Of a stretch of DNA of 64,000 nucleotides, positions 1 through 64,000 are shown piece after piece. Every line of letters begins with the position of its first letter. The first letter of the stretch is position 1. The notes under the pieces are model-generated. The model did not search any database, was not told the DNA's origin, and saw nothing but the letters and a program-made list of their open reading frames with translations. The stretch comes from Rhodobacteraceae bacterium EL53 (GTDB lineage: Bacteria; Pseudomonadota; Alphaproteobacteria; Rhodobacterales; Rhodobacteraceae), in NCBI GenBank assembly GCA_900313015.1, contig OMPR01000009.1, positions 62,001-126,000 on the forward strand. Direction: 5' to 3'. The position numbers and the translations under genes are program-made.

Positions 1-210
1 TTCTTTGCCCCCAAATTTACCCTCTAGGTAAGCGCGGCGGTCCATTCCGTCGTCTGGCATTTCGGGGTTGAGCTGGAACGGGTGCCATTCGATTACGAAC
101 GGGTGGTGGGGCACATTGGCCAAGGCCTGTTCCAGATTTGTTTTACCAATGAAACACCAAGGGCAGATAGGATCAGACAGGATATCAAGTTTGACGGTTT
201 GTTCAGTCAT
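1..210 (-). CDS. DsbA-family (FrnE-like) thiol oxidoreductase, 3' end cut by window edge
   Basis: Reading the minus strand from the ATG at 210 gives an open frame of 70 residues that runs off the window. It begins MTEQTVKLDILSDPICPWCF, which is the start of the thioredoxin-fold DsbA/FrnE family, with the redox motif CPWC near residue 16-19 following the first beta strand. There is no signal peptide, so a cytoplasmic enzyme is expected. Members act as disulfide oxidoreductases or as 2-hydroxychromene-2-carboxylate isomerase-like enzymes; the substrate cannot be told from this fragment. The start lies 5 nt downstream of the stop of the acyl-CoA synthetase gene, so the two are probably co-transcribed. 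Full-length relatives are about 200-220 residues, so roughly two thirds is missing here. Confidence 0.8.
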   Translation of the reverse strand, partial: MTEQTVKLDILSDPICPWCFIGKTNLEQALANVPHHPFVIEWHPFQLNPEMPDDGMDRRAYLEGKFGGKE

Positions 211-215
211 GAGGT

Positions 216-1724
216 TTAGACCTTGAAATATGCGGGCAGGGCGCGTCGCAGAAGTTTGCCGTTGCCGCCTGCGGGCAGAACGTCCAAATGGATGAACGCA
301 CGGGGCTGTTTATACCGTGCGAGGTTTTCTTGCACATAGGCATTCAGATCCGCATCGTCCAGTTTCTGTGGGCCGGTATAAAATGCGGCGATGACATAGG
401 TGTCTTCTTTCACTTCGACGGCTGCAGCACCAACCTGAGTGATCCCGGGGTGTTTTGACAGGGCGGCCTCTACTTCGACAGGTGAAACCCGGTATCCACC
501 GGCATTCATCATGTCGTCATCACGGCCAAGATATGTGATTTGGCCATCGACGGCCATTGCGCCTTGATCTCCAGTAAGAAACCAATCTCCTTGCATTTTT
601 GCCTCTGCTTCGGATGGGGCATTTAGGTATGTCAGCATCAACCCGGGGTCTGTCTGATGCACGGCAATGGTTCCTTCGTCACCTTGGGCAACTGGCCCAT
701 CGGGTCCAAGGATTGCAATGCGACGCCCGACTTGCGGTTGACCAAGGGCGTCGCCGCGTGCCGGTTGATCGGGGTTCGACGAGATAAATGTCGAAACTTC
801 GGACATGCCATAGGCTTCATATAGCCCGGTTCCGGTCGCTTGTTGCCAGTGTTCGTGCAAGTGGCGCGACAACTTTTCACCCGCGCACAGCCCATGCCGC
901 AACTTTGGCATGTGCAAACTTTCATCGGTTTGGAGAATTTTCCGAAACACACCGGGGGCGGCAGCAAAAATAGTTGCTTCATGGTCGCGAAGGAGTGCAG
1001 GCAACTTATTGATATCCATCTCGGCAGCCGGGATAAGGGCGGTGGCGCCAATCGCCCAAGGATCCATTAATCCGGTTCCCAAGGTATAGGTCCAATTAAA
1101 TGCCCCGGCATGACAAAGTCGATCAGACAGAGTCAGCCCATACCACCCATCCACCATCATCTGACGTGCCCAGATGGCACGATGTGCGTGTGCAACGGCA
1201 CGCGGTTTACCGGAGGTCCCTGATGTATAAACCACGTAGGCCATACGGTTTGGGTCCCCCATATCATACGACACCGGCGGCAAGTCACGCATGTTTTCCA
1301 GTGCGGATAAATCTATCTGGTGGGGATGATCGGCGCAGGCGACATTTCGATCCCGCAGGATCACAGCCGGCGCGAGTTCATCAATAATCTTTTGGGTTTC
1401 AGCCACGGTGAGTTGCGAAGACGTCGGAACGGGCACAATTCCCGCTGCAATCGCGCCCAAATAGGCAATCGGAAATTCAACGGTGTTCCCCAGTCGCATT
1501 AATGCGATCTCGCCGGGTTTGATTCCGGCTTTCAGTAACCCTGTTGCCGTTCCTCTAATCGCTGTTTCTAGACGCGCATATGACCAGTCGTCTGATTCAT
1601 TTGCGCCAATAACAGACAATGCAATTTTGTCCGATTGATGCGGAGCGTGACGCAGGACATGCGCCGCCAAATTAAAGGGCGACGGGCAGGGATCGGGCGG
1701 GCCTTGGTCAAAAATCGACAACAT
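216..1724 (-). CDS. Acyl-CoA synthetase, AMP-binding (class I adenylate-forming)
   Basis: A 502-residue member of the ANL superfamily that activates a carboxylic acid as an acyl-adenylate and transfers it to CoA. The P-loop-like motif YTSGTSGKPRAVAHAH lies near residue 165, the YGMSE motif near 305, the TGD motif near 375 and the hinge/C-terminal motif GYRVSPVEVEAAL near 415. The catalytic lysine is in GGNGKLLRR close to the C-terminus. The shortish length and sequence flavour fit the benzoate-CoA ligase/medium-chain group, but the acid is not predictable. It is transcribed divergently from an XRE-cupin regulator 65 nt away, which probably controls it, and is followed after 5 nt by the DsbA-family gene. 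Confidence 0.85.
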   Translation of the reverse strand: MLSIFDQGPPDPCPSPFNLAAHVLRHAPHQSDKIALSVIGANESDDWSYARLETAIRGTATGLLKAGIKPGEIALMRLGNTVEFPIAYLGAIAAGIVPVPTSSQLTVAETQKIIDELAPAVILRDRNVACADHPHQIDLSALENMRDLPPVSYDMGDPNRMAYVVYTSGTSGKPRAVAHAHRAIWARQMMVDGWYGLTLSDRLCHAGAFNWTYTLGTGLMDPWAIGATALIPAAEMDINKLPALLRDHEATIFAAAPGVFRKILQTDESLHMPKLRHGLCAGEKLSRHLHEHWQQATGTGLYEAYGMSEVSTFISSNPDQPARGDALGQPQVGRRIAILGPDGPVAQGDEGTIAVHQTDPGLMLTYLNAPSEAEAKMQGDWFLTGDQGAMAVDGQITYLGRDDDMMNAGGYRVSPVEVEAALSKHPGITQVGAAAVEVKEDTYVIAAFYTGPQKLDDADLNAYVQENLARYKQPRAFIHLDVLPAGGNGKLLRRALPAYFKV

Positions 1725-1789
1725 ACGCTTTGGCTATCGCGCCCGCGCGCGCGTTGCAAGCTGCCCTGCATCACCTTATAGAGTGCGCC

Positions 1790-2413
1790 ATGACCAACCG
1801 TGATCCAAAATCGCTTATTCGCATTGCCCATGACACCGGTGCTGAAACCGCTGCCGAACCTTTGGATCTGGGCGCGCGCGTACGAGAACTTCGCAAAGCG
1901 CGCGATTGGACACTCGAACAAGCCGCAACTCAGGCTGGTTTGGCGCGTTCAACGCTGAGCAAAATTGAAAATGGTCAAATGTCACCCACTTACGATGCTC
2001 TCAAAAAGTTGGCAGTGGGATTGCAGATTTCGGTTCCGCAATTGTTCACTCAACCAGAGCGTGACCAAATCAACGGGCGCATGGCTGTTACAAAATTCGG
2101 TGAGGGCGCGGCCCATGCAACGGCCACGTATGAACATGAGCTTTTGGCGGACACGCTGACAAAAAAGCAGATGCTACCGTACCGGGCCCGTGTTCGGGCG
2201 CGATCGATGGAAGAGTTTGATGGTTGGGTTCGCCATGACGGCGAGGAGTTCCTGTATGTCCTAACGGGTGTCGTGCAGATGTTTACCGAGTTTTACGAAC
2301 CGATTGAAATGCGCCGGGGCGACAGTTGTTATTACGACAGCACCATGGGCCATAACGTGATCTCTGTCAGTGACGAAGACGCGCTTATACTCTGGGTTAC
2401 ATCACTGGCCTGA
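1790..2413 (+). CDS. XRE-family transcriptional regulator with cupin sensor domain
   Basis: A 207-residue protein with a helix-turn-helix of the XRE type at about residues 28-82 (VRELRKARDWTLEQAATQAG, then STLSKIENGQMSPT) and a C-terminal cupin_2 barrel (about 130-205, with YRARVRARSMEEFDGWVRHD, EEFLYVLTG and MRRGDSCYYDSTMGH). Such proteins are repressors or activators whose cupin binds a small carboxylate or other ligand. The open frame extends 20 codons upstream, but the ATG at 1790 is preferred because the upstream part is Ala/Arg-rich and overlaps the promoter space of the divergent acyl-CoA synthetase. That head-to-head position makes the synthetase operon the likely target. Confidence 0.85.
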   Translation: MTNRDPKSLIRIAHDTGAETAAEPLDLGARVRELRKARDWTLEQAATQAGLARSTLSKIENGQMSPTYDALKKLAVGLQISVPQLFTQPERDQINGRMAVTKFGEGAAHATATYEHELLADTLTKKQMLPYRARVRARSMEEFDGWVRHDGEEFLYVLTGVVQMFTEFYEPIEMRRGDSCYYDSTMGHNVISVSDEDALILWVTSLA

Positions 2414-2432
2414 GGTTTCAAAGACTTCAGAT

Positions 2433-2657
2433 TTAGGTGTCGAGCTCGCGGTTGAGCGACTCTACAAACAAGAAATCGGCAAACTCCTCGCGCGCTTCGT
2501 TGAGGGTGAGTTGGTGGGTGTCAGCCAAATAGGCCTCGAACCGGCTTTGGTCGAGTTCCAAGAACGGCATAGCCCCATCGTCCAGATGCGGAAACCGATC
2601 TTTCACACGTGGAAAAGAAGCAGCCCAATCAAGGGTCAGTTCTGTCCAATTCATCAT
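2433..2657 (-). CDS. Small hypothetical protein, 74 residues
   Basis: An acidic small protein (residues around EAREEFADFLFVESLNRELD at the C-terminus) that I do not recognise. The start was chosen at the first ATG of a double ATG (2657, 2654) because a GAGGA ribosome-binding sequence lies about 9 nt upstream; the ATG at 2666 would touch that sequence directly. The open frame runs further upstream to 2741 but that part has no Shine-Dalgarno and an unlikely composition. There is no signal peptide, membrane segment or cysteine pair. It converges on the XRE-cupin gene (19 nt apart) and lies downstream of the peptide-binding-protein gene in the same orientation. Confidence 0.5.
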   Translation of the reverse strand: MMNWTELTLDWAASFPRVKDRFPHLDDGAMPFLELDQSRFEAYLADTHQLTLNEAREEFADFLFVESLNRELDT

Positions 2658-2830
2658 TTTGAGCATTCCTCTATGAGCTTGTCGAAACGCTCCTCCCAAG
2701 TTGCAGCCTAAGAATGTAACAGTTGAGTAAGGATCTGGCAAAAGGTCGCACGAATTTTAGGCGTTTCATTAACGCTTCACTCTCCTTTTGCGTGTGGTGC
2801 TTCTTGATGCTTCCAGTTTCTGGGGTGGGC

Positions 2831-4645
2831 TTACTTTTGGTGCCACCACAAATCAGGCATGTACTGAGGGCCATCCCCATAAATCGGGACCGTTTCTGGC
2901 TGTCTCAACTCCTTGATATGGGCAATGCGCCCGACATCGAAGCTCCAGATTGGGATCACATAGCGACCAGCAGTCAGAATTCGATCCAGTGCTCGCGTTG
3001 CAGCAACGAAATCTGCGCGCGTCTCCGAGGCCAACATGGCGTCAATCATCGCATCCGCTGCGGGTGACTCCATGCCCATCAAATTCCGTGTCCCGGGAGT
3101 GTTGGCAACTTCGCTTCCCCAATAAATCCGCTGCTCGTTCCCGGGCGAGAGCGAGAGAGCGCGTCGAAAGGGGGTCATCTTGAAATCAAGTTCTGCAACA
3201 CGACCTGCATACTGTGCATTGTCTACTTTGTCGGCGGTCATAGAAATGCCTAACCGTTCCAAAGCACGCGCGTATATTTCGACAACGGTTTGCATGTCAG
3301 TGTCACCCTGTCGCAAGAGGACAGAGATTAAGAACGGCTCACCCGTATCGTTGCGCAATTGCCCGTCTTGTACAGTCCATCCGGCTTGGCCCAGTAATTT
3401 GGCTGCTTTGCGTAGGTTTTTGCGATTTCGTGCAGACCCGTCACTTAGCGGCAGTGCATAGCCCTCGAGTGTCCCGGGTAATAGGCCTGAGTTAAAGGGT
3501 GCCAACAGAGTCTGAGTTCGCCCAGTGGCTGCTCCGGCCTGCGCAGCCAAAGGAGACCCGGAAAAGTAGGATGAGATACGGGGCTGTACTCCACCGGTTA
3601 CAGTGTCGTTGATGTATTCAAAATTGAACGCAAGCAACATTGCCTCGCGCACACGCCAATCGTCGAATGGTGCGTGTCTCGTATTCATAACGAGACCCGT
3701 CATGCCTGATGGTTTTTGATGCGGGATTTCAGTTTTGACGATATCCCCGCGCACAACAGCGGGAAAGCCATACTGACCATTCCATTTGTCCGCATTGAAC
3801 TCGCGGATTGCCGATAGGTCGCCAGCTTTGAAGGCTTCGAACAAAACGGTCCCATCACCGAAAAAATCGATGCGCATTTCATCGAAATTTTGCGTCCCTC
3901 GGCGAAACGGAATGTCCTTGCCCCAATAGTCTTTATTTCGGGCCAGTGTTACATGGCGTCCTGCTTCGTAGTTCTGAATGACATAAGCGCCCGTACCGAT
4001 TGGAATGTCAGCCAATGCACCTTGGCCGAACTCTATGCCAAGCCATTGGTCCTTTTTCAGGATCGGACGCAGCCCGGCAATAAGCGCCAACTCACGGTCT
4101 GGTTCACTAAATGTAATCCGAACCGAACGGTCTCCAGTTGGTTCAATGGCAGAAATTTTGTTCCACAGTCCGCGATACCGCAGATGCCCTTTAGTCCCCA
4201 AAGTTTCGTATGACCAGATGACATCCTCAATCGTGACGACGCTCCCGTCCGAGAACCGGGCCTCAGGGCGTAGGGTAAATTCCACCCAAGAACGGTCGGG
4301 GGCGGTTTCAATCGATTCGGCTAACAGCCCGTACAAAGAGAAAGGTTCGTCCCACGAACGGCCCATCAATCCTTCGTATCCCCAAAACCGCAGTTGCCAA
4401 GGCACGGTTCCTTTTTGGATAAACGGGTTCAGACTATCGAAGCCACCAGTGTTACCAAAGACAATCCGCCCCCCCTTGGGCGCATTTGGGTTGGCATAGG
4501 GGAGAGACACAAAATCAGGTGGCAACGCGGGGTCACCATACATAGCTATGCCATGAACCGATTCTGCGGCTGCAAATTTCGCGGTAAAAAAGACGGCGAT
4601 TCCCGTCGTCAGCGCCTGTTTGAGGCGGAAATTATCTGGTCGCAC
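2831..4645 (-). CDS. Extracellular solute-binding protein, family 5 (YejA-like peptide/microcin C type)
   Basis: A 604-residue periplasmic binding protein of the SBP_bac_5 family. The N-terminus has positive residues, a hydrophobic stretch and an AxA cleavage site (about residues 10-28, ending KFAAAES). It then carries the family signature of the YejA branch: YANPNAPKGGRIVFGNTGGF near residue 50 and SLNPFIQKGTVPWQL after it. YejA proteins deliver oligopeptides (and microcin C) to YejBEF ABC importers. No permease or ATPase gene is adjacent: the upstream neighbour is an apparent small-RNA gene and the downstream neighbour a short hypothetical gene. It is therefore an orphan binding protein or uses permeases encoded elsewhere. 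Confidence 0.88.
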   Translation of the reverse strand: MRPDNFRLKQALTTGIAVFFTAKFAAAESVHGIAMYGDPALPPDFVSLPYANPNAPKGGRIVFGNTGGFDSLNPFIQKGTVPWQLRFWGYEGLMGRSWDEPFSLYGLLAESIETAPDRSWVEFTLRPEARFSDGSVVTIEDVIWSYETLGTKGHLRYRGLWNKISAIEPTGDRSVRITFSEPDRELALIAGLRPILKKDQWLGIEFGQGALADIPIGTGAYVIQNYEAGRHVTLARNKDYWGKDIPFRRGTQNFDEMRIDFFGDGTVLFEAFKAGDLSAIREFNADKWNGQYGFPAVVRGDIVKTEIPHQKPSGMTGLVMNTRHAPFDDWRVREAMLLAFNFEYINDTVTGGVQPRISSYFSGSPLAAQAGAATGRTQTLLAPFNSGLLPGTLEGYALPLSDGSARNRKNLRKAAKLLGQAGWTVQDGQLRNDTGEPFLISVLLRQGDTDMQTVVEIYARALERLGISMTADKVDNAQYAGRVAELDFKMTPFRRALSLSPGNEQRIYWGSEVANTPGTRNLMGMESPAADAMIDAMLASETRADFVAATRALDRILTAGRYVIPIWSFDVGRIAHIKELRQPETVPIYGDGPQYMPDLWWHQK

Positions 4646-4724
4646 TTTGGCAACAATCCTGCTCTGGCCTTATTTTGTTGCGTTTTAGCCTAACGGGGGT
4701 TTCACGTCTTTTCAAACTTTTAGC

Positions 4725-4753
4725 TTGGAGGTGAGAGTAAAATTGCTTATAAA
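4725..4753 (+). promoter_or_regulatory. Sigma70-type promoter for a small RNA
   Basis: TTGGAG at 4725-4730 and TATAAA at 4748-4753 are separated by exactly 17 nt. The predicted start is near 4760 and the only thing downstream before a strong terminator is about 77 nt of non-coding sequence. The rest of the 335-nt gap (4646-4724 and 4837-4980) would hold the divergent promoters of the peptide-binding protein and bdhA; I see no other clear element in it. Confidence 0.45.
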
Positions 4754-4759
4754 GGTCTC

Positions 4760-4836
4760 ACTGCTCGATAGGTTTCTTGCCTGTATGAAACCTGCCTCAA
4801 TAACTTTACGCCCGCTTCGCGCGGGCGTTTTTTTTT
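4760..4836 (+). ncRNA. Candidate orphan small RNA (about 77 nt)
   Basis: Between two divergent protein genes lies a promoter-like sequence, then a stem-loop (AGGTTTC at 4770-4776 pairing with GAAACCT at 4787-4793, 10-nt loop), a single-stranded linker (CTGCCTCAATAA), and a canonical intrinsic terminator. A terminator in a divergent intergenic space cannot serve either flanking gene, so a short independent transcript is the simplest explanation. The alternative is a 5' leader attenuator of bdhA, whose ATG lies 145 nt beyond the T-run. No long open frame or ribosome-binding site is seen inside it. Confidence 0.5.
4808..4836 (+). terminator. Strong intrinsic terminator
   Basis: ACGCCCGC (4808-4815) pairs perfectly with GCGGGCGT (4821-4828) around a 5-nt loop, TTCGC, and is followed by nine consecutive T residues (4828-4836). 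Confidence 0.85.
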
Positions 4837-4980
4837 GCCCTTCAATTTTGATGGTGCAAGTGGTTTGTCATTTGTCTGTGGAAACAAGCAGGGTTTCGCC
4901 CGTGCGTATTTCCCCGTTCACTTTGCAATTGCAGCATGTCAGGGTGCTGACGATTTCAGATCTGCAGAAGGGGAAGAGCC

Positions 4981-5754
4981 ATGTCGCTCACTGGAAAAAC
5001 GGCAATCATTACCGGATCAAACTCTGGGATTGGTTTGGGTGTCGCTTGGGAAATGGCACGCGCGGGTGCTGATGTTGTTCTGAATTCGTTCACTGACCGT
5101 GAAGAAGATCACGAGATTGCGGCCGCGATTGCTTCTGAAACGGGTGTGACTGCGCGCTACATTCAAGCGGATATGTCCAAGGGGGATGACTGCCGGGCGT
5201 TGATCGACAAGGCCGGGTGTTGCGATATTTTGATTAATAACGCCGGCATTCAGCATGTTGCGCCGATTGACCAGTTCCCTGTCGAAAAATGGGATGCGAT
5301 TATCGCCATTAACATGAACTCAGTATTCCACACTATGGCGGCTGCGTTGCCAATGATGCGCGAGGCCGGATGGGGACGTATTGTAAATATTGCGTCAGCG
5401 CACGGCTTGACCGCATCCCCGTTCAAGGCGGCCTATGTCGCTGCGAAGCATGGTGTTGTCGGAATGACCAAAACTGTAGCGCTGGAAACGGCCGAGCAAC
5501 CGATCACCTGTAATGCGATCTGCCCAGGCTATGTTTTGACGCCGTTGGTCGAGGCACAGATCCCTGACACCATGGAAAAGTACAATATGGGCCGCGAAGA
5601 AGTGATCAAAAAGGTTATGTTGGAACGTCAGCCAAGCCGAGAATTTGCTACCGTTGAACAACTTGGTGGCACAGCAGTGTTCCTGTGTTCTGACGCAGCT
5701 GCCCAGATAACGGGTACAACTTTGTCTGTCGATGGCGGCTGGACGGCACTTTAA
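4981..5754 (+). CDS. bdhA: D-3-hydroxybutyrate dehydrogenase (SDR family)
   Basis: A 257-residue short-chain dehydrogenase. The NAD-binding motif TGSNSGIG is at residues 11-18, the NNAG motif at 86-89, and the catalytic set is Asn111/113, Ser139, Tyr152 and Lys156 (YVAAK). The stretch following the catalytic lysine and the C-terminus SVDGGWTAL match bacterial 3-hydroxybutyrate dehydrogenases, which oxidise D-3-hydroxybutyrate to acetoacetate in the cytoplasm during polyhydroxybutyrate use. GGGGAAG lies upstream of the ATG. A patatin-like gene follows after 83 nt in the same direction, an arrangement often seen in this family of bacteria. Confidence 0.9.
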   Translation: MSLTGKTAIITGSNSGIGLGVAWEMARAGADVVLNSFTDREEDHEIAAAIASETGVTARYIQADMSKGDDCRALIDKAGCCDILINNAGIQHVAPIDQFPVEKWDAIIAINMNSVFHTMAAALPMMREAGWGRIVNIASAHGLTASPFKAAYVAAKHGVVGMTKTVALETAEQPITCNAICPGYVLTPLVEAQIPDTMEKYNMGREEVIKKVMLERQPSREFATVEQLGGTAVFLCSDAAAQITGTTLSVDGGWTAL

Positions 5755-5837
5755 GCAAAAAAGCAATACGCCTCTCTTGGCCCCACAGGGGCCAATTTCT
5801 GCCCGGGAGCTCTTGGGCAAGCTAAGGATCAAAGCCA

Positions 5838-6863
5838 GTGAAACAGATCAATTTGGCGCTACAGGGTGGCGGGGCACACGGGGCATTTACCTGGGGTGTT
5901 CTGGATCGTTTGCTGGATGAACCAGACGTTGAAGTCGCCGGGATTTCAGGTACCTCTGCTGGGGCTCTGAACGGGGCGGCCTTTAAGGCCGGCATGGTCA
6001 ATGGAGGACGCGAGGGCGCCCGCGCAAATCTGGATGGTCTGTGGGGGCGCATGGGCGCTGTCGGGGACATGCGGGTTGCCAATTGGATGCGCGGATTGGA
6101 ACCCGCACAAGTGGCGCAGGCCATCGAACATTCCTTTCCGTTTTCGTTTGCGGATGCCTATTCTCGCATGGTTTCGCCTTACGCCTATGGACCGTTTTAC
6201 CGCAACCCACTGCGCCCTGTTGTGGATGCTTTTGATTTTGAGGGAGTCTGTTCCGACTCCGGGCCAGAGCTCTTTATTTGTGCAACACGTGTTCGATCGG
6301 GAAAAATTCGTGTTTTCCAAGGGGATCAGATCACAACAGATACCATTCTTGCGTCGGCCTGTTTGCCAACCATTTTCCAAGCTGTTGAGATCGCAGACCC
6401 TGAGACGGGTGAAGTGGAGCCCTATTGGGATGGCGGATACACCGGGAACCCGGCTTTGTACCCGCTGTTTAACACTGGCCTGCCGGATGATCTGGTCATT
6501 GTGAACATCAACCCGCTCGAGCGTTCAGAATTGCCCGTGACACCCCAGCAAATCCAGAACCGTGTCAACGAGATCAGTTTTAACTCATCTTTGTTGCGAG
6601 AACTCCGAGCCATCAATTTCGTATCGCGATTGCTTGAAGACGGGACAATCAAGGCGGGGACAATGAGTCGCGTGTTGGTCCATATGATTGCGGACGATGA
6701 TTTGATGACGGATCTATCGGTGGCAACGAAACTGGTTCCCACTCCGATGGTGTTGGCGCGCCTAAAAGAAGCTGGGCGCGATGCGACGGACCGGTTCCTG
6801 CAAGATCACAAAGCGGACTTAGGGCAACGTGCGACTGTAGATCTGGCCGATATGTTTGGGTGA
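5838..6863 (+). CDS. Patatin-like phospholipase/acyl hydrolase
   Basis: A 341-residue patatin-domain protein. The oxyanion motif GGGAHGA is at residues 10-16, the nucleophile elbow GTSAG with Ser40 at 38-42, and the catalytic aspartate in the DGG motif at 198-200, giving the Ser-Asp dyad of the family. No signal peptide is present, so it should act in the cytoplasm or at the inner face of the membrane on phospholipids or acyl esters. Its position after bdhA suggests a link to hydroxybutyrate or polyester metabolism, but this is inference. Its TGA (6861-6863) abuts the stop codon of the converging DUF502 gene with no bases between. Confidence 0.87.
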   Translation: MKQINLALQGGGAHGAFTWGVLDRLLDEPDVEVAGISGTSAGALNGAAFKAGMVNGGREGARANLDGLWGRMGAVGDMRVANWMRGLEPAQVAQAIEHSFPFSFADAYSRMVSPYAYGPFYRNPLRPVVDAFDFEGVCSDSGPELFICATRVRSGKIRVFQGDQITTDTILASACLPTIFQAVEIADPETGEVEPYWDGGYTGNPALYPLFNTGLPDDLVIVNINPLERSELPVTPQQIQNRVNEISFNSSLLRELRAINFVSRLLEDGTIKAGTMSRVLVHMIADDDLMTDLSVATKLVPTPMVLARLKEAGRDATDRFLQDHKADLGQRATVDLADMFG

Positions 6864-7541
6864 CTATTCAGGCGGTTGTGTTGGATCTTTATCGTTTGGA
6901 TAGACCAATCCAGCAGAGATCACTAATTTCGCAGCATCTTCGACACTCATATCCAAAATGATGACGTCTTCGACTGGAAAATATAGCAAAAAACCCGAAG
7001 TAGGGTTTGGGGTTGTCGGGAGAAAGACGCTCATCAAACCGGTGCCAGTCTCGGCACGTTCTGCAATTTCCCCTTTGGCCATTGTTGAGACAAAACCAAT
7101 CGCCCAAATGCCACGGCGCGGGTATTGGATCAAACAAGCTTTTTCAAAACTACGTTCTGTCTGGGCAAACACAGTTTCCGAAATCTGTTTGATCCCGGAA
7201 TAGATTGATCGAACAACCGGCATCCGATTGACCAAACCTTCAGCGAAATGGATCAGGGATCGCCCCAGAATTCCCTTGGCGATCCAGCCGACCAAAACGG
7301 TGAAAATCAAGAAGATGATTACACCTACACCGCGTAAGTTGATACCGATGTATTCTTCGGGTTGGATCGTTTGCGGCACGAATGGCAAAACAACCCCATC
7401 AATCCACCCAATGACGGTCCAGATCAGCCAAATCGTTACCCCGACAGGGGCAATGACGACAATACCTGTCAAAAACGATGATCGTATCCGGGCAAACAGA
7501 CCGGGACCTCGGGTGGGTTCTTCGTCAAATGGGGTGTTCAT
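6864..7541 (-). CDS. DUF502 family membrane protein
   Basis: A 225-residue protein with two predicted transmembrane helices (about residues 25-45, GIVVIAPVGVTIWLIWTVIG, and about 70-90, GVGVIIFLIFTVLVGWI) and a soluble C-terminal half containing the DUF502 signature (NRMPVVRSIYSGIKQ, then GFVSTMAKGE). The family is widespread in bacteria and plants (COV-type proteins) with no defined biochemical role. It lies downstream of nothing obvious; psuG-psuK are upstream in the same orientation across an 81-nt gap. Confidence 0.85.
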   Translation of the reverse strand: MNTPFDEEPTRGPGLFARIRSSFLTGIVVIAPVGVTIWLIWTVIGWIDGVVLPFVPQTIQPEEYIGINLRGVGVIIFLIFTVLVGWIAKGILGRSLIHFAEGLVNRMPVVRSIYSGIKQISETVFAQTERSFEKACLIQYPRRGIWAIGFVSTMAKGEIAERAETGTGLMSVFLPTTPNPTSGFLLYFPVEDVIILDMSVEDAAKLVISAGLVYPNDKDPTQPPE

Positions 7542-7622
7542 CGGGATTCCGCTTGTTGCAGAGCAAGAAGTAAGGATTCAGAACAAGGGCTGCAATGGAT
7601 GGTCGCAGCCCAAGCGCCCGTT

Positions 7623-8534
7623 TCACGCAATTTTTTGCAAATCCTGTGCAATTTTTGCGCCAAGACGTGCATTATTCCGCACCAACGCAATGTTTGCGAT
7701 TAGTGACCGACCCTCAGTGCGTTCAAAAATTCGCTGCAGCAAATAGGGCGTCACGCCTTTGCCTGAGATATTGTGGGTATCGGCATCTGCTTGAGCCTGC
7801 GCAATTATCGGGGCCAATTCGCTTGCTGGGATTTGATCTTGGGTCGGGATGGGGTTTGCAACAAGTTGCCCACCGGGCAATCCAAGTGCCCGGCGCATCG
7901 CATGGGATTTAGCAATGTCAGCACTGTCATCCATGCGCAACGGGGCATCGAGTATCGATTGCGCGGACCAAAAGGCGGGAAATTGGTCTTGACCAAATGC
8001 GATCACTGGAACGCCAAGGGTCTCAAGAACTTCCAGCGTTTTATTCAAGTCCAAAATGGCCTTAGCTCCGGCTGCAATGACGGTTACCGGTGTTTGAGCG
8101 AGTTCATGCAGGTCAGCGGATATGTCAAAGCTTGTTTCGGCACCTTTGTGAACGCCTCCGATGCCGCCGGTTGCAAAAACGCTAATGCCTGCGTGATGGG
8201 CTGCGATCATTGTTGCCGCGACCGTGGTTGCACCGGTTCCGCCCGTGGCCATGCATGCAGCCATATCTGCGCGTGACAGCTTTGCGACGCCTTTGGCTTG
8301 CCCCAAACCGCTCAGTTGTTCAGGTTCCAAACCCACATGCAGCCGGCCTTCGATAACAGCGATGGTTGCAGGGGTAGCTCCTGCATCGCGGATGTCTTGT
8401 TCAACTTGGGCAGCAACCTCGATATTTTGCGGATAAGGCATGCCGTGAGTGATAATGGTGCTTTCGAGCGCCACAATGGCGCTTCCCGCTTCTTTTGCTG
8501 CTTTCACTTCGGTTGAAAATTGGAGGTCGATCAC
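7623..8534 (-). CDS. psuG: Pseudouridine-5'-phosphate glycosidase
   Basis: A 303-residue protein of the PsuG/IndA family, which reversibly cleaves the C-C glycosidic bond of pseudouridine 5'-phosphate to uracil and ribose 5-phosphate. The family signatures ALESTIITHGMPYP (about 23-36), TGGTGATTVAATM and FATGGIGGVHKGAE (about 100-135), and AGAKAILDLNKTLE (about 155) are all present. The start is a GTG whose bases overlap the stop of psuK (GTGA, 8531-8534), with AGGAG about 9 nt upstream, so the two are translationally coupled. The product is cytoplasmic. Confidence 0.93.
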   Translation of the reverse strand: MIDLQFSTEVKAAKEAGSAIVALESTIITHGMPYPQNIEVAAQVEQDIRDAGATPATIAVIEGRLHVGLEPEQLSGLGQAKGVAKLSRADMAACMATGGTGATTVAATMIAAHHAGISVFATGGIGGVHKGAETSFDISADLHELAQTPVTVIAAGAKAILDLNKTLEVLETLGVPVIAFGQDQFPAFWSAQSILDAPLRMDDSADIAKSHAMRRALGLPGGQLVANPIPTQDQIPASELAPIIAQAQADADTHNISGKGVTPYLLQRIFERTEGRSLIANIALVRNNARLGAKIAQDLQKIA

Positions 8535-9424
8535 AGTGGGGTTTCTCCTGAAACATAAGTAGCCGCGGCCAGCAGGGCCCGGTTGAGGGCCGCATCGCGG
8601 TTTTCCCCTGCGGCCTCGGCTGCAATGTGCGCTGCCATGAAAGTATCGCCAGCACCTGTCACACGGGTGACTAGGACTTCTGGCGGTGTTTGAGTGATAA
8701 GATCGGTTGCATCAGCCTCGGTCGCTGGATTGCCACCATCTGTTACCAAAACTCGATGCGCCCCACGGCTCAGAAGACCCTGTGCTGCGGCAGTGGACCC
8801 CTCGAACTCGGTTTGGCACAAGATATTGGCTTCGATAAGATTGACGTACAGGGTCCCGCGGGATTGCGCCAAAAACGGCATTAAACGTTCCGCCTTGCCG
8901 GGCGAGGCAGGGGCGACCCTTAGATCTGCACGCGCGAATGTAGAGCTCAGAGCGATGTCTTGTAGAAGTTGCTGGGTGAGGTTGCCATCCAAAGCAACCA
9001 AACCCTGGAATGGAGCTTTTTCAGATCCAAGTGATCCATCTTGTAGCGACAGCAGAATCTTTGTTCCGGCGGCCTCCAAAGAATGCGCATCGGCGATCGC
9101 TGCGATCAGCCCGTTGGCCCCTTCGACCGCCATATAGCGGTCTGTTGGCAAATCTTCGGAGCGATAGATGTGATCCGTGATCATGCCAAGCTGGCGACAG
9201 GAATCAACAAGTTCATGTCCTTCTGGATCTTGGCCAATCGCCGTCAGCAGTGTGGGGCTCATGCCAAATCGCACAAGTGTCATCGCAATGTTCATCGCGA
9301 CCCCACCCGGTAGGCGGGTGATGCGTCCGGGAACGTCAGAGCCCTGTTGCATGTGGCTGGCTGATCGGCCGATCACATCCCATAATACAGAGCCAATACA
9401 TAGAATATCAGTGTCTTTGGTCAT
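8531..9424 (-). CDS. psuK: PfkB-family kinase, probable pseudouridine kinase
   Basis: A 297-residue ribokinase/PfkB-family protein with the N-terminal signature CIGSVLWDVIGR, the GG motif GGVAMNIAMTLVRFG (about 40) and the C-terminal ATP/anion-hole motif VTRVTGAGDTFMAAH with catalytic Asp near residue 255. It overlaps psuG by 4 nt, and the kinase-glycosidase pair is the known two-step route pseudouridine to pseudouridine 5'-phosphate to uracil plus ribose 5-phosphate. The specificity is assigned from this pairing rather than from the kinase sequence alone. Confidence 0.85.
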   Translation of the reverse strand: MTKDTDILCIGSVLWDVIGRSASHMQQGSDVPGRITRLPGGVAMNIAMTLVRFGMSPTLLTAIGQDPEGHELVDSCRQLGMITDHIYRSEDLPTDRYMAVEGANGLIAAIADAHSLEAAGTKILLSLQDGSLGSEKAPFQGLVALDGNLTQQLLQDIALSSTFARADLRVAPASPGKAERLMPFLAQSRGTLYVNLIEANILCQTEFEGSTAAAQGLLSRGAHRVLVTDGGNPATEADATDLITQTPPEVLVTRVTGAGDTFMAAHIAAEAAGENRDAALNRALLAAATYVSGETPL

Positions 9425-9476
9425 GAGGCAGTCATGACGCAGGATTTGAGGCGGCGCAAGAGCAGGTCGTTAACGC

Positions 9477-10274
9477 TCACGGAACAAGATACGTCATTGC
9501 TGCCCACAGGCTTTCCCAGACGGCTTGCTGCCCTTTAGGGGCTGGGCGCAAAATGACGGCATCCAAGAGGTATTCATGCCCTGAAACCGCCGGGATTAAC
9601 ACCTGACCCAATTCATCTGTGCGGGTTAAGCTGATGGCAACCTGACCATTTGGCGCTCGCTCAAAAATCTCGACTTGCGCATCGGGTCTTGGGTTCCCTT
9701 GATACAAGAGCAGAACGGGCAATCCAGCGGCAACATCATCTATGTATGGGTTGGACAATGCGACGAATTCGGTTTCCATTCCGGTTGGAGCATCTTGACC
9801 CCCGGCATGCCCAACGGAGATGAGCGCCTTGGTGTATCGGGTGTAGGTTTCAAAGAAATCTTTTTCTGGAAAGCCTCGAGCCCTTTGACGGGCACGAATA
9901 TCAGGAAAATCCTTGTGCTTCGCAAAATCTGCAAATTTCTCCCAAGTTTTGTATTTCAGCGTGGCGGGGCGTGTTTGGTGTAGATAAACGGCCAACCCCT
10001 CATTGAGTACGATCGTTTGGATGGCCGGCACATCCCCCATTCTGCCTGTGTATGGGATGGTTTGGTCCCCTTGGATAAGCTCTGAACGCGCCGTCCGTGT
10101 TTGGAAAAAAGCCTGAGGTCCGCCCTCGAACTTTTCACCATTCATTAAATCCATCGATAGGGGTGCCCCGCTTTCGACTTGATAATTCTGGGGTTTGATC
10201 CAAAACTCATGGGAAAGTGCAGGCAAAGCCGAGGCCGTACAAATGGTTATGGCAAACAATAGACGAGGTATCAT
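9477..10274 (-). CDS. DUF4198 domain periplasmic protein (nickel-uptake associated family)
   Basis: The ATG at 10274 gives a 265-residue protein starting MIPRLLFAITICTASALPAL, a classic signal peptide, and then HEFWIKPQNYQVESG, the conserved start of DUF4198 proteins with an N-terminal metal-capable histidine. Family members are often found with nickel/cobalt transporters. The upstream in-frame extension to 10481 is rejected because it lacks a signal-like start and lies wholly inside the opposite gene. AAGG lies about 8 nt before the ATG. This start codon overlaps the start codon of the divergent HupE/UreJ-like gene by two bases, so the two 5' ends are fused head-to-head. A joint role in metal (nickel) handling is likely but inferred. 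Confidence 0.75.
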   Translation of the reverse strand: MIPRLLFAITICTASALPALSHEFWIKPQNYQVESGAPLSMDLMNGEKFEGGPQAFFQTRTARSELIQGDQTIPYTGRMGDVPAIQTIVLNEGLAVYLHQTRPATLKYKTWEKFADFAKHKDFPDIRARQRARGFPEKDFFETYTRYTKALISVGHAGGQDAPTGMETEFVALSNPYIDDVAAGLPVLLLYQGNPRPDAQVEIFERAPNGQVAISLTRTDELGQVLIPAVSGHEYLLDAVILRPAPKGQQAVWESLWAAMTYLVP

Positions 10275-11415
10275 GGGGCGAACCTTTGATTGGACAGGGC
10301 TCAAGCTGCGTTTTGTAGCGATTATGTCAAGCCTGTGGGTTTTCATTGGGATGGCGACGGCCCATGAGGTTACGCCGGCTATTGGCGATCTTAGGGTGAC
10401 AGGTGGTTTGGTCCAACTCGAACTTCGACTGAATATCGAAGCCTTTTTGGCAGGGATAGACCTCGATGATTTGGAAAACACCGATGAGGATGATCAATCT
10501 GCGCGTTATGATGCACTACGGGCTTTGGGGTCTGCTGAGCTTAGCCCACGAGTGCGCGAATACGCGGTTGATTGGGCAGATCAGATCACCATAACTGCGG
10601 GCAACATGCTAAGCTTGTCTTATGAGGGCGCGCGTATACCGGTTGTCGGGAACGTGGATCTGCCACGCGCTTCGTTTCTCTTGTTTGAGGCGCCGCTACC
10701 TACCGGGGCACAAAGTCTTACTGTGACTTGGCCCAAAGGGGCAGGCGCCTTGGTTTTGCGGCAACATGATGTCACCGATCCCTACACAGGGTACTTGCAA
10801 GGTGGGGAAACCAGCCCAAGCATCCCGCTGGGTGGTGGCGCATCCCTTGGGGCGTGGGACAGTCTAGTATCCTACATTCCAGTTGGATTCACGCATATCA
10901 TTCCCAAAGGCCTGGATCATATCCTGTTTGTTTTGGGACTATTTTTTCTGAGCGCGCGCTTACGGCCGTTAGTTTGGCAAATCACCGCCTTTACGCTGGC
11001 GCATACCGTCACGCTGGCGATGGGGGCGGCAGGTTGGATTTCGATTAATCCAGCCATAGTGGAGCCGCTCATAGCTGTATCAATCGTGTTTGTTGCGCTC
11101 GAAAATATCTTTGTGCGCAAGCTCCACCCCTGGCGGCCGGTGGTTATCTTTGGGTTTGGATTGCTGCATGGGCTCGGGTTTGCGAGCGTCTTAGGCGAGT
11201 TTGGACTGCCACAGGGGCAATTCCTGCCTGCTTTGATCGGCTTTAATGTCGGAGTTGAACTGGGGCAACTCGCGGTTATCGCTGTTGCATTCTTGACAGT
11301 TGGGATCTGGTTTCGCAATAAATATTGGTACCGCGGCAGGATTGCGATTCCCGCCTCGGTCGTGATTGCGATGATTGGTCTTTTTTGGTTCGTTGAACGG
11401 ATCGGGGCGATTTAG
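10273..11415 (+). CDS. HupE/UreJ-family membrane protein
   Basis: A 380-residue protein (ATG 10273, GAGG five bases upstream) with a probable signal peptide ending at ATA-HE near residue 33, an extracytoplasmic N-terminal domain to about 195, and a C-terminal membrane domain with about six helices. The latter begins with the HupE/UreJ histidine/aspartate motif HIIPKGLDHILFVLG (about 215) and contains FTLAHTVTLAMG and FGFGLLHGLGFASVLGE. Such proteins are thought to be nickel (or cobalt) permeases. An alternative start at 10324 would remove the overlap with the divergent DUF4198 gene but still leaves a signal peptide. Its stop overlaps that of the converging ThiE-like gene by 4 nt (11412-11415). 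Confidence 0.8.
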   Translation: MGRTFDWTGLKLRFVAIMSSLWVFIGMATAHEVTPAIGDLRVTGGLVQLELRLNIEAFLAGIDLDDLENTDEDDQSARYDALRALGSAELSPRVREYAVDWADQITITAGNMLSLSYEGARIPVVGNVDLPRASFLLFEAPLPTGAQSLTVTWPKGAGALVLRQHDVTDPYTGYLQGGETSPSIPLGGGASLGAWDSLVSYIPVGFTHIIPKGLDHILFVLGLFFLSARLRPLVWQITAFTLAHTVTLAMGAAGWISINPAIVEPLIAVSIVFVALENIFVRKLHPWRPVVIFGFGLLHGLGFASVLGEFGLPQGQFLPALIGFNVGVELGQLAVIAVAFLTVGIWFRNKYWYRGRIAIPASVVIAMIGLFWFVERIGAI

Positions 11416-12032
11416 GTCATTGCTGTGATGAGCGTTTTCAGGGTCGCCAAGGGATCTTCTGTAGACCAGATTTCCTCGCCCAAACCAAAGAAGTCCGTGC
11501 GCGGCGCTAGAGTGTTAATCAGGTCCGTTGTCAGACCACCTTCGGCCACGACGGGAACTTCGACGACATCAGACCACCACTGGAACAAGTCACTATCGGC
11601 AATAGATCCGTCGCCAAGGTTGGAAGTGCCCACTGGACCAAAGCTTACGTAATCTGCGCCTGCTTCACCGGCATTCAAACCTTCGTGGCTGGAATTGTTG
11701 CAGAAACTGCCAACAATGGCGTCTGAGCCCAGCTCTTTGCGAGCGTGGCGCACCGATTTAGACGCATCATTCAGGTGAACCCCATCCAGACCCAACCTTT
11801 GCGCCAGCAAGACATGATCAGAAATGACCAATGCGATGTCACGGGCATGGGCAACTTCGCGCAAAGCATCTGCGGTCCGGGATATTTGGTCTTCGTCACT
11901 GCCGGCCATTGCCAACCGGAGACATGCCACGTCCGCGCCGTCCAACACACGGGCCAGCGTGTCGGGAAAGCTGGCCAGATCCAAACTGGGCGGTGTAATG
12001 AGGTAGATCTGTGGCTGCTCTGGGTTATCCAT
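11412..12032 (-). CDS. Thiamine-phosphate synthase family protein
   Basis: A 206-residue TIM-barrel protein of the ThiE/TenI group, which joins hydroxymethylpyrimidine diphosphate and thiazole phosphate. Visible motifs are ALVISDHVLLAQRLGLDGVH (about 90), IVGSFCNNSSHEGLNAGEAGADYVSFGPV (about 125-150) and PVVAEGGLTTD (about 175). The classical ThiE catalytic and diphosphate-binding residues are only partly recognisable (SxxD/HxG regions are altered), so a TenI-like or divergent role is possible. The ATG at 12032 is chosen because the upstream extension has an Arg/Ser/Pro-rich shadow-like composition. It is not in a thiamine operon here. Confidence 0.7.
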   Translation of the reverse strand: MDNPEQPQIYLITPPSLDLASFPDTLARVLDGADVACLRLAMAGSDEDQISRTADALREVAHARDIALVISDHVLLAQRLGLDGVHLNDASKSVRHARKELGSDAIVGSFCNNSSHEGLNAGEAGADYVSFGPVGTSNLGDGSIADSDLFQWWSDVVEVPVVAEGGLTTDLINTLAPRTDFFGLGEEIWSTEDPLATLKTLITAMT

Positions 12033-12192
12033 GGGACGGATCCTTGCGTTGACTTTCGGGCGGTGTAGCGGATTGGAGCTGGGATGAAAACTTTTTTGCC
12101 TCGGATTTTTGGATTTGATAGCCAAGACCGGGTCAGGGGATTGCTCAAAGCGCTTTGTCGGACTAGAGCAGGCAAGATTTTCGGAGAAAACC

Positions 12193-12942
12193 ATGCCCAG
12201 CGATACCCCACAGCCCGCGATTGTCCTTGTCCGCCCGCAGATGGGTGAAAATGTTGGCGCAGCTGCGCGGGCGATGTGGAACTTCGGGCTTGATCGTATG
12301 CGGATCGTGGCACCACGCGATGGTTGGCCCAATCCAAAAGCCGTAGCTATGTCATCTGGGGCAGGGCGCTTATTGGATGAGGCGCAGTTGTTTGACGATC
12401 TCGAAGGGGCGCTAGGGGATCGGACGTTTACCTTTGCTACCACGGCACGTCAGCGTGGTTTGACCAAACCTGTGTTCAGCCCTGAACGGGCAATGCAGCT
12501 GGCAGCAGAGAAAATAGCAGCGGGTGAGCAGGTTGCGATCCTGTTTGGGCCCGAACGTGCTGGTTTGGAAAACGAAGATATTGCGAAAGCCAACGCCATC
12601 ATTTCTGTTCCGGTGAACCCGCTTTATGCGTCGCTCAATCTGGGACAATGCGTGCTTTTGACATCTTACGAGTGGATGCGGCAATCGGCTCAGGTGACTC
12701 ACGAGGCGACCGATTTGGGCAAAGGCGATTGGGCCACCGGCGTAGAAGTCGAAAAATTGGTGGAACATTACGAAGACCGTCTGGATCAAGCTGGCTTTTT
12801 CTATCCGCCAGAAAAGGCCGAAGGTATGAAGGTCAACTTGCGCAACCTTTGGAGCCGTATGCGTTTGACGCGCGCCGATGTGCAAATGATGCACGGTGTA
12901 ATGCGTCAGATGGTCCGTTGGAAAGAACGCGGCGACGAGTGA
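12193..12942 (+). CDS. trmJ: SpoU-class RNA methyltransferase, TrmJ-like
   Basis: A 249-residue SPOUT methyltransferase. It begins with PAIVLVRPQMGENVGAAARA (motif 1), followed by FGLDRMRIVAPRDGWPN, and has the SAM-binding knot motifs ILFGPERAGLENEDI (about 118) and NPLYASLNLGQCVLL (about 143). These are characteristic of TrmJ, which methylates the 2'-hydroxyl of nucleotide 32 in tRNAs. GGAGAAAACC precedes the ATG at 12193; the upstream extension to 12109 is not supported. ctaA follows in the same direction after 59 nt. Confidence 0.85.
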   Translation: MPSDTPQPAIVLVRPQMGENVGAAARAMWNFGLDRMRIVAPRDGWPNPKAVAMSSGAGRLLDEAQLFDDLEGALGDRTFTFATTARQRGLTKPVFSPERAMQLAAEKIAAGEQVAILFGPERAGLENEDIAKANAIISVPVNPLYASLNLGQCVLLTSYEWMRQSAQVTHEATDLGKGDWATGVEVEKLVEHYEDRLDQAGFFYPPEKAEGMKVNLRNLWSRMRLTRADVQMMHGVMRQMVRWKERGDE

Positions 12943-13001
12943 TGCTGGACCTTCTGGTCAGTGCGCCCTAGCTTGTTGTGAAATCAAGGAAAGAGGATGG
13001 A

Positions 13002-14153
13002 ATGAGCGGCAAGCGCAGCATCTTTGAAGACGTATCAGAAACCAGCAAACTCGAGGCCGTACAACCGGGTATGATTGACCGCGGTCGCGGCGGTGCCCGC
13101 AGGGGTATCCGCGTTTGGCTGATGGCGCTATTTGTTCTGGTCATGGCAATGATTGTCGTTGGCGGCTTGACCCGTTTGACCGACAGCGGCTTGTCGATCA
13201 CCGAGTGGAAACCATTGACCGGCGCCATCCCCCCAACCAGCGAAGTTGAGTGGCAGGCTGAGTTCGACAAATACAAACAGATCGATCAATGGGAAATTCA
13301 GAACCAGTGGATGGAACTGGCTGACTTTAAATCCATCTATTGGTGGGAATGGGGTCACCGTCAACTCGGCCGTGCGATTGGCCTAGTTTGGGCGCTCGGG
13401 TTCTTTGGCTTTCTTATTGCACGCCAAATCCCTACGGGTTGGACCGGACGGTTATTCCTGCTGGGCCTTTTGGGGGGCGCGCAGGGCGGTATCGGTTGGT
13501 GGATGGTTGCATCTGGTGTCACACAGGGCGAGGGCATGGTTGCAGTTGCCAGCTATCGCTTGGCAACGCATCTTGGATTGGCCTTTGTCATTCTAGGTTT
13601 CATAGCCTGGTATTTCTACATGATGGGCCGCAGTGAGCGAGACCTAATACAGGCGCGTCGTGCCAAAGAGGCTAAGCTTTTTGGACTGTCTACGGGGTTG
13701 CTGCATTTCGCCTTTTTGCAGATTCTATTGGGGGCGCTGGTCGCAGGGATCGATGCCGGGCGCGGATATTCGGATTGGCCACTGATGGCTGGGCAGATGA
13801 TCCCACCCGATCCATTCGTCTTTGAACCGATTTGGCGCAACTTCTTTGAAAATGCTGGATTGGTCCAGTTTGTGCATCGCTGTGCCGGGTATCTGTTGTT
13901 TGCCTTTGGCGTCGTGGTCTGGTTGCGTGGTCGAGCAAGTGCCCATACGCAAACACAGTTTGCCTTTAATGCTGTGTTCTGTGCGTTGCTGTTACAGGTT
14001 GTATTGGGCATTGTGACTGTTTTGTATTCTGCACAGTGGCAAATTGCTATCACTCACCAGTTGATGGCCGTTATCATGTGGGCGCTAATCTTACGCGCCC
14101 GCTTCCTGAGCCTGTATCCCATTGCAACATCTGTCCGAGGACACGCAGTATGA
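13002..14153 (+). CDS. ctaA: Heme A synthase, COX15/CtaA family
   Basis: A 383-residue integral membrane protein with about eight helices that oxidises heme O to heme A for cytochrome aa3 oxidase. The N-terminal helix is followed by GGLTRLTDSGLSITEWKPLT, the conserved first heme-ligand region, then YWWEWGHRQLGRAIG with a heme-ligating His near 125; the second half has LAQ/HLGLAFVILG and LVQFVHRCAGYLLFAFG, and IAITHQLMAV near the C-terminus supplies another His. The ATG at 13002 has AAAGAGG upstream; a GTG at 12978 is in frame but lacks one. The stop overlaps the start of the M32 carboxypeptidase gene (ATGA). Confidence 0.92.
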   Translation: MSGKRSIFEDVSETSKLEAVQPGMIDRGRGGARRGIRVWLMALFVLVMAMIVVGGLTRLTDSGLSITEWKPLTGAIPPTSEVEWQAEFDKYKQIDQWEIQNQWMELADFKSIYWWEWGHRQLGRAIGLVWALGFFGFLIARQIPTGWTGRLFLLGLLGGAQGGIGWWMVASGVTQGEGMVAVASYRLATHLGLAFVILGFIAWYFYMMGRSERDLIQARRAKEAKLFGLSTGLLHFAFLQILLGALVAGIDAGRGYSDWPLMAGQMIPPDPFVFEPIWRNFFENAGLVQFVHRCAGYLLFAFGVVVWLRGRASAHTQTQFAFNAVFCALLLQVVLGIVTVLYSAQWQIAITHQLMAVIMWALILRARFLSLYPIATSVRGHAV

Positions 14154-15619
14154 CCGCATTTGATGAACTGATGGGCTTTGCCCGTGAAACTGCCGCGTTG
14201 GGCGAGATTTCAGGCCGGTTGGGCTGGGATCAGGAAACCATGATGCCCCGCGGGTCTGCCGCGCAACGCGGGCAGGAAATGTCTGCGATCGAGGCGGTTT
14301 TGCACGCCCGTCGCTCTGACCCACGTGTCGGTGAGTTACTTGAAACAGCACAGGCATCAGACAAAGTTGGTGCGGCTCAATTGAGAGAAATTCGCCGCGC
14401 TTATGAGCGTGCGAGCAAAGTCCCCGCTGATCTGGCTAAAACACTTGCACGGGTCACGTCCGAGGCGCAGGGGAAATGGGCGCAAGCCCGAGCGGACGAA
14501 GATGTCGCTGCATTTTTACCCGTTTTGGAAGAGGTTGTCGCCCTAAAGCGCGAAGAAGGTGCAGCTCTTGCCAATGGCGGCACCCTGTACGATGCGATGG
14601 TCGAAGATTACGAACCAAACACCACGGGTGACGAGATCGCGACAATCTTTGAGGCGATGCGCCCCCGTCTCGTGAATCTAAGATCTCGGGTTCTTGAAAA
14701 GGCAGCGCCCAAAGGGGTGACAGGCACCTTTGATGAATCCAAGCAGATGAAGCTAACGCGTAAGCTTGCGAAAACCTTTGGCTATGACATGAACCGTGGT
14801 CGGGTTGATAAGGCGGTTCATCCATTCAGCTCTGGCAGTGGTCAGGACGTGCGTATTACGACCCGAACAAACCCAACGGATCCATTCAATTGCTTTTATT
14901 CGACGATCCACGAGGTCGGACATGGTTGTTACGAGCAAAACATTGACGACCAGTATTTGTTGACCCCATTGGGGCGCGGTGTGTCGATGGGTGTACATGA
15001 AAGCCAAAGCCGTATTTACGAGAACCAACTAGGGCGTGGGCGGGCCTTTACCGGGTGGCTCTTTGAAGAAATGTCTGAGGTTTTTGGAGATTTCGGTATC
15101 GCAGATGCAGATGGTTTTTATGCCGCCGTGAACAAGGTGAATAACGGCTACATTCGAACCGAAGCTGACGAGGTTCAGTACAACCTCCATATCATGCTGC
15201 GCTTTGATCTTGAGCGGGCTTTGATGCAGCGCGACTTGCAAGTTTCAGAGTTGGAAGCCGCATGGAATGATCGGTTTGAAGCTGATTTTGGGTATGCGGT
15301 CGACAAACCATCAAACGGGTGTTTGCAAGACGTGCATTGGTCGGTTGGCCTGTTTGGGTATTTCCCAACCTATTCGTTGGGAAATGTGTACGCCGGTTGC
15401 TTGTTCGAAGCGCTCAAATCTTCAGTTCCGGATTTGGATGCTCAATTGTCCAAGGGCGAAACCAGCGCTGCCACAAGTTGGTTAAGTGATAATTTACAAC
15501 GCCATGGGGGGCTTTATGCACCACGTGAAGTTATCGAAAAAGCCAGCGGAATGGCTCCGTCAGAGTTGCCACTTTTGAATTATCTCGAAGCTAAGTTTTC
15601 TGAGATTTACGGGCTCTAA
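14150..15619 (+). CDS. Metallocarboxypeptidase, family M32 (carboxypeptidase Taq type)
   Basis: A 489-residue zinc carboxypeptidase that removes C-terminal residues, expected in the cytoplasm. The HEXXH zinc motif is HEVGH at residues 254-258, followed by the family motif GVHESQSR near 287 that supplies the third ligand. The M32 signatures HPFSSGSGQDVRITTR (about 224) and DVHWSVGLFGYFPTYSLGN (about 395) are intact, and the length is standard (about 490-500). The ATG at 14150 overlaps the ctaA stop by four bases; the longer frame reading from inside ctaA is rejected. An intrinsic terminator follows 28 nt after the stop. Confidence 0.93.
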   Translation: MTAFDELMGFARETAALGEISGRLGWDQETMMPRGSAAQRGQEMSAIEAVLHARRSDPRVGELLETAQASDKVGAAQLREIRRAYERASKVPADLAKTLARVTSEAQGKWAQARADEDVAAFLPVLEEVVALKREEGAALANGGTLYDAMVEDYEPNTTGDEIATIFEAMRPRLVNLRSRVLEKAAPKGVTGTFDESKQMKLTRKLAKTFGYDMNRGRVDKAVHPFSSGSGQDVRITTRTNPTDPFNCFYSTIHEVGHGCYEQNIDDQYLLTPLGRGVSMGVHESQSRIYENQLGRGRAFTGWLFEEMSEVFGDFGIADADGFYAAVNKVNNGYIRTEADEVQYNLHIMLRFDLERALMQRDLQVSELEAAWNDRFEADFGYAVDKPSNGCLQDVHWSVGLFGYFPTYSLGNVYAGCLFEALKSSVPDLDAQLSKGETSAATSWLSDNLQRHGGLYAPREVIEKASGMAPSELPLLNYLEAKFSEIYGL

Positions 15620-15646
15620 TTTGACCTTATTGTCCTGAAACCTGCG

Positions 15647-15677
15647 AAATGCGGCCAAATTTGTGCCGCATTTTTTT
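15647..15677 (+). terminator. Intrinsic terminator after the M32 peptidase gene
   Basis: AAATGCGGC (15647-15655) pairs with GCCGCATTT (15665-15673) around a 9-nt loop, followed by a T-run to 15677. Confidence 0.85.
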
Positions 15678-15718
15678 GTGATCTTTGCCCCCGGTATTAT
15701 GAGTGGCGGGGATTTCGC

Positions 15719-16975
15719 ATGAGTATTCTTGAGCGTGTGGACGGTGTTTCACCAGCGCGGGTTAGCCCGTTGTCTAAGGTGATTGTTATTGATGACCTAA
15801 AAGAGCTTCTCCCGCTCAGCGAGGCTTACAAGAGCGTTCAAAAACGCGATCCCGACTCGGGGGTGTTCCTGTCATGGGAATGGCTATTCGATATTTTTTC
15901 GAAAAATCAAGGTGGGTGGCGGTTGTATGCCGTTCAGAATTCCGAGGCCCCCACTGGGTATTCAGGTTTCTTTCCGGTGGCCCGAACGCTGCATTGGAGC
16001 GAGACTAAAGATGAACTCCAGACCTATTATTCTGCGGCGGGCCGATTGGGCCTTAGCGATTACGTGGGGTTTGTTTGTGAACCAAACTTCGAAACCTCGG
16101 CCATCGAAGCATTGGGCAAACACCTAGCCAAAGATCCTTGGGCCCGGTTATCTTTACGATACGAACCTACCGAACGTCGATCTCGGATATTCGCGGATGT
16201 GTTTGAGAAGAATGACGATTTCGCTGTCACTTGGCCCGATTATCGGATCAACAAAGGAAAAACAAACCAATTGGTTTGCCCTGTATTAGCGTTGCCGCCG
16301 GACTATGAAACCTTTGTAACTGGGTTAGGGCGTCGATCTCGCAAACAACTGAAACGGTACGAGCGTAGACTGGCAGCCCTGGAAGCTCCGCGATTTTCCG
16401 TTCCCAAAGGCGAGCAAGTTGAAACGGATTGGGACAAGTTGCTAGAACTTTGGGGCCTGAAATGGGATGGGCAGAAATCCACAGGCAAAGTCAAAGCCTT
16501 GACTGCCAAATATCGTGATTTTTTGGACCGATCCCATCGGCTGGGAATGCTGTTTCTTGTAAGCCTTTGGGATGGTGAAAAGATGCTTGGGTCAATGGCC
16601 CATCTTGTCGATCGGGACACCATGACATTGCACAGTGTACTCGAAGGGCGCGATCCTGACTGTGCGGATCTTGGCGTTGGAACATTGCTTCATCACTATG
16701 CCATTCGCCAATCGATCCGTGCCAAATGTACAAGTTATGATTTTGGTCATGGCGATGCGGAATACAAATACAGGCTAGGCGCAGAGGACGTCCCTGTTTC
16801 TTATCTGACGATCCGGCGGCGGTCTTCTGCAACAGGATCTGTTTTGGATCCATTGATGTGTGTTCAAGCCCTTCAGAAAGTTGAAAAATATATGGAAGCT
16901 GATGAAGGTGCGAAGGCAAAGACCAGTGTCTCGCAACTCAGAGAAGCACTTTCACGTATGCGTGTAAGTAGCTGA
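15719..16975 (+). CDS. FemAB/BioF2-like GNAT-fold acyltransferase
   Basis: A 418-residue protein with the CelD/BioF2-type acetyltransferase domain (PF13480-like) in its second half: RRSRKQLKRYERRLAALE near 200-215 and the core GMLFLVSLWDGEKMLGSMAHL near 277 with FGHGDAEYKYRLGAEDV near 342. The N-terminal half has SWEWLFDIFSKNQGGWRLYAV, typical of this group. Relatives are implicated in exopolysaccharide or cell-envelope acylation, but substrates are unknown. It is a single gene, bounded upstream by a terminator and downstream by the gyrA terminator, so it has its own promoter. Confidence 0.7.
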   Translation: MSILERVDGVSPARVSPLSKVIVIDDLKELLPLSEAYKSVQKRDPDSGVFLSWEWLFDIFSKNQGGWRLYAVQNSEAPTGYSGFFPVARTLHWSETKDELQTYYSAAGRLGLSDYVGFVCEPNFETSAIEALGKHLAKDPWARLSLRYEPTERRSRIFADVFEKNDDFAVTWPDYRINKGKTNQLVCPVLALPPDYETFVTGLGRRSRKQLKRYERRLAALEAPRFSVPKGEQVETDWDKLLELWGLKWDGQKSTGKVKALTAKYRDFLDRSHRLGMLFLVSLWDGEKMLGSMAHLVDRDTMTLHSVLEGRDPDCADLGVGTLLHHYAIRQSIRAKCTSYDFGHGDAEYKYRLGAEDVPVSYLTIRRRSSATGSVLDPLMCVQALQKVEKYMEADEGAKAKTSVSQLREALSRMRVSS

Positions 16976-17070
16976 AATATATTAAATTTGGTCTGAGGGT
17001 CAGTGCGATTTAGAGAAGCGTAAACTTGAGCGCATGTCAGGTTGGCGGACCTAAAACGCCGAGGTTTCAA

Positions 17071-17102
17071 GAAAAAAAGGGTGCCATAGTAGGCACCCTT
17101 TA
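17071..17102 (-). terminator. Intrinsic terminator of gyrA
   Basis: On the minus strand a 10-bp stem (AAAGGGTGCC 17076-17085 with GGCACCCTTT 17092-17101, loop of six) ends in a run of seven T, starting only a few bases after the gyrA stop. The plus-strand reading has a short T3 only, so its main job is for gyrA. Confidence 0.8.
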
Positions 17103-17106
17103 TCAT

Positions 17107-19842
17107 TTATTCTTCGTCGATCTTTTCTTCGTCACCTTGATCTGCGATCCAGGCGACACTGACAACTTCTTCACCTTTGCCCGTGTTAAAGACACGGACC
17201 CCACCAGCACTTCGCGATCGGAAGGAAATTCCGTCGACAGGCACCCGGATAGACTGCCCCTTTGAGGTGGCAAGCATGATTTGGTCGTCCATCTCAACAG
17301 GGAAAGATGCAATCAGATCCCCGCCGCGCATCGCTTTATCCATGGCCGTTACACCCATACCCCCACGACCCCGAACAGGGTAATCATGGGACGAGCTGAG
17401 CTTACCGGACCCACCTTTAGTAATGGTAAGGATCAGATTTTCAGCAGCGGCCATAGCGGCATAACGCTCTTGGCTAATCGTCGCCATCGCGTTGCCCTCT
17501 TCTTCGTCAGGCATTTCCGCATCGTCAGCCAGACCCGCAACTGCACGGCGCATCTTTAGATAGGCGACGCGTTCATCTGAGGTGGCTTCGAAATGGCGAA
17601 TGACTGACATCGAAACAACGCGATCAGGGCTCGACAGTCTGATTCCACGCACGCCTGTGGATTTACGTCCTTTAAAGACGCGCACATCTGTGGTTTGAAA
17701 ACGGATCGCACGCCCAGAGTTGGTTACCAGCATGACATCGTCGTCTTCAGAGCAGATACGCGCATTAACGAGCTCGACCTCGTCCGATAATTCCATCGCG
17801 ATTTTGCCGTTCCGTTTCACATTGGTAAAATCACTCAATGCGTTACGGCGAACATCCCCGGCGCTGGTGGCAAAGATGATCTGCAGATTTTCCCACTCAT
17901 CTTCTGGCACGTCTACAGGCATGATTGCTGCAATCGAAACGCCTGGCGGGATTGGTAGAATGTTGACGATGGCTTTGCCTTTGGCAGTGCGCCCCCCTTG
18001 GGGCAGGCGCCACGTCTTAAGTTTGTATACCATGCCGTCTGTTGTGAAGAACAACAGCTGCGTATGGGTGTTTGCAACAAAGAGCGTGGTAATCACGTCT
18101 TCTTCTTTGGTCTGCATACCCGAAACACCCTTGCCGCCGCGCTTTTGCGCCCGGAAATCTGCCAGAGGGGTCCGCTTGATATAGCCGCCGGATGTGACGG
18201 TCACGACCATGTCTTCGCGTTCGATCAGATCTTCGTCGTCCATGTCTCCGGACCAGTCGACGATTTCAGTCCGACGCGGCACAGCAAACTGATCGCGAAC
18301 TTCGCGCAATTCATCGCCGATGATCCCCATGATACGCTCACGTGACCCAAGAATTTCGAGGTATTCTTTGATCTTACCTGCGAGCTCTTCCAATTCGTCG
18401 GTGACTTCTTTGACCCCGATCTGTGTCAAACGCTGTAGACGGAGTTCCAAAATGGCACGGGCCTGTGTTTCGGACAGGTTATAGGTGCCATCGTCGTTTG
18501 CTGTATGGGTTGGATCGTCAATCAGCGCGATGTATTCAAGGATCGGTTGCGCGGGCCAACGACGGGTCATTAGCTTTTCACGGGCTTCTGCGGCATCGGC
18601 CGACTGGCGGATGGTCGCAACTATTTCGTCGATGTTCGTTACAGCGACGGCCAAGCCACACAATATGTGGCTGCGTTCCCGAGCCTTGCGCAACAGGTAC
18701 GCTGTCCGACGGGCAACAACATCTTCACGGAAATCGATAAACGAAGTCAGGAAACGCCGTAGTGTCAATTGCTCGGGACGGCCACCGTTCAAGGCTAGCA
18801 TGTTACAGCCAAAATAGGTCTGCATTGGTGAGAAGCGGAACAGTTGATTCAGAACAACTTCGGGCGTTGCATCGCGTTTCAGTTCGACAACAACACGTAC
18901 ACCATTGCGGTCTGATTCATCCTGTACATGCGCCACGCCTTCGATCCGCTTTTCGCGCACTGCTTCGGCGATCTTTTCGATCATCGATGCTTTGTTCACC
19001 TGGTAGGGGATCTCATCTACGACGATCGCATAACGATCACGACGAATTTCTTCGACGCGGGTTTTGGCCCGGATAACAACGCTACCGCGTCCTTCAAGAT
19101 AGGCTTTGCGCGCGCCTGTGCGGCCCAACATAATACCGCCGGTCGGGAAATCTGGCCCAGGGACATAATCGATCAATTGTTCGCTGGTCAGATCCGGTTC
19201 ATCAATCAGAGCCAATGTGGCATTGATCACTTCGCCCAAGTTGTGCGGGGGGATGTTGGTGGCCATACCAACGGCAATACCGCCCGCGCCATTCACAAGC
19301 ATATTTGGGAAACGGGCCGGCAGAACCGTTGGCTCACGGTCCTTGCCATCATAGTTGTCTTGGAAATCGACAGTTTCTTTGTCGATATCAGACAACAAGA
19401 AGGCGGCAGGTTTATCCATCCGAACTTCGGTGTAACGCATGGCCGCCGGGTTATCCCCGTCCATCGAACCAAAGTTTCCTTGGCCATCCAAAAGCGGCAA
19501 GGACATCGAGAAATCTTGAGCCATGCGAACCAAAGCGTCATAAATAGCGCTGTCGCCGTGCGGGTGATATTTACCCATCACATCGCCAACTGGACGCGCT
19601 GATTTACGATAAGACTTTTCGTGTGTATTGTTGGTTTCGTGCATCGCATAAAGAATGCGTCGATGAACCGGTTTTAGGCCATCACGCAGGTCTGGAATGG
19701 CACGAGAGACGATAACCGACATCGCATAATCGAGATACGATGTGCGCATCTCAGATTCGATGGAAACGGTTGGCCCATCGTACGCGGGGCGTGCCGGTGG
19801 GGTTTCATCCATGTTTTCAGGGGTTTCTGGCGTATCGCTCAC
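17107..19842 (-). CDS. gyrA: DNA gyrase subunit A
   Basis: A 911-residue type II topoisomerase subunit that with GyrB introduces negative supercoils. The N-terminal breakage-reunion domain has the catalytic tyrosine Tyr137 in AAMRYTEV and the quinolone-determining region [20 protein letters not shown], where Ser98 and Asp102 (equivalent to E. coli Ser83 and Asp87) are the susceptible-type residues. The C-terminal beta-pinwheel has the GyrA box QKRGGKGV near residue 560 (compare Q(R/K)RGGKG), marking it as gyrase rather than ParC. The tail is acidic (EEKIDEE). It is alone, with its own promoter and terminator. Confidence 0.97.
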
Positions 19843-19886
19843 GTATGCAGCCCGTTCTTTGTGCAGGGTCTATATATAGTGTATGC

Positions 19887-19916
19887 ATCATATCAGACTG
19901 GGCATATGGGGTGCAA
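19887..19916 (-). promoter_or_regulatory. Probable gyrA promoter
   Basis: On the minus strand TTGCAC (19916-19911) and TATGAT (19892-19887) are 18 nt apart, giving a predicted leader of about 40 nt before the gyrA ATG. Spacing is one above the optimum. Confidence 0.4.
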
Positions 19917-20035
19917 GCCAGCAGGTTGATCTGGTGTCATTTACCATTCAAAAATCAGTAACACTTTGTTTTTGTGCATCATTAACCAATCTTATGATAC
20001 TCTAAAGAGACCGAACCAGAAACTGGAGGTCAATA

Positions 20036-20305
20036 ATGGAGCAGAACGAAACAGAACTGATGCTCAAAGGCTATGGTTTAACCACGGCCGAATTTTTCTA
20101 CCACATGCCCGACTACATCCATGTGCTGAATACGTTTGTCTGGCAGGATTACGATCTGGCACCGGATCATCGTAAGCTGTTTGATTTCATCGAATACTGG
20201 CAGCGAGAGATCGACGGACCGCTACATTCGGTCCGCTTTACCCACCGCAAGATGATTGGGCCAGGCGAATGGCAAAACATGGTTGGTGAATTCAAAGTGC
20301 ATTAG
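20036..20305 (+). CDS. usg: Usg family protein
   Basis: An 89-residue protein with the conserved Usg features: GLTTAEFFYHMPD near the N-terminus, FVWQDYDLAPD in the middle, and LHSVRFTHRK near the end. Usg is found almost only in alphaproteobacteria, originally described upstream of trp genes, and has no proven biochemical role. Here it stands between gyrA (divergent) and a radical SAM gene (convergent, 3 nt between stops). GGAGG lies 8 nt before the ATG. The protein is soluble and lacks cysteines. Confidence 0.85.
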   Translation: MEQNETELMLKGYGLTTAEFFYHMPDYIHVLNTFVWQDYDLAPDHRKLFDFIEYWQREIDGPLHSVRFTHRKMIGPGEWQNMVGEFKVH

Positions 20306-20308
20306 TTG

Positions 20309-21262
20309 TCAGGCAGAACAGCTCGCGCCACCTAAAACGCAGAATTTTGCACAATGGGGGTGGTTCAACTGAACATCTTGTTCAGCCTCTTCCAACGTGC
20401 TCCCCAGCTCAAACTCAGGGGAGTAAGGCAGAAGTGTGCAGGCCAGAACAGCTAGCGTTTCTGCGCCTTTGCGTTTCACGACCATTCGGGAACTGGCACA
20501 CATAATTGCCTCTGGGGATTTGTTAAGGATCCCCCAGCAGGCCGTTGTGATTTCAGGCACCTCGATGGATTCATCCATTTCGGGGAACAAAACAGTTTGT
20601 CCCGGATTATGTGCGTCGATATCAAAACCGTGTTGTTCATAGAAATGTGCGTACCCAGCGCGGCTATCGGCTTCGCTATCAGTCCAGAGTGTGCGGCCAG
20701 CAACAGCCATCTTGATTCCATTGTCACGCAGCCAGATCATACCCTGCAGCGTCTTTTCAAAACTTCCCACGCCGCGTTCTTCATCGTGCAGATCAGCGCG
20801 AAAATGATCAACGGAGATGCGCAGTGTAAGCTTTTCGCCGAAATCAGCTTTCAACCCAAGCAACCCTTCGCGCATAGATTTGCGCATCATCGGACGCATC
20901 GCGTTGGTTAAGATCAAAACCTCATGCCCACGTTCCATCGATGCACGTGCCATGGCGATCATTTGCGGATTCATGAACGGTTCACCGCCCGTAAAAGCGA
21001 TTTCACGCACTGGCCATTTACGGTCTTTTAGCTGGTCTAGAAAGGTACGGACCTCATCAGCAGTGATATATACAAGCGCATCATTTGTGGGACTGCTCTC
21101 AATATAACAATTGAGGCATTCGATGTTACACAGGGTTCCTGTGTTGAACCAAAGGGTTTGAGGATGAGACAATGCGACCGAGGCTCGGGTCTGCCCATCT
21201 GCAGTCACAAAACGGTCATGGAACTTCCCGACGTTGGCTGTTGATGGGTTCAGATCTTTCAT
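20309..21262 (-). CDS. Radical SAM protein with Cys-rich C-terminal part
   Basis: A 317-residue radical SAM enzyme of unknown substrate. The cluster-binding motif is C-x3-C-x2-C (CNIECLNC, about residues 42-49), shorter between the second and first cysteines in the usual way, and the SAM-binding GGE motif is in EIAFTGGEPF near 93. The C-terminal third has additional cysteines (TACWGIL, IMCASSRM, LACTLLPY) and ends HCAKFCVLGGASCSA, so one or two auxiliary iron-sulfur clusters (SPASM/twitch type) are likely. No peptide precursor gene is visible beside it; usg converges on it. Function not assigned. Confidence 0.75.
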   Translation of the reverse strand: MKDLNPSTANVGKFHDRFVTADGQTRASVALSHPQTLWFNTGTLCNIECLNCYIESSPTNDALVYITADEVRTFLDQLKDRKWPVREIAFTGGEPFMNPQMIAMARASMERGHEVLILTNAMRPMMRKSMREGLLGLKADFGEKLTLRISVDHFRADLHDEERGVGSFEKTLQGMIWLRDNGIKMAVAGRTLWTDSEADSRAGYAHFYEQHGFDIDAHNPGQTVLFPEMDESIEVPEITTACWGILNKSPEAIMCASSRMVVKRKGAETLAVLACTLLPYSPEFELGSTLEEAEQDVQLNHPHCAKFCVLGGASCSA

Positions 21263-21418
21263 TGACGCATTCCGGCTTGGTAATTCCGGTTTGATCTAGC
21301 CTATTCTGGGGGAGAAGTTAAAGTCGTCACAAAAGGTTTGACGGAGTTGTGATGTAGTCGTGGTCAAAGGCTGCGTTGGTCAGAAGGCTCTCGTTTGATA
21401 ATCTACAAAGGACACAGA

Positions 21419-22885
21419 ATGGTATCTCGACTTATTCCAGTCGACCCCTTTGATCTGGTGATTTTCGGTGGCACCGGGGATTTGGCACGCCGCAAAATAC
21501 TGCCTGCATTGTTCAGGCGGTTTTGTGCTGGGCAGATGTCACCTGATACGCAAATCATTGCTGCGGCGCGAAGTGCATTGGATACGGCGACATATCGGGG
21601 GTTCGTGACCGAGGCCTTGAATGAGTTCGTTCCCAATCGCGCCTGCGAAGAGGGAACGCTCGCCGGGTTTCTAGCAATCATTGATTATGTTGCTATAGAT
21701 GCGACGGGCAAAGACGGTTGGGAAACACTGGTTGAACGAATTCAGGGCAACCGTGTTCGTGCATTCTATTTTTCTGTTGGGCCAAGCCTGTTCGCACCCC
21801 TTGCAGAGCGCATCAACAGCTATGGTCTTTCGACGCAAACGTCTCGAATCGTCGTTGAAAAACCGTTCGGACACGATTTGACCAGCGCGCGCGCTCTGAA
21901 CGCGATATTGGCGGACAATTTTGATGAAAGCCAAATTTACCGGATTGATCACTATCTCGGCAAAGAAACGGTTCAGAATTTGATGGCAATCCGGTTCGGG
22001 AACATGCTGTTCGAACCGCTCTGGAATAGTCAGTACGTCGACCACATTCAAATTACGGTCGCTGAAAGCGTCGGCGTTGGTGGGCGCGGTGGATATTATG
22101 ATCGCGCCGGTGCGATGCGTGATATGATGCAGAACCATCTGATGCAGCTATTGTGTTTGATCGCGATGGAGCCGCCCGCCAAGTTTGATCCAGATGCCGT
22201 CCGAGATGAGAAATTAAAAGTAATCAGGGCGCTGGATCCGGTCCAACCACACCATATCGTTCGCGGGCAATATAACGCCGCTCCGGGTGACGAAGATGCG
22301 CATCCCAATTATCGCGAAGCTGTCGAGGATCCGCGCTCGACTACGGAAAGCTATATTGCGCTTAAAGCTCACATTAGCAACTGGCGTTGGGCCAACACGC
22401 CTTTTTACCTGCGTACAGGCAAGCGTTTGGTAGCGCGATCTTCGGTTATCAATGTTATGTTCAAAGACGCACCCCATGCAATTTTTGGCCAAGAAGCAGG
22501 GCGCCATGCTAATGTTTTGTCCATTCGGTTGCAGCCTAACGAGGGAATTACGCTTAAGGTGACGATCAAAGAGCCGGGACCGGGGGGCATGCGATTGTTG
22601 GATGTACCACTGGATATGAGCTTCGCTGAAGCGCTGGGGGCTGAAGGCGAAGATCCGCCAGATGCCTACGAGCGGCTCATCGTGGATGTGATCCGCGGTA
22701 ATCAGACGTTGTTTATGCGCGGTGACGAGGTGGAGGCTGCCTGGGGGTGGACAGACCCAATTATTGCGGGGTGGCAGGCTAGGGGGGACGTTCCGAAACC
22801 CTATGACAGTGGAAGTACCGGCCCGGGGGATGCTGAGCTTTTGATGAAACGAGACGGACGCAAGTGGCAGGGGATTAATCCATGA
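21419..22885 (+). CDS. zwf: Glucose-6-phosphate 1-dehydrogenase
   Basis: A 488-residue enzyme that oxidises glucose 6-phosphate to 6-phosphogluconolactone with NADP. The nucleotide-binding motif FGGTGDLARRK is at about 18-28 and the catalytic motif YRIDHYLGKE near 180-189 (catalytic His downstream in the same region). EKPFGHDL is also intact. The ATG at 21419 is preferred over the TTG at 21395 because AAAGGA lies 7 nt upstream. It is the first gene of zwf-pgl-pgi, and its stop overlaps the pgl start (ATGA). The three enzymes feed glucose 6-phosphate into the Entner-Doudoroff and oxidative pentose routes used by this bacterial group. Confidence 0.96.
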   Translation: MVSRLIPVDPFDLVIFGGTGDLARRKILPALFRRFCAGQMSPDTQIIAAARSALDTATYRGFVTEALNEFVPNRACEEGTLAGFLAIIDYVAIDATGKDGWETLVERIQGNRVRAFYFSVGPSLFAPLAERINSYGLSTQTSRIVVEKPFGHDLTSARALNAILADNFDESQIYRIDHYLGKETVQNLMAIRFGNMLFEPLWNSQYVDHIQITVAESVGVGGRGGYYDRAGAMRDMMQNHLMQLLCLIAMEPPAKFDPDAVRDEKLKVIRALDPVQPHHIVRGQYNAAPGDEDAHPNYREAVEDPRSTTESYIALKAHISNWRWANTPFYLRTGKRLVARSSVINVMFKDAPHAIFGQEAGRHANVLSIRLQPNEGITLKVTIKEPGPGGMRLLDVPLDMSFAEALGAEGEDPPDAYERLIVDVIRGNQTLFMRGDEVEAAWGWTDPIIAGWQARGDVPKPYDSGSTGPGDAELLMKRDGRKWQGINP

Positions 22886-23544
22886 ATTTTCTGGAATATT
22901 CGGATCGCGATATGTTGGCCATTGATGTGGCCAATCAAATTGCCGGTGATTTGAAGGGGGCATTGCTGCATCACGAAACGGTGTCGCTAGCTGTTCCCGG
23001 GGGAACCACACCAGGGGCCATTTTTGACAACCTGTGCGCGGCACTGCTTGATTGGGATAGGGTGCATGTTCTTCCAACAGATGAACGGTGTGTCCCTGTC
23101 ACGGATGAGCGGTCGAATGGGCGCATGATTATGGATCGGTTGTTCGTTGGTAAAGCGGCAGAGGCTACGTTTTTGCCATTGTATGATCCGTTTGATGAAC
23201 AGCCTGAGGCTCCTGCAGTGATATTGGAACGCGAATTGCCATTGTCCGTGCTGTTACTAGGTATGGGGGCCGATATGCATACGGCGTCTCTGTTTCCGGG
23301 GATGGATAATTTGCAGGCGGCCTTGTCTGCAAACGCTCCGGTATTGGTTTTGGCACAACCGAACTCGCAACCAGAAGATCGTATATCCATGTCTGCACCT
23401 GTTCTAAACGGAGCGCTTTCTAAACATCTTGTTGTTTTTGGGACAGAAAAACGTGATGCATTTGAGCGCGCGCTGACCTTGCCCCCGGAAGAAGCGCCGA
23501 TTACATCTGTATTAGACAGTATGACTGTGCATTGGGCGGAGTAG
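22882..23544 (+). CDS. pgl: 6-phosphogluconolactonase
   Basis: A 220-residue DevB/SOL-type lactonase that hydrolyses 6-phosphogluconolactone to 6-phosphogluconate. The phosphate-binding SLAVPGGTTPGAIFD (about 34-48) and PTDERCVPVTDERSN (about 66-80) signatures are present, as is LLLGMGADMHTASLFPG (about 122-138), the third family motif. Four-base overlap with zwf and an 8-nt gap to pgi show one transcript. Confidence 0.94.
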   Translation: MNFLEYSDRDMLAIDVANQIAGDLKGALLHHETVSLAVPGGTTPGAIFDNLCAALLDWDRVHVLPTDERCVPVTDERSNGRMIMDRLFVGKAAEATFLPLYDPFDEQPEAPAVILERELPLSVLLLGMGADMHTASLFPGMDNLQAALSANAPVLVLAQPNSQPEDRISMSAPVLNGALSKHLVVFGTEKRDAFERALTLPPEEAPITSVLDSMTVHWAE

Positions 23545-23552
23545 ATTGATTT

Positions 23553-25163
23553 ATGTTTGAACGATTGAGAACGCTTCATACAGCGGTGAAGGACAGATCT
23601 ATTTTCGATCTGTTTCAGCGCGATGTTTCCCGGGCTGAGCAGTTCTCAATTGACACGGACAATCTACGTTTTGATTTTTCCAAAACTCAGATTGATGAAG
23701 ACATCCTGCAAGAATTGGGGGCGTTGTGTAAGGCGCGTAAGCTTGATGTCATGCGTGAGAACCTTTTCTCTGGCGCTCTAATCAATGAAACAGAAGGGCG
23801 TGCAGCCTTACACACAGCGCTGCGCAATTTAGATGGCGACCCGGTATATTGTGACGACCAGGATGTGATGCCAGAGGTGTTGGCCACGCTGGAACGGATG
23901 CAGGCATTTGCCAAATCGGTGCGCAGTGGGGCAATAACTGGGCCCGGTGGCGGTTTTCTTGATGTAGTCAACATCGGTATCGGTGGATCTGACTTAGGTC
24001 CGGCAATGGCAGCATTGGCTTTGACACCTTATCAAGATGGCCCTCGATGTCATTTTGTTTCAAACATCGATGGAGCACATATCACGGACACATTGCACCA
24101 CTTAGACCCCCGTCGAACGCTAGTTATTGTGGCCTCAAAAAGCTTTACAACGGTCGAAGCGATCATGAATGCCAAAGCGGCACGGGACTGGGTTCTTGCA
24201 GGGGGCGGTGATCCCGCAGCACAGTTTGTAGCTCTTTCAACGGCTGTCGATAAAACGCGGGAGTTTGGAATCCCGAGTGAACGGGTGTTTGGATTTTCGG
24301 ACTGGGTTGGTGGCCGATATTCAATTTGGGGACCGATCGGCTTATCATTGATGATAGGGATTGGGTGTGAAGATTTTAATGCCTTCTTGTTGGGGGGGCA
24401 GGCCATGGATCGCCATTTCCGTACCACCGCTTGGAGTGAGAACATGCCCGTGATGTTGGCGCTGACTGGGCTGTGGCATCATCAGATTTGCGGTTACCCG
24501 ACACGGGCCGTAATTCCCTATGAACAAAGGCTTTCTCGCCTCCCGGCATATCTGCAGCAGCTTGAGATGGAGTCCAATGGTAAGTCTATTGCCATGGACG
24601 GCTCAGATTTGACCGAACCATCAGGGCCAATCGTTTGGGGCGAACCTGGAACAAACGCGCAGCACGCCTTTTTCCAACTCATTCACCAAGGGACCATTGT
24701 GGTGCCATGTGAGTTTCTGGTTGGGGCACTTGGGCACGAGAAAGATTTGAAATCTCATCATCAATTGCTTGTCGCTAATTGCCTAGCGCAATCAGAGGCG
24801 TTGATGCGCGGTCGTTCTGCCGATGAAACACGTATTTTGTTGCAAGAGCCAGGCCTGTCCGCAGTGGATCTGGAACGACAGGTCCGTCATCGCGTGTTTG
24901 AAGGGAACCGGCCCTCAACAACTTTGATCTATCCCAAGCTAACTCCTTATGTTTTGGGCCAGATCATTGCGTTGTATGAACATCGTGTGTTTGTTGAAGG
25001 GGCGTTGTTAGGTCTTAATTCCTATGACCAATGGGGTGTAGAATTAGGGAAGACCATGGCAACGTCGCTAGTGCCTGTCGTTGCGGGTGAAATGCCAGCG
25101 ACAGGAAAGGATGGGTCAACCGCCGCTCTTGTCGATTACGTGTTAAAGCATAGAGATGTCTAA
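23553..25163 (+). CDS. pgi: Glucose-6-phosphate isomerase
   Basis: A 536-residue cytosolic isomerase interconverting glucose 6-phosphate and fructose 6-phosphate. Signatures GIGGSDLGPAMA (about 141), SKSFTTVEA (about 198), DWVGGRYSIWGPIGLS (about 250) and the catalytic Glu-His region EQRLSRLPAYLQQLEMESNGK (about 328-348) are intact, as is the C-terminal signature near GLNSYDQWGVELGK with active-site Lys. It ends the zwf-pgl-pgi operon and its stop overlaps by 4 nt the stop of a converging thioesterase gene. Confidence 0.96.
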   Translation: MFERLRTLHTAVKDRSIFDLFQRDVSRAEQFSIDTDNLRFDFSKTQIDEDILQELGALCKARKLDVMRENLFSGALINETEGRAALHTALRNLDGDPVYCDDQDVMPEVLATLERMQAFAKSVRSGAITGPGGGFLDVVNIGIGGSDLGPAMAALALTPYQDGPRCHFVSNIDGAHITDTLHHLDPRRTLVIVASKSFTTVEAIMNAKAARDWVLAGGGDPAAQFVALSTAVDKTREFGIPSERVFGFSDWVGGRYSIWGPIGLSLMIGIGCEDFNAFLLGGQAMDRHFRTTAWSENMPVMLALTGLWHHQICGYPTRAVIPYEQRLSRLPAYLQQLEMESNGKSIAMDGSDLTEPSGPIVWGEPGTNAQHAFFQLIHQGTIVVPCEFLVGALGHEKDLKSHHQLLVANCLAQSEALMRGRSADETRILLQEPGLSAVDLERQVRHRVFEGNRPSTTLIYPKLTPYVLGQIIALYEHRVFVEGALLGLNSYDQWGVELGKTMATSLVPVVAGEMPATGKDGSTAALVDYVLKHRDV

Positions 25164-25633
25164 ACGGCTTTGGCACCATCGCGCGTTTCAAACACAGCGC
25201 GAAGCTTATCAGGGATAGGATATTTCCCCGAGCCGTCAGGGAGCATCACAACCATGACCGCTGTTAAGGTTGCGCGCAGGTCACCCGCCCAAAGCTGTTG
25301 CTCCATAACGAAAGAGGTGGTTCGGAATTCTGTGACGCGGGCAGTGACAATGTAATCTTCGTCTGCGACCATTTCTCGAACATAGTGGACATTTGCATTG
25401 CGAATGACCAACCGCGGGGGCAAACCATCTGCAAAGTATGACGCACAGAGAACATCAAAATATCTCACGCGCAGTGTTTCAAACCACTCAATGTAGGCTT
25501 TGTTATTCACGTGTTGCAGTGGATCAAGCTCGGCGAACCGCACGCGATCCGCAATGGCCAAGGGCTGCGGTTCAAGCAAACCATTCGCGCGCTGGTCGTC
25601 TGAGCTAAGCGGGGTGTGGTAACGCAGGGTCAT
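25160..25633 (-). CDS. Acyl-CoA thioesterase, 4HBT hot-dog fold
   Basis: A 157-residue thioesterase with the 4-hydroxybenzoyl-CoA thioesterase signature RFAELDPLQHVNNKAYIEWFE near 33-53, which includes the catalytic aspartate. Such proteins hydrolyse medium or branched acyl-CoA esters in the cytoplasm. It is a monocistronic minus-strand gene facing away from dmdB; a shared 200-nt divergent region separates them, so a link to acyl-CoA metabolism is possible but unproved. Confidence 0.8.
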   Translation of the reverse strand: MTLRYHTPLSSDDQRANGLLEPQPLAIADRVRFAELDPLQHVNNKAYIEWFETLRVRYFDVLCASYFADGLPPRLVIRNANVHYVREMVADEDYIVTARVTEFRTTSFVMEQQLWAGDLRATLTAVMVVMLPDGSGKYPIPDKLRAVFETRDGAKAV

Positions 25634-25790
25634 AGGGCAAACTGCTATCTGTCGCAGTCTGATTGGGCAAGCAGGTTATTGTAATATAGGTATTTCATTG
25701 GCAGGCTCTGACGGTGAGGGGAAGTCCTGTGCCGCTTGATTAAACGAGAAAGAACGTCTCATGCGTTCCTGGACTTATAAGGTATTGAAC

Positions 25791-25814
25791 TGTCGGACTG
25801 AATGCGATCCGACA
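25791..25814. promoter_or_regulatory. Inverted repeat in the dmdB leader
   Basis: TGTCGGA (25791-25797) and TCCGACA (25808-25814) are a perfect 7-bp inverted repeat with a 10-nt spacer, ending 8 nt before the GGGAGGA ribosome-binding site of dmdB. A second short repeat, GAACG/CGTTC, lies at 25752-25768. It could be a regulator site or an RNA hairpin controlling translation. Confidence 0.35.
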
Positions 25815-25834
25815 CTATTTTGGGAGGATCTGTC

Positions 25835-27454
25835 ATGCTTGGACAGATGATGACACAGCCGTTGCTGATTTCGTCGCTTATCGATCACGCTGCGCGATAT
25901 CACGGGGAAACGGAAATCTGGTCAGTGAATACGACGGGCGGAGTCGAGCAAACGTCTTGGGGACAAGTTGGCATCAATGCACGCAAGTTAGGCTCGGCGC
26001 TGACCAAGCTTGGCTTGGACCCGCAAGCGCGGGTGGCTACTATCGCGTGGAACAACCGCCGTCACCTAGAAATCTATTATGCAGTGTCCGGAGCAGGCTT
26101 TGTTTGTCACACAATCAACCCACGTCTGTTCCCGGAACAGTTGGTGTATATCATCAACCATGCTGAGGATCAGGTTCTGTTTCTGGATGCGACGTTTCTG
26201 CCGATCGCAGTGAATTTGCGGGATCAGCTTCCGGATTTGAAGCATGTAGTACTAATGGGCCCGCGCGATGATGCTGCCGCTGAACAATTGCCCGGATTGC
26301 AGTTCTATGATGAGTTGATCGAAACCGGGGATGCTGATTTTGCCTGGCCCGACCTCGATGAACACACCGCGTCCAGCCTGTGTTATACTTCAGGCACCAC
26401 CGGGCACCCAAAGGGCGTGTTGTATTCTCATCGATCAACATTGCTGCATGCTTTTGCGTCTAACACTTTGGATTGCGTTGGATATTCAGCAACTGACGTG
26501 GTGATGCCCGTTGTTCCGATGTTCCATGTAAATGCTTGGGGCTCACCCTATGCATGTGCCATGTCGGGATCCCGGATGGTGATGCCGGGTCCTGATCTGC
26601 ACGGAGAGGCGTTGGTTAAGCTGATAGATGATCACGGCGTCACACTCGCGATGGGAGTGCCAACGATTTGGCAGGGTCTTTTGACATATGCTGGCAGTTC
26701 CGGTTCGAAATTGCACAGCCTTGAGCGGACGGTTATCGGGGGATCAGCGTGCCCACCGTCGATGATGGAAGAATTCCGAGAAACATACGGGGTCGAAACG
26801 ATTCATGCGTGGGGCATGTCCGAGATGAGCCCCCTGGGATCCACAAATATGCCACTAGCCAAACACGCGCTCCTTTCTGAAGAAGATCAAAACAAATTGC
26901 GCGAAAATCAGGGGCGCCCACCGTTTGGCGTAGAGCTTAAGATTGTCGATGATGAGGGCAATCAACTTCCAAATGACGGTGAAACACAGGGCGATTTGAT
27001 GGTGCGCGGCCATTGGGTGTTGGATAGCTATTTCCGCAAACAAGACGAGGCACTCTTGGAAGATGGCTGGTTTGCAACTGGCGATGTTTCCACGCTGGAT
27101 CCTGATGGGTTTATGACAATCCGCGATCGGTCCAAAGACATCATAAAATCTGGTGGTGAATGGATCAGTTCGGTTGAACTGGAAAACATTGCAGTTGGTC
27201 ACCCATTACTCGCGGACGCTGCCGTTATTGGCGTTCCTCACCCTAAATGGGACGAAAGACCTTTGTTGGTTGCAGTCAAAGCCGAAGGCAAAGACCCGAC
27301 AGAAGCCGAATTGTTGTCGTTCTATGATGATAAAATTGCGAAATGGCAGGTGCCTGATCAGGTGGTTTTCGTGGAAATTTTGCCCCGCAACGCGACAGGC
27401 AAGGTTCTTAAGCGAACATTGCGAGACCAGTTTGAAAACACCTTGATGGGGTGA
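25835..27454 (+). CDS. dmdB: 3-methylmercaptopropionyl-CoA ligase (DMSP demethylation pathway)
   Basis: A 539-residue ANL-superfamily ligase. From memory its start [20 protein letters not shown], its length and its internal blocks ([20 protein letters not shown] near 180, [15 protein letters not shown] near 325, [20 protein letters not shown] near 415, NATGKVLKR with catalytic Lys near 522) closely match DmdB enzymes of roseobacters. DmdB makes 3-methylmercaptopropionyl-CoA from DMSP-derived methylmercaptopropionate. GGGAGGA precedes the ATG at 25835, which is chosen over the frame start at 25802. No dmdA, dmdC or dmdD is near, so identity rests on sequence; another medium-chain fatty-acyl-CoA ligase remains possible. 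Confidence 0.8.
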
Positions 27455-27486
27455 CCGGAACTCTATCCCTTTAGGTTTAGAAATTG

Positions 27487-27519
27487 AGAGCGTTAATCTA
27501 GATGGGTTAGCGCTCTTTT
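27487..27519 (+). terminator. Intrinsic terminator after dmdB
   Basis: AGAGCGTTAA (27487-27496) pairs with TTAGCGCTCT (27507-27516), ten pairs with one G-T, followed by TTTT. Confidence 0.7.
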
Positions 27520-27553
27520 CAGGTCCGTAATCGGTTGATTTGCAATCGTCAGT

Positions 27554-28498
27554 TTAGGGCGTTGTTGTCACGCCATCTGCTTTATGAAAAACGGCCTGAA
27601 GTTCTTGCAACTCTTGGCTGAGACTTTGGGCGAAGCTTGTCGCTAAGGTCGATGGTGGGCGATGGGCGGGCTGTAGAATGGAAACGGCCAAGACGACACT
27701 GGGTCGAAATGGTCTAAACACAACGGTTCGAGGTTTGGCGTGACCCTTAATATAGCCTGCGGCTGTGATCGGATCGCAGATGCAATAGCACAGGCTATTT
27801 TCAACCAATGTCATTGCCGGTTGAAAACTGCGCAGCTCAAATCTCTGAAAGAAAACGGATTTTTGCTCTTCAAACGCTCTCATTGTTTCGATGAGGTTTT
27901 GATGCCCGTCTTGCAACGCCGCCATTGGTCGTCCATCCAAATCAGCTGCCGTAACTTCATCTTTTGCTGCAAGTGGATCATCGGCGGGTAAGGCACAAAC
28001 ACAGGATAGCCGGAAATCTTCAGTATCCAAAGACCCCGAAACCGCGGGCGTTTCTGAAAGACCAATGTCGTACTGTTGCGATGAAATCCATTCTTCGATC
28101 ACCGAAGAGGCCCGCATCATGAGCGAGACTTTGACGTCCGGCTTGTCGTGTAAAAACTCAGCAACTAGTTGAGGCATTAAAACGGGTGATGCAGCCGGCA
28201 TGCATGCAATTTTCAGACGTCCTTGTGACAGCTCACCGATTTCACGCATGGTCCGAGTTGAAAGAGATAATCGGTCTAGAATGGCTTCGGCTTCCGTAAT
28301 GAAATATCGCGCCTCGGGGGTTGGAACCATTTTCCCACGCTGGCGGCGAAACAAAGACAGACCTAATTCGGCTTCCAAATTGGCGATCAGCGCACTGGCT
28401 GCGGGTTGCGTTCGGCCAAGGATTCGCGCCGCCTCGGAAACTGATCCTGTGCGCATGACCTCTCTGAAGGCCTGAAGCTGTCGAAAGCTGAGGTTCAT
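27554..28498 (-). CDS. LysR-family transcriptional regulator
   Basis: A 314-residue LysR regulator: winged helix-turn-helix at about residues 2-60 (LSFRQLQAFREVMRTGSVSE, then RTQPAASALIANLEAELGL) and a periplasmic-binding-protein-like effector domain from about 90. The ATG at 28498 is chosen over an upstream extension because it starts at the family's usual MNLSFRQL position. It is divergent from a TRAP transporter/oxidoreductase operon whose first gene starts 142 nt away; LysR regulators usually control such a divergent neighbour and respond to its substrate. The AT-rich spacer holds the likely binding sites. Confidence 0.88.
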   Translation of the reverse strand: MNLSFRQLQAFREVMRTGSVSEAARILGRTQPAASALIANLEAELGLSLFRRQRGKMVPTPEARYFITEAEAILDRLSLSTRTMREIGELSQGRLKIACMPAASPVLMPQLVAEFLHDKPDVKVSLMMRASSVIEEWISSQQYDIGLSETPAVSGSLDTEDFRLSCVCALPADDPLAAKDEVTAADLDGRPMAALQDGHQNLIETMRAFEEQKSVFFQRFELRSFQPAMTLVENSLCYCICDPITAAGYIKGHAKPRTVVFRPFRPSVVLAVSILQPAHRPPSTLATSFAQSLSQELQELQAVFHKADGVTTTP

Positions 28499-28640
28499 AA
28501 TGATTGTAATTCCATAAAAATTTAGCAAACCATAAGCTTGCTTTATACTTTTATCAATTTAATCGTTTTGACTTAATGGGCTGACCCCGCGACCCTTTGA
28601 TCATCAGCGCAGACGCATTTGCGCTTGTTCGGAGGGGTTC

Positions 28641-29117
28641 ATGACGCGGCTTGCAAACATCCTGTTAACAGTTCTGATCTGCGTTGTTGCGCTGGGTCAG
28701 TTTGTGCAGGTCATCACTAGATATGTACTGGAAATTCCAGTTATGGGGTTAGAGGAAAGTCTCCTTTTCCCGACCTTGTGGCTGTATGTTTTGGGGGCGG
28801 TGAACGCCTCTCGGGAAAACACGCATATCCGCGCCAACGTTCTTGAGATCTTCCTCACAACGGATCGTCACAACCAGATTTTGGCAGCGGTAGGTGAAGT
28901 TATCAGCCTGATCATCGGCGTGTGGCTAACGTACTGGGCTTGGGATTATGCTAAGTATTCGATGCGCGTTTGGCGTGAAAGCCCAACTCTCTATTTGCCG
29001 ACATTTTGGGTCGACGTCTCACTCGTTTTGGGGCTGACCCTGATGATGCTGTTCACCGCAGGTCACCTGATTACCCACCTGCGCACCATTTTTGCAAAGG
29101 ACCGTTTTGATGATTGA
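28641..29117 (+). CDS. TRAP transporter small permease (DctQ type)
   Basis: A 158-residue protein with four predicted membrane helices (about 5-25, 38-58, 80-105, 120-145) and the DctQ feature VITRYVLEIPVMGLEESLLFP, with the family's conserved glutamate. It forms the small membrane subunit of a tripartite ATP-independent periplasmic transporter. It begins the operon and overlaps the large subunit by 8 nt (29110-29117). Confidence 0.85.
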   Translation: MTRLANILLTVLICVVALGQFVQVITRYVLEIPVMGLEESLLFPTLWLYVLGAVNASRENTHIRANVLEIFLTTDRHNQILAAVGEVISLIIGVWLTYWAWDYAKYSMRVWRESPTLYLPTFWVDVSLVLGLTLMMLFTAGHLITHLRTIFAKDRFDD

Positions 29118-30408
29118 AATCGCTCTCCTCGCGGTATTGATCCTTGTTGTCTTGCTGACACTTGGTGTTCCGTTGCCTTACTGTTTTGGTGCTGGCCTGA
29201 TCGTCATGTATTACCTCGGTGATGTTGTGATGAAGGGCAATATGCTTTGGGGTTTCCAGCAATTGGGCAATCCTGTTCTTTTGGCGATCCCCTTGTTTGT
29301 TCTAGCCGGCACGATCATGAGTGTCTCTGGCATTGCCGCGTCGCTGCTCAATTTCGTTAATATCTTCATCGGCCAATTGCGCGGCGGATTGGGTGTTGTT
29401 GCTACAGTATCTTGTGCGCTGATTGGTGCGATTTCCGGATCTGGCCTGACAGGGGTTGCGGCTATCGGCCCCTTGTTGATCCCTGAGATGGAAAAGCAAG
29501 GGTACCCTCGTGAATACGCGACGGCTTTGATTGCCAATGCATCTCTGCTGGGGCTGCTGATCCCTCCATCTGTCACGATGATTGTTTATGGCTGGGTCAC
29601 AGACACATCAATCCTGGCGTGTTTTCTGGCAACGCTGGGGCCCGGCTTGTTGATCATGCTTAGCTTTTCGATCGTCAACATTCGAATGGCCCGCAAGTTT
29701 CCGTTGAACCTGAATGAACCCCTTAAAGGTGCCGAGTTCGTGGCCGAAGCTACGAGCCGGGGGTTCAAAGCGACACCTGCTTTGTTGATGCCTGTGATCA
29801 TTCTCGGCGGGATCTATGGTGGTATCATGACACCAACCGAAGCCGCGGCTGTGGCCGTGATCTATGCCATCCCGGTTGGGTTTTTGATTTATCGCGGACT
29901 GGACGTGAAAACGTTTCTTGGGGCAGGGCGCGAAGCAGCGACTTCGGTCGGTGCGATCATGTTGATGATCCTGTTCTCGATGATCTTGAGCCAGATGTTT
30001 GTGCTGGAGAGTATCCCGCAAGCTTTGGTTGAAGCGATTTTCTCTATCACAGACAACAAGATGATCTTGCTGATCCTGATCAATGTCCTGTTGTTTCTGG
30101 TTGGCATGGTCGTAAACGATGTCACCGCCATCATTTTGATTGCCCCACTCTTGCTGCCCTTGATGCATGCCATCGGTGTTAGCCCAGTCCAGTTCGCTGC
30201 GATCATGGGGGTTAATACAGCAATGGGAGGCGTGACCCCGCCATATGCATCGATCCTGTATCTAGGTGCTCGTATCGGCAAGGTCCCGGTTACCAAAGTG
30301 ATCCGCCCTGCCATGACGTTGATCTTGCTAGGGTATCTGCCTGTTGTTTTTCTGACCAGTTTTTGGCCGGACCTGTCGCTCGGGCTGCCTCGGTTCTTTG
30401 GCTACTAA
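29110..30408 (+). CDS. TRAP transporter large permease (DctM type)
   Basis: A 432-residue polytopic membrane protein with about 12 helices, carrying the DctM signatures GAISGSGLTGVAAIGPLLIPEM (about 108-129), LLGLLIPPSVTMIVYGW (about 140) and TPTEAAAVAVIYAIP (about 245). It is the sodium-coupled channel-forming subunit of the TRAP carrier. The ATG at 29110, inside the end of the small permease gene, is taken as the start; the longer frame at 29092 is less likely. The binding-protein gene follows after 53 nt. Confidence 0.9.
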   Translation: MIEIALLAVLILVVLLTLGVPLPYCFGAGLIVMYYLGDVVMKGNMLWGFQQLGNPVLLAIPLFVLAGTIMSVSGIAASLLNFVNIFIGQLRGGLGVVATVSCALIGAISGSGLTGVAAIGPLLIPEMEKQGYPREYATALIANASLLGLLIPPSVTMIVYGWVTDTSILACFLATLGPGLLIMLSFSIVNIRMARKFPLNLNEPLKGAEFVAEATSRGFKATPALLMPVIILGGIYGGIMTPTEAAAVAVIYAIPVGFLIYRGLDVKTFLGAGREAATSVGAIMLMILFSMILSQMFVLESIPQALVEAIFSITDNKMILLILINVLLFLVGMVVNDVTAIILIAPLLLPLMHAIGVSPVQFAAIMGVNTAMGGVTPPYASILYLGARIGKVPVTKVIRPAMTLILLGYLPVVFLTSFWPDLSLGLPRFFGY

Positions 30409-30461
30409 CCCTCCCCACCACTCACACACATCATCTCAAACACTCTAGGAGGAGACCAAAA

Positions 30462-31454
30462 ATGATGAACTTTCTGAAATCAACTTGTCTTGCAGCAACT
30501 GTCGTTGCGACAGCGGGTATTGCTGCGGCTGATACGCTCAAACTGAGCCACATTCGCCCTCAAGGCGCGACCATCGACAATGAGCTGAGGGCTTTTGCGG
30601 AAAACGTATCTACAGCCACTAGAGGTTCGCTGGATCTGAAGCTGTTTCCGGCTTCTGCACTTGGGGACTATACATCGGTACAGGAACGCATTTCAGTTGG
30701 TGCGATTGACATGGCTGTACAACCTGCTGCCACCGCTGTGGATCGGCGTATGCAGATCAGCGCATTTCCTTATGTGGCAGCAAACTGGGTAGAAGCCAAA
30801 AATATCTATGGTCCCGGTGGCGCAATTCACGGCGCGATGAAAGATTTGTATTCCAAGCAAGACATTACCATGCTGGCGGCGTATCCCGTGTATTTTGGTG
30901 GTGTTGCCCTGCACACCGATCCAGTGTCTCCTGGCGACCCGCTCGCGGCCAAAGGCATTAAGGTGCGCGTGCCCGGCATTAAGAGCTTCCAGTTGACGGC
31001 AGACGCGTTGGGTTACATCTCTTCGCCGATACCGTTTTCAGAAGCCTTTACAGCAGTTCAAACCGGAGTAGTTGATGGTGTCGTGGGGTCTGGTGCCGAG
31101 GGATATTATGCGTCTTTTCGAGATGTCACCACAGCCTATGTGCCTGTGAATACTCACTTTGAGGTTTGGTACATGATCGTAAACTCAGGTGCATTAGCTG
31201 ACCTGAGCAATGGTGATCGTGAGGCTTTGGAAGCCGCTGCGTTGGAGTTCGAAGCAAAACGTTGGACCACAGCTGAATCGGATCAAGGCGCCTTTGAACA
31301 AAAGCTTGCTGATAACGGTGCCACAATCGTGAAGCTGAGCGATGCAGAACTTGCCGCAACAGCTGATCACGTACGCGCGCAAGTCTGGCCGCAGGTCTTG
31401 GCCGACGTAGGGCAGGATTGGGGGCATTCCATTCTAGACCAGATCGCGCAATAG
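30462..31454 (+). CDS. TRAP transporter substrate-binding protein (DctP type)
   Basis: A 330-residue periplasmic binding protein with a signal peptide (about residues 1-23, ending IAAADTLKL) and DctP-family blocks: RGSLDLKLFPASALGDY near 57 and the substrate-carboxylate arginine region KGIKVRVPGIKSFQLTADAL near 170. AGGAGGAGA sits 8 nt before the ATG. The ligand is unknown; neighbouring oxidases suggest an organic acid with an amino or imino group. A stem-loop follows between this gene and the next. Confidence 0.88.
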   Translation: MMNFLKSTCLAATVVATAGIAAADTLKLSHIRPQGATIDNELRAFAENVSTATRGSLDLKLFPASALGDYTSVQERISVGAIDMAVQPAATAVDRRMQISAFPYVAANWVEAKNIYGPGGAIHGAMKDLYSKQDITMLAAYPVYFGGVALHTDPVSPGDPLAAKGIKVRVPGIKSFQLTADALGYISSPIPFSEAFTAVQTGVVDGVVGSGAEGYYASFRDVTTAYVPVNTHFEVWYMIVNSGALADLSNGDREALEAAALEFEAKRWTTAESDQGAFEQKLADNGATIVKLSDAELAATADHVRAQVWPQVLADVGQDWGHSILDQIAQ

Positions 31455-31479
31455 CTCCTCCCCTGATGCGTGATACTGG

Positions 31480-31509
31480 ACAGGGCGGCCATCTCTTGGG
31501 TCGCCCTGT
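31480..31509 (+). other. Stem-loop between TRAP binding protein and oxidase genes
   Basis: ACAGGGCG (31480-31487) pairs with CGCCCTGT (31502-31509), loop of 14. There is no T-run, so it is more likely a transcript-stabilising or partial attenuation element than a full terminator. Such hairpins commonly raise the amount of binding-protein mRNA relative to downstream genes. Confidence 0.45.
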
Positions 31510-31539
31510 TCATCTAACATTATCAAGGATGCTTCGTTC

Positions 31540-31851
31540 ATGTTCAGGTCGCTTCGGCTTTCGCCCGAGAAAACTGTTTCCGTGACCGTAAACGGTCAAA
31601 AAATATCTGCACCCGAAGGGCAAACTGTCTGGGCAACGATGGCTTTGTGTGGAGAAACCATGACACGTCAGGCCGCTATTTCTGGTGAGGCGCGTAGCGC
31701 TTATTGTGCGATGGGTGTTTGCTTTGAGTGTTTGGTTGAAATTGACGGTATGGCAAATCAGCAAGCCTGTTTGCGGCGCGCTCGAGAGGGCATGAACATC
31801 GAAACACAAAATCTCACCATCCGGTCCGAGGCATCAACTGATGATCTATGA
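31540..31851 (+). CDS. Small 2Fe-2S subunit of an amino-acid/opine oxidase
   Basis: A 103-residue Fer2_4-type ferredoxin domain. Four cysteines are arranged as in the family: CAMGVCFEC near 56-64 and QACL near 76. In related enzymes (hydrogen cyanide synthase HcnA, opine and hydroxyproline oxidases) this is the small electron-transfer subunit that works with two FAD subunits, both encoded next. The stop overlaps the start of the following gene (31841) by 11 nt. Confidence 0.8.
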   Translation: MFRSLRLSPEKTVSVTVNGQKISAPEGQTVWATMALCGETMTRQAAISGEARSAYCAMGVCFECLVEIDGMANQQACLRRAREGMNIETQNLTIRSEASTDDL

Positions 31852-33247
31852 TTGCGCTATTGTCGGAGGTGGCCCTGCCGGGATGAACGCTGCCATCTTG
31901 TTGGCTGAGGCCGGTGTCCGTGTTGTGATCATGGATCGAGCTGCGCGGGCGGGTGGGCAGGTCTATCGTTCTGCAGCGGACAGTGTTTTGCCGAGGCCAG
32001 AAGCACTGGGCCTAGATTACACCGAAGGCGTTGCGCTGATCACTGCGTTCGAGTCTTGCGCAGCAACCCACATCGCAGCGGCAGACGTCTGGCACATCGG
32101 TGAAGACGGCATGATATTTTATTCCCTAAATGGCACAACGCGGCAGTTGCAGGCACGTGAAATTCTGTTGTGTCCCGGTGCAATTGAGAGGCCGATGCCA
32201 ATTCCAGGCTGGACATTGCCGGGGGTTATGACCGCAGGCGCGGCTCAGGTGATGCTAAAGTCAGATGCCGTTGTTGCCGAAAAAGCAATTTTTGCGGGAT
32301 CCGGCCCCTTACTCTACCTTATCGTTGCGCAATACCTTCGGCTTGGGGTCAAAGTTGCTGGCGTTATAGATACAACGCCCAAAGCGAACTATCTCGCCGC
32401 TCTTCCCGGTGGTGCAGCTGCGCTGAGGTCTTGGCCGATGCTGCGCAAGGGTTTGAACCTGATGCGCGAAATATCTAATTCTGGGGTGCCGGTATTCAAA
32501 GCCGCGACAAACCTTTCAATATTGGGAAAAACAGCCGCCACAGGCCTTGCATTCGAATGCAACGGAGCTCAGGAAATTCAGGCGGAAACAGTATTTCTGC
32601 ATCATGGTGTCATTCCTCATTCAAACATGTCTCGATCACTGGGTCTTGAGCACCTTTGGAACGAAGCGCAGCAGTGTTGGCAAGTGAAGACGGATTCATG
32701 GGGGCAGAGCTCAATCCCGCATATAGCTGTCGCTGGGGATGGGGCTGGGATCATTGGTGCAGATGGTGCCCAATGCGCCGGGCGGCTTGCGGCCTTTAAC
32801 ATTTTGTATCGGCTGAATGTATTTTCGCTGAGTGAACGAGACCAACGTGCGCGCGAAGATCAATCTAAGCTAATTGGGATGACACCCTTTCGGGCATTCA
32901 TTGATCGCCTGTATCAGCCTGTCGAAGAGCTGAGACTTCCTAAAGATCCAGAGACCCTCGTCTGTCGGTGCGAAGAACAGCGGTTAAAGGATCTACGCGC
33001 TGGTTATGAAGCAGGAGCGCGCGACCCAAATGCTCTAAAATCTCTGACCAGGTGTGGCATGGGGCCCTGCCAAGGGCGACAATGCGGGCCTATCGTCAGT
33101 TCGCTGTTGGCGCGCTGGCGTCAAGAACCAGAAGAGGCTGTTGGTTATTACCGTTTGCGCAGTCCGCAACGCTTGCTGAGTTTGGCGGAGTTTAGCCGTT
33201 TTCAGAATAATGATGAAACTGGAACCGGGGCAGAGGTGTCGGGATGA
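31841..33247 (+). CDS. FAD-dependent oxidoreductase, OoxA/HcnB-like subunit with BFD-type cluster
   Basis: A 468-residue flavoprotein with an N-terminal Rossmann FAD motif (VGGGPAGMNAAILLAEAG, about 8-25), a second dinucleotide motif (FAGSGPLLYLIVAQ, about 150) and a C-terminal BFD-like cluster domain with CRCEEQ near 378 and CGMGPCQGRQCG near 402. This layout is that of the alpha subunit of HcnABC, nopaline/octopine oxidases and D-hydroxyproline dehydrogenases. It would accept electrons from the DAO-type subunit encoded next (4-nt overlap, 33244). Which amine is oxidised is not shown by the sequence. Confidence 0.82.
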   Translation: MIYDCAIVGGGPAGMNAAILLAEAGVRVVIMDRAARAGGQVYRSAADSVLPRPEALGLDYTEGVALITAFESCAATHIAAADVWHIGEDGMIFYSLNGTTRQLQAREILLCPGAIERPMPIPGWTLPGVMTAGAAQVMLKSDAVVAEKAIFAGSGPLLYLIVAQYLRLGVKVAGVIDTTPKANYLAALPGGAAALRSWPMLRKGLNLMREISNSGVPVFKAATNLSILGKTAATGLAFECNGAQEIQAETVFLHHGVIPHSNMSRSLGLEHLWNEAQQCWQVKTDSWGQSSIPHIAVAGDGAGIIGADGAQCAGRLAAFNILYRLNVFSLSERDQRAREDQSKLIGMTPFRAFIDRLYQPVEELRLPKDPETLVCRCEEQRLKDLRAGYEAGARDPNALKSLTRCGMGPCQGRQCGPIVSSLLARWRQEPEEAVGYYRLRSPQRLLSLAEFSRFQNNDETGTGAEVSG

Positions 33248-34359
33248 ATGCGGATGTAATGATCATTGGTGGCGGCATTCAGGGTTGTTCAACTGCTTAC
33301 CACCTAGCGTTGCAGGGCGTTTCTGCCATCGTGATTGAAAAAGATTACATCGCGCGACATGCATCGGGCGTGAATGCCGGGGGTGTTCGGCTGTTGGGAC
33401 GGGACATGGCGGAGATACCAATGTCAAAAGCCTCAATGGAGATGTGGAAGACACTGGACGAAACGCTTAAGTTTGAGACAGGATTCCGTAGACGAACATT
33501 GGTAAATGTGGCGGCAGATGGGGCAGACATCGCGATGCTGCAATCGCGCCAAACAGTTATGCAAAAGGCCGGCTACTTCCACGAACATCTTCTGGATCAG
33601 TCGCAACTGCGTGAGGTTTTGCCTCATGTGCACTCTTCTTGTGTTGGGGGCGTGACGTCTGAACTTGATGGATATGCGTTGCCCTATCAGGCGACAATGG
33701 CATTTCGTCAGGCAGCAATGCAGTATGGTGCCCGCTTTGTCGAAGGAGAGGTGCTCTCTTCGCTTCGTCATGTAGGTCCTGTTTGGATTGGGCGAACGCA
33801 AACAACGACCTATGAAGCGGGTGCGGTTATCAATTGCGCGGGTGCCTGGGGTGATAAGGTTGCGATGCGAATTGGAGATTATGTCCCACTTAGTTTTGCT
33901 GCACCAATGTTGATGATCACGGCACGTCTGCCTCATTTTGCAAAGCCAGTGGTTGGGGCTGTAAGTCGCCAGCTGAGCTTTAAGCAGTTTGAAAACGGAA
34001 CGGTTTTGATTGGCGGTGGGGCCAAGGGGTATGTAGATCGCGATCAAAACACAACCCGCCTAGACTATTCAAAGCTGGCTTCCGCGGCAAAAACAGCGAT
34101 TGAGTTTTTCCCGATTATGGCGAGTGCGTCGATTAACCGGATGTGGGCCGGAATTGAGGGATACATGCCGGACAATCTCCCAGTGATTGGGCCGGCCGTG
34201 AATGCACAGAATGCCTTTCATGCCTTTGGGTTCTCAGCGCACGGTTTCCAACTGGGACCAATTGTCGGAAAAGTGCTGGCCGATCTGGTCTTAAGCGGAA
34301 AAACCGACTTTGATCTCAAGGCCTTTCGAATAGATCGCTATGAACGAAAAGTACTCTGA
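33244..34359 (+). CDS. FAD-dependent amino-acid/opine oxidase, OoxB/HcnC-like subunit (DAO family)
   Basis: A 371-residue DAO-superfamily flavoenzyme. The FAD motif is IIGGGIQGCSTAYHLALQG (about 7-25), followed by EKDYIARHASGVNAGGVRL (about 34-52); the C-terminal FAD contact is HAFGFSAHGFQLGPIVGK (about 335). It would be the substrate-oxidising subunit, converting a secondary or primary amine to an imine. It overlaps the BFD subunit by 4 nt, and RidA lies just downstream, consistent with imine hydrolysis. The subunit set resembles opine oxidases of agrobacteria; sarcosine, D-amino acids or proline analogues are alternatives. Confidence 0.82.
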   Translation: MNADVMIIGGGIQGCSTAYHLALQGVSAIVIEKDYIARHASGVNAGGVRLLGRDMAEIPMSKASMEMWKTLDETLKFETGFRRRTLVNVAADGADIAMLQSRQTVMQKAGYFHEHLLDQSQLREVLPHVHSSCVGGVTSELDGYALPYQATMAFRQAAMQYGARFVEGEVLSSLRHVGPVWIGRTQTTTYEAGAVINCAGAWGDKVAMRIGDYVPLSFAAPMLMITARLPHFAKPVVGAVSRQLSFKQFENGTVLIGGGAKGYVDRDQNTTRLDYSKLASAAKTAIEFFPIMASASINRMWAGIEGYMPDNLPVIGPAVNAQNAFHAFGFSAHGFQLGPIVGKVLADLVLSGKTDFDLKAFRIDRYERKVL

Positions 34360-34378
34360 ACAAAAAATGGAGCAGACT

Positions 34379-34726
34379 ATGACAATAACACGTATCGAGA
34401 CCGGCGCTCGGATGAGCAAGATCGTAAAGCACAACGGTGTGGCCTATCTATGTGGGCAAGTTGGCGCTGGCGAGTCTGTCGCAGATCAAACAAAAGATTG
34501 CCTGTCTCGCGTCGAGGCATTGTTGACCACCGCTGGGTCTTCGAATGAGCAAATCTTACAAGCTATCGTTTGGCTCGCGGATATGGATGATTTTGCAGAA
34601 ATGAACGCTGTCTGGGACGCTTGGGTTCCAAAGGGTGCAGCACCTGCGCGCGCATGTGGTGAGGCAAAGCTTGCGAGACCTGAATTGAAAGTAGAGATTA
34701 TCGTAACGGCTGCTTTCGATGTTTAA
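34379..34726 (+). CDS. RidA-family enamine/imine deaminase
   Basis: A 115-residue YjgF/RidA protein with the conserved arginine and surrounding ARACGEAKLARPELKVEII motif near 92-110. RidA proteins hydrolyse reactive 2-aminoacrylate and other imines or enamines to ketoacids and ammonia. The ATG at 34379 (GGAG 7 nt upstream) is preferred over in-frame ATG codons at 34340 and 34367. Placed last in the oxidase operon (20 nt after it), it probably clears the imine product. Confidence 0.85.
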   Translation: MTITRIETGARMSKIVKHNGVAYLCGQVGAGESVADQTKDCLSRVEALLTTAGSSNEQILQAIVWLADMDDFAEMNAVWDAWVPKGAAPARACGEAKLARPELKVEIIVTAAFDV

Positions 34727-35109
34727 CAAGATTTCCTGGTATTTTTTGGCCGCGGTCCTTCAGGTTTTTGGCTAAAGCAGGGGGCCTTTTCAGCTTGTGT
34801 GTCAGCCCTTGTAATAGCCTAACCTGAAGGGGTTGGATCTTTTCAATCAGGAAAACGAGTAGTGATAGCTTATGTTAAACAACGCGTTGAGGTGTTCAGT
34901 TGATGAGATCTCGGTTTGCCTCCCGCTTTCTCACGATCTTTGCTTAGGCAGCTCGCTCCTCATTGGTTAAGCGAGGCACATCTCATTTATCGTGCAAGAA
35001 CTGGTGACGGAACCAAAATACCTATGATGGATTTTAGAATGCCGCCAAGACTTAAAAATTTTCCGCTTCTTCTGGTCTTGGCAGCTTCATTGCAGGAGTC
35101 TGCTAAGCC
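34727..35109. other. Gene-free interval with a 10-bp inverted repeat
   Basis: A 383-nt space between converging operons. It contains a perfect 10-bp inverted repeat, CCTTCAGGTT (34757-34766) and AACCTGAAGG (34821-34830), 54 nt apart, and a weaker pair CTCGCT/AGCGAG at 34952-34975. I see no convincing coding frame: an open frame at 34916-35113 has no ribosome-binding site and ends inside the next gene. It may hold terminators, a small RNA, or decayed sequence. Confidence 0.4.
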
Positions 35110-36183
35110 TTAGTGGTTGTTCGAGTTTGCTGAAGATCTTAGGAGCATTCCGAAAAGATCGCGAGGGTTGTCAGGATCTGCGAGCAAGTCCAATGCGTGA
35201 AACAGCCCTGTCGTTTCCAGTTGATCGCGAACATAACGCAAGGCGCTGAAATCTTCGATCGCGAACCCAACACTGTCAAACAGGGTGATCTGGGTCTCTG
35301 AAGTCCGGCCAGCAACTTTTCCTGAAATGACCTTCCAAAATTCTGTGACTTCGTGATCGTCTGCCAATTGTTGAATTTCACCTTCGATACGTGTCTGAGG
35401 GGGATATTCTACAAAAATGTCAGAACGATGCAGGATGGCCTCGGCCAATTCTGTTTTGCCGGGGCAATCGCCACCAATGGCATTGATGTGAACCCCACTA
35501 CCTACCATGTTGTCGCTCAGAATCGTTGCGCATTGTTTGTCGGCTGTGCAAGTCGTCAAAATCTGCGCACCTTGAATTGCTTCTTCAGGAGTGGTGCAGC
35601 TAACGACTGTCAGCCCCTGACCAGCCAGGTTGGCCGCACATTTAGCAGTTGCAGCAGGATCTTTGTCGTAGAGCCTTACGGTTTTCAAACCACAGATTGC
35701 CTTCATCGCCAGAGTTTGGAATTCGGATTGGGCTCCGTTTCCGATCATGGCCATCGTATCCGCCCCTTTGGGGGCAAGATGTTTGGCAACAAGGGCTGAG
35801 GTCGCCGCTGTGCGCAGCGCTGTCAGCAAAGTCATTTCGCTGAGCAAAACGGGATAGCCGGTCGCGACATCAGCCAGTAGGCCAAATGCTGTTACTGTTT
35901 GCAGCCCTTCTTTGGTGTTTTTGGGGTGACCATTGACGTATTTGAACCCATAAACTTCACCGTCAGAGGTTGGCATCAGCTCAATCACGCCCTCGGCAGA
36001 ATGGCTGGCGACGCGCGGCGTTTTGTCGAACAGATCCCAACGCAAAAAGTCAGCTTCGATGTATGTCGCGATCCCTGTCAGCATCTGTTCGATTCCGATG
36101 CGATGAACGAGTTGCATCATATGATCGACTGACACAAACGGAACCAAAGCTTTGTCGGAGGGAGAAAGGGATGTGTGGGTCAT
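35110..36183 (-). CDS. ocd: Ornithine cyclodeaminase
   Basis: A 357-residue member of the OCD/mu-crystallin family, which converts L-ornithine to L-proline and ammonia with NAD. Diagnostic stretches are LLSEMTLLTALRTAATSALVAKHLAPKGADT (about 113-143), the NAD motif AMIGNGAQSEFQ and the catalytic-Asp block VHINAIGGDCPGKTELAEAIL (about 230). Length is typical of true OCDs rather than the shorter mu-crystallin relatives. It is the last gene of an arginase-ctlX-ocd operon with 4-nt overlaps, completing a route from arginine or citrulline to proline. Confidence 0.9.
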   Translation of the reverse strand: MTHTSLSPSDKALVPFVSVDHMMQLVHRIGIEQMLTGIATYIEADFLRWDLFDKTPRVASHSAEGVIELMPTSDGEVYGFKYVNGHPKNTKEGLQTVTAFGLLADVATGYPVLLSEMTLLTALRTAATSALVAKHLAPKGADTMAMIGNGAQSEFQTLAMKAICGLKTVRLYDKDPAATAKCAANLAGQGLTVVSCTTPEEAIQGAQILTTCTADKQCATILSDNMVGSGVHINAIGGDCPGKTELAEAILHRSDIFVEYPPQTRIEGEIQQLADDHEVTEFWKVISGKVAGRTSETQITLFDSVGFAIEDFSALRYVRDQLETTGLFHALDLLADPDNPRDLFGMLLRSSANSNNH

Positions 36184-37109
36184 GCTGCGGTCCTTTTGGG
36201 GCGGCGAGTGAGGTGGATACCTGCGATCATGCAGCGGACAGACCCGCCGGCGGTTTCGATCGTTGGGATATTTAATGGAAGGGGTATTGCAGTGCGTTCG
36301 ATGATGGCAATCTGATCAGGGCGTAGAGCGTCAAGTGCACGTGCTGACAATGCCAAAACGCGTTTGTTGCCAGTCAATTCAATCGCGTTTCCTGCGAAAG
36401 AGGCAATTTGCTCGGCTGAAAGATCGATCACTGTGCGCCCGGATTCGCTAAGGCGGTCCAGAATGGTGCGACGTCTATCCAGATCCTTGATCATGTCCAG
36501 ACAGATCAATGCAAATTCGGTTCCAATGCCCATCAAGACATTTGTGTGATAAATAGCGCGTCCCAGTTGATCAGTGGCGTCAAAGCAGAGCGGCTCATAG
36601 TTAAAGTGGGTGCAAAACCGTTCCAGTATAATGGGATTTGCCCGATCGGATCGCGCCACGTAGGCGATGCGCCCGATGTGGTCCAGCACCATTGCCCCTG
36701 TGCCTTCTAATGCCAGCCCGTCTTGTTCTAGGCCGCTGTAGTCAACGACGTCGGAAACTCGATAGTCTTGTTTGAGCATGTCGATGACGTCCGTACGCCG
36801 TTCGCGCCGGCGATTTTCCACATGCATTGGGTAGAGAGCAACATGCCCTCCAGTGTGGGTGGAGAACCAATTGTTTGGGAAAACACTGTCTGGTGTCTCC
36901 CTTTCCCCGAAATCATCAAAGACATGCACTTGAACGCCCGCCTTACGTAAGCAAGAGGTGGCAGTGTCGAACTCTTCAAGCGCGTGTTGGGCGACGTTTG
37001 TAGCGGTATCAGACGTTTGAAACGCGTTGTCGAACCGTGTTTCGGGATTGGACTGAAAATTGTGGGGGCGAATCATAACGACGGCTGCGGGGGCTTGAAT
37101 CGTGGTCAT
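36180..37109 (-). CDS. ctlX: CtlX-type citrulline-utilising hydrolase (arginine deiminase superfamily)
   Basis: A 309-residue protein of the guanidino-group-modifying (amidinotransferase) fold. VFPNNWFSTHTGG (about 76-88) holds the substrate-binding Asn/Trp, AIYHTNVLMGIG near 185-195 the catalytic histidine, and GGSVRCMIAGIHL near 290 the catalytic cysteine. The CtlX group hydrolyses citrulline to ornithine, carbon dioxide and ammonia; a dimethylarginine hydrolase role is an alternative. Its place between arginase and ornithine cyclodeaminase, with 4-nt overlaps at both ends, supports an ornithine-forming role. Confidence 0.8.
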   Translation of the reverse strand: MTTIQAPAAVVMIRPHNFQSNPETRFDNAFQTSDTATNVAQHALEEFDTATSCLRKAGVQVHVFDDFGERETPDSVFPNNWFSTHTGGHVALYPMHVENRRRERRTDVIDMLKQDYRVSDVVDYSGLEQDGLALEGTGAMVLDHIGRIAYVARSDRANPIILERFCTHFNYEPLCFDATDQLGRAIYHTNVLMGIGTEFALICLDMIKDLDRRRTILDRLSESGRTVIDLSAEQIASFAGNAIELTGNKRVLALSARALDALRPDQIAIIERTAIPLPLNIPTIETAGGSVRCMIAGIHLTRRPKRTAA

Positions 37110-38032
37110 AGAAAGCTCCGCGTGGGGCGGTCAAAGACACGACGCCCAAGCGCTGAGGCGGCAAGATCCACCATCAATTGAGCTGTCCGGCCGCGTTCAT
37201 CCAGAAAGGGGTTAAGCTCAACAAGATCCAAAGAGGTCATCAAACCGCTGTCACAGATCAGTTCCATGACCAAATGCCCTTCGCGCATCGTCGCGCCACC
37301 GGGAACAGTGGTTCCAACAGCCGGTGCTATTGAGGGGTCTAGAAAATCAACATCCAATGATACATGAAGCAGGCCATTTTGTTCAGCGACATGTGCAAGA
37401 AAATCAGTGAGGGGCTTGGAAATCCCTGTTTCATCAATCTGGCGCATGTCATGAAATCGGATGGCGGTCTGTTGCAACGCTTCACGCTCTGCGTGATCGA
37501 CGGATCGTAGGCCGAGGATGCAAATGTTTTCTTGTGGGATTGGTGATGTGACAGCCGGAAACCCTGTAAAACCTTCGCGTCCTGTGACATAGCCTAATGG
37601 CGTCCCATGCAAATTTCCGGAATCTGTCGTCTGGGGGGTATGGAAATCGCTATGCGCGTCTAACCAAAGCACGAACTGGGGCCGTTTCCTTTTGGCCGCA
37701 TAGTTTGCAACGCCAGCAACACTGCCTAAGGCAAGAGCGTGGTCACCCCCTAAGAAAATTGGTAGCCCGTGTTCCATCGAATTCTCGGCGATACGAATGA
37801 GCCGGTGTGTCCAACCTATTGTTTCATTTAGCTGATTCAGGTGTGTGCTTTCTGATTCAGGTTGGTGATTGGCAGGCGTTAAGTTTCCCATATCTTTGAC
37901 CGAATGACCCAAGTCCTGCAACGCGTCGCCTAATCCAGCTGTGCGATAAGAATCCGGGCCCATAAGACAGCCCGCTCCGCGCTTACCGCTATCGACTGGT
38001 GCGCCGATTATGATACAGTGTTTTGAAGTCAT
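37106..38032 (-). CDS. rocF: Arginase
   Basis: A 308-residue ureohydrolase forming ornithine and urea from arginine, with a binuclear manganese site. The metal-binding motifs are GGDHALALGS, DAHSDFHTPQ and SLDVDFLDPSIAPAVGTTVPG. The start is one of two adjacent ATG codons (38035 or 38032); the latter is chosen because GAGG is 6 nt upstream. The longer frame to 38092 begins in the promoter region shared with lrp. It is the first gene of the operon and is divergent from an Lrp-type regulator 110 nt away. Confidence 0.9.
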   Translation of the reverse strand: MTSKHCIIIGAPVDSGKRGAGCLMGPDSYRTAGLGDALQDLGHSVKDMGNLTPANHQPESESTHLNQLNETIGWTHRLIRIAENSMEHGLPIFLGGDHALALGSVAGVANYAAKRKRPQFVLWLDAHSDFHTPQTTDSGNLHGTPLGYVTGREGFTGFPAVTSPIPQENICILGLRSVDHAEREALQQTAIRFHDMRQIDETGISKPLTDFLAHVAEQNGLLHVSLDVDFLDPSIAPAVGTTVPGGATMREGHLVMELICDSGLMTSLDLVELNPFLDERGRTAQLMVDLAASALGRRVFDRPTRSFL

Positions 38033-38141
38033 CATCCGCCTCAGGAAAAATTGTGATGACCCAATAATTGTGCATTTCGTGTTGTAATCCACTGCTTAAA
38101 TCGACCATAATGAAGGTCAATTTAACGAATTGGAGCTTAAT

Positions 38142-38567
38142 TTGGACAAAACGGATGAGCGGTTAATTGCTGCATTGCGCCATGACGCGCGTGCGTCGCT
38201 TTCGGATCTGGCGTTGCAGCTTAACCTATCACGTACAACTGTGCGTGCGCGCATTGAAAGATTGACACAGCGCGGGGATATCCTTGGTTTTACTGTCGTC
38301 CTCAAAGAAGACGTCCTGCACGATCCGGTGCGTGGCCTGATGATGATCGGAATTGAAGGGCGTGGAACAGTCCGCATTACCCGGCAACTTCATGGCTTGA
38401 AAGAAGTTCGGGCAGTACATTCCACCAATGGACGCTGGGATTTGATTGTTGAGTTGGGTACCGAGACGTTGGAACAACTCGATACTGCTTTGGCTAAGAT
38501 ACGGATGTTCGAAGGCGTGCAATCCAGTGAAACCAGCTTGCTGCTTTCCACCAAAAAGTCGACTTAA
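38142..38567 (+). CDS. Lrp/AsnC-family transcriptional regulator
   Basis: A 141-residue AsnC-type regulator: HTH at about residues 4-50 (DKTDERLIAALRHDARASLS, then LNLSRTTVRARIERL) and a RAM effector domain (about 62-135). No ATG is available; the TTG at 38142 is chosen because GGAG lies 6 nt before it and it gives the family's normal N-terminus, over a TTG at 38130. It faces the arginase operon and probably controls it in response to arginine or ornithine. The spacer carries GACC/GGTC (38103-38118), a possible operator. Confidence 0.82.
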   Translation: MDKTDERLIAALRHDARASLSDLALQLNLSRTTVRARIERLTQRGDILGFTVVLKEDVLHDPVRGLMMIGIEGRGTVRITRQLHGLKEVRAVHSTNGRWDLIVELGTETLEQLDTALAKIRMFEGVQSSETSLLLSTKKST

Positions 38568-38577
38568 ACTGGCTCGG

Positions 38578-39045
38578 TCATCGTGCGCGTGCTGCCATCA
38601 TCCAAATCGCAAGCAACCCGAGTGATGCGAGCGCATTCCAGTTTGCCATTGTCAAACCCAAGAAGAAGGGTTCCAACGTATCACACATGACCAATGCTGG
38701 CACATCTGATCCACCGGGCAATAGCGAAGTTGCATCAAGTCCTGAGAGTGCATCCGAACTGCCAGTGCAGCTAGCTGGGCCTTCCCACCAATCACGCTCG
38801 ACTCCGCTGTGGAAGATCGCGAGACCGGCAGCAACCGCCGCCGCAAGTGCGCCCAGCAATGCAAAGGCGCGTGCGGGTAACAGGAAGTAGATTAAACCGA
38901 CGCCAATTGCTGCTGCATGTGGCCAACGTTGCCACAGGCACATTTCGCAAGGCGCCCAGCCGAGCGATTGAAAGAAAAAGGCACCTGCAAGCAATGCGGC
39001 AGAGCCGCAAGCGGCCATCAGGACAAGGCTTTTCTGAGTGATCAT
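38578..39045 (-). CDS. dsbB: Disulfide bond formation protein B
   Basis: A 155-residue inner-membrane protein with four predicted helices. The first periplasmic loop has the quinone-linked redox pair in APCEMCLWQRWPH (about 31-43) and the second loop has the other cysteine pair (SC near 97 and MC near 122). DsbB reoxidises DsbA using ubiquinone. The start overlaps the stop of the YqaA-like gene (39042) by 4 nt, so they are co-transcribed. The frame upstream of 39045 is discarded as it lies within that gene. Confidence 0.87.
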   Translation of the reverse strand: MITQKSLVLMAACGSAALLAGAFFFQSLGWAPCEMCLWQRWPHAAAIGVGLIYFLLPARAFALLGALAAAVAAGLAIFHSGVERDWWEGPASCTGSSDALSGLDATSLLPGGSDVPALVMCDTLEPFFLGLTMANWNALASLGLLAIWMMAARAR

Positions 39046-39620
39046 AGGTATTTCACCAGTAAGAATCCCCCGACGAGAAGGATGATGAAGAGGGTGAAAA
39101 GCAGACCGAGCCGCTTTTCGATGAAGTCTCGGATCGGTTCGCCAAATTTCCAAAGTAGCCCGGCGACAAGAAAGAACCGCAATGAACGGGCCAGAATTGA
39201 GGTGGCGATAAAGGTTCCCAAAGGCATGCCCGTCCAGCCAGACATGATCGTGATGACCTTGTAAGGAAAGGGGGTCACGCCCGCAGTTAGGACGGCCCAG
39301 AACCCCAGATCGTTGAAACGCGTGTTGAATTCTGCCATTGCGTCCGCTTTTCCCATAGCAGCAAGGATGGGTTGGCCAATGCTCTCGTAGAAAAACGCAC
39401 CAATCGCATATCCTAACAACCCGCCAAGGACTGAAGCGGTTAACGCCACGGTTGCGATGAGCCAGGCCTGCTTCGGCCGGGCAAGAATCATTGGGATCAT
39501 CAGCACATCCGGAGGAATCGGAAAGACAGAGCTTTCAATGAAAGCGACAAAAGCGAGAACCCAGAGCGCATGCGGGTGTTCGGCAAAACTGATGGTTTTG
39601 TCGTAAAGTCGCTGTAACAT
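39042..39620 (-). CDS. YqaA/DedA-type SNARE-associated membrane protein
   Basis: A 192-residue protein with about five hydrophobic segments. It has the DedA-like region FIESSVFPIPPDVLMIPMIL near 27-46 and GVTPFPYKVITIMSGWTGMP near 113-132. Members of this superfamily act in lipid scrambling or membrane-potential homeostasis, but this small YqaA branch is not characterised. It is co-transcribed with dsbB. Confidence 0.8.
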   Translation of the reverse strand: MLQRLYDKTISFAEHPHALWVLAFVAFIESSVFPIPPDVLMIPMILARPKQAWLIATVALTASVLGGLLGYAIGAFFYESIGQPILAAMGKADAMAEFNTRFNDLGFWAVLTAGVTPFPYKVITIMSGWTGMPLGTFIATSILARSLRFFLVAGLLWKFGEPIRDFIEKRLGLLFTLFIILLVGGFLLVKYL

Positions 39621-39767
39621 GGATTTACTCGCCTTCAGAGAGGGGCTTTATGAGGAAGAACCATGTACGTGAGGGCAGGTCAACCAAGCGCGTGTGACAA
39701 GAGTTTTAAAAAGTGGGTTTTTGCCTATGGACCTTTCTGTTCGGTAACGGTAATCCCTACCGCAGAA

Positions 39768-39853
39768 GCCCAAGTGGCGGAATGGTAGACGCAGGGGATT
39801 CAAAATCCCCCGCCTTAACGGGCGTGCCGGTTCGAGTCCGGCCTTGGGTACCA
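39768..39853 (+). tRNA. tRNA-Leu (CAA)
   Basis: An 86-nt type II tRNA with a long variable arm. The acceptor stem GCCCAAG pairs with CTTGGGT (one G-T); the anticodon stem GGGGA/TCCCC encloses TTCAAAA with anticodon CAA at 39801-39803; the T arm is CCGGTTCGAGTCCGG; the CCA tail is encoded. A long hairpin follows at 39895. Confidence 0.95.
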
Positions 39854-39894
39854 ATCTATTTAGACGTTTAGCGTCAGATAGTTAGGCTTCGAAT

Positions 39895-39930
39895 ACAAGG
39901 CTCGATGCGGAAACGCATTGGGCCTTGTTT
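39895..39930 (+). terminator. Hairpin terminator downstream of tRNA-Leu
   Basis: ACAAGGC (39895-39901) pairs with GCCTTGT (39922-39928), and inside it ATGCG/CGCAT closes on a GAAA tetraloop; a short T-run follows. Confidence 0.65.
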
Positions 39931-39973
39931 CATTCCATTCGGATTCTTTGATTTGATTTTTGTTGCGCTTTCT

Positions 39974-40690
39974 TCAGTTGTTTTGAAGAAGTGAAATATT
40001 GAAAACTCCTGCATTCAAGTCGATCTGATCCAGAGCGTTTCGACCTAATGTATCTGTCTTATAAGTCAGCGAAACCCCAACTGATCTGAAGTTGAAGGGA
40101 TGCAGGTGGCCGGGGCCCTTGATGACCTTATAAGTCATCAAACAGGTCAGTTGCTTGCTCTGCACGATAGAACTTTTGGGCGAAACACGAATAAGGCGCC
40201 TGCCGTCATAAATGCGCAGGGATCCCGGACATTGGGTCTGAGCCGAAACAGAGCCAAATGCGTCTATCATGTCGGTGGCGATGAGGGGCGCGTTTTCCAA
40301 ATCGAGAGCCATCGCATTTTTGTATGGGGGCGTGACACGGGTTTGAACAACGCGTTTGTTTCGAAACAGAACGGAAACTTTTCGCGTTCGTTTCGGGGAT
40401 TCGTTACTGACGCGGTATTCGTAGGCCTGCCTACCGTCTGGACCGGTGGACGGCTGTCGTACGCCTATGAAAACACCATCAAAAACTCCCATTGGAGTAT
40501 TGTTGAGACGTGCAGTTAGGGTGCTGTGTAAACCGTGGTCTTTCTGGGTGCGACTATAGGTGACCTGCCCGAGTGTGCGGCCCATCATCTGAACGTCAAA
40601 CAGCCGTGTTTCGGCCATCACAGCTTGGGCATGTGAGAGCATCGTCAAAGTTTGGATGGTCAGAATAACGTGTGTGAGACGCCTCATCAT
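39974..40690 (-). CDS. DUF6134-family exported protein
   Basis: A 238-residue protein with a signal peptide (MRRLTHVILTIQTLTMLSHA, then AVMAET, cleavage near residue 27). The remaining part has no membrane helix; the sequence resembles DUF6134-type periplasmic beta-rich proteins with MGRTLGQVTYSRTQKDHGLH near 34-53, but I assign this only tentatively. The start is uncertain among ATG codons at 40705, 40690 and 40687, none with a strong ribosome-binding site; 40690 gives the best signal peptide. It lies 74 nt after the radical SAM gene in the same orientation, so it may belong to the lipid locus. Confidence 0.6.
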   Translation of the reverse strand: MMRRLTHVILTIQTLTMLSHAQAVMAETRLFDVQMMGRTLGQVTYSRTQKDHGLHSTLTARLNNTPMGVFDGVFIGVRQPSTGPDGRQAYEYRVSNESPKRTRKVSVLFRNKRVVQTRVTPPYKNAMALDLENAPLIATDMIDAFGSVSAQTQCPGSLRIYDGRRLIRVSPKSSIVQSKQLTCLMTYKVIKGPGHLHPFNFRSVGVSLTYKTDTLGRNALDQIDLNAGVFNISLLQNN

Positions 40691-40764
40691 GTGATTGTGG
40701 CCCATAGTACGGTCAGATCTCTTGGTATCAACGTGGCATCGGAGGGTATTAGATTTGCCGGCAA

Positions 40765-42369
40765 TCAACCAACTTTTGCCTCACCATGTTCCGGGGGACT
40801 CCACGTGCGGTTTTGGTCTTCTTCGGAGAGTAGTGCCAGCTGGCCTTCTATTTCCGTCTGAACGTCATTTCTAAAGACATAGAAATGTTCGAACATTGCC
40901 AGCATGGAGAAAAACCCTTTGAGACCGGCTTTGTTGTTCCGATAAAGATCAAGCGAGGCGCGCCAGAACAAACCACGCGAAGAGCGTATTAAACCATGTA
41001 ACGATAGGACTTTGAGCATCGTCATCACTTGCTTGAAGTTCAGTGGAAATGAACTTGGCGGGATACCTTTGGTTGGCCAAACTCCGTCCTTGGTTGCCAT
41101 GGCGTGACGATAGGCGCGATCCATGTAATGCCTCGGTTCATATAGGTTTTCATAGATCGCGGTGTGTTCTTGGGCCAATTCGGTAAGGGGGCGTGTGGGG
41201 ACAAAATTAGTTAATCGATTTGAGTTCAAATCCGCGTCGCGCTCTGTTTGCAGTAATCTCCCTTCGGCGCGTAAGCGATCTGTTAGGGCTGTTTTGGGCA
41301 GGGCTTGCAATAAGCTGACGATCACCATGGGGATCTGAGCATCTTCAACAAATTCGAGAATGCGCTTGTCCGCGCCGGGTTTCTCGCCATCAAACCCAAT
41401 GATGAACCCTCCGATGATTTTTAGGCCTGACTGATTGATGGTTTTAACCCGATCGACCAGTGACCCGCGTACATTTTGCTTTTTCTTGATATGGATAAGG
41501 CTGTCTTCATCCGGCGTTTCAATTCCTACAAAGACAGTAGTGAAATTCGCCTTGCGCATCATCGACATAAGCCCCGGATCTTCGGCCAGATCCACTGATG
41601 CCTCAGTCGTGAATGTAAACGGAAATCCATGCTCTGTTTGCCACGCGATCACCTCGTCCAACATAGGTTTCACTGTTAGTCGATTGCCGATGAAATTATC
41701 ATCCACCATAAAGATGCCACCGCGCCACCCTAGATCATACAGTTGGTCCAACTCTTCGCGAATTTGGGCGGGAGTTTTGGTCCGAGGTCTCCGCCCGAAA
41801 AGAGTGATGATATCGCAAAATTCACATAAAAATGGGCACCCACGGGAAAACTGAATAGACAGACTGTTGTAGTCGTAAATGTTGATCAGATCAAAACGTG
41901 GCTTGGGGCTGGTATGCATGTCAGCCTTTTGCCCTTTTGCGGTAAAAGTTCCAGACGTTGCTCCATTTAGAAGCGCTTCGACGAAGATGGGAATTGTGAG
42001 CTCACCTTCATCCAAAACAGCGAAGTCAGCGCCGGCTTCTAATACTTCATCCGGCAGGGACATTGCGTAGGGGCCACCAACTGCAACAGGCTTGCCGCGT
42101 TGCTTTGATTCCCGGATCAGCCCAAGCATATCTGCGCGTTGCACGATCATGCCTGATATGATTACGAGATCAGCCCAGTCCCAATCGGCATCTTCCAAGG
42201 TTTGAAAATCTCGGTCGACCAATCGGAATTCCCAATCCTGTGGCAGCAATGCGGCAACTGTCAGCAAACCCAAAGGCGGTAAGAGCGCTTTGCGTCCCAA
42301 TAGTTTCAGAGCGCCTTCGAAAGACCAAAAAGACGTAGGAAAATTGGGATTTATCAATAGTACCTTCAT
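40765..42369 (-). CDS. B12-binding-domain radical SAM protein
   Basis: A 534-residue enzyme. Residues 1-130 form a cobalamin-binding Rossmann domain (MKVLLINPNFPTSFWSFEGA, later VAVGGPYAMSLPDEVLEAGADF). The radical SAM core has C-x3-C-x2-C as CPFLCEFCD near 180-188, after FSRG, followed by the DDNFIGNR block. A C-terminal extension from about 370 resembles the DUF4070-type region of B12-dependent enzymes that modify lipids, such as hopanoid methylases. It is likely to methylate or otherwise alter an unactivated carbon. It follows the CerR-like gene on the minus strand after a 74-nt gap and faces lipid-type genes, so a lipid substrate is a fair inference. Confidence 0.82.
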   Translation of the reverse strand: MKVLLINPNFPTSFWSFEGALKLLGRKALLPPLGLLTVAALLPQDWEFRLVDRDFQTLEDADWDWADLVIISGMIVQRADMLGLIRESKQRGKPVAVGGPYAMSLPDEVLEAGADFAVLDEGELTIPIFVEALLNGATSGTFTAKGQKADMHTSPKPRFDLINIYDYNSLSIQFSRGCPFLCEFCDIITLFGRRPRTKTPAQIREELDQLYDLGWRGGIFMVDDNFIGNRLTVKPMLDEVIAWQTEHGFPFTFTTEASVDLAEDPGLMSMMRKANFTTVFVGIETPDEDSLIHIKKKQNVRGSLVDRVKTINQSGLKIIGGFIIGFDGEKPGADKRILEFVEDAQIPMVIVSLLQALPKTALTDRLRAEGRLLQTERDADLNSNRLTNFVPTRPLTELAQEHTAIYENLYEPRHYMDRAYRHAMATKDGVWPTKGIPPSSFPLNFKQVMTMLKVLSLHGLIRSSRGLFWRASLDLYRNNKAGLKGFFSMLAMFEHFYVFRNDVQTEIEGQLALLSEEDQNRTWSPPEHGEAKVG

Positions 42370-42443
42370 ATCGCGCCACCTTGAAAATCTTTGCGGATTA
42401 CTGGGCCTTGTAGGGAATAGGTAACAGAAAAATACCTTTGCAC

Positions 42444-43430
42444 CTAATCTTCAGTTTTCGGAAGGATAGCTGCCAGAATTTCGCGTGGTTTTCGTGGATT
42501 CCAGCCCAGATCTGAGTAACTGCGCGTTGGATCGGTCCTGACGACTTTGTCGTAAAGAAAGACAATGCGTTCTTTGTTCAAAATCATATTACGCCCCGTC
42601 CATGATCCGATCCAATCCATAACCATGGCAGCAGCCCTAACCAAGCTTTCAGGCATGTCAGGCGGAGGTTTGCGCCCAGTCATTTCCCCAAGAATTCCAA
42701 AAATTTCTCCCATGGTAGCTTCACCGGCGGACGCAATATAGCGCGTTCCGGGTATACCATGTTGAGCCACAAAGAAGAACAATTCAGCCAGATCTTCTAC
42801 GTGCACCATACCCAAGGGGCGATCTTGTGCGGGCCAAAACGGGAGGTGCCCGTTCAGGTATGCGCGCAAAGCTCTGCCAAAGTGAGGTTCGTCGCGCCCA
42901 AAAATTCCGGGCGGCAGAACAGAATATGTAGAGAATCCGGCTCGATTTCTGGTGATTACCAAGGCCTCAGCTTGGGTCTTGGTTTCATCATAGCAAGAGG
43001 CATAGTCTGTATCTGTACGAACATGGTCTCCATCTACCCGGGCCCCAGCGGTATCCCCCAGAGTGCGAACCGTGGAGCAATAAATGAATTTAGGAACACC
43101 AGCGGATTGGGCTGCCTCTAATAGAACGCGAGTTCCTTCCAGATTAACCTGTTTCATCAAGGTGCGATCAACTGTTCCGAGATCCACATAGGCCGCTGTA
43201 TGTATGACAAGATCAATCCCGTGTAAAACTTTGGTCAAACGGCCAGTCTGTTGAGGCAGAGCTAGATCAATCTCAACGCGGGTCACGCTTGTACCCTCAA
43301 GCAAATCCAAGTTTGAATTTGTCCTGACCATGGCGGTCACGGCGTAACCCTGCGCAAGGAGGTGCCGCACAACATGTGATCCAACATACCCGTTTGCACC
43401 GGTCACAAAAGCCGTCTTTAGCTCTGACAT
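42444..43430 (-). CDS. NAD-dependent epimerase/dehydratase-family reductase (CerR-like)
   Basis: A 328-residue extended SDR. The cofactor motif TGANGYVG is at residues 10-17, the catalytic serine region YCSTVRT at 117-123 and the YxxxK pair is Tyr147-Lys151. Extended SDRs of this type include dihydroflavonol-reductase-like enzymes and CerR, which in bacterial sphingolipid synthesis reduces the 3-keto group. Here it is divergent from the alpha-oxoamine synthase by 77 nt, the same neighbourhood as in caulobacterial ceramide loci. A role on the 3-keto intermediate is inferred from this context; substrates of sugar or hopanoid type are alternatives. Confidence 0.75.
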   Translation of the reverse strand: MSELKTAFVTGANGYVGSHVVRHLLAQGYAVTAMVRTNSNLDLLEGTSVTRVEIDLALPQQTGRLTKVLHGIDLVIHTAAYVDLGTVDRTLMKQVNLEGTRVLLEAAQSAGVPKFIYCSTVRTLGDTAGARVDGDHVRTDTDYASCYDETKTQAEALVITRNRAGFSTYSVLPPGIFGRDEPHFGRALRAYLNGHLPFWPAQDRPLGMVHVEDLAELFFFVAQHGIPGTRYIASAGEATMGEIFGILGEMTGRKPPPDMPESLVRAAAMVMDWIGSWTGRNMILNKERIVFLYDKVVRTDPTRSYSDLGWNPRKPREILAAILPKTED

Positions 43431-43507
43431 TTGCTCATCCTTGTTTAAATGTAGGTTCGATTGTAGGCTTCAAAGGATTGCCTTGTCCCTGAATAGTTTG
43501 AGTTTTC

Positions 43508-44797
43508 ATGCAAGTAGTTGATGACTATCTCCACAGCGTTGTTGCAGCCGACCTTGACCCTGATGAATTTGTTGTTCGGGAAAAGCAGGGCAATACAGTT
43601 GTCATGGAATGCAAGCGAACGGGCAGGGTGCATCGGGTCCTGAATTTCTGCGACAATGACATTTTGGGGTTTGCCCAAGACAGGGCAGTCAAAGACGCTG
43701 CGATACAGGCTATCGAGGATTTTGGAACCTCAAACAGTGGGTGTATGGCGTTGTGTGGTCGCAGCACCCCTCACGAAGAATTGGAGCGAGAGATCGCCAA
43801 TTTTAAAGGGGTTCCGCATACTCACCTGTTTCTGAATGCTTGGATGGCGTTGCAGGCTTTCATGGATGGATTTTGTCATCTTGCGATACCGGTGCCTGGA
43901 TTTAGCAACACAAGGCCCGTTTTGGTCATGACTGACATCTTAAATCACGGCTGCATTACCACTGCGGTTGTGAATGCAGGATCTAGGTCAGGGAAGTTGC
44001 TCACCAACAGTCCCGAGGTTCGCGTGGAAAGCTACAAGCATTGCGACATGGATCATTTGAGGAAAAAGCTGAAGCGTCTGGCTCGTCCCGAGGACAGGGT
44101 ATTGTTACTAACTGACTCTGTCTTTTCTATGGATGGGACAATTGTTCCGCTGCCGGAGCTCGTTGATGTCCTAGCGGATTATCCGGGTTCCACCTTGGTG
44201 TTGGATGAGGCGCACGCCTCAGGTGCTATCGGGCCTCGTGGGGGCGGGATATTTGACTATCATAGAATGACGCCAGAGATGCTGATGGCCAAAGGGGTTA
44301 ATCCTGTGATCCTGACGACGTTTTCCAAGTTTGCAGGGTCGGCCGGAGCCGCGATCAGCTCTTATTCCAAAGGGTTAGAGAGGCTGTTGAATGCTTGCCC
44401 AACTTCGATTGGGACAATTTCATTGCCTCCTTCAGCTGCAGCTTCGGCTGCCGAAGCCATTCGACAGCTCCGCGGGCGCCCGGAATTGGTGGCAAGGTTG
44501 ATGCAAAATGCCTCCTATGCGCGCGAAAACTTGAAGCAGGCAGGGTTTGAGGTATTGGGAGAAACGAATGTTCTACCCATGGTTTTACCTGCAGGGGTGC
44601 CACCCAAACATGTGGCGCGGTATTTGATTGAAGAACATGGTATTTGGGTCTCGCCGGTTTGGTATATCGCGCGTCCAAGATTGCGCGCTGTCGTTTCGGC
44701 CCAACATACAAACGCTGAAATTTCTAAATTAGTTGATGCTTTGGATCAGATGCGTTCAGTGTTTTACCCACACTCTGCAGCGGTCAATGCTGTATGA
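43508..44797 (+). CDS. Alpha-oxoamine synthase (serine palmitoyltransferase/AONS-like)
   Basis: A 429-residue PLP enzyme of the family that condenses an amino acid with an acyl-CoA or acyl-ACP and loses CO2. The PLP lysine is Lys274 in TFSKFAGSAG, the DEAH motif (Asp233 and His236) and LNHGC (His147) are intact, and VFSMDG is at 205-210. The usual FSSGYxAN block is replaced by FLNAWMALQAFMD (108-120). The gene overlaps the next one by 4 nt (ATGA), an N-acyltransferase-like protein, and is divergent from a CerR-like reductase, matching a ceramide-type pathway. The exact amino acid (serine, glycine or other) cannot be read from the sequence. The upstream GAG is a weak ribosome-binding site. Confidence 0.8.
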   Translation: MQVVDDYLHSVVAADLDPDEFVVREKQGNTVVMECKRTGRVHRVLNFCDNDILGFAQDRAVKDAAIQAIEDFGTSNSGCMALCGRSTPHEELEREIANFKGVPHTHLFLNAWMALQAFMDGFCHLAIPVPGFSNTRPVLVMTDILNHGCITTAVVNAGSRSGKLLTNSPEVRVESYKHCDMDHLRKKLKRLARPEDRVLLLTDSVFSMDGTIVPLPELVDVLADYPGSTLVLDEAHASGAIGPRGGGIFDYHRMTPEMLMAKGVNPVILTTFSKFAGSAGAAISSYSKGLERLLNACPTSIGTISLPPSAAASAAEAIRQLRGRPELVARLMQNASYARENLKQAGFEVLGETNVLPMVLPAGVPPKHVARYLIEEHGIWVSPVWYIARPRLRAVVSAQHTNAEISKLVDALDQMRSVFYPHSAAVNAV

Positions 44798-45933
44798 ATT
44801 TTTGTGTTAGACCCATCCAAAAAGCGTTCGATTTTAGGCGATTCGAACGCGTTCCTAATGTTGTATATCGCGATGACCCTAATTGGGTTCCGGACATGCC
44901 AGGCGCCATCAAGGGGCAATTGGGACCAGAGTCAAAGTTTCTGCAATACGGTCGGTTTCAGGCGTTTCTCGCCCAAACTGATAACGGGGAGCTACTGGGA
45001 CGGATCGTTGCTTCGGTTAATTCGCGACTTTGTGCAAAAGAAGGCAAGCAGATTGGTAGCTTTGGGTATTTTGAGACCATTCATAATCACGATATTTCGG
45101 ATGCCTTGTTTGATGCAGCAACAACTTGGTTGATAGAGCAGGGATGTGTTTTGGGTCGTGGTCCGATTGACCTGTCCACGCACATCGGTGGGCTCACGTT
45201 GGTCGATGGGTTTGATGAGCCTGCCTATATAAGAATGCCTTACAACCCGAGCTACTATCCCTCTTTGATTGAAAGCGCGGGATGGCACGGAGTCCGGGAT
45301 GCATTTGCTTTCGATTTTGCCATGGAACCGCTGGCCCCGGCCTTTGAGCGGGCGTATCGTTTGGCGCTACGGGCGGGGATCACCTTTCGCGCGGTTCATA
45401 CGAAAGGTGAGGCAATGCGCAGTGATCTGCGCGCGATACACGGCATATTCGCCACCAGTTTTGAAGACAATTGGAGCGCAACTGAGCGAGATGTCTCTGA
45501 ATTTGTAGATGAAGCTGAGCAGATGAGGCACATCATCGACCCCAGGTTATTTCCCGTTGCTGAATATAACGGAAAAGTGGTCGGGTTCTGGCTTGGTTTG
45601 CCGGACATCAATCGCGCATTGCGCGCCTCACGCGGGTGGCCAACTCCGCTTGTGTTTGCGCATTTGTTATGGAAACGACGTAGGCTGGATTCAGCGCGCG
45701 TGTTAGCTGTTGCGATCCTACCTGAGTTTCAAAAACCGCGTTACGCCTTGGGGCCGGCCCTTGTTTACCTGGGAATGGATGGCGGGGCATCTGGCGGGCA
45801 CCCTTACCAACGGGCGGAATTGTCCTGGGTTTGGGAAAACAATGCACGATCTTTGGGATTGATCCGCGGTGCCGCAGGGCGTCACTATAAAACCTATCGT
45901 ATGTTCGAGCGGACATTGGATGGGCGGACCTAA
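44794..45933 (+). CDS. GNAT-like N-acyltransferase, bacterial ceramide synthase (bCerS)-like
   Basis: A 379-residue protein of the group often labelled 'N-acetyltransferase' or 'dATP pyrophosphohydrolase'. It has GPIDLSTHIGGLTLVDGFDEP near 128-148, YNPSYYPSLIESAGW near 151-165 and the C-terminal RAELSWVWENNARSLGLIRG near 341. Its best functional parallel is bCerS, which N-acylates sphingoid bases in Caulobacter. The assignment rests on family resemblance plus the ATGA overlap with the alpha-oxoamine synthase. No membrane segments are seen. An exporter gene starts 22 nt after its stop. Confidence 0.72.
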   Translation: MNFCVRPIQKAFDFRRFERVPNVVYRDDPNWVPDMPGAIKGQLGPESKFLQYGRFQAFLAQTDNGELLGRIVASVNSRLCAKEGKQIGSFGYFETIHNHDISDALFDAATTWLIEQGCVLGRGPIDLSTHIGGLTLVDGFDEPAYIRMPYNPSYYPSLIESAGWHGVRDAFAFDFAMEPLAPAFERAYRLALRAGITFRAVHTKGEAMRSDLRAIHGIFATSFEDNWSATERDVSEFVDEAEQMRHIIDPRLFPVAEYNGKVVGFWLGLPDINRALRASRGWPTPLVFAHLLWKRRRLDSARVLAVAILPEFQKPRYALGPALVYLGMDGGASGGHPYQRAELSWVWENNARSLGLIRGAAGRHYKTYRMFERTLDGRT

Positions 45934-45955
45934 AGTAAAGGAAGAAAGTAGGCGG

Positions 45956-46951
45956 ATGGCGATGAAAACCTTATTGATGTGTGCGGCCATTGCGGTGGCA
46001 ACGACAAATAGTGGCTTGGCACAAACCCCTGCATCACCAACGCTTGTTGCGGGTCTTGGTTATGTGGAACCCGAAGGTGGCGTTACCAAAGTTGCCGGAG
46101 GTCCGTCCATCAGCAACAGCGTTGTTTACGAATTAAAAGTCGCCGAAGGGGATACCGTTAAACGAGCAGATCTGATTGCCGTACTGGGGGACAATGCGCT
46201 GATGCAGGCGGCCCTTATTCAAGCAGAAACAAGGGTTAAAGTCCAAGAGGCTCAATTGGCGCGGGTACAGGCCGGCGCGATGAAAAGTGAGCTGGACGCC
46301 AAGAAAGCAGTCGTTGATCGGTTAAAGAAAGAACTTGGAAACGTCGTAAAAGAATGCATTCGCCAGCAAAATCTATATGAACGGAAAATCATTTCAGAGG
46401 CGGTGTTCTTGCAAAACTGCAACCGCGTTGATGTGACCGAGGGACGCCTCAACGAAGCCGAGGCGACATTGGCCGCCGTTGCAACCATTCGTCCCGAAGA
46501 TATCTTGATCGCAGAAGCGGAATTGATAAGTGCACGCGCAAACGTTGGGCATGCGCGGGTCGCTTTAGAGGGCACTTTTGTGCGCGCCCCGACCAATGGA
46601 ACTATTTTAAAGGTTCACGCGACAGCCGGTGAACGGATCGGCCCGTCGGGGCTGGTCGATATGGGATTTGTAGAACGCATGTGGGTGTCAGCCGAGATTT
46701 ACGAAAGTGATATCTTGAAAGTGCAACCGGGGCAAAGCGCCTCTGTTATTGCGGATGGAATCGAGCAGAAAATCGAAGGCGTCGTGAAGAAAATCGGCCT
46801 GACGGTCTCCCGTAATGAACTGTTGTCGAACAATCCCACTGCGGACGTAGATGCCCGCGTGGTGGAGGTGAAAATTCTTTTGAATGAAGAAGATAGTCAC
46901 CATGTCGCGGGGCTTACAAACCTGCAGGTTTCAGTCGTCATTCATCCTTGA
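45956..46951 (+). CDS. HlyD/DevB-type membrane fusion protein
   Basis: A 331-residue periplasmic adaptor with an N-terminal signal/anchor (MAMKTLLMCAAIAVATTNSG, then LAQT), a biotinyl-lipoyl half motif, a long coiled-coil hairpin (about residues 80-195, EAQLARVQAG, KSELDAKKAV) and a beta-barrel part with VRAPTNGTILKVHATAGERI near 200. DevB proteins connect the DevC permease to an outer-membrane TolC-type channel for lipid export. Its stop region overlaps that of the converging DevA-like gene by 21 nt. Alternative starts at 45962 or 45920 are possible. Confidence 0.85.
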   Translation: MAMKTLLMCAAIAVATTNSGLAQTPASPTLVAGLGYVEPEGGVTKVAGGPSISNSVVYELKVAEGDTVKRADLIAVLGDNALMQAALIQAETRVKVQEAQLARVQAGAMKSELDAKKAVVDRLKKELGNVVKECIRQQNLYERKIISEAVFLQNCNRVDVTEGRLNEAEATLAAVATIRPEDILIAEAELISARANVGHARVALEGTFVRAPTNGTILKVHATAGERIGPSGLVDMGFVERMWVSAEIYESDILKVQPGQSASVIADGIEQKIEGVVKKIGLTVSRNELLSNNPTADVDARVVEVKILLNEEDSHHVAGLTNLQVSVVIHP

Positions 46952-48073
46952 AATTGGCGCTGATTGCTCGGCCTGCGTATCGACGTTGAAACGGGACCAC
47001 ATCTCGTCGGTGATGACGGCCCGTGTAGCACGTGACCGACTTATCATTTCCGAAAAATCCGCGGCTTTGATTTCTAGAACGCGCACAGGTTGATCGCCAC
47101 GGACCTCGATCGACGCATTTCGACGGCCATTCTCAGTTAACAACCCCATTTCGCCAAAATAGGTGCCGCGTTTGTGGAAATGGGCCAGATCGCTTCGGCT
47201 TCCATTGGTTTCTTGGCGGAACACGTTCACAGCCCCTTTGACCAAAATAAAGAATGCATCAGCCGGATCGCCCTGTTTCAGAATCTGTTCACCGGGCTGG
47301 AATTCGCGCGACACAGCTTTTGAGGCAATTTCGGCAAGGTGACGATCATCAAGGTTTGGCAAAACAAGAGAGATTTGTTCCGTGATCGCCGTGCCAATGC
47401 GCCCATCGATCATATGAAGGATCTCGTCAGCGCTATCCAGGATTCTCATATTGTGCGTGACAATGATGGCCGCGCTGTTTTGTGCTTTGGACAGACGTTG
47501 GACGAGGTCAATAATGTCACGCCCGGTAGAGGTATCTAGAGCGGCCGTAGGTTCGTCTGCGATCAACAGTTTGGGACGGTGGACCAGCGCGCGCGCGATG
47601 GCAACGCGCTGCTTCTGCCCGCCTGACAAATCCGCAGGGTAGTCATTGACCCGATCCCCTAAACCAACCGCATCCAGCATCTCCTCTGCCTGCGCCCGGG
47701 CTGTTTTTGCGTTGTAATCGGGCTGTATTTCAAGGCTTTGTTGTACGTTTTGCCGGATCGACATGAAGTCGAGAAGATTAAAGTGTTGAAACACATATCC
47801 AACGCGTTTGCGCATTTCCAACAGTTTTCGGGGACTGGCTTTGTGGAGTTCAGCGCCAAAAAGCTTAAGGCTGCCTTCTTGGACGGAACGAAGGCAACCA
47901 ACTAAAGATATCAGAGTTGTTTTGCCAGATCCGGAGTACCCTGTGAGGAACACGTTTTGCCCGGGCCTTACGTCAATATCGATTCCGTGCAGCACTTGCT
48001 TCATGACAGAGGCGTCTTTGTAGCTGTGTTTGAGGCCGCGGATTTTTACGATTGTATCATCTGTGTTTGACAT
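46931..48073 (-). CDS. ABC transporter ATPase (DevA type) fused to a cyclic-nucleotide-binding domain
   Basis: A 380-residue protein in two parts. Residues 5-230 are an ABC ATPase of the DevA/LolD branch with Walker A GYSGSGKTT (45-53), Q-loop, signature LSGGQ (149-153), Walker B LLIADEP (169-175) and the H-loop histidine in VTHN (205-208). Residues about 245-345 form a cNMP-binding domain (Crp fold) with the phosphate-cassette region FGEMGLLTENGRRNASI (306-322). The start at 48073 is preferred over an upstream extension. It is translated after a 7-nt gap from the DevC permease. The fused domain suggests cyclic-nucleotide or other ligand control over export. Confidence 0.87.
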   Translation of the reverse strand: MSNTDDTIVKIRGLKHSYKDASVMKQVLHGIDIDVRPGQNVFLTGYSGSGKTTLISLVGCLRSVQEGSLKLFGAELHKASPRKLLEMRKRVGYVFQHFNLLDFMSIRQNVQQSLEIQPDYNAKTARAQAEEMLDAVGLGDRVNDYPADLSGGQKQRVAIARALVHRPKLLIADEPTAALDTSTGRDIIDLVQRLSKAQNSAAIIVTHNMRILDSADEILHMIDGRIGTAITEQISLVLPNLDDRHLAEIASKAVSREFQPGEQILKQGDPADAFFILVKGAVNVFRQETNGSRSDLAHFHKRGTYFGEMGLLTENGRRNASIEVRGDQPVRVLEIKAADFSEMISRSRATRAVITDEMWSRFNVDTQAEQSAPISRMNDD

Positions 48074-48080
48074 GTCTGGA

Positions 48081-49256
48081 CTACCCAAAAAGATCGGCCG
48101 GATCGGCGTCGTTGAGTTTGCGAATAGCCAACAGGGCCGAAATAACACAAATGAAGGCGATGGCCCCAAAGACGATAGCTGCGACCTCCCACGTCATTTC
48201 GAAACGTAGCGCGGTTGCCTTGGCAATGACATCGTACATTAAAAAGCTAAGCCCGAGGCCAGGTAAAAACCCAAGAACGGCTAACATCAAAGCAGATCCC
48301 AGAACGATCCTGCGCAGTTGTCCGTTGCTGAACCCGATGGCCTTTAGGGTTGCAAAATCCCGGATGTATTTTGAGATCAGTTGAAACAGGATTTGGTAAA
48401 GAATGACGATCCCAACCGCGACGGCCCCACCAAGTCCAAAGCGAAAGATGATCCCAATCGGAGTTTGGAATTCATAAAAATCCCGTTCTTGGTCTAATAA
48501 GTCTGGCAGCGACACAACTTTTACATCTTCTGGCAGGTACGCATTCATTCTCGCGGCGACTTGCGTGGCGTCCGATCCGGGGTGCAGTTGGATCAGCCCC
48601 AGATTAATTTTGGAGCGCGGGCGGTTAAATACCTCCATAAAGGTTTCGTCGCTGGTAATGATGTGGGAGTTCGCGGATTGGTTCACGCCAACATCAAACA
48701 AACCAGTCACGCGAATGCGCGCTTGATGGCGACCACCGCGAACTTCGATACTATAATCTTCGTCAGATTTCACTGCCTCGATGATCTTGGAAAACGACTG
48801 CTTGGAGCGTTGGTCGATCAACACATTTCGCTTTATCTTGAGCTTGTCATACTGCTCATAGACGCTGTCTAGTAACATGACATCCCAGGTCAGTGGCAGA
48901 CCAATGGCTTGAACTTTGCGCAGATATTTTTCGCCCCCTTCAGGGTCGCGCATCAAAACACTGGACCAGTAAACCGGAGCGACGCGAGTGACTTCTTCAA
49001 AGGCTAGAGTTTGATTTAGGCGCAGTTCTGAAAATGTGGGGGTACGAAGAACCGTAACCGCAGATGAATTCAACATCACAGCATCGGCGTTAAAACTGGC
49101 GGGAAGATCCAGCAACGTGTTTAAAAAAGAAGAGCGAAACCCGATCTGCATGAAAAGAAGAACGGTGATGAACGTGATACCTAAAGCAGCAGAAACCGTT
49201 TGCGCCTTTTGATGGCGTAACTGAAGCCAAGAGATCCACGTTTTTCTGAACATCAA
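48081..49256 (-). CDS. ABC transporter permease, DevC type (FtsX-like)
   Basis: A 391-residue permease with a first helix at about 20-40, a large periplasmic domain (about 40-265) and three helices in the last third (GGAVAVGIVILYQILFQLIS near 275, VLGSALMLAVLGFLPGLGL near 318 and EVAAIVFGAIAFICVISALL near 355). The layout and the ISKYIRDFATLKAIGFSNGQL motif near 292 match DevC/MacB-type exporters. It forms the channel with the DevA-cNMP ATPase encoded 7 nt downstream and the DevB adaptor on the opposite strand. It lies downstream of a sulfotransferase gene, separated by a stem-loop. Confidence 0.85.
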   Translation of the reverse strand: MMFRKTWISWLQLRHQKAQTVSAALGITFITVLLFMQIGFRSSFLNTLLDLPASFNADAVMLNSSAVTVLRTPTFSELRLNQTLAFEEVTRVAPVYWSSVLMRDPEGGEKYLRKVQAIGLPLTWDVMLLDSVYEQYDKLKIKRNVLIDQRSKQSFSKIIEAVKSDEDYSIEVRGGRHQARIRVTGLFDVGVNQSANSHIITSDETFMEVFNRPRSKINLGLIQLHPGSDATQVAARMNAYLPEDVKVVSLPDLLDQERDFYEFQTPIGIIFRFGLGGAVAVGIVILYQILFQLISKYIRDFATLKAIGFSNGQLRRIVLGSALMLAVLGFLPGLGLSFLMYDVIAKATALRFEMTWEVAAIVFGAIAFICVISALLAIRKLNDADPADLFG

Positions 49257-49282
49257 TACCGTCTTGAGTTAAAGTTTGATCT

Positions 49283-49305
49283 ATAAAAGGGCCAATTGAT
49301 GGCCC
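49283..49305 (-). terminator. Stem-loop terminator/attenuator after the sulfotransferase gene
   Basis: On the minus strand GGGCCA and TGGCCC (49289-49294 with 49300-49305, loop of five) are followed by TTTT, 14 nt after the sulfotransferase stop. It is upstream of the DevC gene, so it may limit readthrough into the exporter. Confidence 0.55.
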
Positions 49306-49318
49306 GTGTAAACCTAGC

Positions 49319-50182
49319 TTATGTGTTAATTTGGTACCCTAATTCTGTAGCCAGAGCGAGAGACGACGGGCTAAACCCGTCTGTTGGTGTTTTTGATCTC
49401 GTAGATCCTTGGCGAAATACCGGGTTGTGCAGAAATTTTGTATCATTTCCCAGTGGTGCGTTCGGCGGCCCGACATGCGCAAAAGGTCCGTTTTCCGGAT
49501 GCAGCATTTGGTCAAGTATGTCAGCGTGAAAGGGCAGGTGAAGGCGTGCTGTAAGATCCTTAAAGAGGGCTTCGGGCTGAGTCATTAGATCTTCGCCTCT
49601 GACCGTGACTTTGCGATCTTCCGGAATTGTGTGCAGGAAGTCCACGATCCTTTTGTTGCAGTAGGTCCAGACAGCCTCGTCCTTGACAAACCAATGCAGA
49701 GGGATCCCGAACCTTTGTTTAACGCCTTTGAACGCCTCTTGGATGGACAAACGCACGTCCCGGGGATCCCGGATCAGATGAATATATCGGGCGTTTGGAC
49801 AAATGCGTTCCGTTCGATGCAGGAAATTGGGGTGCGCCGTTAAAATGGGTTCCTTTGCCAACAATGTTTGCGGTGCAACCCGTTCGCTGAGGTGCGCCCA
49901 AAGGCGAGCGGTTGTCCAATCCCGACGGTTGTTCAACCATTCGATGGCTGCCTGAACCTGCTCAGCGGATTGCCCCCCAAATTCCAACAGCGAGATCGTG
50001 CGATGTATCCCGTCTAGTGTAAAAATTCGATACAAACGCGACCTGCGTTGAAGCTGACCCACGGTTTCTGCCGCGAAAAGGCGCATTTCGGGAAAACCGA
50101 AAAGATCGGGGTGTTCGCCAAGCATTGTGCCAAACAGGGACGAATAGGACCTTGGGCTGGAGAGGATGAAAATAGGAGGCAC
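49319..50182 (-). CDS. Sulfotransferase (PAPS-dependent)
   Basis: A 287-residue sulfotransferase with the 5'-phosphosulfate loop SSPRSYSSLFGTM (residues 8-20) and the 3'-phosphate block RYIHLIRDPRDVRLSIQEAF (132-151). Such enzymes transfer sulfate from PAPS to a hydroxyl or amino acceptor: glycolipids, saccharides or small molecules. No signal peptide is seen, so it acts in the cytoplasm. It is in the same orientation as the DevC and DevA genes (63 nt before DevC), and the locus around it makes a lipid, so sulfation of a lipid headgroup is a plausible role. The acceptor cannot be told from the sequence. Confidence 0.83.
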   Translation of the reverse strand: MPPIFILSSPRSYSSLFGTMLGEHPDLFGFPEMRLFAAETVGQLQRRSRLYRIFTLDGIHRTISLLEFGGQSAEQVQAAIEWLNNRRDWTTARLWAHLSERVAPQTLLAKEPILTAHPNFLHRTERICPNARYIHLIRDPRDVRLSIQEAFKGVKQRFGIPLHWFVKDEAVWTYCNKRIVDFLHTIPEDRKVTVRGEDLMTQPEALFKDLTARLHLPFHADILDQMLHPENGPFAHVGPPNAPLGNDTKFLHNPVFRQGSTRSKTPTDGFSPSSLALATELGYQINT

Positions 50183-50437
50183 GTTTCCATTCTACCTTTT
50201 GTCTTTTTTTAGCCATATCACACTTTCTGATGTCAGTGGGGTTTGTTCTAAGTATGTGAGTTGTACCTGTTTCGCGAGGAGCCGATTCCCGTGTGTGTGT
50301 TAGAGAATTGTTTGCATTTGAACCTAAACTGAACCACATTTCTGAACTGTAGAACTGTTCGCTATCGATCACAGTTGGCAAAAATAAACCGGTCGGGGCA
50401 ATCAAGTTTTCCTATCAATTTGTAGAAATGGGCCTTC

Positions 50438-51517
50438 TTGAATTTGCGATTTGATCAGAAAACACTAACCAACGCAGGCAATGTACTTGTTTGTTGTGCA
50501 GTGGCTGCTTTGGGTTGTGCGGGCTTGCTCTGGGTTAATGGTCCTTTACCCTTTTTGTTAGGGAGCTTGCTGGCTGTCGCCGCTTATTCCATCGTGGTTT
50601 CATCAATCTGGGATGTAATGCCCTTCTTTCCTGTCGCTTTTCGTCAAATTGGGGTTGCCATTTTGGGGGCAATGATTGGCGTACTGTTCTCTCAGACTGA
50701 AATGTTAGACATGAGCGGCCTTTCAATCTCTTTAATGCTAGTGATACCGCTCATGTTGGTCATGCATGGGGCGGGGTATGCCGTCCTTCGAACTTTGGGG
50801 CAATACGATCGCACGACCGCTTTTTTTGCCAGCTTACCAGGTGGCCTGATCGAAGCCTCGGTATTAGGGGAAAAAGCTGGTGGAGACGCAGCTTGCATCA
50901 GCTTGCAGCATCTTGTCCGGATCATGTTAGTTGTCCTGACCGTGCCGATTTTCCTTTCCCAAATGTCGGGGGAAAGCTTGCGTGTTGCTCAGGCGATAAA
51001 CGAACCATCTGATGCGTTTAAGATGTTGGATTTGCTACTTTTGATAGGGATCGCTTTTGGGGGGATGAGTGCGGCGCGTTATCTGCGCCTGCCTTCGGCA
51101 CACCTGCTTGGGCCGGTGGCTGTTGGGGTCTTGTTCAGTCTTTGCGGGAACGTTCAAATTGACCCACCTGCGTGGTTGATTGCCGGAGCGCAAATTGTTG
51201 TCGGCGTCAGCCTGGGTGTACGATACGCAGGAACGTCTGCTAACGCATTGGTCTCTGGACTCATAAATGGTCTATGTGTGGTGGGGGTGACTTTACCTCT
51301 GGCGTTCTTCGCTGCATGGTGCGTTCACCCGTTTAGCACAGCAAGTTTTGAGGCCCTCGTCTTGTGCTTTGCGCCCGGCGGTGTTGCAGAATTGAGCGTA
51401 ATTGCCCTTAGTCTCGGGTTAAGCCCAGTGTTGGTGGCTTTGCACCATCTTACCCGAATTGGCGGTGCTTTGGGGTGGGCTGTTTTTGTGGGATGGACGG
51501 GTCGAGTTACCTCTTAG
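50438..51517 (+). CDS. AbrB-family membrane protein (PF05145 type)
   Basis: A 359-residue polytopic protein with about ten helices, built as two similar halves, of the AbrB/ammonia-monooxygenase-like family (not the Bacillus DNA-binding AbrB). FFASLPGGLIEASVLGEKAGGDAACISLQHLVRIMLVV near 127-165 and CFAPGGVAELSVIALSLGLSP near 318 are the repeated family signatures. The only start in frame after a stop is TTG at 50438 (or 50444), with weak ribosome-binding sequence, so the start is uncertain. Function unknown; probably a transporter. A GH3-family gene follows after 69 nt. Confidence 0.75.
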   Translation: MNLRFDQKTLTNAGNVLVCCAVAALGCAGLLWVNGPLPFLLGSLLAVAAYSIVVSSIWDVMPFFPVAFRQIGVAILGAMIGVLFSQTEMLDMSGLSISLMLVIPLMLVMHGAGYAVLRTLGQYDRTTAFFASLPGGLIEASVLGEKAGGDAACISLQHLVRIMLVVLTVPIFLSQMSGESLRVAQAINEPSDAFKMLDLLLLIGIAFGGMSAARYLRLPSAHLLGPVAVGVLFSLCGNVQIDPPAWLIAGAQIVVGVSLGVRYAGTSANALVSGLINGLCVVGVTLPLAFFAAWCVHPFSTASFEALVLCFAPGGVAELSVIALSLGLSPVLVALHHLTRIGGALGWAVFVGWTGRVTS

Positions 51518-51586
51518 GTTCGTTCCTTTTTGAAATGTGGGTTCTTAAATTTAGAGGCTAACCACGTTGAACGAGTAATGTGAAGA

Positions 51587-53263
51587 ATGTCCTTACCACT
51601 AAGATCTCTACTGATGAAGGCATCGCTGTATCAGGCGGCGCGGTTCGAAAAGAACACTCATTACAGTCGTCAGGCCCAAACAAGTACTTTGCAAGAAATT
51701 CTAAAGTATTCAGCTCCTTCTGTAATAGGGCGGGCTCTGGGTCTTAGATTGGGAATGGATGTAGATACTTTCCGCCGTCAGATTCCGCTGCATACTTATG
51801 ACGGATTTTCCCCCTTCGCAGACCGGATTGCACAGGGGGAAAAAGGGATCACCTCGAACCAGCATGTTCTGTGCTTGGCTTCAAGCAGTGGAACGACGGG
51901 AAAACGCAAAATGATCCCGATCACCCGGAAATCACATGCCGTGCGACAGAAAGCACGACTTGCCGCGGCGGGTTATTTGGTGCGGGCCTTACGAAACAAG
52001 GCCCTTTCACATGGGCGTCTTATGGTTACGAGCAGTGCCGCCATGATGGGGGAAACAGAGGGCGGCGTGCCATTTGGATACACCAGCGCCTGTTCGCACA
52101 GTTTAAACCGCAGCAAATACTCGGCCCGTGTCGTGACGCCTTATCCCTTTGATGTGATGGCGATCCCTAATGTACGCCAGCGCCACATCATGAGTTTTCT
52201 CTTCGCGATCCGGGACCCAGAATTGCGCTTCATTTCAGGGAGCTTTCCGCCGTTCTTGCTGCAGATCGCTGGGCAATTGTCTGAAGAAACGCCATTGCTG
52301 ATATCTATGCTGCGCAAAGGCGGGGTTCCAGATGGTATAGATCTGGATGGCCCGACCCGCAAACGCCTGAACCGCATGTTGCCAGCTGATCCGAACCGCG
52401 CAGATTTTCTGGAACGAATTCTTGAAACCAAACAGACGCTCAAACCTTTGGATATCTGGCCTGGCTTATCTGCTTTGTGCACCTCAAGTGGGGTTGCCTC
52501 GGACCCCTATTTACCGAGGATCGCTAAAGCATTTGGTCCACTGCCTATCTTTGGTGGGTTATATTCGTCTACCGAAGCAATTTTTGGAATTCATACGGAC
52601 CTGGATGATGGATCTGCAACCTTGGCTGTTAACACAGGTTTTTTCGAGTTCATCCCCCAGTGTCAATGGCATGCTTCAAACCCTGAAACGGTGCTTGAAC
52701 ACGAGGTAGTGGTTGGCGAAGAGTACCGGATTGTCACCACCAACTTTCACGGACTTATGCGCTATGATATCGGCGATATTGTTCGGATCACCGGCTGGCA
52801 CAATTCGGCGCCAAGGCTAACTTTCCTGCGCCGTCGTGGTGGGCAGTTGTCAGCAGTGCACGAAATGACGACGGAAGCCGACATAGATCAGGCCTTGTCC
52901 GAAGTTATGTCGCTGAGGGGCATTACTTTTAGAGATGCAGGCGTTACCCTTGAATGCGGGGGCACGACCCAGCGGTATTTATGGATGTTGGAATTGGAGG
53001 GAGAGACTCCATCCATAAATCCGGATATCCTAGCAAGCGATCTCGATAATGCGCTTGGGCGGTCTAACATCGCGTATAAAAATAGGCGGGAGGACTATAT
53101 TCCGCCTCCGCGCGTTATGCTGTTCTCTCCGGGCGCAATCGCGCAGTTTTTGGGGCGCTCAACAGAGCCAACCACAGACGATCAGCTCAAACCACGTCGT
53201 ATTCTTTACGGGACACCGGATTTGATCACTCTCATTGAGAGTGGCACGTCTACCTCTAAATAG
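51587..53263 (+). CDS. GH3-family acyl-adenylating enzyme (amido synthetase-like)
   Basis: A 558-residue protein of the GH3 family, adenylate-forming enzymes that in plants conjugate carboxylic acids (auxin, jasmonate) to amino acids. Visible ATP motifs are LASSSGTTGKRKMIPIT (about 102-118), GGLYSSTEAIFGI (about 323) and the FRGLMRYDIGDIVRITG-like block FHGLMRYDIGDIVRITGW (about 388). The hinge lysine and a C-terminal domain are present; the length is close to that of plant GH3. Bacterial members are poorly characterised. It lies downstream of an AbrB-family gene. Whether it serves the upstream lipid locus is unknown. Confidence 0.8.
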   Translation: MSLPLRSLLMKASLYQAARFEKNTHYSRQAQTSTLQEILKYSAPSVIGRALGLRLGMDVDTFRRQIPLHTYDGFSPFADRIAQGEKGITSNQHVLCLASSSGTTGKRKMIPITRKSHAVRQKARLAAAGYLVRALRNKALSHGRLMVTSSAAMMGETEGGVPFGYTSACSHSLNRSKYSARVVTPYPFDVMAIPNVRQRHIMSFLFAIRDPELRFISGSFPPFLLQIAGQLSEETPLLISMLRKGGVPDGIDLDGPTRKRLNRMLPADPNRADFLERILETKQTLKPLDIWPGLSALCTSSGVASDPYLPRIAKAFGPLPIFGGLYSSTEAIFGIHTDLDDGSATLAVNTGFFEFIPQCQWHASNPETVLEHEVVVGEEYRIVTTNFHGLMRYDIGDIVRITGWHNSAPRLTFLRRRGGQLSAVHEMTTEADIDQALSEVMSLRGITFRDAGVTLECGGTTQRYLWMLELEGETPSINPDILASDLDNALGRSNIAYKNRREDYIPPPRVMLFSPGAIAQFLGRSTEPTTDDQLKPRRILYGTPDLITLIESGTSTSK

Positions 53264-53466
53264 TAGCGGCAGTGAACTGATCTGATTGGAGAGCGCCACG
53301 AAAAATAATCACAGTTAGACGCATCGATCTATAGGGTCCGCTGTCGAACGCTTTTGATCGTGAGGAGAGAGATTAGTAGGGGGAAAATGATTATTTTCCA
53401 ACATGTTATGTTTTTTTGTTTTTCCTCTGGACGTAGAGATTCGTTGGGGCTATATCGTGCAAACCG
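53264..53466. other. Gene-free interval before tRNA-Asn
   Basis: 203 nt with no convincing frame. It contains GGAAAAT/ATTTTCC (53382-53399), a short palindrome, and a T-rich stretch at about 53410-53425. It must hold the tRNA promoter and may terminate the GH3 transcript. Confidence 0.3.
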
Positions 53467-53542
53467 TTCCGGCGTAGCTCAGCGGTAGAGCAGTTGACTG
53501 TTAATCAATTGGTCGTAGGTTCGATCCCTACCGCCGGAGCCA
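53467..53542 (+). tRNA. tRNA-Asn (GTT)
   Basis: A 76-nt tRNA. Acceptor TCCGGCG pairs with CGCCGGA, D arm GCTC-GAGC, anticodon stem GTTGA/TCAAT around CTGTTAA with anticodon GTT, T arm GTAGGTTCGATCCCTAC, encoded CCA. Confidence 0.95.
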
Positions 53543-53544
53543 TT

Positions 53545-53566
53545 TCTCTCATTGAATGAGAGATTT
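53545..53566 (+). terminator. Probable terminator of tRNA-Asn
   Basis: TCTCTCAT (53545-53552) pairs with ATGAGAGA (53556-53563), three-base loop, followed by TTT. The stem is AT-rich, so strength is modest. Confidence 0.5.
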
Positions 53567-54017
53567 AGTGGCATATCCAAGCATAATTTTGAGTTCTGCC
53601 TATTGGGCGTCTCCAAATGTGTCCAATATCTCGTAAATTTAAGATTTGGGCCCAAAGGCACACGTCAAAGAGCCTACGTTGACGAACAGGGATACGAACC
53701 ACACGCCACCATTGCATCTATTTAGGGAATGTCAAAGGCAGCCCAGGATGGAACAGTTTGATGTTTGCCAAGCTATTAAGAGACGCCGTACGGGGTTTTA
53801 GGATCGGTATTCTTGAGGAATACCAACAGGGTTCAGGAGGATTTCCCAGAGAACAATGAAGAGCGTTGGCGCTAAAGAAGACACCCCCCAAAGCCTCAGC
53901 ACGTTCATCGCTGCCTATGAATAGTGCCCTCTGGGCCTAATGAGTCGAAGCCCGCGTGTGCAAATACAGCGCGCCTATCGTGTTTCAGTGCAGGCTTAAA
54001 TATCCTCATAACCTGTG

Positions 54018-54053
54018 CAAGTGTAGGTGAGTTGACAAGTGTAGGTGAGTTGA
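54018..54053. repeat. Two tandem 18-bp copies
   Basis: CAAGTGTAGGTGAGTTGA occurs twice in direct tandem (54018-54035 and 54036-54053) with no mismatch, in the gene-poor interval after tRNA-Asn. Confidence 0.9.
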
Positions 54054-54056
54054 TCA

Positions 54057-54090
54057 GCCCAGCATATGATCTCTATGTCACTTGCTGGGC
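54057..54090. other. 8-bp inverted repeat at the end of the sulfonate operon
   Basis: GCCCAGCA (54057-54064) and TGCTGGGC (54083-54090) are a perfect 8-bp stem with an 18-nt loop, 39 nt after the stop of the hydroxyacid oxidase gene on the minus strand. The minus-strand reading has no T-run, so it is a weak terminator candidate or RNA 3'-end stabiliser. Confidence 0.4.
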
Positions 54091-54128
54091 ACGGGCAGGG
54101 CTTTTTGTTGGTGTTAGAAGTCAATCCG

Positions 54129-55262
54129 TCAGACGGCCTCATTCTGCCACAGGTGATTTAGGGTTTTTAGGTCAGAAATAGATGATGCTCCAAGTTGCGC
54201 CATGGTCAGGCTGACTTCTTGACTTAGGATATCCCATACAGCACGTAATCCTTCGGCTTTGCCTGCTGCTATACCAAACAGCAACACCCGACCAAGGAAA
54301 ACGAAATCGGCCCCCATCACGAGCGCTTTGACGATGTCTTCGCCTGTCCGAATGCCAGAGTCATAAAACAATGGGAAATCCGGGCCGACCGCCGCGCGAA
54401 TGTGGCGTAGGGCCAGAATGGCAGGAGGTGCGCTATCGAGTTGTCGGCATCCGTGGCTAGATACTTGAATTGCATCCGCGCCAGCATCACGTAAGCGACG
54501 TGCATCCCCAGGATGCAGGACCCCCTTAATAACCAACTTTCCAGGCCACGCAGCACGCAGTTTGTCGAAATAACTCCAATCCGCAGCTGCCCGGCTTTCT
54601 GTGCGATCAAACACGTATTCTTTGCCGTCGAAGTTCGCCAATGTTGGGCTGCCTTTAACCAATGTCGTCAAAGACCAACGCGGATGCATTGCAAAATCAA
54701 AAAACTGCTTCGGGCCAATTCGAAACGGCATCTTAAAGCCATGGCGCAATTCACGTGGCCGACGGCCAACTTCCGGAACATCTAACGTTAGGACCAAGGT
54801 GTCATAGCCCGTCCGCTTAGCGCGCTCGACCAGTTGCATGGTGCCGCTTCCATCACCACTAAAATAGAGTTGAAACCAAGCCTTACGATCTGACGCGTCG
54901 AGTAGGGTTTCCATGTCGGTGGATGCCACTGTCGAAACGCCATGGGGGACTCGGAATTCCCGCGCTATCTGGGCCAACATCAGATCAGCCCCGGGTGCTG
55001 ATAGATTACACATCCCCATCGGGCTGATACCAAATGGGCGCTGCATCGGTGTATTAAACAGCGTTACCGACAAATCCCTATCGCTGACATTTCGCAAAAC
55101 GCGCGGGGACAATCGAATATCTTGGAGCGCCTTACGGGTGAGCGCTGCACCATGCTCTTCGCCCGCTGAGCCATCTATGTAGTCAAAAACCATCCAAGGC
55201 AGGCGTTTGCGCGCCAGTCGGCGCGCATCAGCTGTTGAATGTATACCTGTGTCAAAGAGCAT
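54129..55262 (-). CDS. FMN-dependent alpha-hydroxyacid oxidoreductase (LldD-like), probable sulfolactate oxidase
   Basis: A 377-residue FMN-dependent hydroxyacid dehydrogenase/oxidase. FMN and catalytic landmarks are present: FDYIDGSAGEEHGA (about 26-39), WFQLYFSGD near 130, TLDVPEVGRRPRELRHGF near 158, VIKGVLHPGDA near 247 and the active-site His and Arg in SSHGCRQLD near 271. The last block departs from the family's SNHGGRQLD or SNHGARQLD (Asn to Ser, Gly/Ala to Cys). It is the last gene of the DHPS operon, 9 nt after the sulfopyruvate decarboxylase beta gene, so oxidation of sulfolactate to sulfopyruvate is a good inference. L-lactate or glycolate are alternatives. Confidence 0.82.
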   Translation of the reverse strand: MLFDTGIHSTADARRLARKRLPWMVFDYIDGSAGEEHGAALTRKALQDIRLSPRVLRNVSDRDLSVTLFNTPMQRPFGISPMGMCNLSAPGADLMLAQIAREFRVPHGVSTVASTDMETLLDASDRKAWFQLYFSGDGSGTMQLVERAKRTGYDTLVLTLDVPEVGRRPRELRHGFKMPFRIGPKQFFDFAMHPRWSLTTLVKGSPTLANFDGKEYVFDRTESRAAADWSYFDKLRAAWPGKLVIKGVLHPGDARRLRDAGADAIQVSSHGCRQLDSAPPAILALRHIRAAVGPDFPLFYDSGIRTGEDIVKALVMGADFVFLGRVLLFGIAAGKAEGLRAVWDILSQEVSLTMAQLGASSISDLKTLNHLWQNEAV

Positions 55263-55271
55263 TGCGTGACC

Positions 55272-55826
55272 TTACGCTTGGACCGCTTTCATAAAACGGT
55301 CGCGGATCACAACAGGGTCCATGGTGATCACAGGGACTTTGATATTTCCGCTTTCACATTTGGCGACAATGATAGTCATTTCGTCCCCATCAATGGCTGC
55401 TTGCAGCGCCTTTCCGGTGTCCTTGGCCGCCACTTCAACGACATTTTCGCAACCACACGCACGGGCGACAGCTGTTAATGATGTTTTTTTGCCTGCATAA
55501 GTCGGCTGATCCCCGGTAGAGCCATAGCTGCCATTATCAATGATCAACAAAATGTAGTTATCGGCCACGTTGTTTGCTATCGTTGGCAGGGTGCCGAAAT
55601 TGGTCAGGACCGACCCGTCTCCATCAATGGAGATGACTTTCTTGTTTTGTGCCAAGGCAAGCCCAAGCCCAATTGACGACGACAATCCCATTGTTCCCAG
55701 CATATAAAAATTGCTTGGTTGATCATCGATCATGTGAAGTTCTTGACTGGGCAGCCCGATGTTGCAAACCACCATCTGCTCTCGAAGAATAGGCGCGATT
55801 TCTTTCAGAATATCAGAGCGGATCAT
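55272..55826 (-). CDS. comE: Sulfopyruvate decarboxylase, beta subunit
   Basis: A 184-residue thiamine-diphosphate subunit with the TPP/Mg motif DGDGSVLTNFGTLPTIANN (68-86, GDGS at 69-72) and LIIDNGSYGSTGDQPTYAG after it. With the alpha subunit it decarboxylates sulfopyruvate to sulfoacetaldehyde, the substrate of Xsc. The ATG at 55826 overlaps the alpha stop (55823); the frame upstream is not needed. The hydroxyacid oxidase follows after 9 nt. Phosphonopyruvate decarboxylase is a related alternative, but the sulfonate neighbours favour sulfopyruvate. Confidence 0.85.
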   Translation of the reverse strand: MIRSDILKEIAPILREQMVVCNIGLPSQELHMIDDQPSNFYMLGTMGLSSSIGLGLALAQNKKVISIDGDGSVLTNFGTLPTIANNVADNYILLIIDNGSYGSTGDQPTYAGKKTSLTAVARACGCENVVEVAAKDTGKALQAAIDGDEMTIIVAKCESGNIKVPVITMDPVVIRDRFMKAVQA

Positions 55827-56329
55827 TGGTCGCCGTAGCCTCCCCAAAAATTGGCATCGGTCAGGATAGCCACAGGTTTATTGCACATGAACGTGTATTT
55901 CAGGATCGCATCCAGCTCGTCTGCATCTGATTGGGTGTGAAAGTGGTAAGTTGGGATATTCATCTGCGCCAGTAGCGCTTTGGTGTGCACGGCCATTTCA
56001 ACCTGACAAGCAACGGGTTCGCGCAATTCGCCTCGGTATGAGATGAGCATTGGCAGTGGCATTCTGTAGTATTGGATCAACGTCGCTAGGGTGTTGATGG
56101 TCACACCAATAGCGGTGTTTTGCATAATGATTGCAGGGCGCTTTCCGCCCATCCACGCACCAGCACAAAGGCCCATGCCTTCATCTTCTTTGTTGGATGG
56201 GATGTGCAGAACGTCCGGGTGGGCGTCGATCTCGTCAATGACGCCGGCCAGTTGTTTGCACGGAACGGTGGTGACAAAGCTGATATCGTTGGCGACGAGG
56301 TCACCAACGATTTTCGTGTTGATAGACAA
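55823..56329 (-). CDS. comD: Sulfopyruvate decarboxylase, alpha subunit
   Basis: A 168-residue PYR-type thiamine-diphosphate subunit with IPSNKEDEGMGLCAGAWMGG (about 43-62), including the catalytic-activating glutamate, and SYRGELREPVACQVEMAVHT near 98. It pairs with the beta subunit encoded next with a 4-nt overlap. The start is a TTG at 56329 with AGGAG about 9-10 nt upstream; no ATG serves the frame start. In the DHPS pathway it forms sulfoacetaldehyde from sulfopyruvate. Confidence 0.83.
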   Translation of the reverse strand: MSINTKIVGDLVANDISFVTTVPCKQLAGVIDEIDAHPDVLHIPSNKEDEGMGLCAGAWMGGKRPAIIMQNTAIGVTINTLATLIQYYRMPLPMLISYRGELREPVACQVEMAVHTKALLAQMNIPTYHFHTQSDADELDAILKYTFMCNKPVAILTDANFWGGYGDQ

Positions 56330-56356
56330 AAAAGAGAACTCCTAGAAAATGATGGT

Positions 56357-56761
56357 TTATCGCAGAACTACGACTGCACAGGGGGCGTGGCGGACAACGC
56401 GGGCCGCTGTTGTACCCAGAAAATAGTCGGTTAAGCCTGGTTTGTGGGATCCGACAATAATGGCGTCTGCGCCAATTTTGGCGGCATATTCGGTGATGGT
56501 GCGGCTGGAATGCCCTTTGAGCATCACAGACTTAACACCTGGCACACCCGCGACACGCGCGTTGAGTTCGCGTTCTGAATCTTCGTACGCTTTGCGAACC
56601 AAGTCTTCGTCCAGATACGTGCTTACGGATGCGTTAGGTGGTACATAGACATGCACGGCGATTACATCGGCTCCCGCGCCGCCCAAACGTTTAGCTGTTT
56701 CCAAAGCTTGTTCTGCAAACCCATGCTCTAGGGACAGTGCGAGGATAATTTTATCATACAT
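56357..56761 (-). CDS. Universal stress protein, UspA family
   Basis: A 134-residue Usp protein with the ATP-binding signature GSHKPGLTDYFLGTTAARVV (about 106-125, the G-2x-G-9x-G pattern) and a hydrophobic C-terminal strand. Single-domain Usp proteins bind nucleotides or small molecules and modulate stress responses. It is inserted in the sulfonate operon, 3 nt after the zinc dehydrogenase gene and 27 nt before comD. TRAP-linked Usp proteins are known in other systems. Its role here is unknown. Confidence 0.85.
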   Translation of the reverse strand: MYDKIILALSLEHGFAEQALETAKRLGGAGADVIAVHVYVPPNASVSTYLDEDLVRKAYEDSERELNARVAGVPGVKSVMLKGHSSRTITEYAAKIGADAIIVGSHKPGLTDYFLGTTAARVVRHAPCAVVVLR

Positions 56762-56764
56762 CGA

Positions 56765-57763
56765 TCAGGTCCTTTCTGGTGTGGTTGCAGGTTGCAGCAA
56801 AATCTTCGGTGCGGCTACCGTGCCATTTCGAATATCTGAAAACGCGGCCGCTCCTTCGGAGAGATGTCGGATTTCGGCCCAGTCAAGCGGGCCAAGCCGT
56901 CCATCAAAAATCGCCTGCGCAGTTTGGCGGAAATCTTCGGCGGTATAGGTGTACGTCCCGATAAAGGTGATTTCCTGCAGGGTCATCCTGCGGATATCAA
57001 GGCCGCCAGTGTCTTCGCCCAGCCCGATATGTCCAATAACACCACCGGGGCGCACGCAGGCAGAGGCCGTCGCGCGTGTGGCGGCATAGCCGACGCCATC
57101 GATGACCAGATCATATACTGTGTCTTGCAGGGGCTCTGATAACACAGTTTGTCCGCATCGCTTGATAAGGTGCGCGCGGCGGGTTGGGTTGGGTTCGATG
57201 ATTGTGACCTCTGAAACGCCCTGTGCCTTCAAACTCAACGCCGCACCCAGCCCAATTGCGCCACCGCCAATCACCAGTGCCTTGTCACGCGTGCCCAGCA
57301 GGGCCTCAAGTGAAAGACGCGCGGTATGCCAACCGCATGCAATCGGCTCTGCAAGGGCGGCCTTGGACAGGGGAACCGAGTCTGGAACAGCAACCAAGTT
57401 ACGATCTGGCATTGCGACCAATTCGGCAAAGCCACCTTCGCGGGGGGGCATCGATATGATTTGGCGCACGGGGCACAGGTTGTCGCGCCCGTCCTGACAC
57501 GCATTGCACACGCCACATGTTACAAGCGGATTGATTGTGACGCGTTCCCCATCTCGCGGGCCACCTTCGATGCGACCCGCTGCTTCGTGACCAAGGATCA
57601 GAGGGGCAGGGCGCCTGCTGTCATGGCCAAGATAGGCATGCATGTCAGAACCGCAGATCCCGACCAATGCAACCCGGATCAGTTGGTCCCCAAGTTCTAG
57701 AGCCGGGTCAGGGACGTCAATATAGTCCAAACCTTCTGGGCCGGTGTAAATTAATGCCTTCAT
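56765..57763 (-). CDS. hpsP: Zinc-dependent alcohol dehydrogenase, HpsP-like
   Basis: A 332-residue medium-chain dehydrogenase. Catalytic-zinc residues are visible in GICGSDMHAYLGH (about 35-47) and GHEAAGRIEG (about 58), structural-zinc cysteines in CGVCNACQDGRDNLC (about 83-97) and the NAD motif VIGGGAIGLGAALSLKAQG near 163. In DHPS degradation HpsO and HpsP interconvert DHPS enantiomers through dihydroxyacetone-like 2-keto intermediates. The gene order HpsN, SDR, zinc dehydrogenase matches the known hps order. Its start overlaps the stop of the SDR gene (57760) by 4 nt. Confidence 0.7.
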   Translation of the reverse strand: MKALIYTGPEGLDYIDVPDPALELGDQLIRVALVGICGSDMHAYLGHDSRRPAPLILGHEAAGRIEGGPRDGERVTINPLVTCGVCNACQDGRDNLCPVRQIISMPPREGGFAELVAMPDRNLVAVPDSVPLSKAALAEPIACGWHTARLSLEALLGTRDKALVIGGGAIGLGAALSLKAQGVSEVTIIEPNPTRRAHLIKRCGQTVLSEPLQDTVYDLVIDGVGYAATRATASACVRPGGVIGHIGLGEDTGGLDIRRMTLQEITFIGTYTYTAEDFRQTAQAIFDGRLGPLDWAEIRHLSEGAAAFSDIRNGTVAAPKILLQPATTPERT

Positions 57764-58521
57764 TTTGCGGTGAATCCTCCATCAACCATGAGCACTTGTC
57801 CCGTCACATAGGCGGACGCCTCGGAGCAGAGAAACAGGAGTGGACCATCCAGATCGTTTGGTTCGCCATTGCGCCCGATGCAGGTTTGCGCCGCATTGCC
57901 TGCGGCGCGTTCCGGGTCGTTGAAAACAGCTGCAGTCAGTTCGGTTCGAAAGAACCCCGGTCCAATCGCGTTTGCAGTTATGCCATCGGGCGACCATGCT
58001 TCGGCCATTGCGCGTGTGAGCTGAGCGATGCCCGCCTTTGATGCGCCATACGCAATACCGCCGGGAAAAGCCCGGGTGGTTTGTAGGGACGCAAAGTTGA
58101 CGATACGGCCCCATCCCTTTGCCTTCATTCCCGGCACAAGATGTTGGCTAAGGAAGAAGGGGGTTGATAAGTTTAACCCTAGGGTGGTGTCCCAACCTTG
58201 CGGGGTTACGTCATCTGCGACTTGTCGCGTGTTGATCCCTGCGGCATGGATCACGATATCTGGGGCACCAAAGGGTTTGGACATGTCGTGCGCCAAATCT
58301 CCGAGTACGTCGCGGTCTAGGATATCGCAGGCTACGGCATGTGTGTTGCCTTGGGTTTCGTTCTGCCAATCTGCAAGCGCGTCTGCGCGGCGTGCCACAC
58401 CGATGACATGCGCGCCAGCCTGTGCCAGCACCGTCGCCGCCCTGCGTCCGAGGCCAGAACTGGCCCCGGTCACACAGGCAACTTTGCCTCTTACAGAGAA
58501 CAGATTGCTCGGTTCACCCAT
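57760..58521 (-). CDS. hpsO: Short-chain dehydrogenase, HpsO-like
   Basis: A 253-residue SDR with the cofactor motif TGASSGLGRR (about 18-27), NAAG-type region VIHAAGIN near 93, catalytic serine in NFASLQTTRAF near 145 and YGASK (Tyr158-Lys162 region). It ends VLMVDGGFTAK, the standard SDR C-terminus. It lies between HpsN and the zinc dehydrogenase (8-nt and 4-nt overlaps), so it most likely oxidises or isomerises DHPS as HpsO does. The assignment depends mostly on context. Confidence 0.7.
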   Translation of the reverse strand: MGEPSNLFSVRGKVACVTGASSGLGRRAATVLAQAGAHVIGVARRADALADWQNETQGNTHAVACDILDRDVLGDLAHDMSKPFGAPDIVIHAAGINTRQVADDVTPQGWDTTLGLNLSTPFFLSQHLVPGMKAKGWGRIVNFASLQTTRAFPGGIAYGASKAGIAQLTRAMAEAWSPDGITANAIGPGFFRTELTAAVFNDPERAAGNAAQTCIGRNGEPNDLDGPLLFLCSEASAYVTGQVLMVDGGFTAK

Positions 58522-59821
58522 TGGAGGTCAGATCAAAAGATTCATCAGGGAAGTACTTTGCCAGACGTACATCAGCGGCGCGGGCATGCCCCTCCATGCC
58601 TTCAAGACGGGAAATGCGGGCTGTGGCTTCGGCCACTGGTTTTGAACCCTCGCGTGTTGCGCGCTGCCATGTGACGATTTTCATGTACTTATGTACCGAA
58701 AGTCCGCCTGTGTAATTGGCTGCACCCGATGTTGGCAGAACATGGTTGGTGCCTGCTGCCTTGTCGCCGTAAGACACTGTTGTCTCTTCGCCCAGGAACA
58801 ATGACCCATAGCAAGTCAGACGCTCAAGCCACCAATCAAGATCCTCGGCCTGAACGGTCAAATGCTCTGGCGCATAGTCATCCGATGTTGCCGCCATTTC
58901 CTCGCGGTCGTCACACACGATCACTTCGGCATAGTCGCGCCATGCGGCAAAGGCGTTGTCCCGGTTCACTTCTGGCAGATCGTCAATCAACGCAGGAACA
59001 CGGGCCATGACATCCTCGGCCAAGGCGCGGTCATCTGTGACCAGCCAGACGGGCGAGTTATAGCCGTGTTCAGCCTGACTAACGAGATCGGTCGCGACGA
59101 TATGCGGGTCGGCTGTGTTGTCGGCCAGGATGAGACTGTCGGTGGGGCCTGCGATCATGTCGATGCCAACACGGCCGAACAAAATGCGTTTCGCCTCGGC
59201 AACGAATTGATTGCCCGGACCGACGAGGATGTTTGCCTTGGGCAATCCGAACAGCCCAAATGTCATCGCTGCGACGCCCTGTACGCCACCCATCGCCATG
59301 ATTTTGTCCGCGCCGCTGATGTGTGCGGCGTAAACAATGGCGGGTGCTATGCCTACGCCCGGGCGAGGGGGCGAACAAGCTGTGATGTGTTTGCAGCCTG
59401 CCACTTTGGCGGTGGTCACAGTCATGATTGCGCTGGCGACGTGGCTATAACGCCCACCGGGGGCATAACAGCCAGCGGCATCAACGGGGATCGCTTTTTG
59501 GCCAGCGGTCAGTCCGGGAACGACTTCATACTCTACGTCTGCAACTGTGGCTTTTTGCATCTCAGCAAATCGTTTCACATTGTCATGGGCAAACTGGATA
59601 TCAGTCTTGAGTTTGTCTGGAACCAGCGCGCAGGCTTCTTCGATCTCTTCTGCCGTCAACAGTACGTTGCCGTCGTAGTTGTCGAATTTAGCAGCATACT
59701 CCAGCGCCGTTGCATCTCCGCCGGCCTCGATATCTGCAAGGATTTTGACAACGGTATCATGCACGTCTGACGCGTCAGATTTCGACGTTAGTGTTGCCTT
59801 TTTAAGGTATTCACGAGCCAT
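58514..59821 (-). CDS. hpsN: Sulfopropanediol 3-dehydrogenase, histidinol-dehydrogenase family
   Basis: A 435-residue HisD-family enzyme that in DHPS users oxidises (R)-2,3-dihydroxypropane-1-sulfonate to (R)-sulfolactate with two NAD. Family signatures IPVDAAGCYAPGGRYSHVAS (about 112-131), GVQGVAAMTFGLFGLPKANILVGPG (about 178-202) and AGPTDSLILAD with the metal/His block SQAEHGYNSPVWLV (about 255) are intact. It is not a histidine-synthesis HisD because it lies in a sulfonate transport operon and not with his genes. AGGACC precedes the ATG. Confidence 0.85.
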   Translation of the reverse strand: MAREYLKKATLTSKSDASDVHDTVVKILADIEAGGDATALEYAAKFDNYDGNVLLTAEEIEEACALVPDKLKTDIQFAHDNVKRFAEMQKATVADVEYEVVPGLTAGQKAIPVDAAGCYAPGGRYSHVASAIMTVTTAKVAGCKHITACSPPRPGVGIAPAIVYAAHISGADKIMAMGGVQGVAAMTFGLFGLPKANILVGPGNQFVAEAKRILFGRVGIDMIAGPTDSLILADNTADPHIVATDLVSQAEHGYNSPVWLVTDDRALAEDVMARVPALIDDLPEVNRDNAFAAWRDYAEVIVCDDREEMAATSDDYAPEHLTVQAEDLDWWLERLTCYGSLFLGEETTVSYGDKAAGTNHVLPTSGAANYTGGLSVHKYMKIVTWQRATREGSKPVAEATARISRLEGMEGHARAADVRLAKYFPDESFDLTSNG

Positions 59822-59833
59822 TTTAAGTTGGTC

Positions 59834-61162
59834 CTATTTGTAGATATCGGGGAGCAAGGATGTCGAAACTGCGGGCACATAAGCGATCAGCAAGACAACC
59901 AGAAGCATGAAGAAAACGAAGGGAACGGCACGGGCTGCGATCTTGAGGATCGATTCACCGGTGATGCCTGAGACAACGAACAGGTTGAGGCCAAGTGGCG
60001 GCGTAATGAACCCGACACCCAGCGCTGTGATCATCATGATGCAGAACTGGATTTCGTTCATGCCGATGTTGTCGGCCAGCGGTTTGAGGATCGGTGCAAG
60101 GATTACTATGTTGGGCGTGGTTTCCATCACACAACCAGCAGCGATCAGGATGCCGATCATTAGCAGGATCAACACATAGGGATCGTCCGTCAGAGAGGTG
60201 ACAGATGTGACAAACCCCTGTGGGACGCCCATGATCGCCAACGCTTCGGCAAGGGGGGCCGAAAAGGCGATAATCGGCAGGATGATCCCGTTGACCTTGG
60301 CCGAGCTGACCAGCATCGCCGGGAAATCCGATAGCTTTAGGGTGCGCAGCATAAAGCCCATGATGATGGTCACGACAACCGCGGTTGCACCAGCTTCGGT
60401 CGGGGTGAGACGGCCGGAAAAGATGCCGTAAAAGATGATTCCGGGGACGATAAAGGCATACCAGTCCGACGCCAGTGCGCGGCGGAGATTGGCGAACCAT
60501 TCCCCAAAGGACAGGTTGCCGCCGCCTTCGTATCCGTAAATCCGGTTCACTACGATGTTTGTGATCAGGATGGAGGTAAGAATGGCCAAACCGGGGATCA
60601 GTGCCGCCAAAAACAGGGTCGATGCAGAGATGCCAAGCACAAGGCCGATGATGATATAGGCGATCGACGGCGGGATCAGGATGCCGGTACAGGCACCCGC
60701 AGCCACCAAGGCGCAGGCATAGGGACGGGGGTAACCGCTTTCGACCAGCCGGTCGATAGTCATGCGCCCAACCGCAGCAGCACCGGCTGCGTCAGATCCC
60801 GAAATCGCAGCGAACATCCCACAGACCAGAACTGTTGCAGATCCAAAGCCACCTTTGGCCCAGCATGTCAGAGCTTCAGCCACGTTAAGGAACTTGCGGC
60901 TAAGACCCGTTCGCACCAGAACATCACCAGTCAGAATAAACAGTGGCACAGCTGTTAGCGCAAAGGCATCAATGCCGGAAAAGAGGCTTTCACCGACAAG
61001 GCTGAGTGGCAGGTCGCCAGACATGATCAGCATTAGGATCGCGGCGGACCCTATAGAGGCCCAGACGGGGACGGCCATTGCGATAAGGCCCACGAAGAGG
61101 AGGACGGGCAGGTAAAAATCCCAGCCGAGCTCGACTGTTTGTTGAAGATTGTTCCAAAGCAT
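59834..61162 (-). CDS. hpsM: TRAP transporter large permease (HpsM-like)
   Basis: A 442-residue DctM-type permease with about 12 helices and the signatures CGMFAAISGSDAAGAAAVGRM (about 112-132), TGILIPPSIAYIIIGLVLG (about 158) and LTPTEAGATAVVVTIIMGF. The ATG at 61162 is chosen because AGGA lies 7 nt upstream; the TTG at 61177 would overlap the small subunit stop. It forms the DHPS uptake channel with the small subunit and the binding protein, by analogy with HpsKLM. HpsN follows after 12 nt. Confidence 0.83.
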   Translation of the reverse strand: MLWNNLQQTVELGWDFYLPVLLFVGLIAMAVPVWASIGSAAILMLIMSGDLPLSLVGESLFSGIDAFALTAVPLFILTGDVLVRTGLSRKFLNVAEALTCWAKGGFGSATVLVCGMFAAISGSDAAGAAAVGRMTIDRLVESGYPRPYACALVAAGACTGILIPPSIAYIIIGLVLGISASTLFLAALIPGLAILTSILITNIVVNRIYGYEGGGNLSFGEWFANLRRALASDWYAFIVPGIIFYGIFSGRLTPTEAGATAVVVTIIMGFMLRTLKLSDFPAMLVSSAKVNGIILPIIAFSAPLAEALAIMGVPQGFVTSVTSLTDDPYVLILLMIGILIAAGCVMETTPNIVILAPILKPLADNIGMNEIQFCIMMITALGVGFITPPLGLNLFVVSGITGESILKIAARAVPFVFFMLLVVLLIAYVPAVSTSLLPDIYK

Positions 61163-61173
61163 CGTGTTGTCCT

Positions 61174-61686
61174 TCAATCAAACAGTTTGTCGCCTTCGTA
61201 GACGGGGGTGCCGTCACGAAGAGATCGGAAATCACGCAGGAAGGATTGCACGAGACGAAAGATCATGAGTGAGAAGCCCACCGGGACAGCAGCAAGGAAC
61301 CAGACCTTGGAAATGCGCAGTCCATCTGTGACGGACCCGAATTTTGCTGAGACTAGAACGGTTTCAACCGACCAGAAAAGAGCCACTAAAGCGACAACAA
61401 ACATCACCAGATCGCCAAAGATATACACAAGCGCTTTTGGCTTAGGGCCAAGGTAATGCAGCAACACATCGATGCGAATGTGGGCGCGTTCTTTGACTGC
61501 TGCCGCAGCCCCGATCCACGCAAGGTAGATAAAGGAGTATCTGACGATCTCCTCGCCCCAAATTGAGGAATAGGAAAACAGCTCTCGTCGGAGTACTTCA
61601 ACGGCCATAGTCACGACAAGCATCACGTAGAAGACCAGAAGCAGCCAACGTTCGGCATTTCGATCAATATGTTTTAGGAAATTCAT
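61174..61686 (-). CDS. hpsL: TRAP transporter small permease (HpsL-like)
   Basis: A 170-residue DctQ protein with four predicted helices, including LLLVFYVMLVVTMAVEVLRR near 15, YSSIWGEEIVRYSFIYLAWIG near 38 (with the conserved glutamate pair) and LVMFVVALVALFWS near 93. The large subunit starts 11 nt after its stop. The binding-protein gene ends 106 nt upstream, which may hold a hairpin for differential expression, though none is obvious. Confidence 0.82.
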   Translation of the reverse strand: MNFLKHIDRNAERWLLLVFYVMLVVTMAVEVLRRELFSYSSIWGEEIVRYSFIYLAWIGAAAAVKERAHIRIDVLLHYLGPKPKALVYIFGDLVMFVVALVALFWSVETVLVSAKFGSVTDGLRISKVWFLAAVPVGFSLMIFRLVQSFLRDFRSLRDGTPVYEGDKLFD

Positions 61687-61792
61687 CGCCTACCCCGAGG
61701 TCAGAGGATTGCATTGTCAGCGCCACTTTGAGCGCTGACTTGAATGCTATGGGGAAAATGAGAGCCTGGGATCAGGCCTTCAAAGGGTACAA

Positions 61793-62941
61793 TCACGCGT
61801 CGTGAACGTAGTATTTCCCTTGGGTGCCAGCGGCTTCTTCGAGTTTGGAAAATGCATCCATCGAACCGGCCAGTTCTTTCTTGAACTCATCCCATTCAGG
61901 ACGCTGATATCCACCAGCAGCCTTCCATTCGCCCAATTGGTCATCGGTGAGCGAGTGGAATTGCACGCCGGATTTAGCCAATTCAGACATTGCAAAGGCG
62001 CGGGCAGAAGGGACTTTGGAAAGGTTCTGGTGTGCGGTCATTTCAGATCCCCACATTACGCCCTCTTGCACATCTGCAGGCAAGCTGTTGAACCACTCCA
62101 GATTACAGGAATAGACCTGACTGTCAGGTACAGCCTGCGTAAAGGTCACATGGCTAAGGATATCTTTGAACCCAAAGACAAAGAGCGCGCCAACGGATGG
62201 ATCAAGCGCGTCGGCCACCCCCTGTTTGATCGCCGAGGGGGTTTCGCCCCAAGCAACTGGTGTCGGGTTTGCACCAACCAAGCGGTAATATTGTTGCAGC
62301 ATTTTCGAACCGGGTACGCGGAACTTGACGCCTGACAGATCTGATGGGCTCATCACCGCACCGGCGCCACCTTTGCGTACCGCAACAACGCGCGGATCAA
62401 TGTTGACATAGAACAGCGCCTTGAACCCGGCGGCCTCGACCTTGGGGTGTACTTCGGATTTCCAGTGTTCTGAATTCACAAGGTTGGTGAAACGCTGATT
62501 GGAACCGCAGAGATACGGCATGTTTATCAAGTCAACGGTCGAGGCAAAGGGCGCAAAATTCGACAGCGAATGCTGCGCGGCTTGGATCGTGCCACCTTGC
62601 ACCTTTTGAACCAGCGCTCCACCTGCACCAAGTTGACCGCCGGGGGCCAGTTTGACGTAAACTTTGCCATTGGTTGCGTTCTGGATGTTCTCTTTCAGGT
62701 CCAGCTGCATGATAGGGTAGCTGCGAGAAGCCCCCAATACATAGGCCGTCGCCAAAGTCATAACATGGTCAGCGGCCTTTTCCCGGTCGCGCTCTTCTTT
62801 GTTGGTCTGAGCTGCTGCCTCTGTGGACCAGAGAGTGCCCGCGGCTCCTGCAACCAACGCTGCTGTAAAACCGCCTGATCCGGCTAGTTTTAGAAAGTTA
62901 CGGCGTGCAGATGACGCAAGTTCTTTGGTGTTTTGATCCAT
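61793..62941 (-). CDS. hpsK: TRAP substrate-binding protein, Tat-exported (HpsK-like)
   Basis: A 382-residue DctP-family binding protein with a Tat signal: SSARRNFLKLAGSGGFTAAL near 10-29 (twin-arginine RRNFLK), then WSTEAAAQT. In the mature part MPYLCGSNQRF, VAVRKGGAGAVMSPSDLSG and FRVPGSKMLQQYYRLVGANPTPVAWGET (about 208-235, including the Arg that holds the substrate carboxylate or sulfonate) are typical. It would capture DHPS. GGGAGGA precedes the ATG. It follows a 59-residue membrane protein gene by 33 nt. Confidence 0.87.
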   Translation of the reverse strand: MDQNTKELASSARRNFLKLAGSGGFTAALVAGAAGTLWSTEAAAQTNKEERDREKAADHVMTLATAYVLGASRSYPIMQLDLKENIQNATNGKVYVKLAPGGQLGAGGALVQKVQGGTIQAAQHSLSNFAPFASTVDLINMPYLCGSNQRFTNLVNSEHWKSEVHPKVEAAGFKALFYVNIDPRVVAVRKGGAGAVMSPSDLSGVKFRVPGSKMLQQYYRLVGANPTPVAWGETPSAIKQGVADALDPSVGALFVFGFKDILSHVTFTQAVPDSQVYSCNLEWFNSLPADVQEGVMWGSEMTAHQNLSKVPSARAFAMSELAKSGVQFHSLTDDQLGEWKAAGGYQRPEWDEFKKELAGSMDAFSKLEEAAGTQGKYYVHDA

Positions 62942-62974
62942 GTTTTCCTCCCGATGGACACATCAGCTCAACTG

Positions 62975-63154
62975 TTATTTTGATTTTTTTTCAGCGGCTT
63001 CTTTTTGCAAAATGACCGCGACGAAGAAGATCGTGGCGGCAAACAAAGTCAGCATTTCGGATACGTCCCCAAGAAACCCTCCCAGACCCATGGATCCCAT
63101 AACTACATTTGCGCCAAAGGTGGCAAACAACAGTAAGGCAATGGTCAAAAGCAT
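62975..63154 (-). CDS. Small two-helix membrane protein, 59 residues
   Basis: The ATG at 63154 has GGAG six bases upstream and opens a frame of 59 residues: MLLTIALLLFATFGANVVMG, then a Gly-rich turn SMGLGGFLGDVSEM, then LTLFAATIFFVAVILQ and a charged tail QKEAAEKKSK. That is two predicted membrane segments (about 1-20 and 34-50) with a lysine-rich end. It is the first gene of the sulfonate operon, directly upstream of the TRAP binding protein. I know no family for it; it might stabilise or regulate the TRAP permease. It is below the usual length cut-off for gene calling. Confidence 0.65.
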   Translation of the reverse strand: MLLTIALLLFATFGANVVMGSMGLGGFLGDVSEMLTLFAATIFFVAVILQKEAAEKKSK

Positions 63155-63199
63155 TGATGTCTCCTGTGGAACAGTAAAAATCCTGATTCGTTTGGATAA

Positions 63200-63213
63200 T
63201 GTAAGCGCTTACA
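63200..63213. promoter_or_regulatory. LacI-type operator 1
   Basis: TGTAAGCGCTTACA is a perfect 14-bp palindrome with the central CG typical of LacI-family sites (AAGCGCTT core). It sits between the sulfonate operon and the divergent LacI-family gene. Confidence 0.75.
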
Positions 63214-63222
63214 ATGGTATCA

Positions 63223-63236
63223 TGCAAGCGCTTACA
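63223..63236. promoter_or_regulatory. LacI-type operator 2
   Basis: TGCAAGCGCTTACA differs from operator 1 at one base, with its centre 23 bp away, about two helical turns, so two dimers could bind on the same face. Confidence 0.7.
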
Positions 63237-63313
63237 TTTGGGAATTTGAAAATGCAGACAACATTTCAAATTTAGAAGTGCGACATTTGAGAAAACAGGA
63301 TAAAGATTTTGCA

Positions 63314-64000
63314 ATGGAAGCGGATGAATCAAAAAGAGACCTAACGCCCACGCTTGCTGATGTTGCTCGGCACGCAAAAGTGTCTACAGCTACGGTGTCG
63401 CGGTGTTTGAATTCACCTGATCAAGTTGTTGAGAAGACGCGCACCAAAGTGTTAGAGGCGGTTCGAAAGCTGGGTTACGCACCCAATTTTAATGCACGTG
63501 CGCTTGCAGCGAAACGCACGAACACCATCGGCGCAATTATCCCGACTATGGAAAACGCAATCTTTGCACGTGGGTTGCAGGCGTTTCAGGAAGAACTGGG
63601 ACGCAATGGAACGACTTTGTTGGTTGCTTCGTCCTCTTACCAGAGCGGTCTCGAAGAAGAGCAGATCAGAACACTCGTATCACGTGGGGCCGACGCTCTG
63701 TTGCTTATTGGATATCATCGGGATCCTGAAATTTACGAGTTTCTTCGCCGTCAGGGGGTTCCTGTTGTTATCGCTTGGGTTTTTGATCCCAAAGCCAAGT
63801 TTCCAACTGTTGGGTTTGACAATTTTTCAGCAATGAAAGCCTTGGCGAACAAAGTGATCCGCTTGGGACATCGCCGCATTGGCGTGATTACGGGGGCCAC
63901 TCAAGACAACGACAGATCTACCGAACGCTTGAGGGGTATACGCAGCGCAATGACAGACGAGGGGATACCTGAAGAAACTTTGTCAATTGCTGAGACCACA
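63314..64000 (+). CDS. LacI-family transcriptional regulator, 3' end cut by window edge
   Basis: An open frame from ATG 63314 runs off the window (229 codons visible). The N-terminal HTH (LTPTLADVARHAKVSTATVS, then RCLNSPDQV) and hinge/linker (KLGYAPNFNARALAAKRTNT) are classical LacI. The sugar-binding-like domain follows with IGAIIPTMENAIFARGLQAF. It is divergent from the sulfonate operon and lies beside two palindromic operators, so it is the probable local repressor, filling the place of HpsR in other DHPS loci. Confidence 0.85.
   Translation, partial: MEADESKRDLTPTLADVARHAKVSTATVSRCLNSPDQVVEKTRTKVLEAVRKLGYAPNFNARALAAKRTNTIGAIIPTMENAIFARGLQAFQEELGRNGTTLLVASSSYQSGLEEEQIRTLVSRGADALLLIGYHRDPEIYEFLRRQGVPVVIAWVFDPKAKFPTVGFDNFSAMKALANKVIRLGHRRIGVITGATQDNDRSTERLRGIRSAMTDEGIPEETLSIAETT

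Follow-up and report, generated by a model that had tools for sequence, protein, structure and literature searches.

The window, a 64,000-nucleotide stretch of contig OMPR01000009.1 from Rhodobacteraceae bacterium EL53, carries a locus whose core is a conserved unit of three genes, encoding an alpha-oxoamine synthase (AOS), an N-acyltransferase of the bCerS/YghO family and an extended SDR reductase (Table 1). All the genes that an earlier note had named between 39974 and 50182 are open reading frames at the positions given there, their domain content (Pfam, NCBIfam) matches the gene assignments, and the locus genes are present and intact. The conserved locus reaches 53263, since in Shimia abyssi it is accompanied by homologues of a membrane protein of AbrB type and of a GH3 enzyme; the GH3 enzyme, which lay outside the earlier span, belongs to the conserved gene set.

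Genes for tRNA-Leu and tRNA-Asn flank the locus, and a genomic island acquired through tRNA insertion was considered and rejected, as no repeated tRNA end was found and the G+C content resembles that of the surroundings. A promoter scan was uninformative, giving 9 promoters where shuffled sequence gave 13.0 on average, and neither the N-acyltransferase nor the 39974 protein has a match in PHROGs.

Table 1. Genes of the locus, with positions in the window
Product	Position	Strand	Basis and remarks
Small protein, no Pfam/NCBIfam family	39974..40768	-	Shimia homologue 37-38%; signal peptide likely in our reading, start likely at 40705
B12-binding radical SAM protein with DUF4070, CPFLCEFC motif	40765..42369	-	Shimia homologue 73%
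Extended SDR (epimerase-type) reductase, proposed 3-keto reductase	42444..43430	-	Domains, motifs GANGYVG and YDETK
Alpha-oxoamine synthase (AOS) of separate clade, PLP lysine K274	43508..44797	+	Domains, tree, alignment
bCerS/YghO-family N-acyltransferase, 4-base overlap with AOS	44794..45933	+	YghO homology
DevB-family membrane fusion protein	45956..46951	+	NCBIfam; start chosen by us, frame opens at 45869
DevA-type ATPase, C-terminal cyclic-nucleotide-binding domain	46931..48073	-	Start chosen by us, frame opens at 48169
DevC-type permease	48081..49256	-	Domain and NCBIfam scores
Sulfotransferase (Sulfotransfer_3)	49319..50182	-	Domain; Shimia homologue 57%
AbrB-family (PF05145) membrane protein	50438..51517	+	Conserved in Shimia
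GH3-family acyl-adenylating enzyme, subfamily found with AOS	51587..53263	+	Outside the span of the earlier note

The alpha-oxoamine synthase forms a clade of its own

The AOS matches the Aminotran_1_2 domain (6.4e-35), and alignment identifies in it the PLP lysine, the stacking histidine H147 and the Asp/His pair D233 and H236; these catalytic residues are conserved in all 27 cyanobacterial homologues and, being common to all aligned AOS references, are not specific to serine palmitoyltransferases (SPTs). In a tree with several long reference branches, the AOS and these homologues make up a deep clade (100/100) apart from the SPT, KBL, BioF and ALAS references, and a five-row SPT/SPT-like group (100/99), three rows of which pass SPT models and two of which do not, excludes the 29-row clade of the window AOS (100/100). 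The enzyme passes no curated NCBIfam cut-off: it scores 154, 159 and 108 bits against the SPT models NF047599, NF047600 and NF047603 (cut-offs 500, 640 and 670), of which L022, L023 and E. coli spt each pass at least one, and the best-scoring annotation model is BioF, at 214 bits against a cut-off of 426. By BLASTP, its top references outside its own clade are one BioF and two ALAS-type enzymes (about 1e-37), with the SPTs (2e-24 to 7e-16) behind them. While the SPTs have in common with it the AOS family, the PLP lysine and the catalytic His/Asp residues, the window enzyme differs from them by two insertions and by a loop four residues shorter than its PPATPAG counterpart in the Sphingomonas SPT, without the double proline and the glycine; the position of SpSPT Arg378 is occupied by Trp, a difference weakened as evidence by the Leu found there in E. 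coli SPT.

On the tree and the curated cut-offs, membership of the SPTs was rejected, and the earlier description of the enzyme as of serine palmitoyltransferase type is not supported. The same two lines of evidence speak against identity with BioF, KBL or ALAS, which was likewise rejected, although BioF and ALAS are nearest by BLASTP; the placement with KBL or AONS that the earlier note would have held against its own reading was not found, as the AOS groups with neither KBL nor BioF. Because the enzyme stands outside the SPT clade, passes no SPT model and is nearer to BioF and ALAS, serine as its substrate is a guess, and both substrate and product could differ. L014 (Nitrospirota) is, in our reading, a BioF that lies beside BioD-like and FabG-like frames, and no AOS match at E <= 1e-30 was found in the plasmid collection. 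AlphaFold models of the AOS (pLDDT 51) and of the N-acyltransferase (pLDDT 39) were too poor for use.

Partner enzymes and exporter

The N-acyltransferase has no Pfam or NCBIfam match, and its sequence assigns it to the bCerS/YghO family: it matches annotated E. coli yghO at 8e-38 and is itself found by BL21 YghO at 1.3e-41 (both tblastn), with full-length homology, 26% identity to E. coli YghO and 29 invariant columns in 15 sequences. The ATGA overlap with the AOS gene makes translational coupling plausible, in line with the coupled bCerS-like enzyme described before. The reductase, which matches the Epimerase and 3Beta_HSD domains, has HpnA as its top curated model (153 bits, under the cut-off of 367.65) and matches the reductases of four other AOS/YghO loci at 2e-21 to 1.2e-10, in a comparison made without a Caulobacter CerR sequence; those reductases group apart in a tree from which the Klebsiella row, with its over-long frame, was omitted. 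The protein is no closer to ceramide-locus reductases than to HpnA, so that its earlier designation as CerR-like comes down to gene position.

The radical SAM assignment is borne out by Radical_SAM, B12-binding and DUF4070 domains and a single CxxxCxxC cluster motif, and that of the sulfotransferase by its Sulfotransfer_3 domain (5.1e-22). All three subunits of the predicted Dev exporter are present: DevB passes its NCBIfam cut-off (219.8 versus 129), and DevA (295.3 versus 295.8) and DevC (275.7 versus 290.35) fall marginally under theirs. These are the families that form the DevBCA/TolC glycolipid exporter of heterocyst-forming cyanobacteria, from which the window system differs in these two scores, in the cyclic-nucleotide-binding domain of DevA and in that no TolC gene was recognised in the locus. 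The GH3 enzyme has the GH3 domains and the SSGTT and YSSTE motifs also found in GH3 amido synthetases (JAR1 type) and OlsH, but belongs to a subfamily tied to AOS genomes and fails its top curated GH3 model, OlsH (NF052613), at 92.7 bits against a cut-off of 620; GH3 enzymes of solved structure carry the name of amido synthetases, not of thioester-forming enzymes.

A PP-binding search of the organism's own genome turned up no gene for a specialised acyl carrier protein such as proteobacterial SPT systems have (AcpR). None of its five matches lies on C15, the contig of the locus, and two are free-standing; in our reading one of these is presumably AcpP and the other adjoins FabF-like and LpxD-like frames. 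A search of the window for AasR gave nothing in the locus and two weak matches elsewhere (4.5e-8 and 1.4e-7).

Conservation and distribution

Shimia abyssi has homologues of all 11 window proteins compared, from 39974 to 53263, arranged in the same order; identity is 37% for the small secreted protein and 51-87% for the other ten, and the grouping is therefore not due to chance. Oscillatoria sp. SIO1A7 also has the AOS, N-acyltransferase, reductase and radical SAM genes together, with an AOS gene missing its first half and a radical SAM gene split over two frames. The AOS occurs in 28 of 386 cyanobacterial genomes, counted without stated completeness, compared with 1 of 398 Pseudomonadota, and in 1 of 198 genomes of the window's own family; the system is thus mainly cyanobacterial and rare among its own relatives, a distribution absent from the earlier note.

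At cut-offs set after gaps in the scores had been seen, strong matches to the N-acyltransferase (E <= 1e-150, with a profile that included nine cyanobacterial sequences from AOS loci) occur in 28/28 AOS-containing and 1/358 AOS-lacking cyanobacterial genomes, those to the GH3 subfamily (E <= 1e-70, from an independent Pfam model) in 21/28 and 1/358, and those to a Rieske oxygenase (E <= 1e-150) in 17/28 and 1/32 of those tested. A single genome, G495, provides the exception in all three cases, and in it the N-acyltransferase and reductase genes are adjacent. Relatives of the radical SAM protein (E <= 1e-90) are found in 26 of 28 genomes with the AOS and 21 of 32 without it (Fisher p = 0.013, a value that ignores shared ancestry); these 32 controls, also used for the Rieske count, were hand-picked from AOS-lacking genomes in earlier outputs. 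Since cyanobacteria that lack the AOS commonly carry this family, and its locus copies form no single clade in the tree, it is a looser partner, and an equally tight association was rejected. What speaks for the association is gene position: the radical SAM gene is co-located with locus genes in the window, Shimia, Oscillatoria and L060, adjoins the AOS gene also in L013 and L060, and lies near GH3 in L129 and L130.

Among 27 fetched cyanobacterial AOS loci, 8 of them on stretches shorter than 20 kb, the N-acyltransferase gene lies within the stretch in 19 and, in 18, directly follows the AOS gene in the same orientation, and a reductase homologue is present in 13. A fatty-acid-hydroxylase-type gene (PF04116) occurs at three of the loci; it lies near GH3 and radical SAM genes in G261 and beside reductase and N-acyltransferase genes in G504. 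At the cut-off used, these stretches contain no homologue of the AbrB protein, sulfotransferase, DevB or 39974 protein, and a close DevA in only two cases. Elsewhere, a YghO-family gene lies within about 7 kb of an SPT gene in E. coli BL21, Sphingomonas and a Klebsiella plasmid, whose SPTs pass curated models, and on a Streptomyces and an Aureispira plasmid an AOS that passes no SPT model is accompanied by N-acyltransferase and reductase genes. In the reductase tree the roseobacter pair falls within the cyanobacteria (95/90); a three-gene concatenation places it beside distant outgroups (99.9/99), possibly through long-branch attraction. The gene set whose conservation the earlier note proposed to survey is thus kept together in Shimia, with the core co-conserved in cyanobacteria, and this supports a putative enzyme set of the N-acylated long-chain-base type accompanied by tailoring and export genes.

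A proposed ceramide-like pathway and its alternatives

The product of the locus is probably an amino lipid that resembles ceramide (sphingolipid-like), made through a form of the bacterial ceramide route that does without a specialised acyl carrier protein. On the best reading, the two roseobacters combine this pathway with a sulfotransferase, a B12-radical SAM enzyme and an exporter of the DevBCA type. The reactions and their order, including sulfation and export, we infer as follows. The AOS, whose conserved residues suggest PLP chemistry, would condense an amino acid, most likely serine, with a long-chain acyl thioester, releasing CO2 and giving a 3-keto long-chain base, which the YghO/bCerS-family enzyme would N-acylate and whose ketone the SDR enzyme would reduce. 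The GH3 enzyme would activate a carboxylic acid as acyl-AMP, most likely to supply the acyl group, a task that falls to AasR and AcpR in proteobacterial SPT systems, or alternatively would add an amide-linked group. In the roseobacters, the B12-radical SAM enzyme probably modifies the chain, the sulfotransferase may put sulfate on a hydroxyl, and the lipid may be carried outward by DevB/C/A together with an outer-membrane channel whose gene lies elsewhere.

The proteobacterial ceramide pathway (spt, acpR, aasR, epi/cerR and aca/bcerS, in Caulobacter and the yghO-spt cluster of E. coli BL21) likewise unites an AOS, a YghO-family N-acyltransferase and an SDR reductase in one locus. PMC9386255 lists yghO of E. 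coli and Caulobacter CC_1154 under a single N-acyltransferase gene that dihydroceramide formation requires, and this requirement supports the ceramide-like reading. The window differs from that pathway by the clade of its AOS, by the specialised acyl carrier protein gene not found and the GH3 enzyme present, by the added sulfotransferase and radical SAM genes, and by a Dev-type exporter where E. coli BL21 and Sphingomonas have LptF/LptG-annotated genes near spt. The reading draws further support from the YghO-family genes close to SPT or AOS genes in other bacteria, from the N-acyltransferase, GH3 and Rieske oxygenase that accompany the AOS across cyanobacterial genomes, from the PF04116 genes at some of those loci, from the retained catalytic residues and from the Shimia locus. 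Against it count the position of the AOS outside the SPTs and its nearness to BioF and ALAS, a reductase as close to HpnA as to those of ceramide loci, the amido synthetase names of GH3 enzymes with solved structures, the radical SAM relatives in genomes that lack the AOS, and the cyanobacterial stretches in which homologues of the AbrB protein, sulfotransferase, DevB and 39974 protein are absent and a close DevA is rare.

Other AOS clades include enzymes for signals and natural products, and this role, together with the patchy distribution and the MFS and ABC exporter genes nearby, would suit a secreted specialised metabolite rather than a membrane lipid. The AOS product would then undergo N-acylation, a methylation or other change introduced by the radical SAM enzyme, and sulfation before leaving through DevBCA. 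We consider this unlikely, as a lipid product is indicated by the YghO-family enzyme, by its partners GH3 and PF04116 hydroxylase and by an exporter of the DevBCA type, and no PKS/NRPS gene was recognised in the locus. Little probability is likewise given to a sulfonolipid-like (capnine-type) pathway, with condensation of cysteate instead of serine and an acyl thioester by the AOS, N-acylation and reduction, and a sulfotransferase acting elsewhere. A cysteate-C-fatty acyltransferase is among the AOS profile matches (3.1e-39), but several KBL, AONS and ALAS structures and an SPT (6e-47) rank above it; roseobacters make other sulfur aminolipids, but part of PMC8319176 describes their SAL as made via SalA, an O-acyltransferase, that part mentioning no oxoamine step, and a sulfotransferase gene would be redundant where a sulfonate is already present. 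An aminolipid resembling the OlsH ornithine lipid, whose head group amine would come from the AOS, its amide bond from GH3 and its second acyl group from the YghO-family enzyme, draws on the co-occurrence of GH3 with the AOS and on OlsH being the top GH3 model, far under its cut-off; it is improbable, given that the YghO-family enzyme is universal among the 28 AOS genomes and that seven of them are without a strong GH3 match, an observation also counted against the ceramide-like reading. That an ordinary KBL, BioF or ALAS paralogue lies by chance beside unrelated genes, as the best annotation model and nearest BLASTP references might hint, is highly improbable in view of the separate clade, the cut-offs not passed and the gene set conserved in Shimia and cyanobacteria.

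Within the ceramide-like reading, a further proposal is offered tentatively, as rather less likely than its negation: a second, separately diverged bacterial sphingolipid pathway, with a new AOS subfamily primed by GH3 instead of a specialised acyl carrier protein, would be present in about 7% of the sampled cyanobacteria, would explain cyanobacterial ceramides such as mooreaside A, and would have moved between cyanobacteria and a few roseobacters, there joining a sulfotransferase and DevBCA for the synthesis and display of a sulfated ceramide-like lipid. Were it true, a bacterial sphingolipid would also gain an identified ABC exporter; DevBCA is a candidate in a field where, according to PMC11087976 on Caulobacter, flippases and transporters were yet to be identified. 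The gene set also broadens the enzyme range that Spt-based surveys would count. An excerpt of the Black Sea survey (PMC11334938) describes an Spt-like clade of AOS enzymes likewise recognised through neighbouring bCerS and CerR genes, and a requirement that matches to known Spt queries reach E <= 1e-70, computed for a database size of 1e8; on the same scale the window AOS reaches 2e-24, 1e-23 and 7e-16 against three model-passing SPTs, the only ones compared, values so far from the threshold that such a screen would probably miss it.

Ceramides are reported from two cyanobacteria, Scytonema julianum and Moorea producens, in PMC8895605, which also records the only gene test of this kind found, one in Nostoc punctiforme that gave no SPT activity and no sphingolipid; the literature searched contained no assignment of genes to cyanobacterial ceramides. 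The gene set supplies candidate genes for these lipids and a marker for which cyanobacteria to examine, and suggests that the first step may be fed without a specialised acyl carrier protein. In summary, this marine bacterium has a rare gene set, found otherwise mainly in some cyanobacteria, that appears to encode a hitherto unrecognised route to build, probably sulfate, and export a sphingolipid-like membrane lipid.

Enzymes of the locus

The window (G000:C15:62001-126000, in a genome of 4.86 Mb) carries all of the genes that the earlier note had named, each as an intact reading frame with the domains stated there, according to a frame and domain check. The α-oxoamine synthase (AOS) gene is joined to the gene that follows it by an ATGA overlap. 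Genes for tRNA-Leu and tRNA-Asn flank the conserved locus, and no repeated tRNA end was found in the window; genes resembling the ornithine cyclodeaminase, dimethylargininase and arginase families, by our reading of their translations, lie upstream and are outside the locus.

Positions of features in the window, and occurrence of each gene anywhere in the stretches (up to 20 kb) fetched around the 27 full-length cyanobacterial AOS genes
Feature	Position (strand)	Cyanobacterial AOS loci
Ornithine cyclodeaminase-, dimethylargininase- and arginase-like genes, upstream	35110-38092	
tRNA-Leu	39768-39853	
39974 protein (small protein)	39974-40768 (-)	
Radical SAM	40765-42369 (-)	1/27
Reductase (extended SDR)	42444-43430 (-)	13/27
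AOS	43508-44797 (+)	
N-acyltransferase	44794-45933 (+)	19/27
DevB	45956-46951	
DevA	46931-48169	2/27 (close homologue)
DevC	48081-49256	
Sulfotransferase	49319-50182	
AbrB protein	50438-51517	
GH3	51587-53263	4/27 (five genes)
tRNA-Asn	53468-53542	
Rieske oxygenase		14/27; directly upstream of AOS in 11
MFS transporter		14/27
PF04116 hydroxylase		3/27

The protein encoded downstream of the AOS has no Pfam or NCBIfam match and, as a single query, found no relative of solved structure; a 15-sequence profile gave weak GNAT acetyltransferase matches (best E about 0.005), most of them near the C-terminus. In tblastn it matches annotated E. coli yghO (8e-38), and BL21 YghO as query matches it (1.3e-41). 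Because of these matches, and because a passage of PMC9386255 groups yghO with CC_1154 as an N-acyltransferase required for dihydroceramide, its description as "bCerS-like" is correct. A plasmid of Streptomyces sp. NBC_01001 (L021:10769-15295) carries a four-gene run encoding AOS, YghO-family, epimerase and condensation-domain proteins, with no acyl carrier protein (ACP) listed nearby.

Assignment of the synthase to the serine palmitoyltransferase (SPT) type was not supported. In a 43-row tree, whose reference labels come from NCBIfam or from annotation, the window, Shimia abyssi and 27 cyanobacterial enzymes form one clade (100/100, stem 4.46) separate from SPT, KBL, BioF and ALAS. The deeper position of this clade is unsure because several reference branches are long. 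Apart from its own clade, the AOS scores best in BLASTP against a BioF (3e-38) and two ALAS-type enzymes (2e-37 and 2e-36), followed by an Aureispira SPT-like AOS (6e-34) and, further down, three model-passing SPTs (2e-24, 1e-23, 7e-16). A profile of 14 clade members, searched against solved structures, placed bacterial SPT first (6e-47), then KBL, AONS and ALAS types, with cysteate acyltransferase at 3.1e-39. In an alignment to Sphingomonas SPT (SpSPT), H147, D233, H236, T271, K274 and R393 of the window AOS correspond to H159, D231, H234, T262, K265 and R390. Unlike SpSPT, the window enzyme carries two insertions, has a counterpart of the PPATPAG loop that is four residues shorter and without the double proline and glycine, and replaces Arg378 with Trp385, which is invariant in the 27 cyanobacterial sequences; E. 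coli SPT carries Leu at this position, so Trp385 by itself is compatible with SPT activity. A Black Sea survey (PMC11334938) extended Spt-like proteins to many phyla; its searches with known Spt sequences assumed a database size of 1e8 and required E <= 1e-70, and at that size the window AOS does not come near the threshold. On these sequence comparisons, the window enzyme is an AOS, not a demonstrated SPT.

Distribution and co-occurrence

A pattern scan from the AOS protein over one genome per species, which detects close relatives only, returned three loci: Shimia abyssi (76%), Oscillatoria sp. SIO1A7 (55%) and a Nitrospirota BioF (29%). Shimia has homologues for all 11 window proteins compared, with order kept as far as the GH3 gene; no tRNA genes were found in the fetched stretch. 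An additional Shimia gene between those for the sulfotransferase and AbrB protein (L012:15865-16659) belongs to the Asp/Arg-hydroxylase family PF05118, which also includes the lipid A hydroxylase LpxO. In Oscillatoria, radical SAM, AOS, N-acyltransferase and reductase genes are grouped, and the first half of the AOS is missing. Just upstream, a Rieske oxygenase gene begins and then passes directly into the remaining half of the AOS gene (L013:8819-9795), as if the intervening stretch had been deleted or misassembled.

The AOS occurs in one of 198 sampled genomes of the window's family (E <= 1e-60) and one of 398 Pseudomonadota, in both cases the window's own, and in 28 of 386 Cyanobacteriota, comprising 27 near full-length copies (1.5e-186 or better) and the partial Oscillatoria copy; against this profile, the further AOS enzymes that Oscillatoria encodes reach just 2.2e-43 and 8.2e-34. 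Of the 386 cyanobacterial genomes, all 28 with a window-type AOS (AOS+) but 1/358 without it (AOS-) have an N-acyltransferase match classed as strong (E <= 1e-150), the best genome outside the strong set lying at 1.6e-83 and 45 matching at E <= 1e-20. The corresponding counts for GH3 (E <= 1e-70) are 21/28 and 1/358, with the next genome at 2e-61 and 49 having any GH3 at 1e-20. Among 60 hand-picked genomes (28 AOS+, 32 AOS-), strong Rieske matches occur in 17/28 versus 1/32; radical SAM relatives, found in 26/28 and also in 21/32, are not specific to AOS+ genomes. Fisher tests on these counts (p = 0.013 for radical SAM) do not correct for shared ancestry. The lone AOS- exception for N-acyltransferase, GH3 and Rieske is each time the same genome, G495, where the N-acyltransferase adjoins a reductase (L105, G495:C20), GH3 and Rieske of the set are present and no AOS matches; the AOS may have been lost, or be absent from the assembly. 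In a tree of GH3 sequences, those of the window and Shimia group with the 16 from AOS+ genomes or G495 (100/99), and seven other cyanobacterial GH3 stand outside this group, one being a second copy within an AOS+ genome.

Around the 27 cyanobacterial AOS genes, the N-acyltransferase is the next downstream gene on the same strand in 18 loci, immediately followed by the reductase in 10. Weaker matches include DevC in two stretches (L060 and L066) and additional DevA; at E <= 1e-8, none of the 27 stretches encodes a homologue of the sulfotransferase, of DevB, of the AbrB protein or of the 39974 protein. Two GH3 genes stand in tandem near one AOS (L070:13752-17270). Clusters remote from the AOS agree with the co-occurrence counts: in G261, two radical SAM genes, a PF04116 hydroxylase and GH3 lie within about 8 kb, and in G504 hydroxylase, reductase and N-acyltransferase genes are contiguous.

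Acyl supply and predicted pathway

GH3 enzymes form acyl-adenylates, and the solved relatives of the window GH3 are amido synthetases. In alpha-, beta- and gamma-proteobacteria, SPT genes are found alongside a putative ACP and acyl-CoA synthetase, according to a passage of PMC9386255. A search of the window's own genome gave five PP-binding matches, all on contigs other than that of the window. Three of them belong to long frames (1,330-2,157 codons) and two are free-standing; of the latter we read one as presumably AcpP and the other as adjoining FabF-like and LpxD-like frames. A specialised ACP is absent from the locus; the acyl-ACP synthetase search, which covered the window and two other stretches, gave no match in the locus and two weak ones elsewhere in the window (4.5e-8 and 1.4e-7). 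GH3 could stand in for the carrier-protein route, and we infer that it would feed the AOS.

Judging each step by its protein family, the most likely order would be acyl activation by GH3, condensation by the AOS, N-acylation, reduction by the SDR, chain modification (by radical SAM in roseobacters, and by Rieske and PF04116 oxygenases in cyanobacteria) and, in roseobacters, sulfation and export. N-acylation is placed ahead of reduction after the proposal for Caulobacter; others have proposed reduction first (both orders are given in PMC11087976). In both roseobacters, the ATPase DevA is fused to a cyclic-nucleotide-binding domain (in Shimia, L012:12456-13592), a hint that export could be under regulation.

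No description of this gene set, a cyanobacterial AOS-bCerS locus or a roseobacter sphingolipid locus was found in the open-licence literature, a scope within which the negative result argues only weakly that none exists. PMC6272925 describes mooreaside A as a glucosylceramide with a C17 base.

In summary, the finding of the earlier note, a candidate sphingolipid-like locus, is real and more general than was thought: the genes form a coherent set, linked to GH3 and related to the bacterial ceramide pathway, with a predicted chemistry; the set is mainly cyanobacterial and rare in roseobacters.
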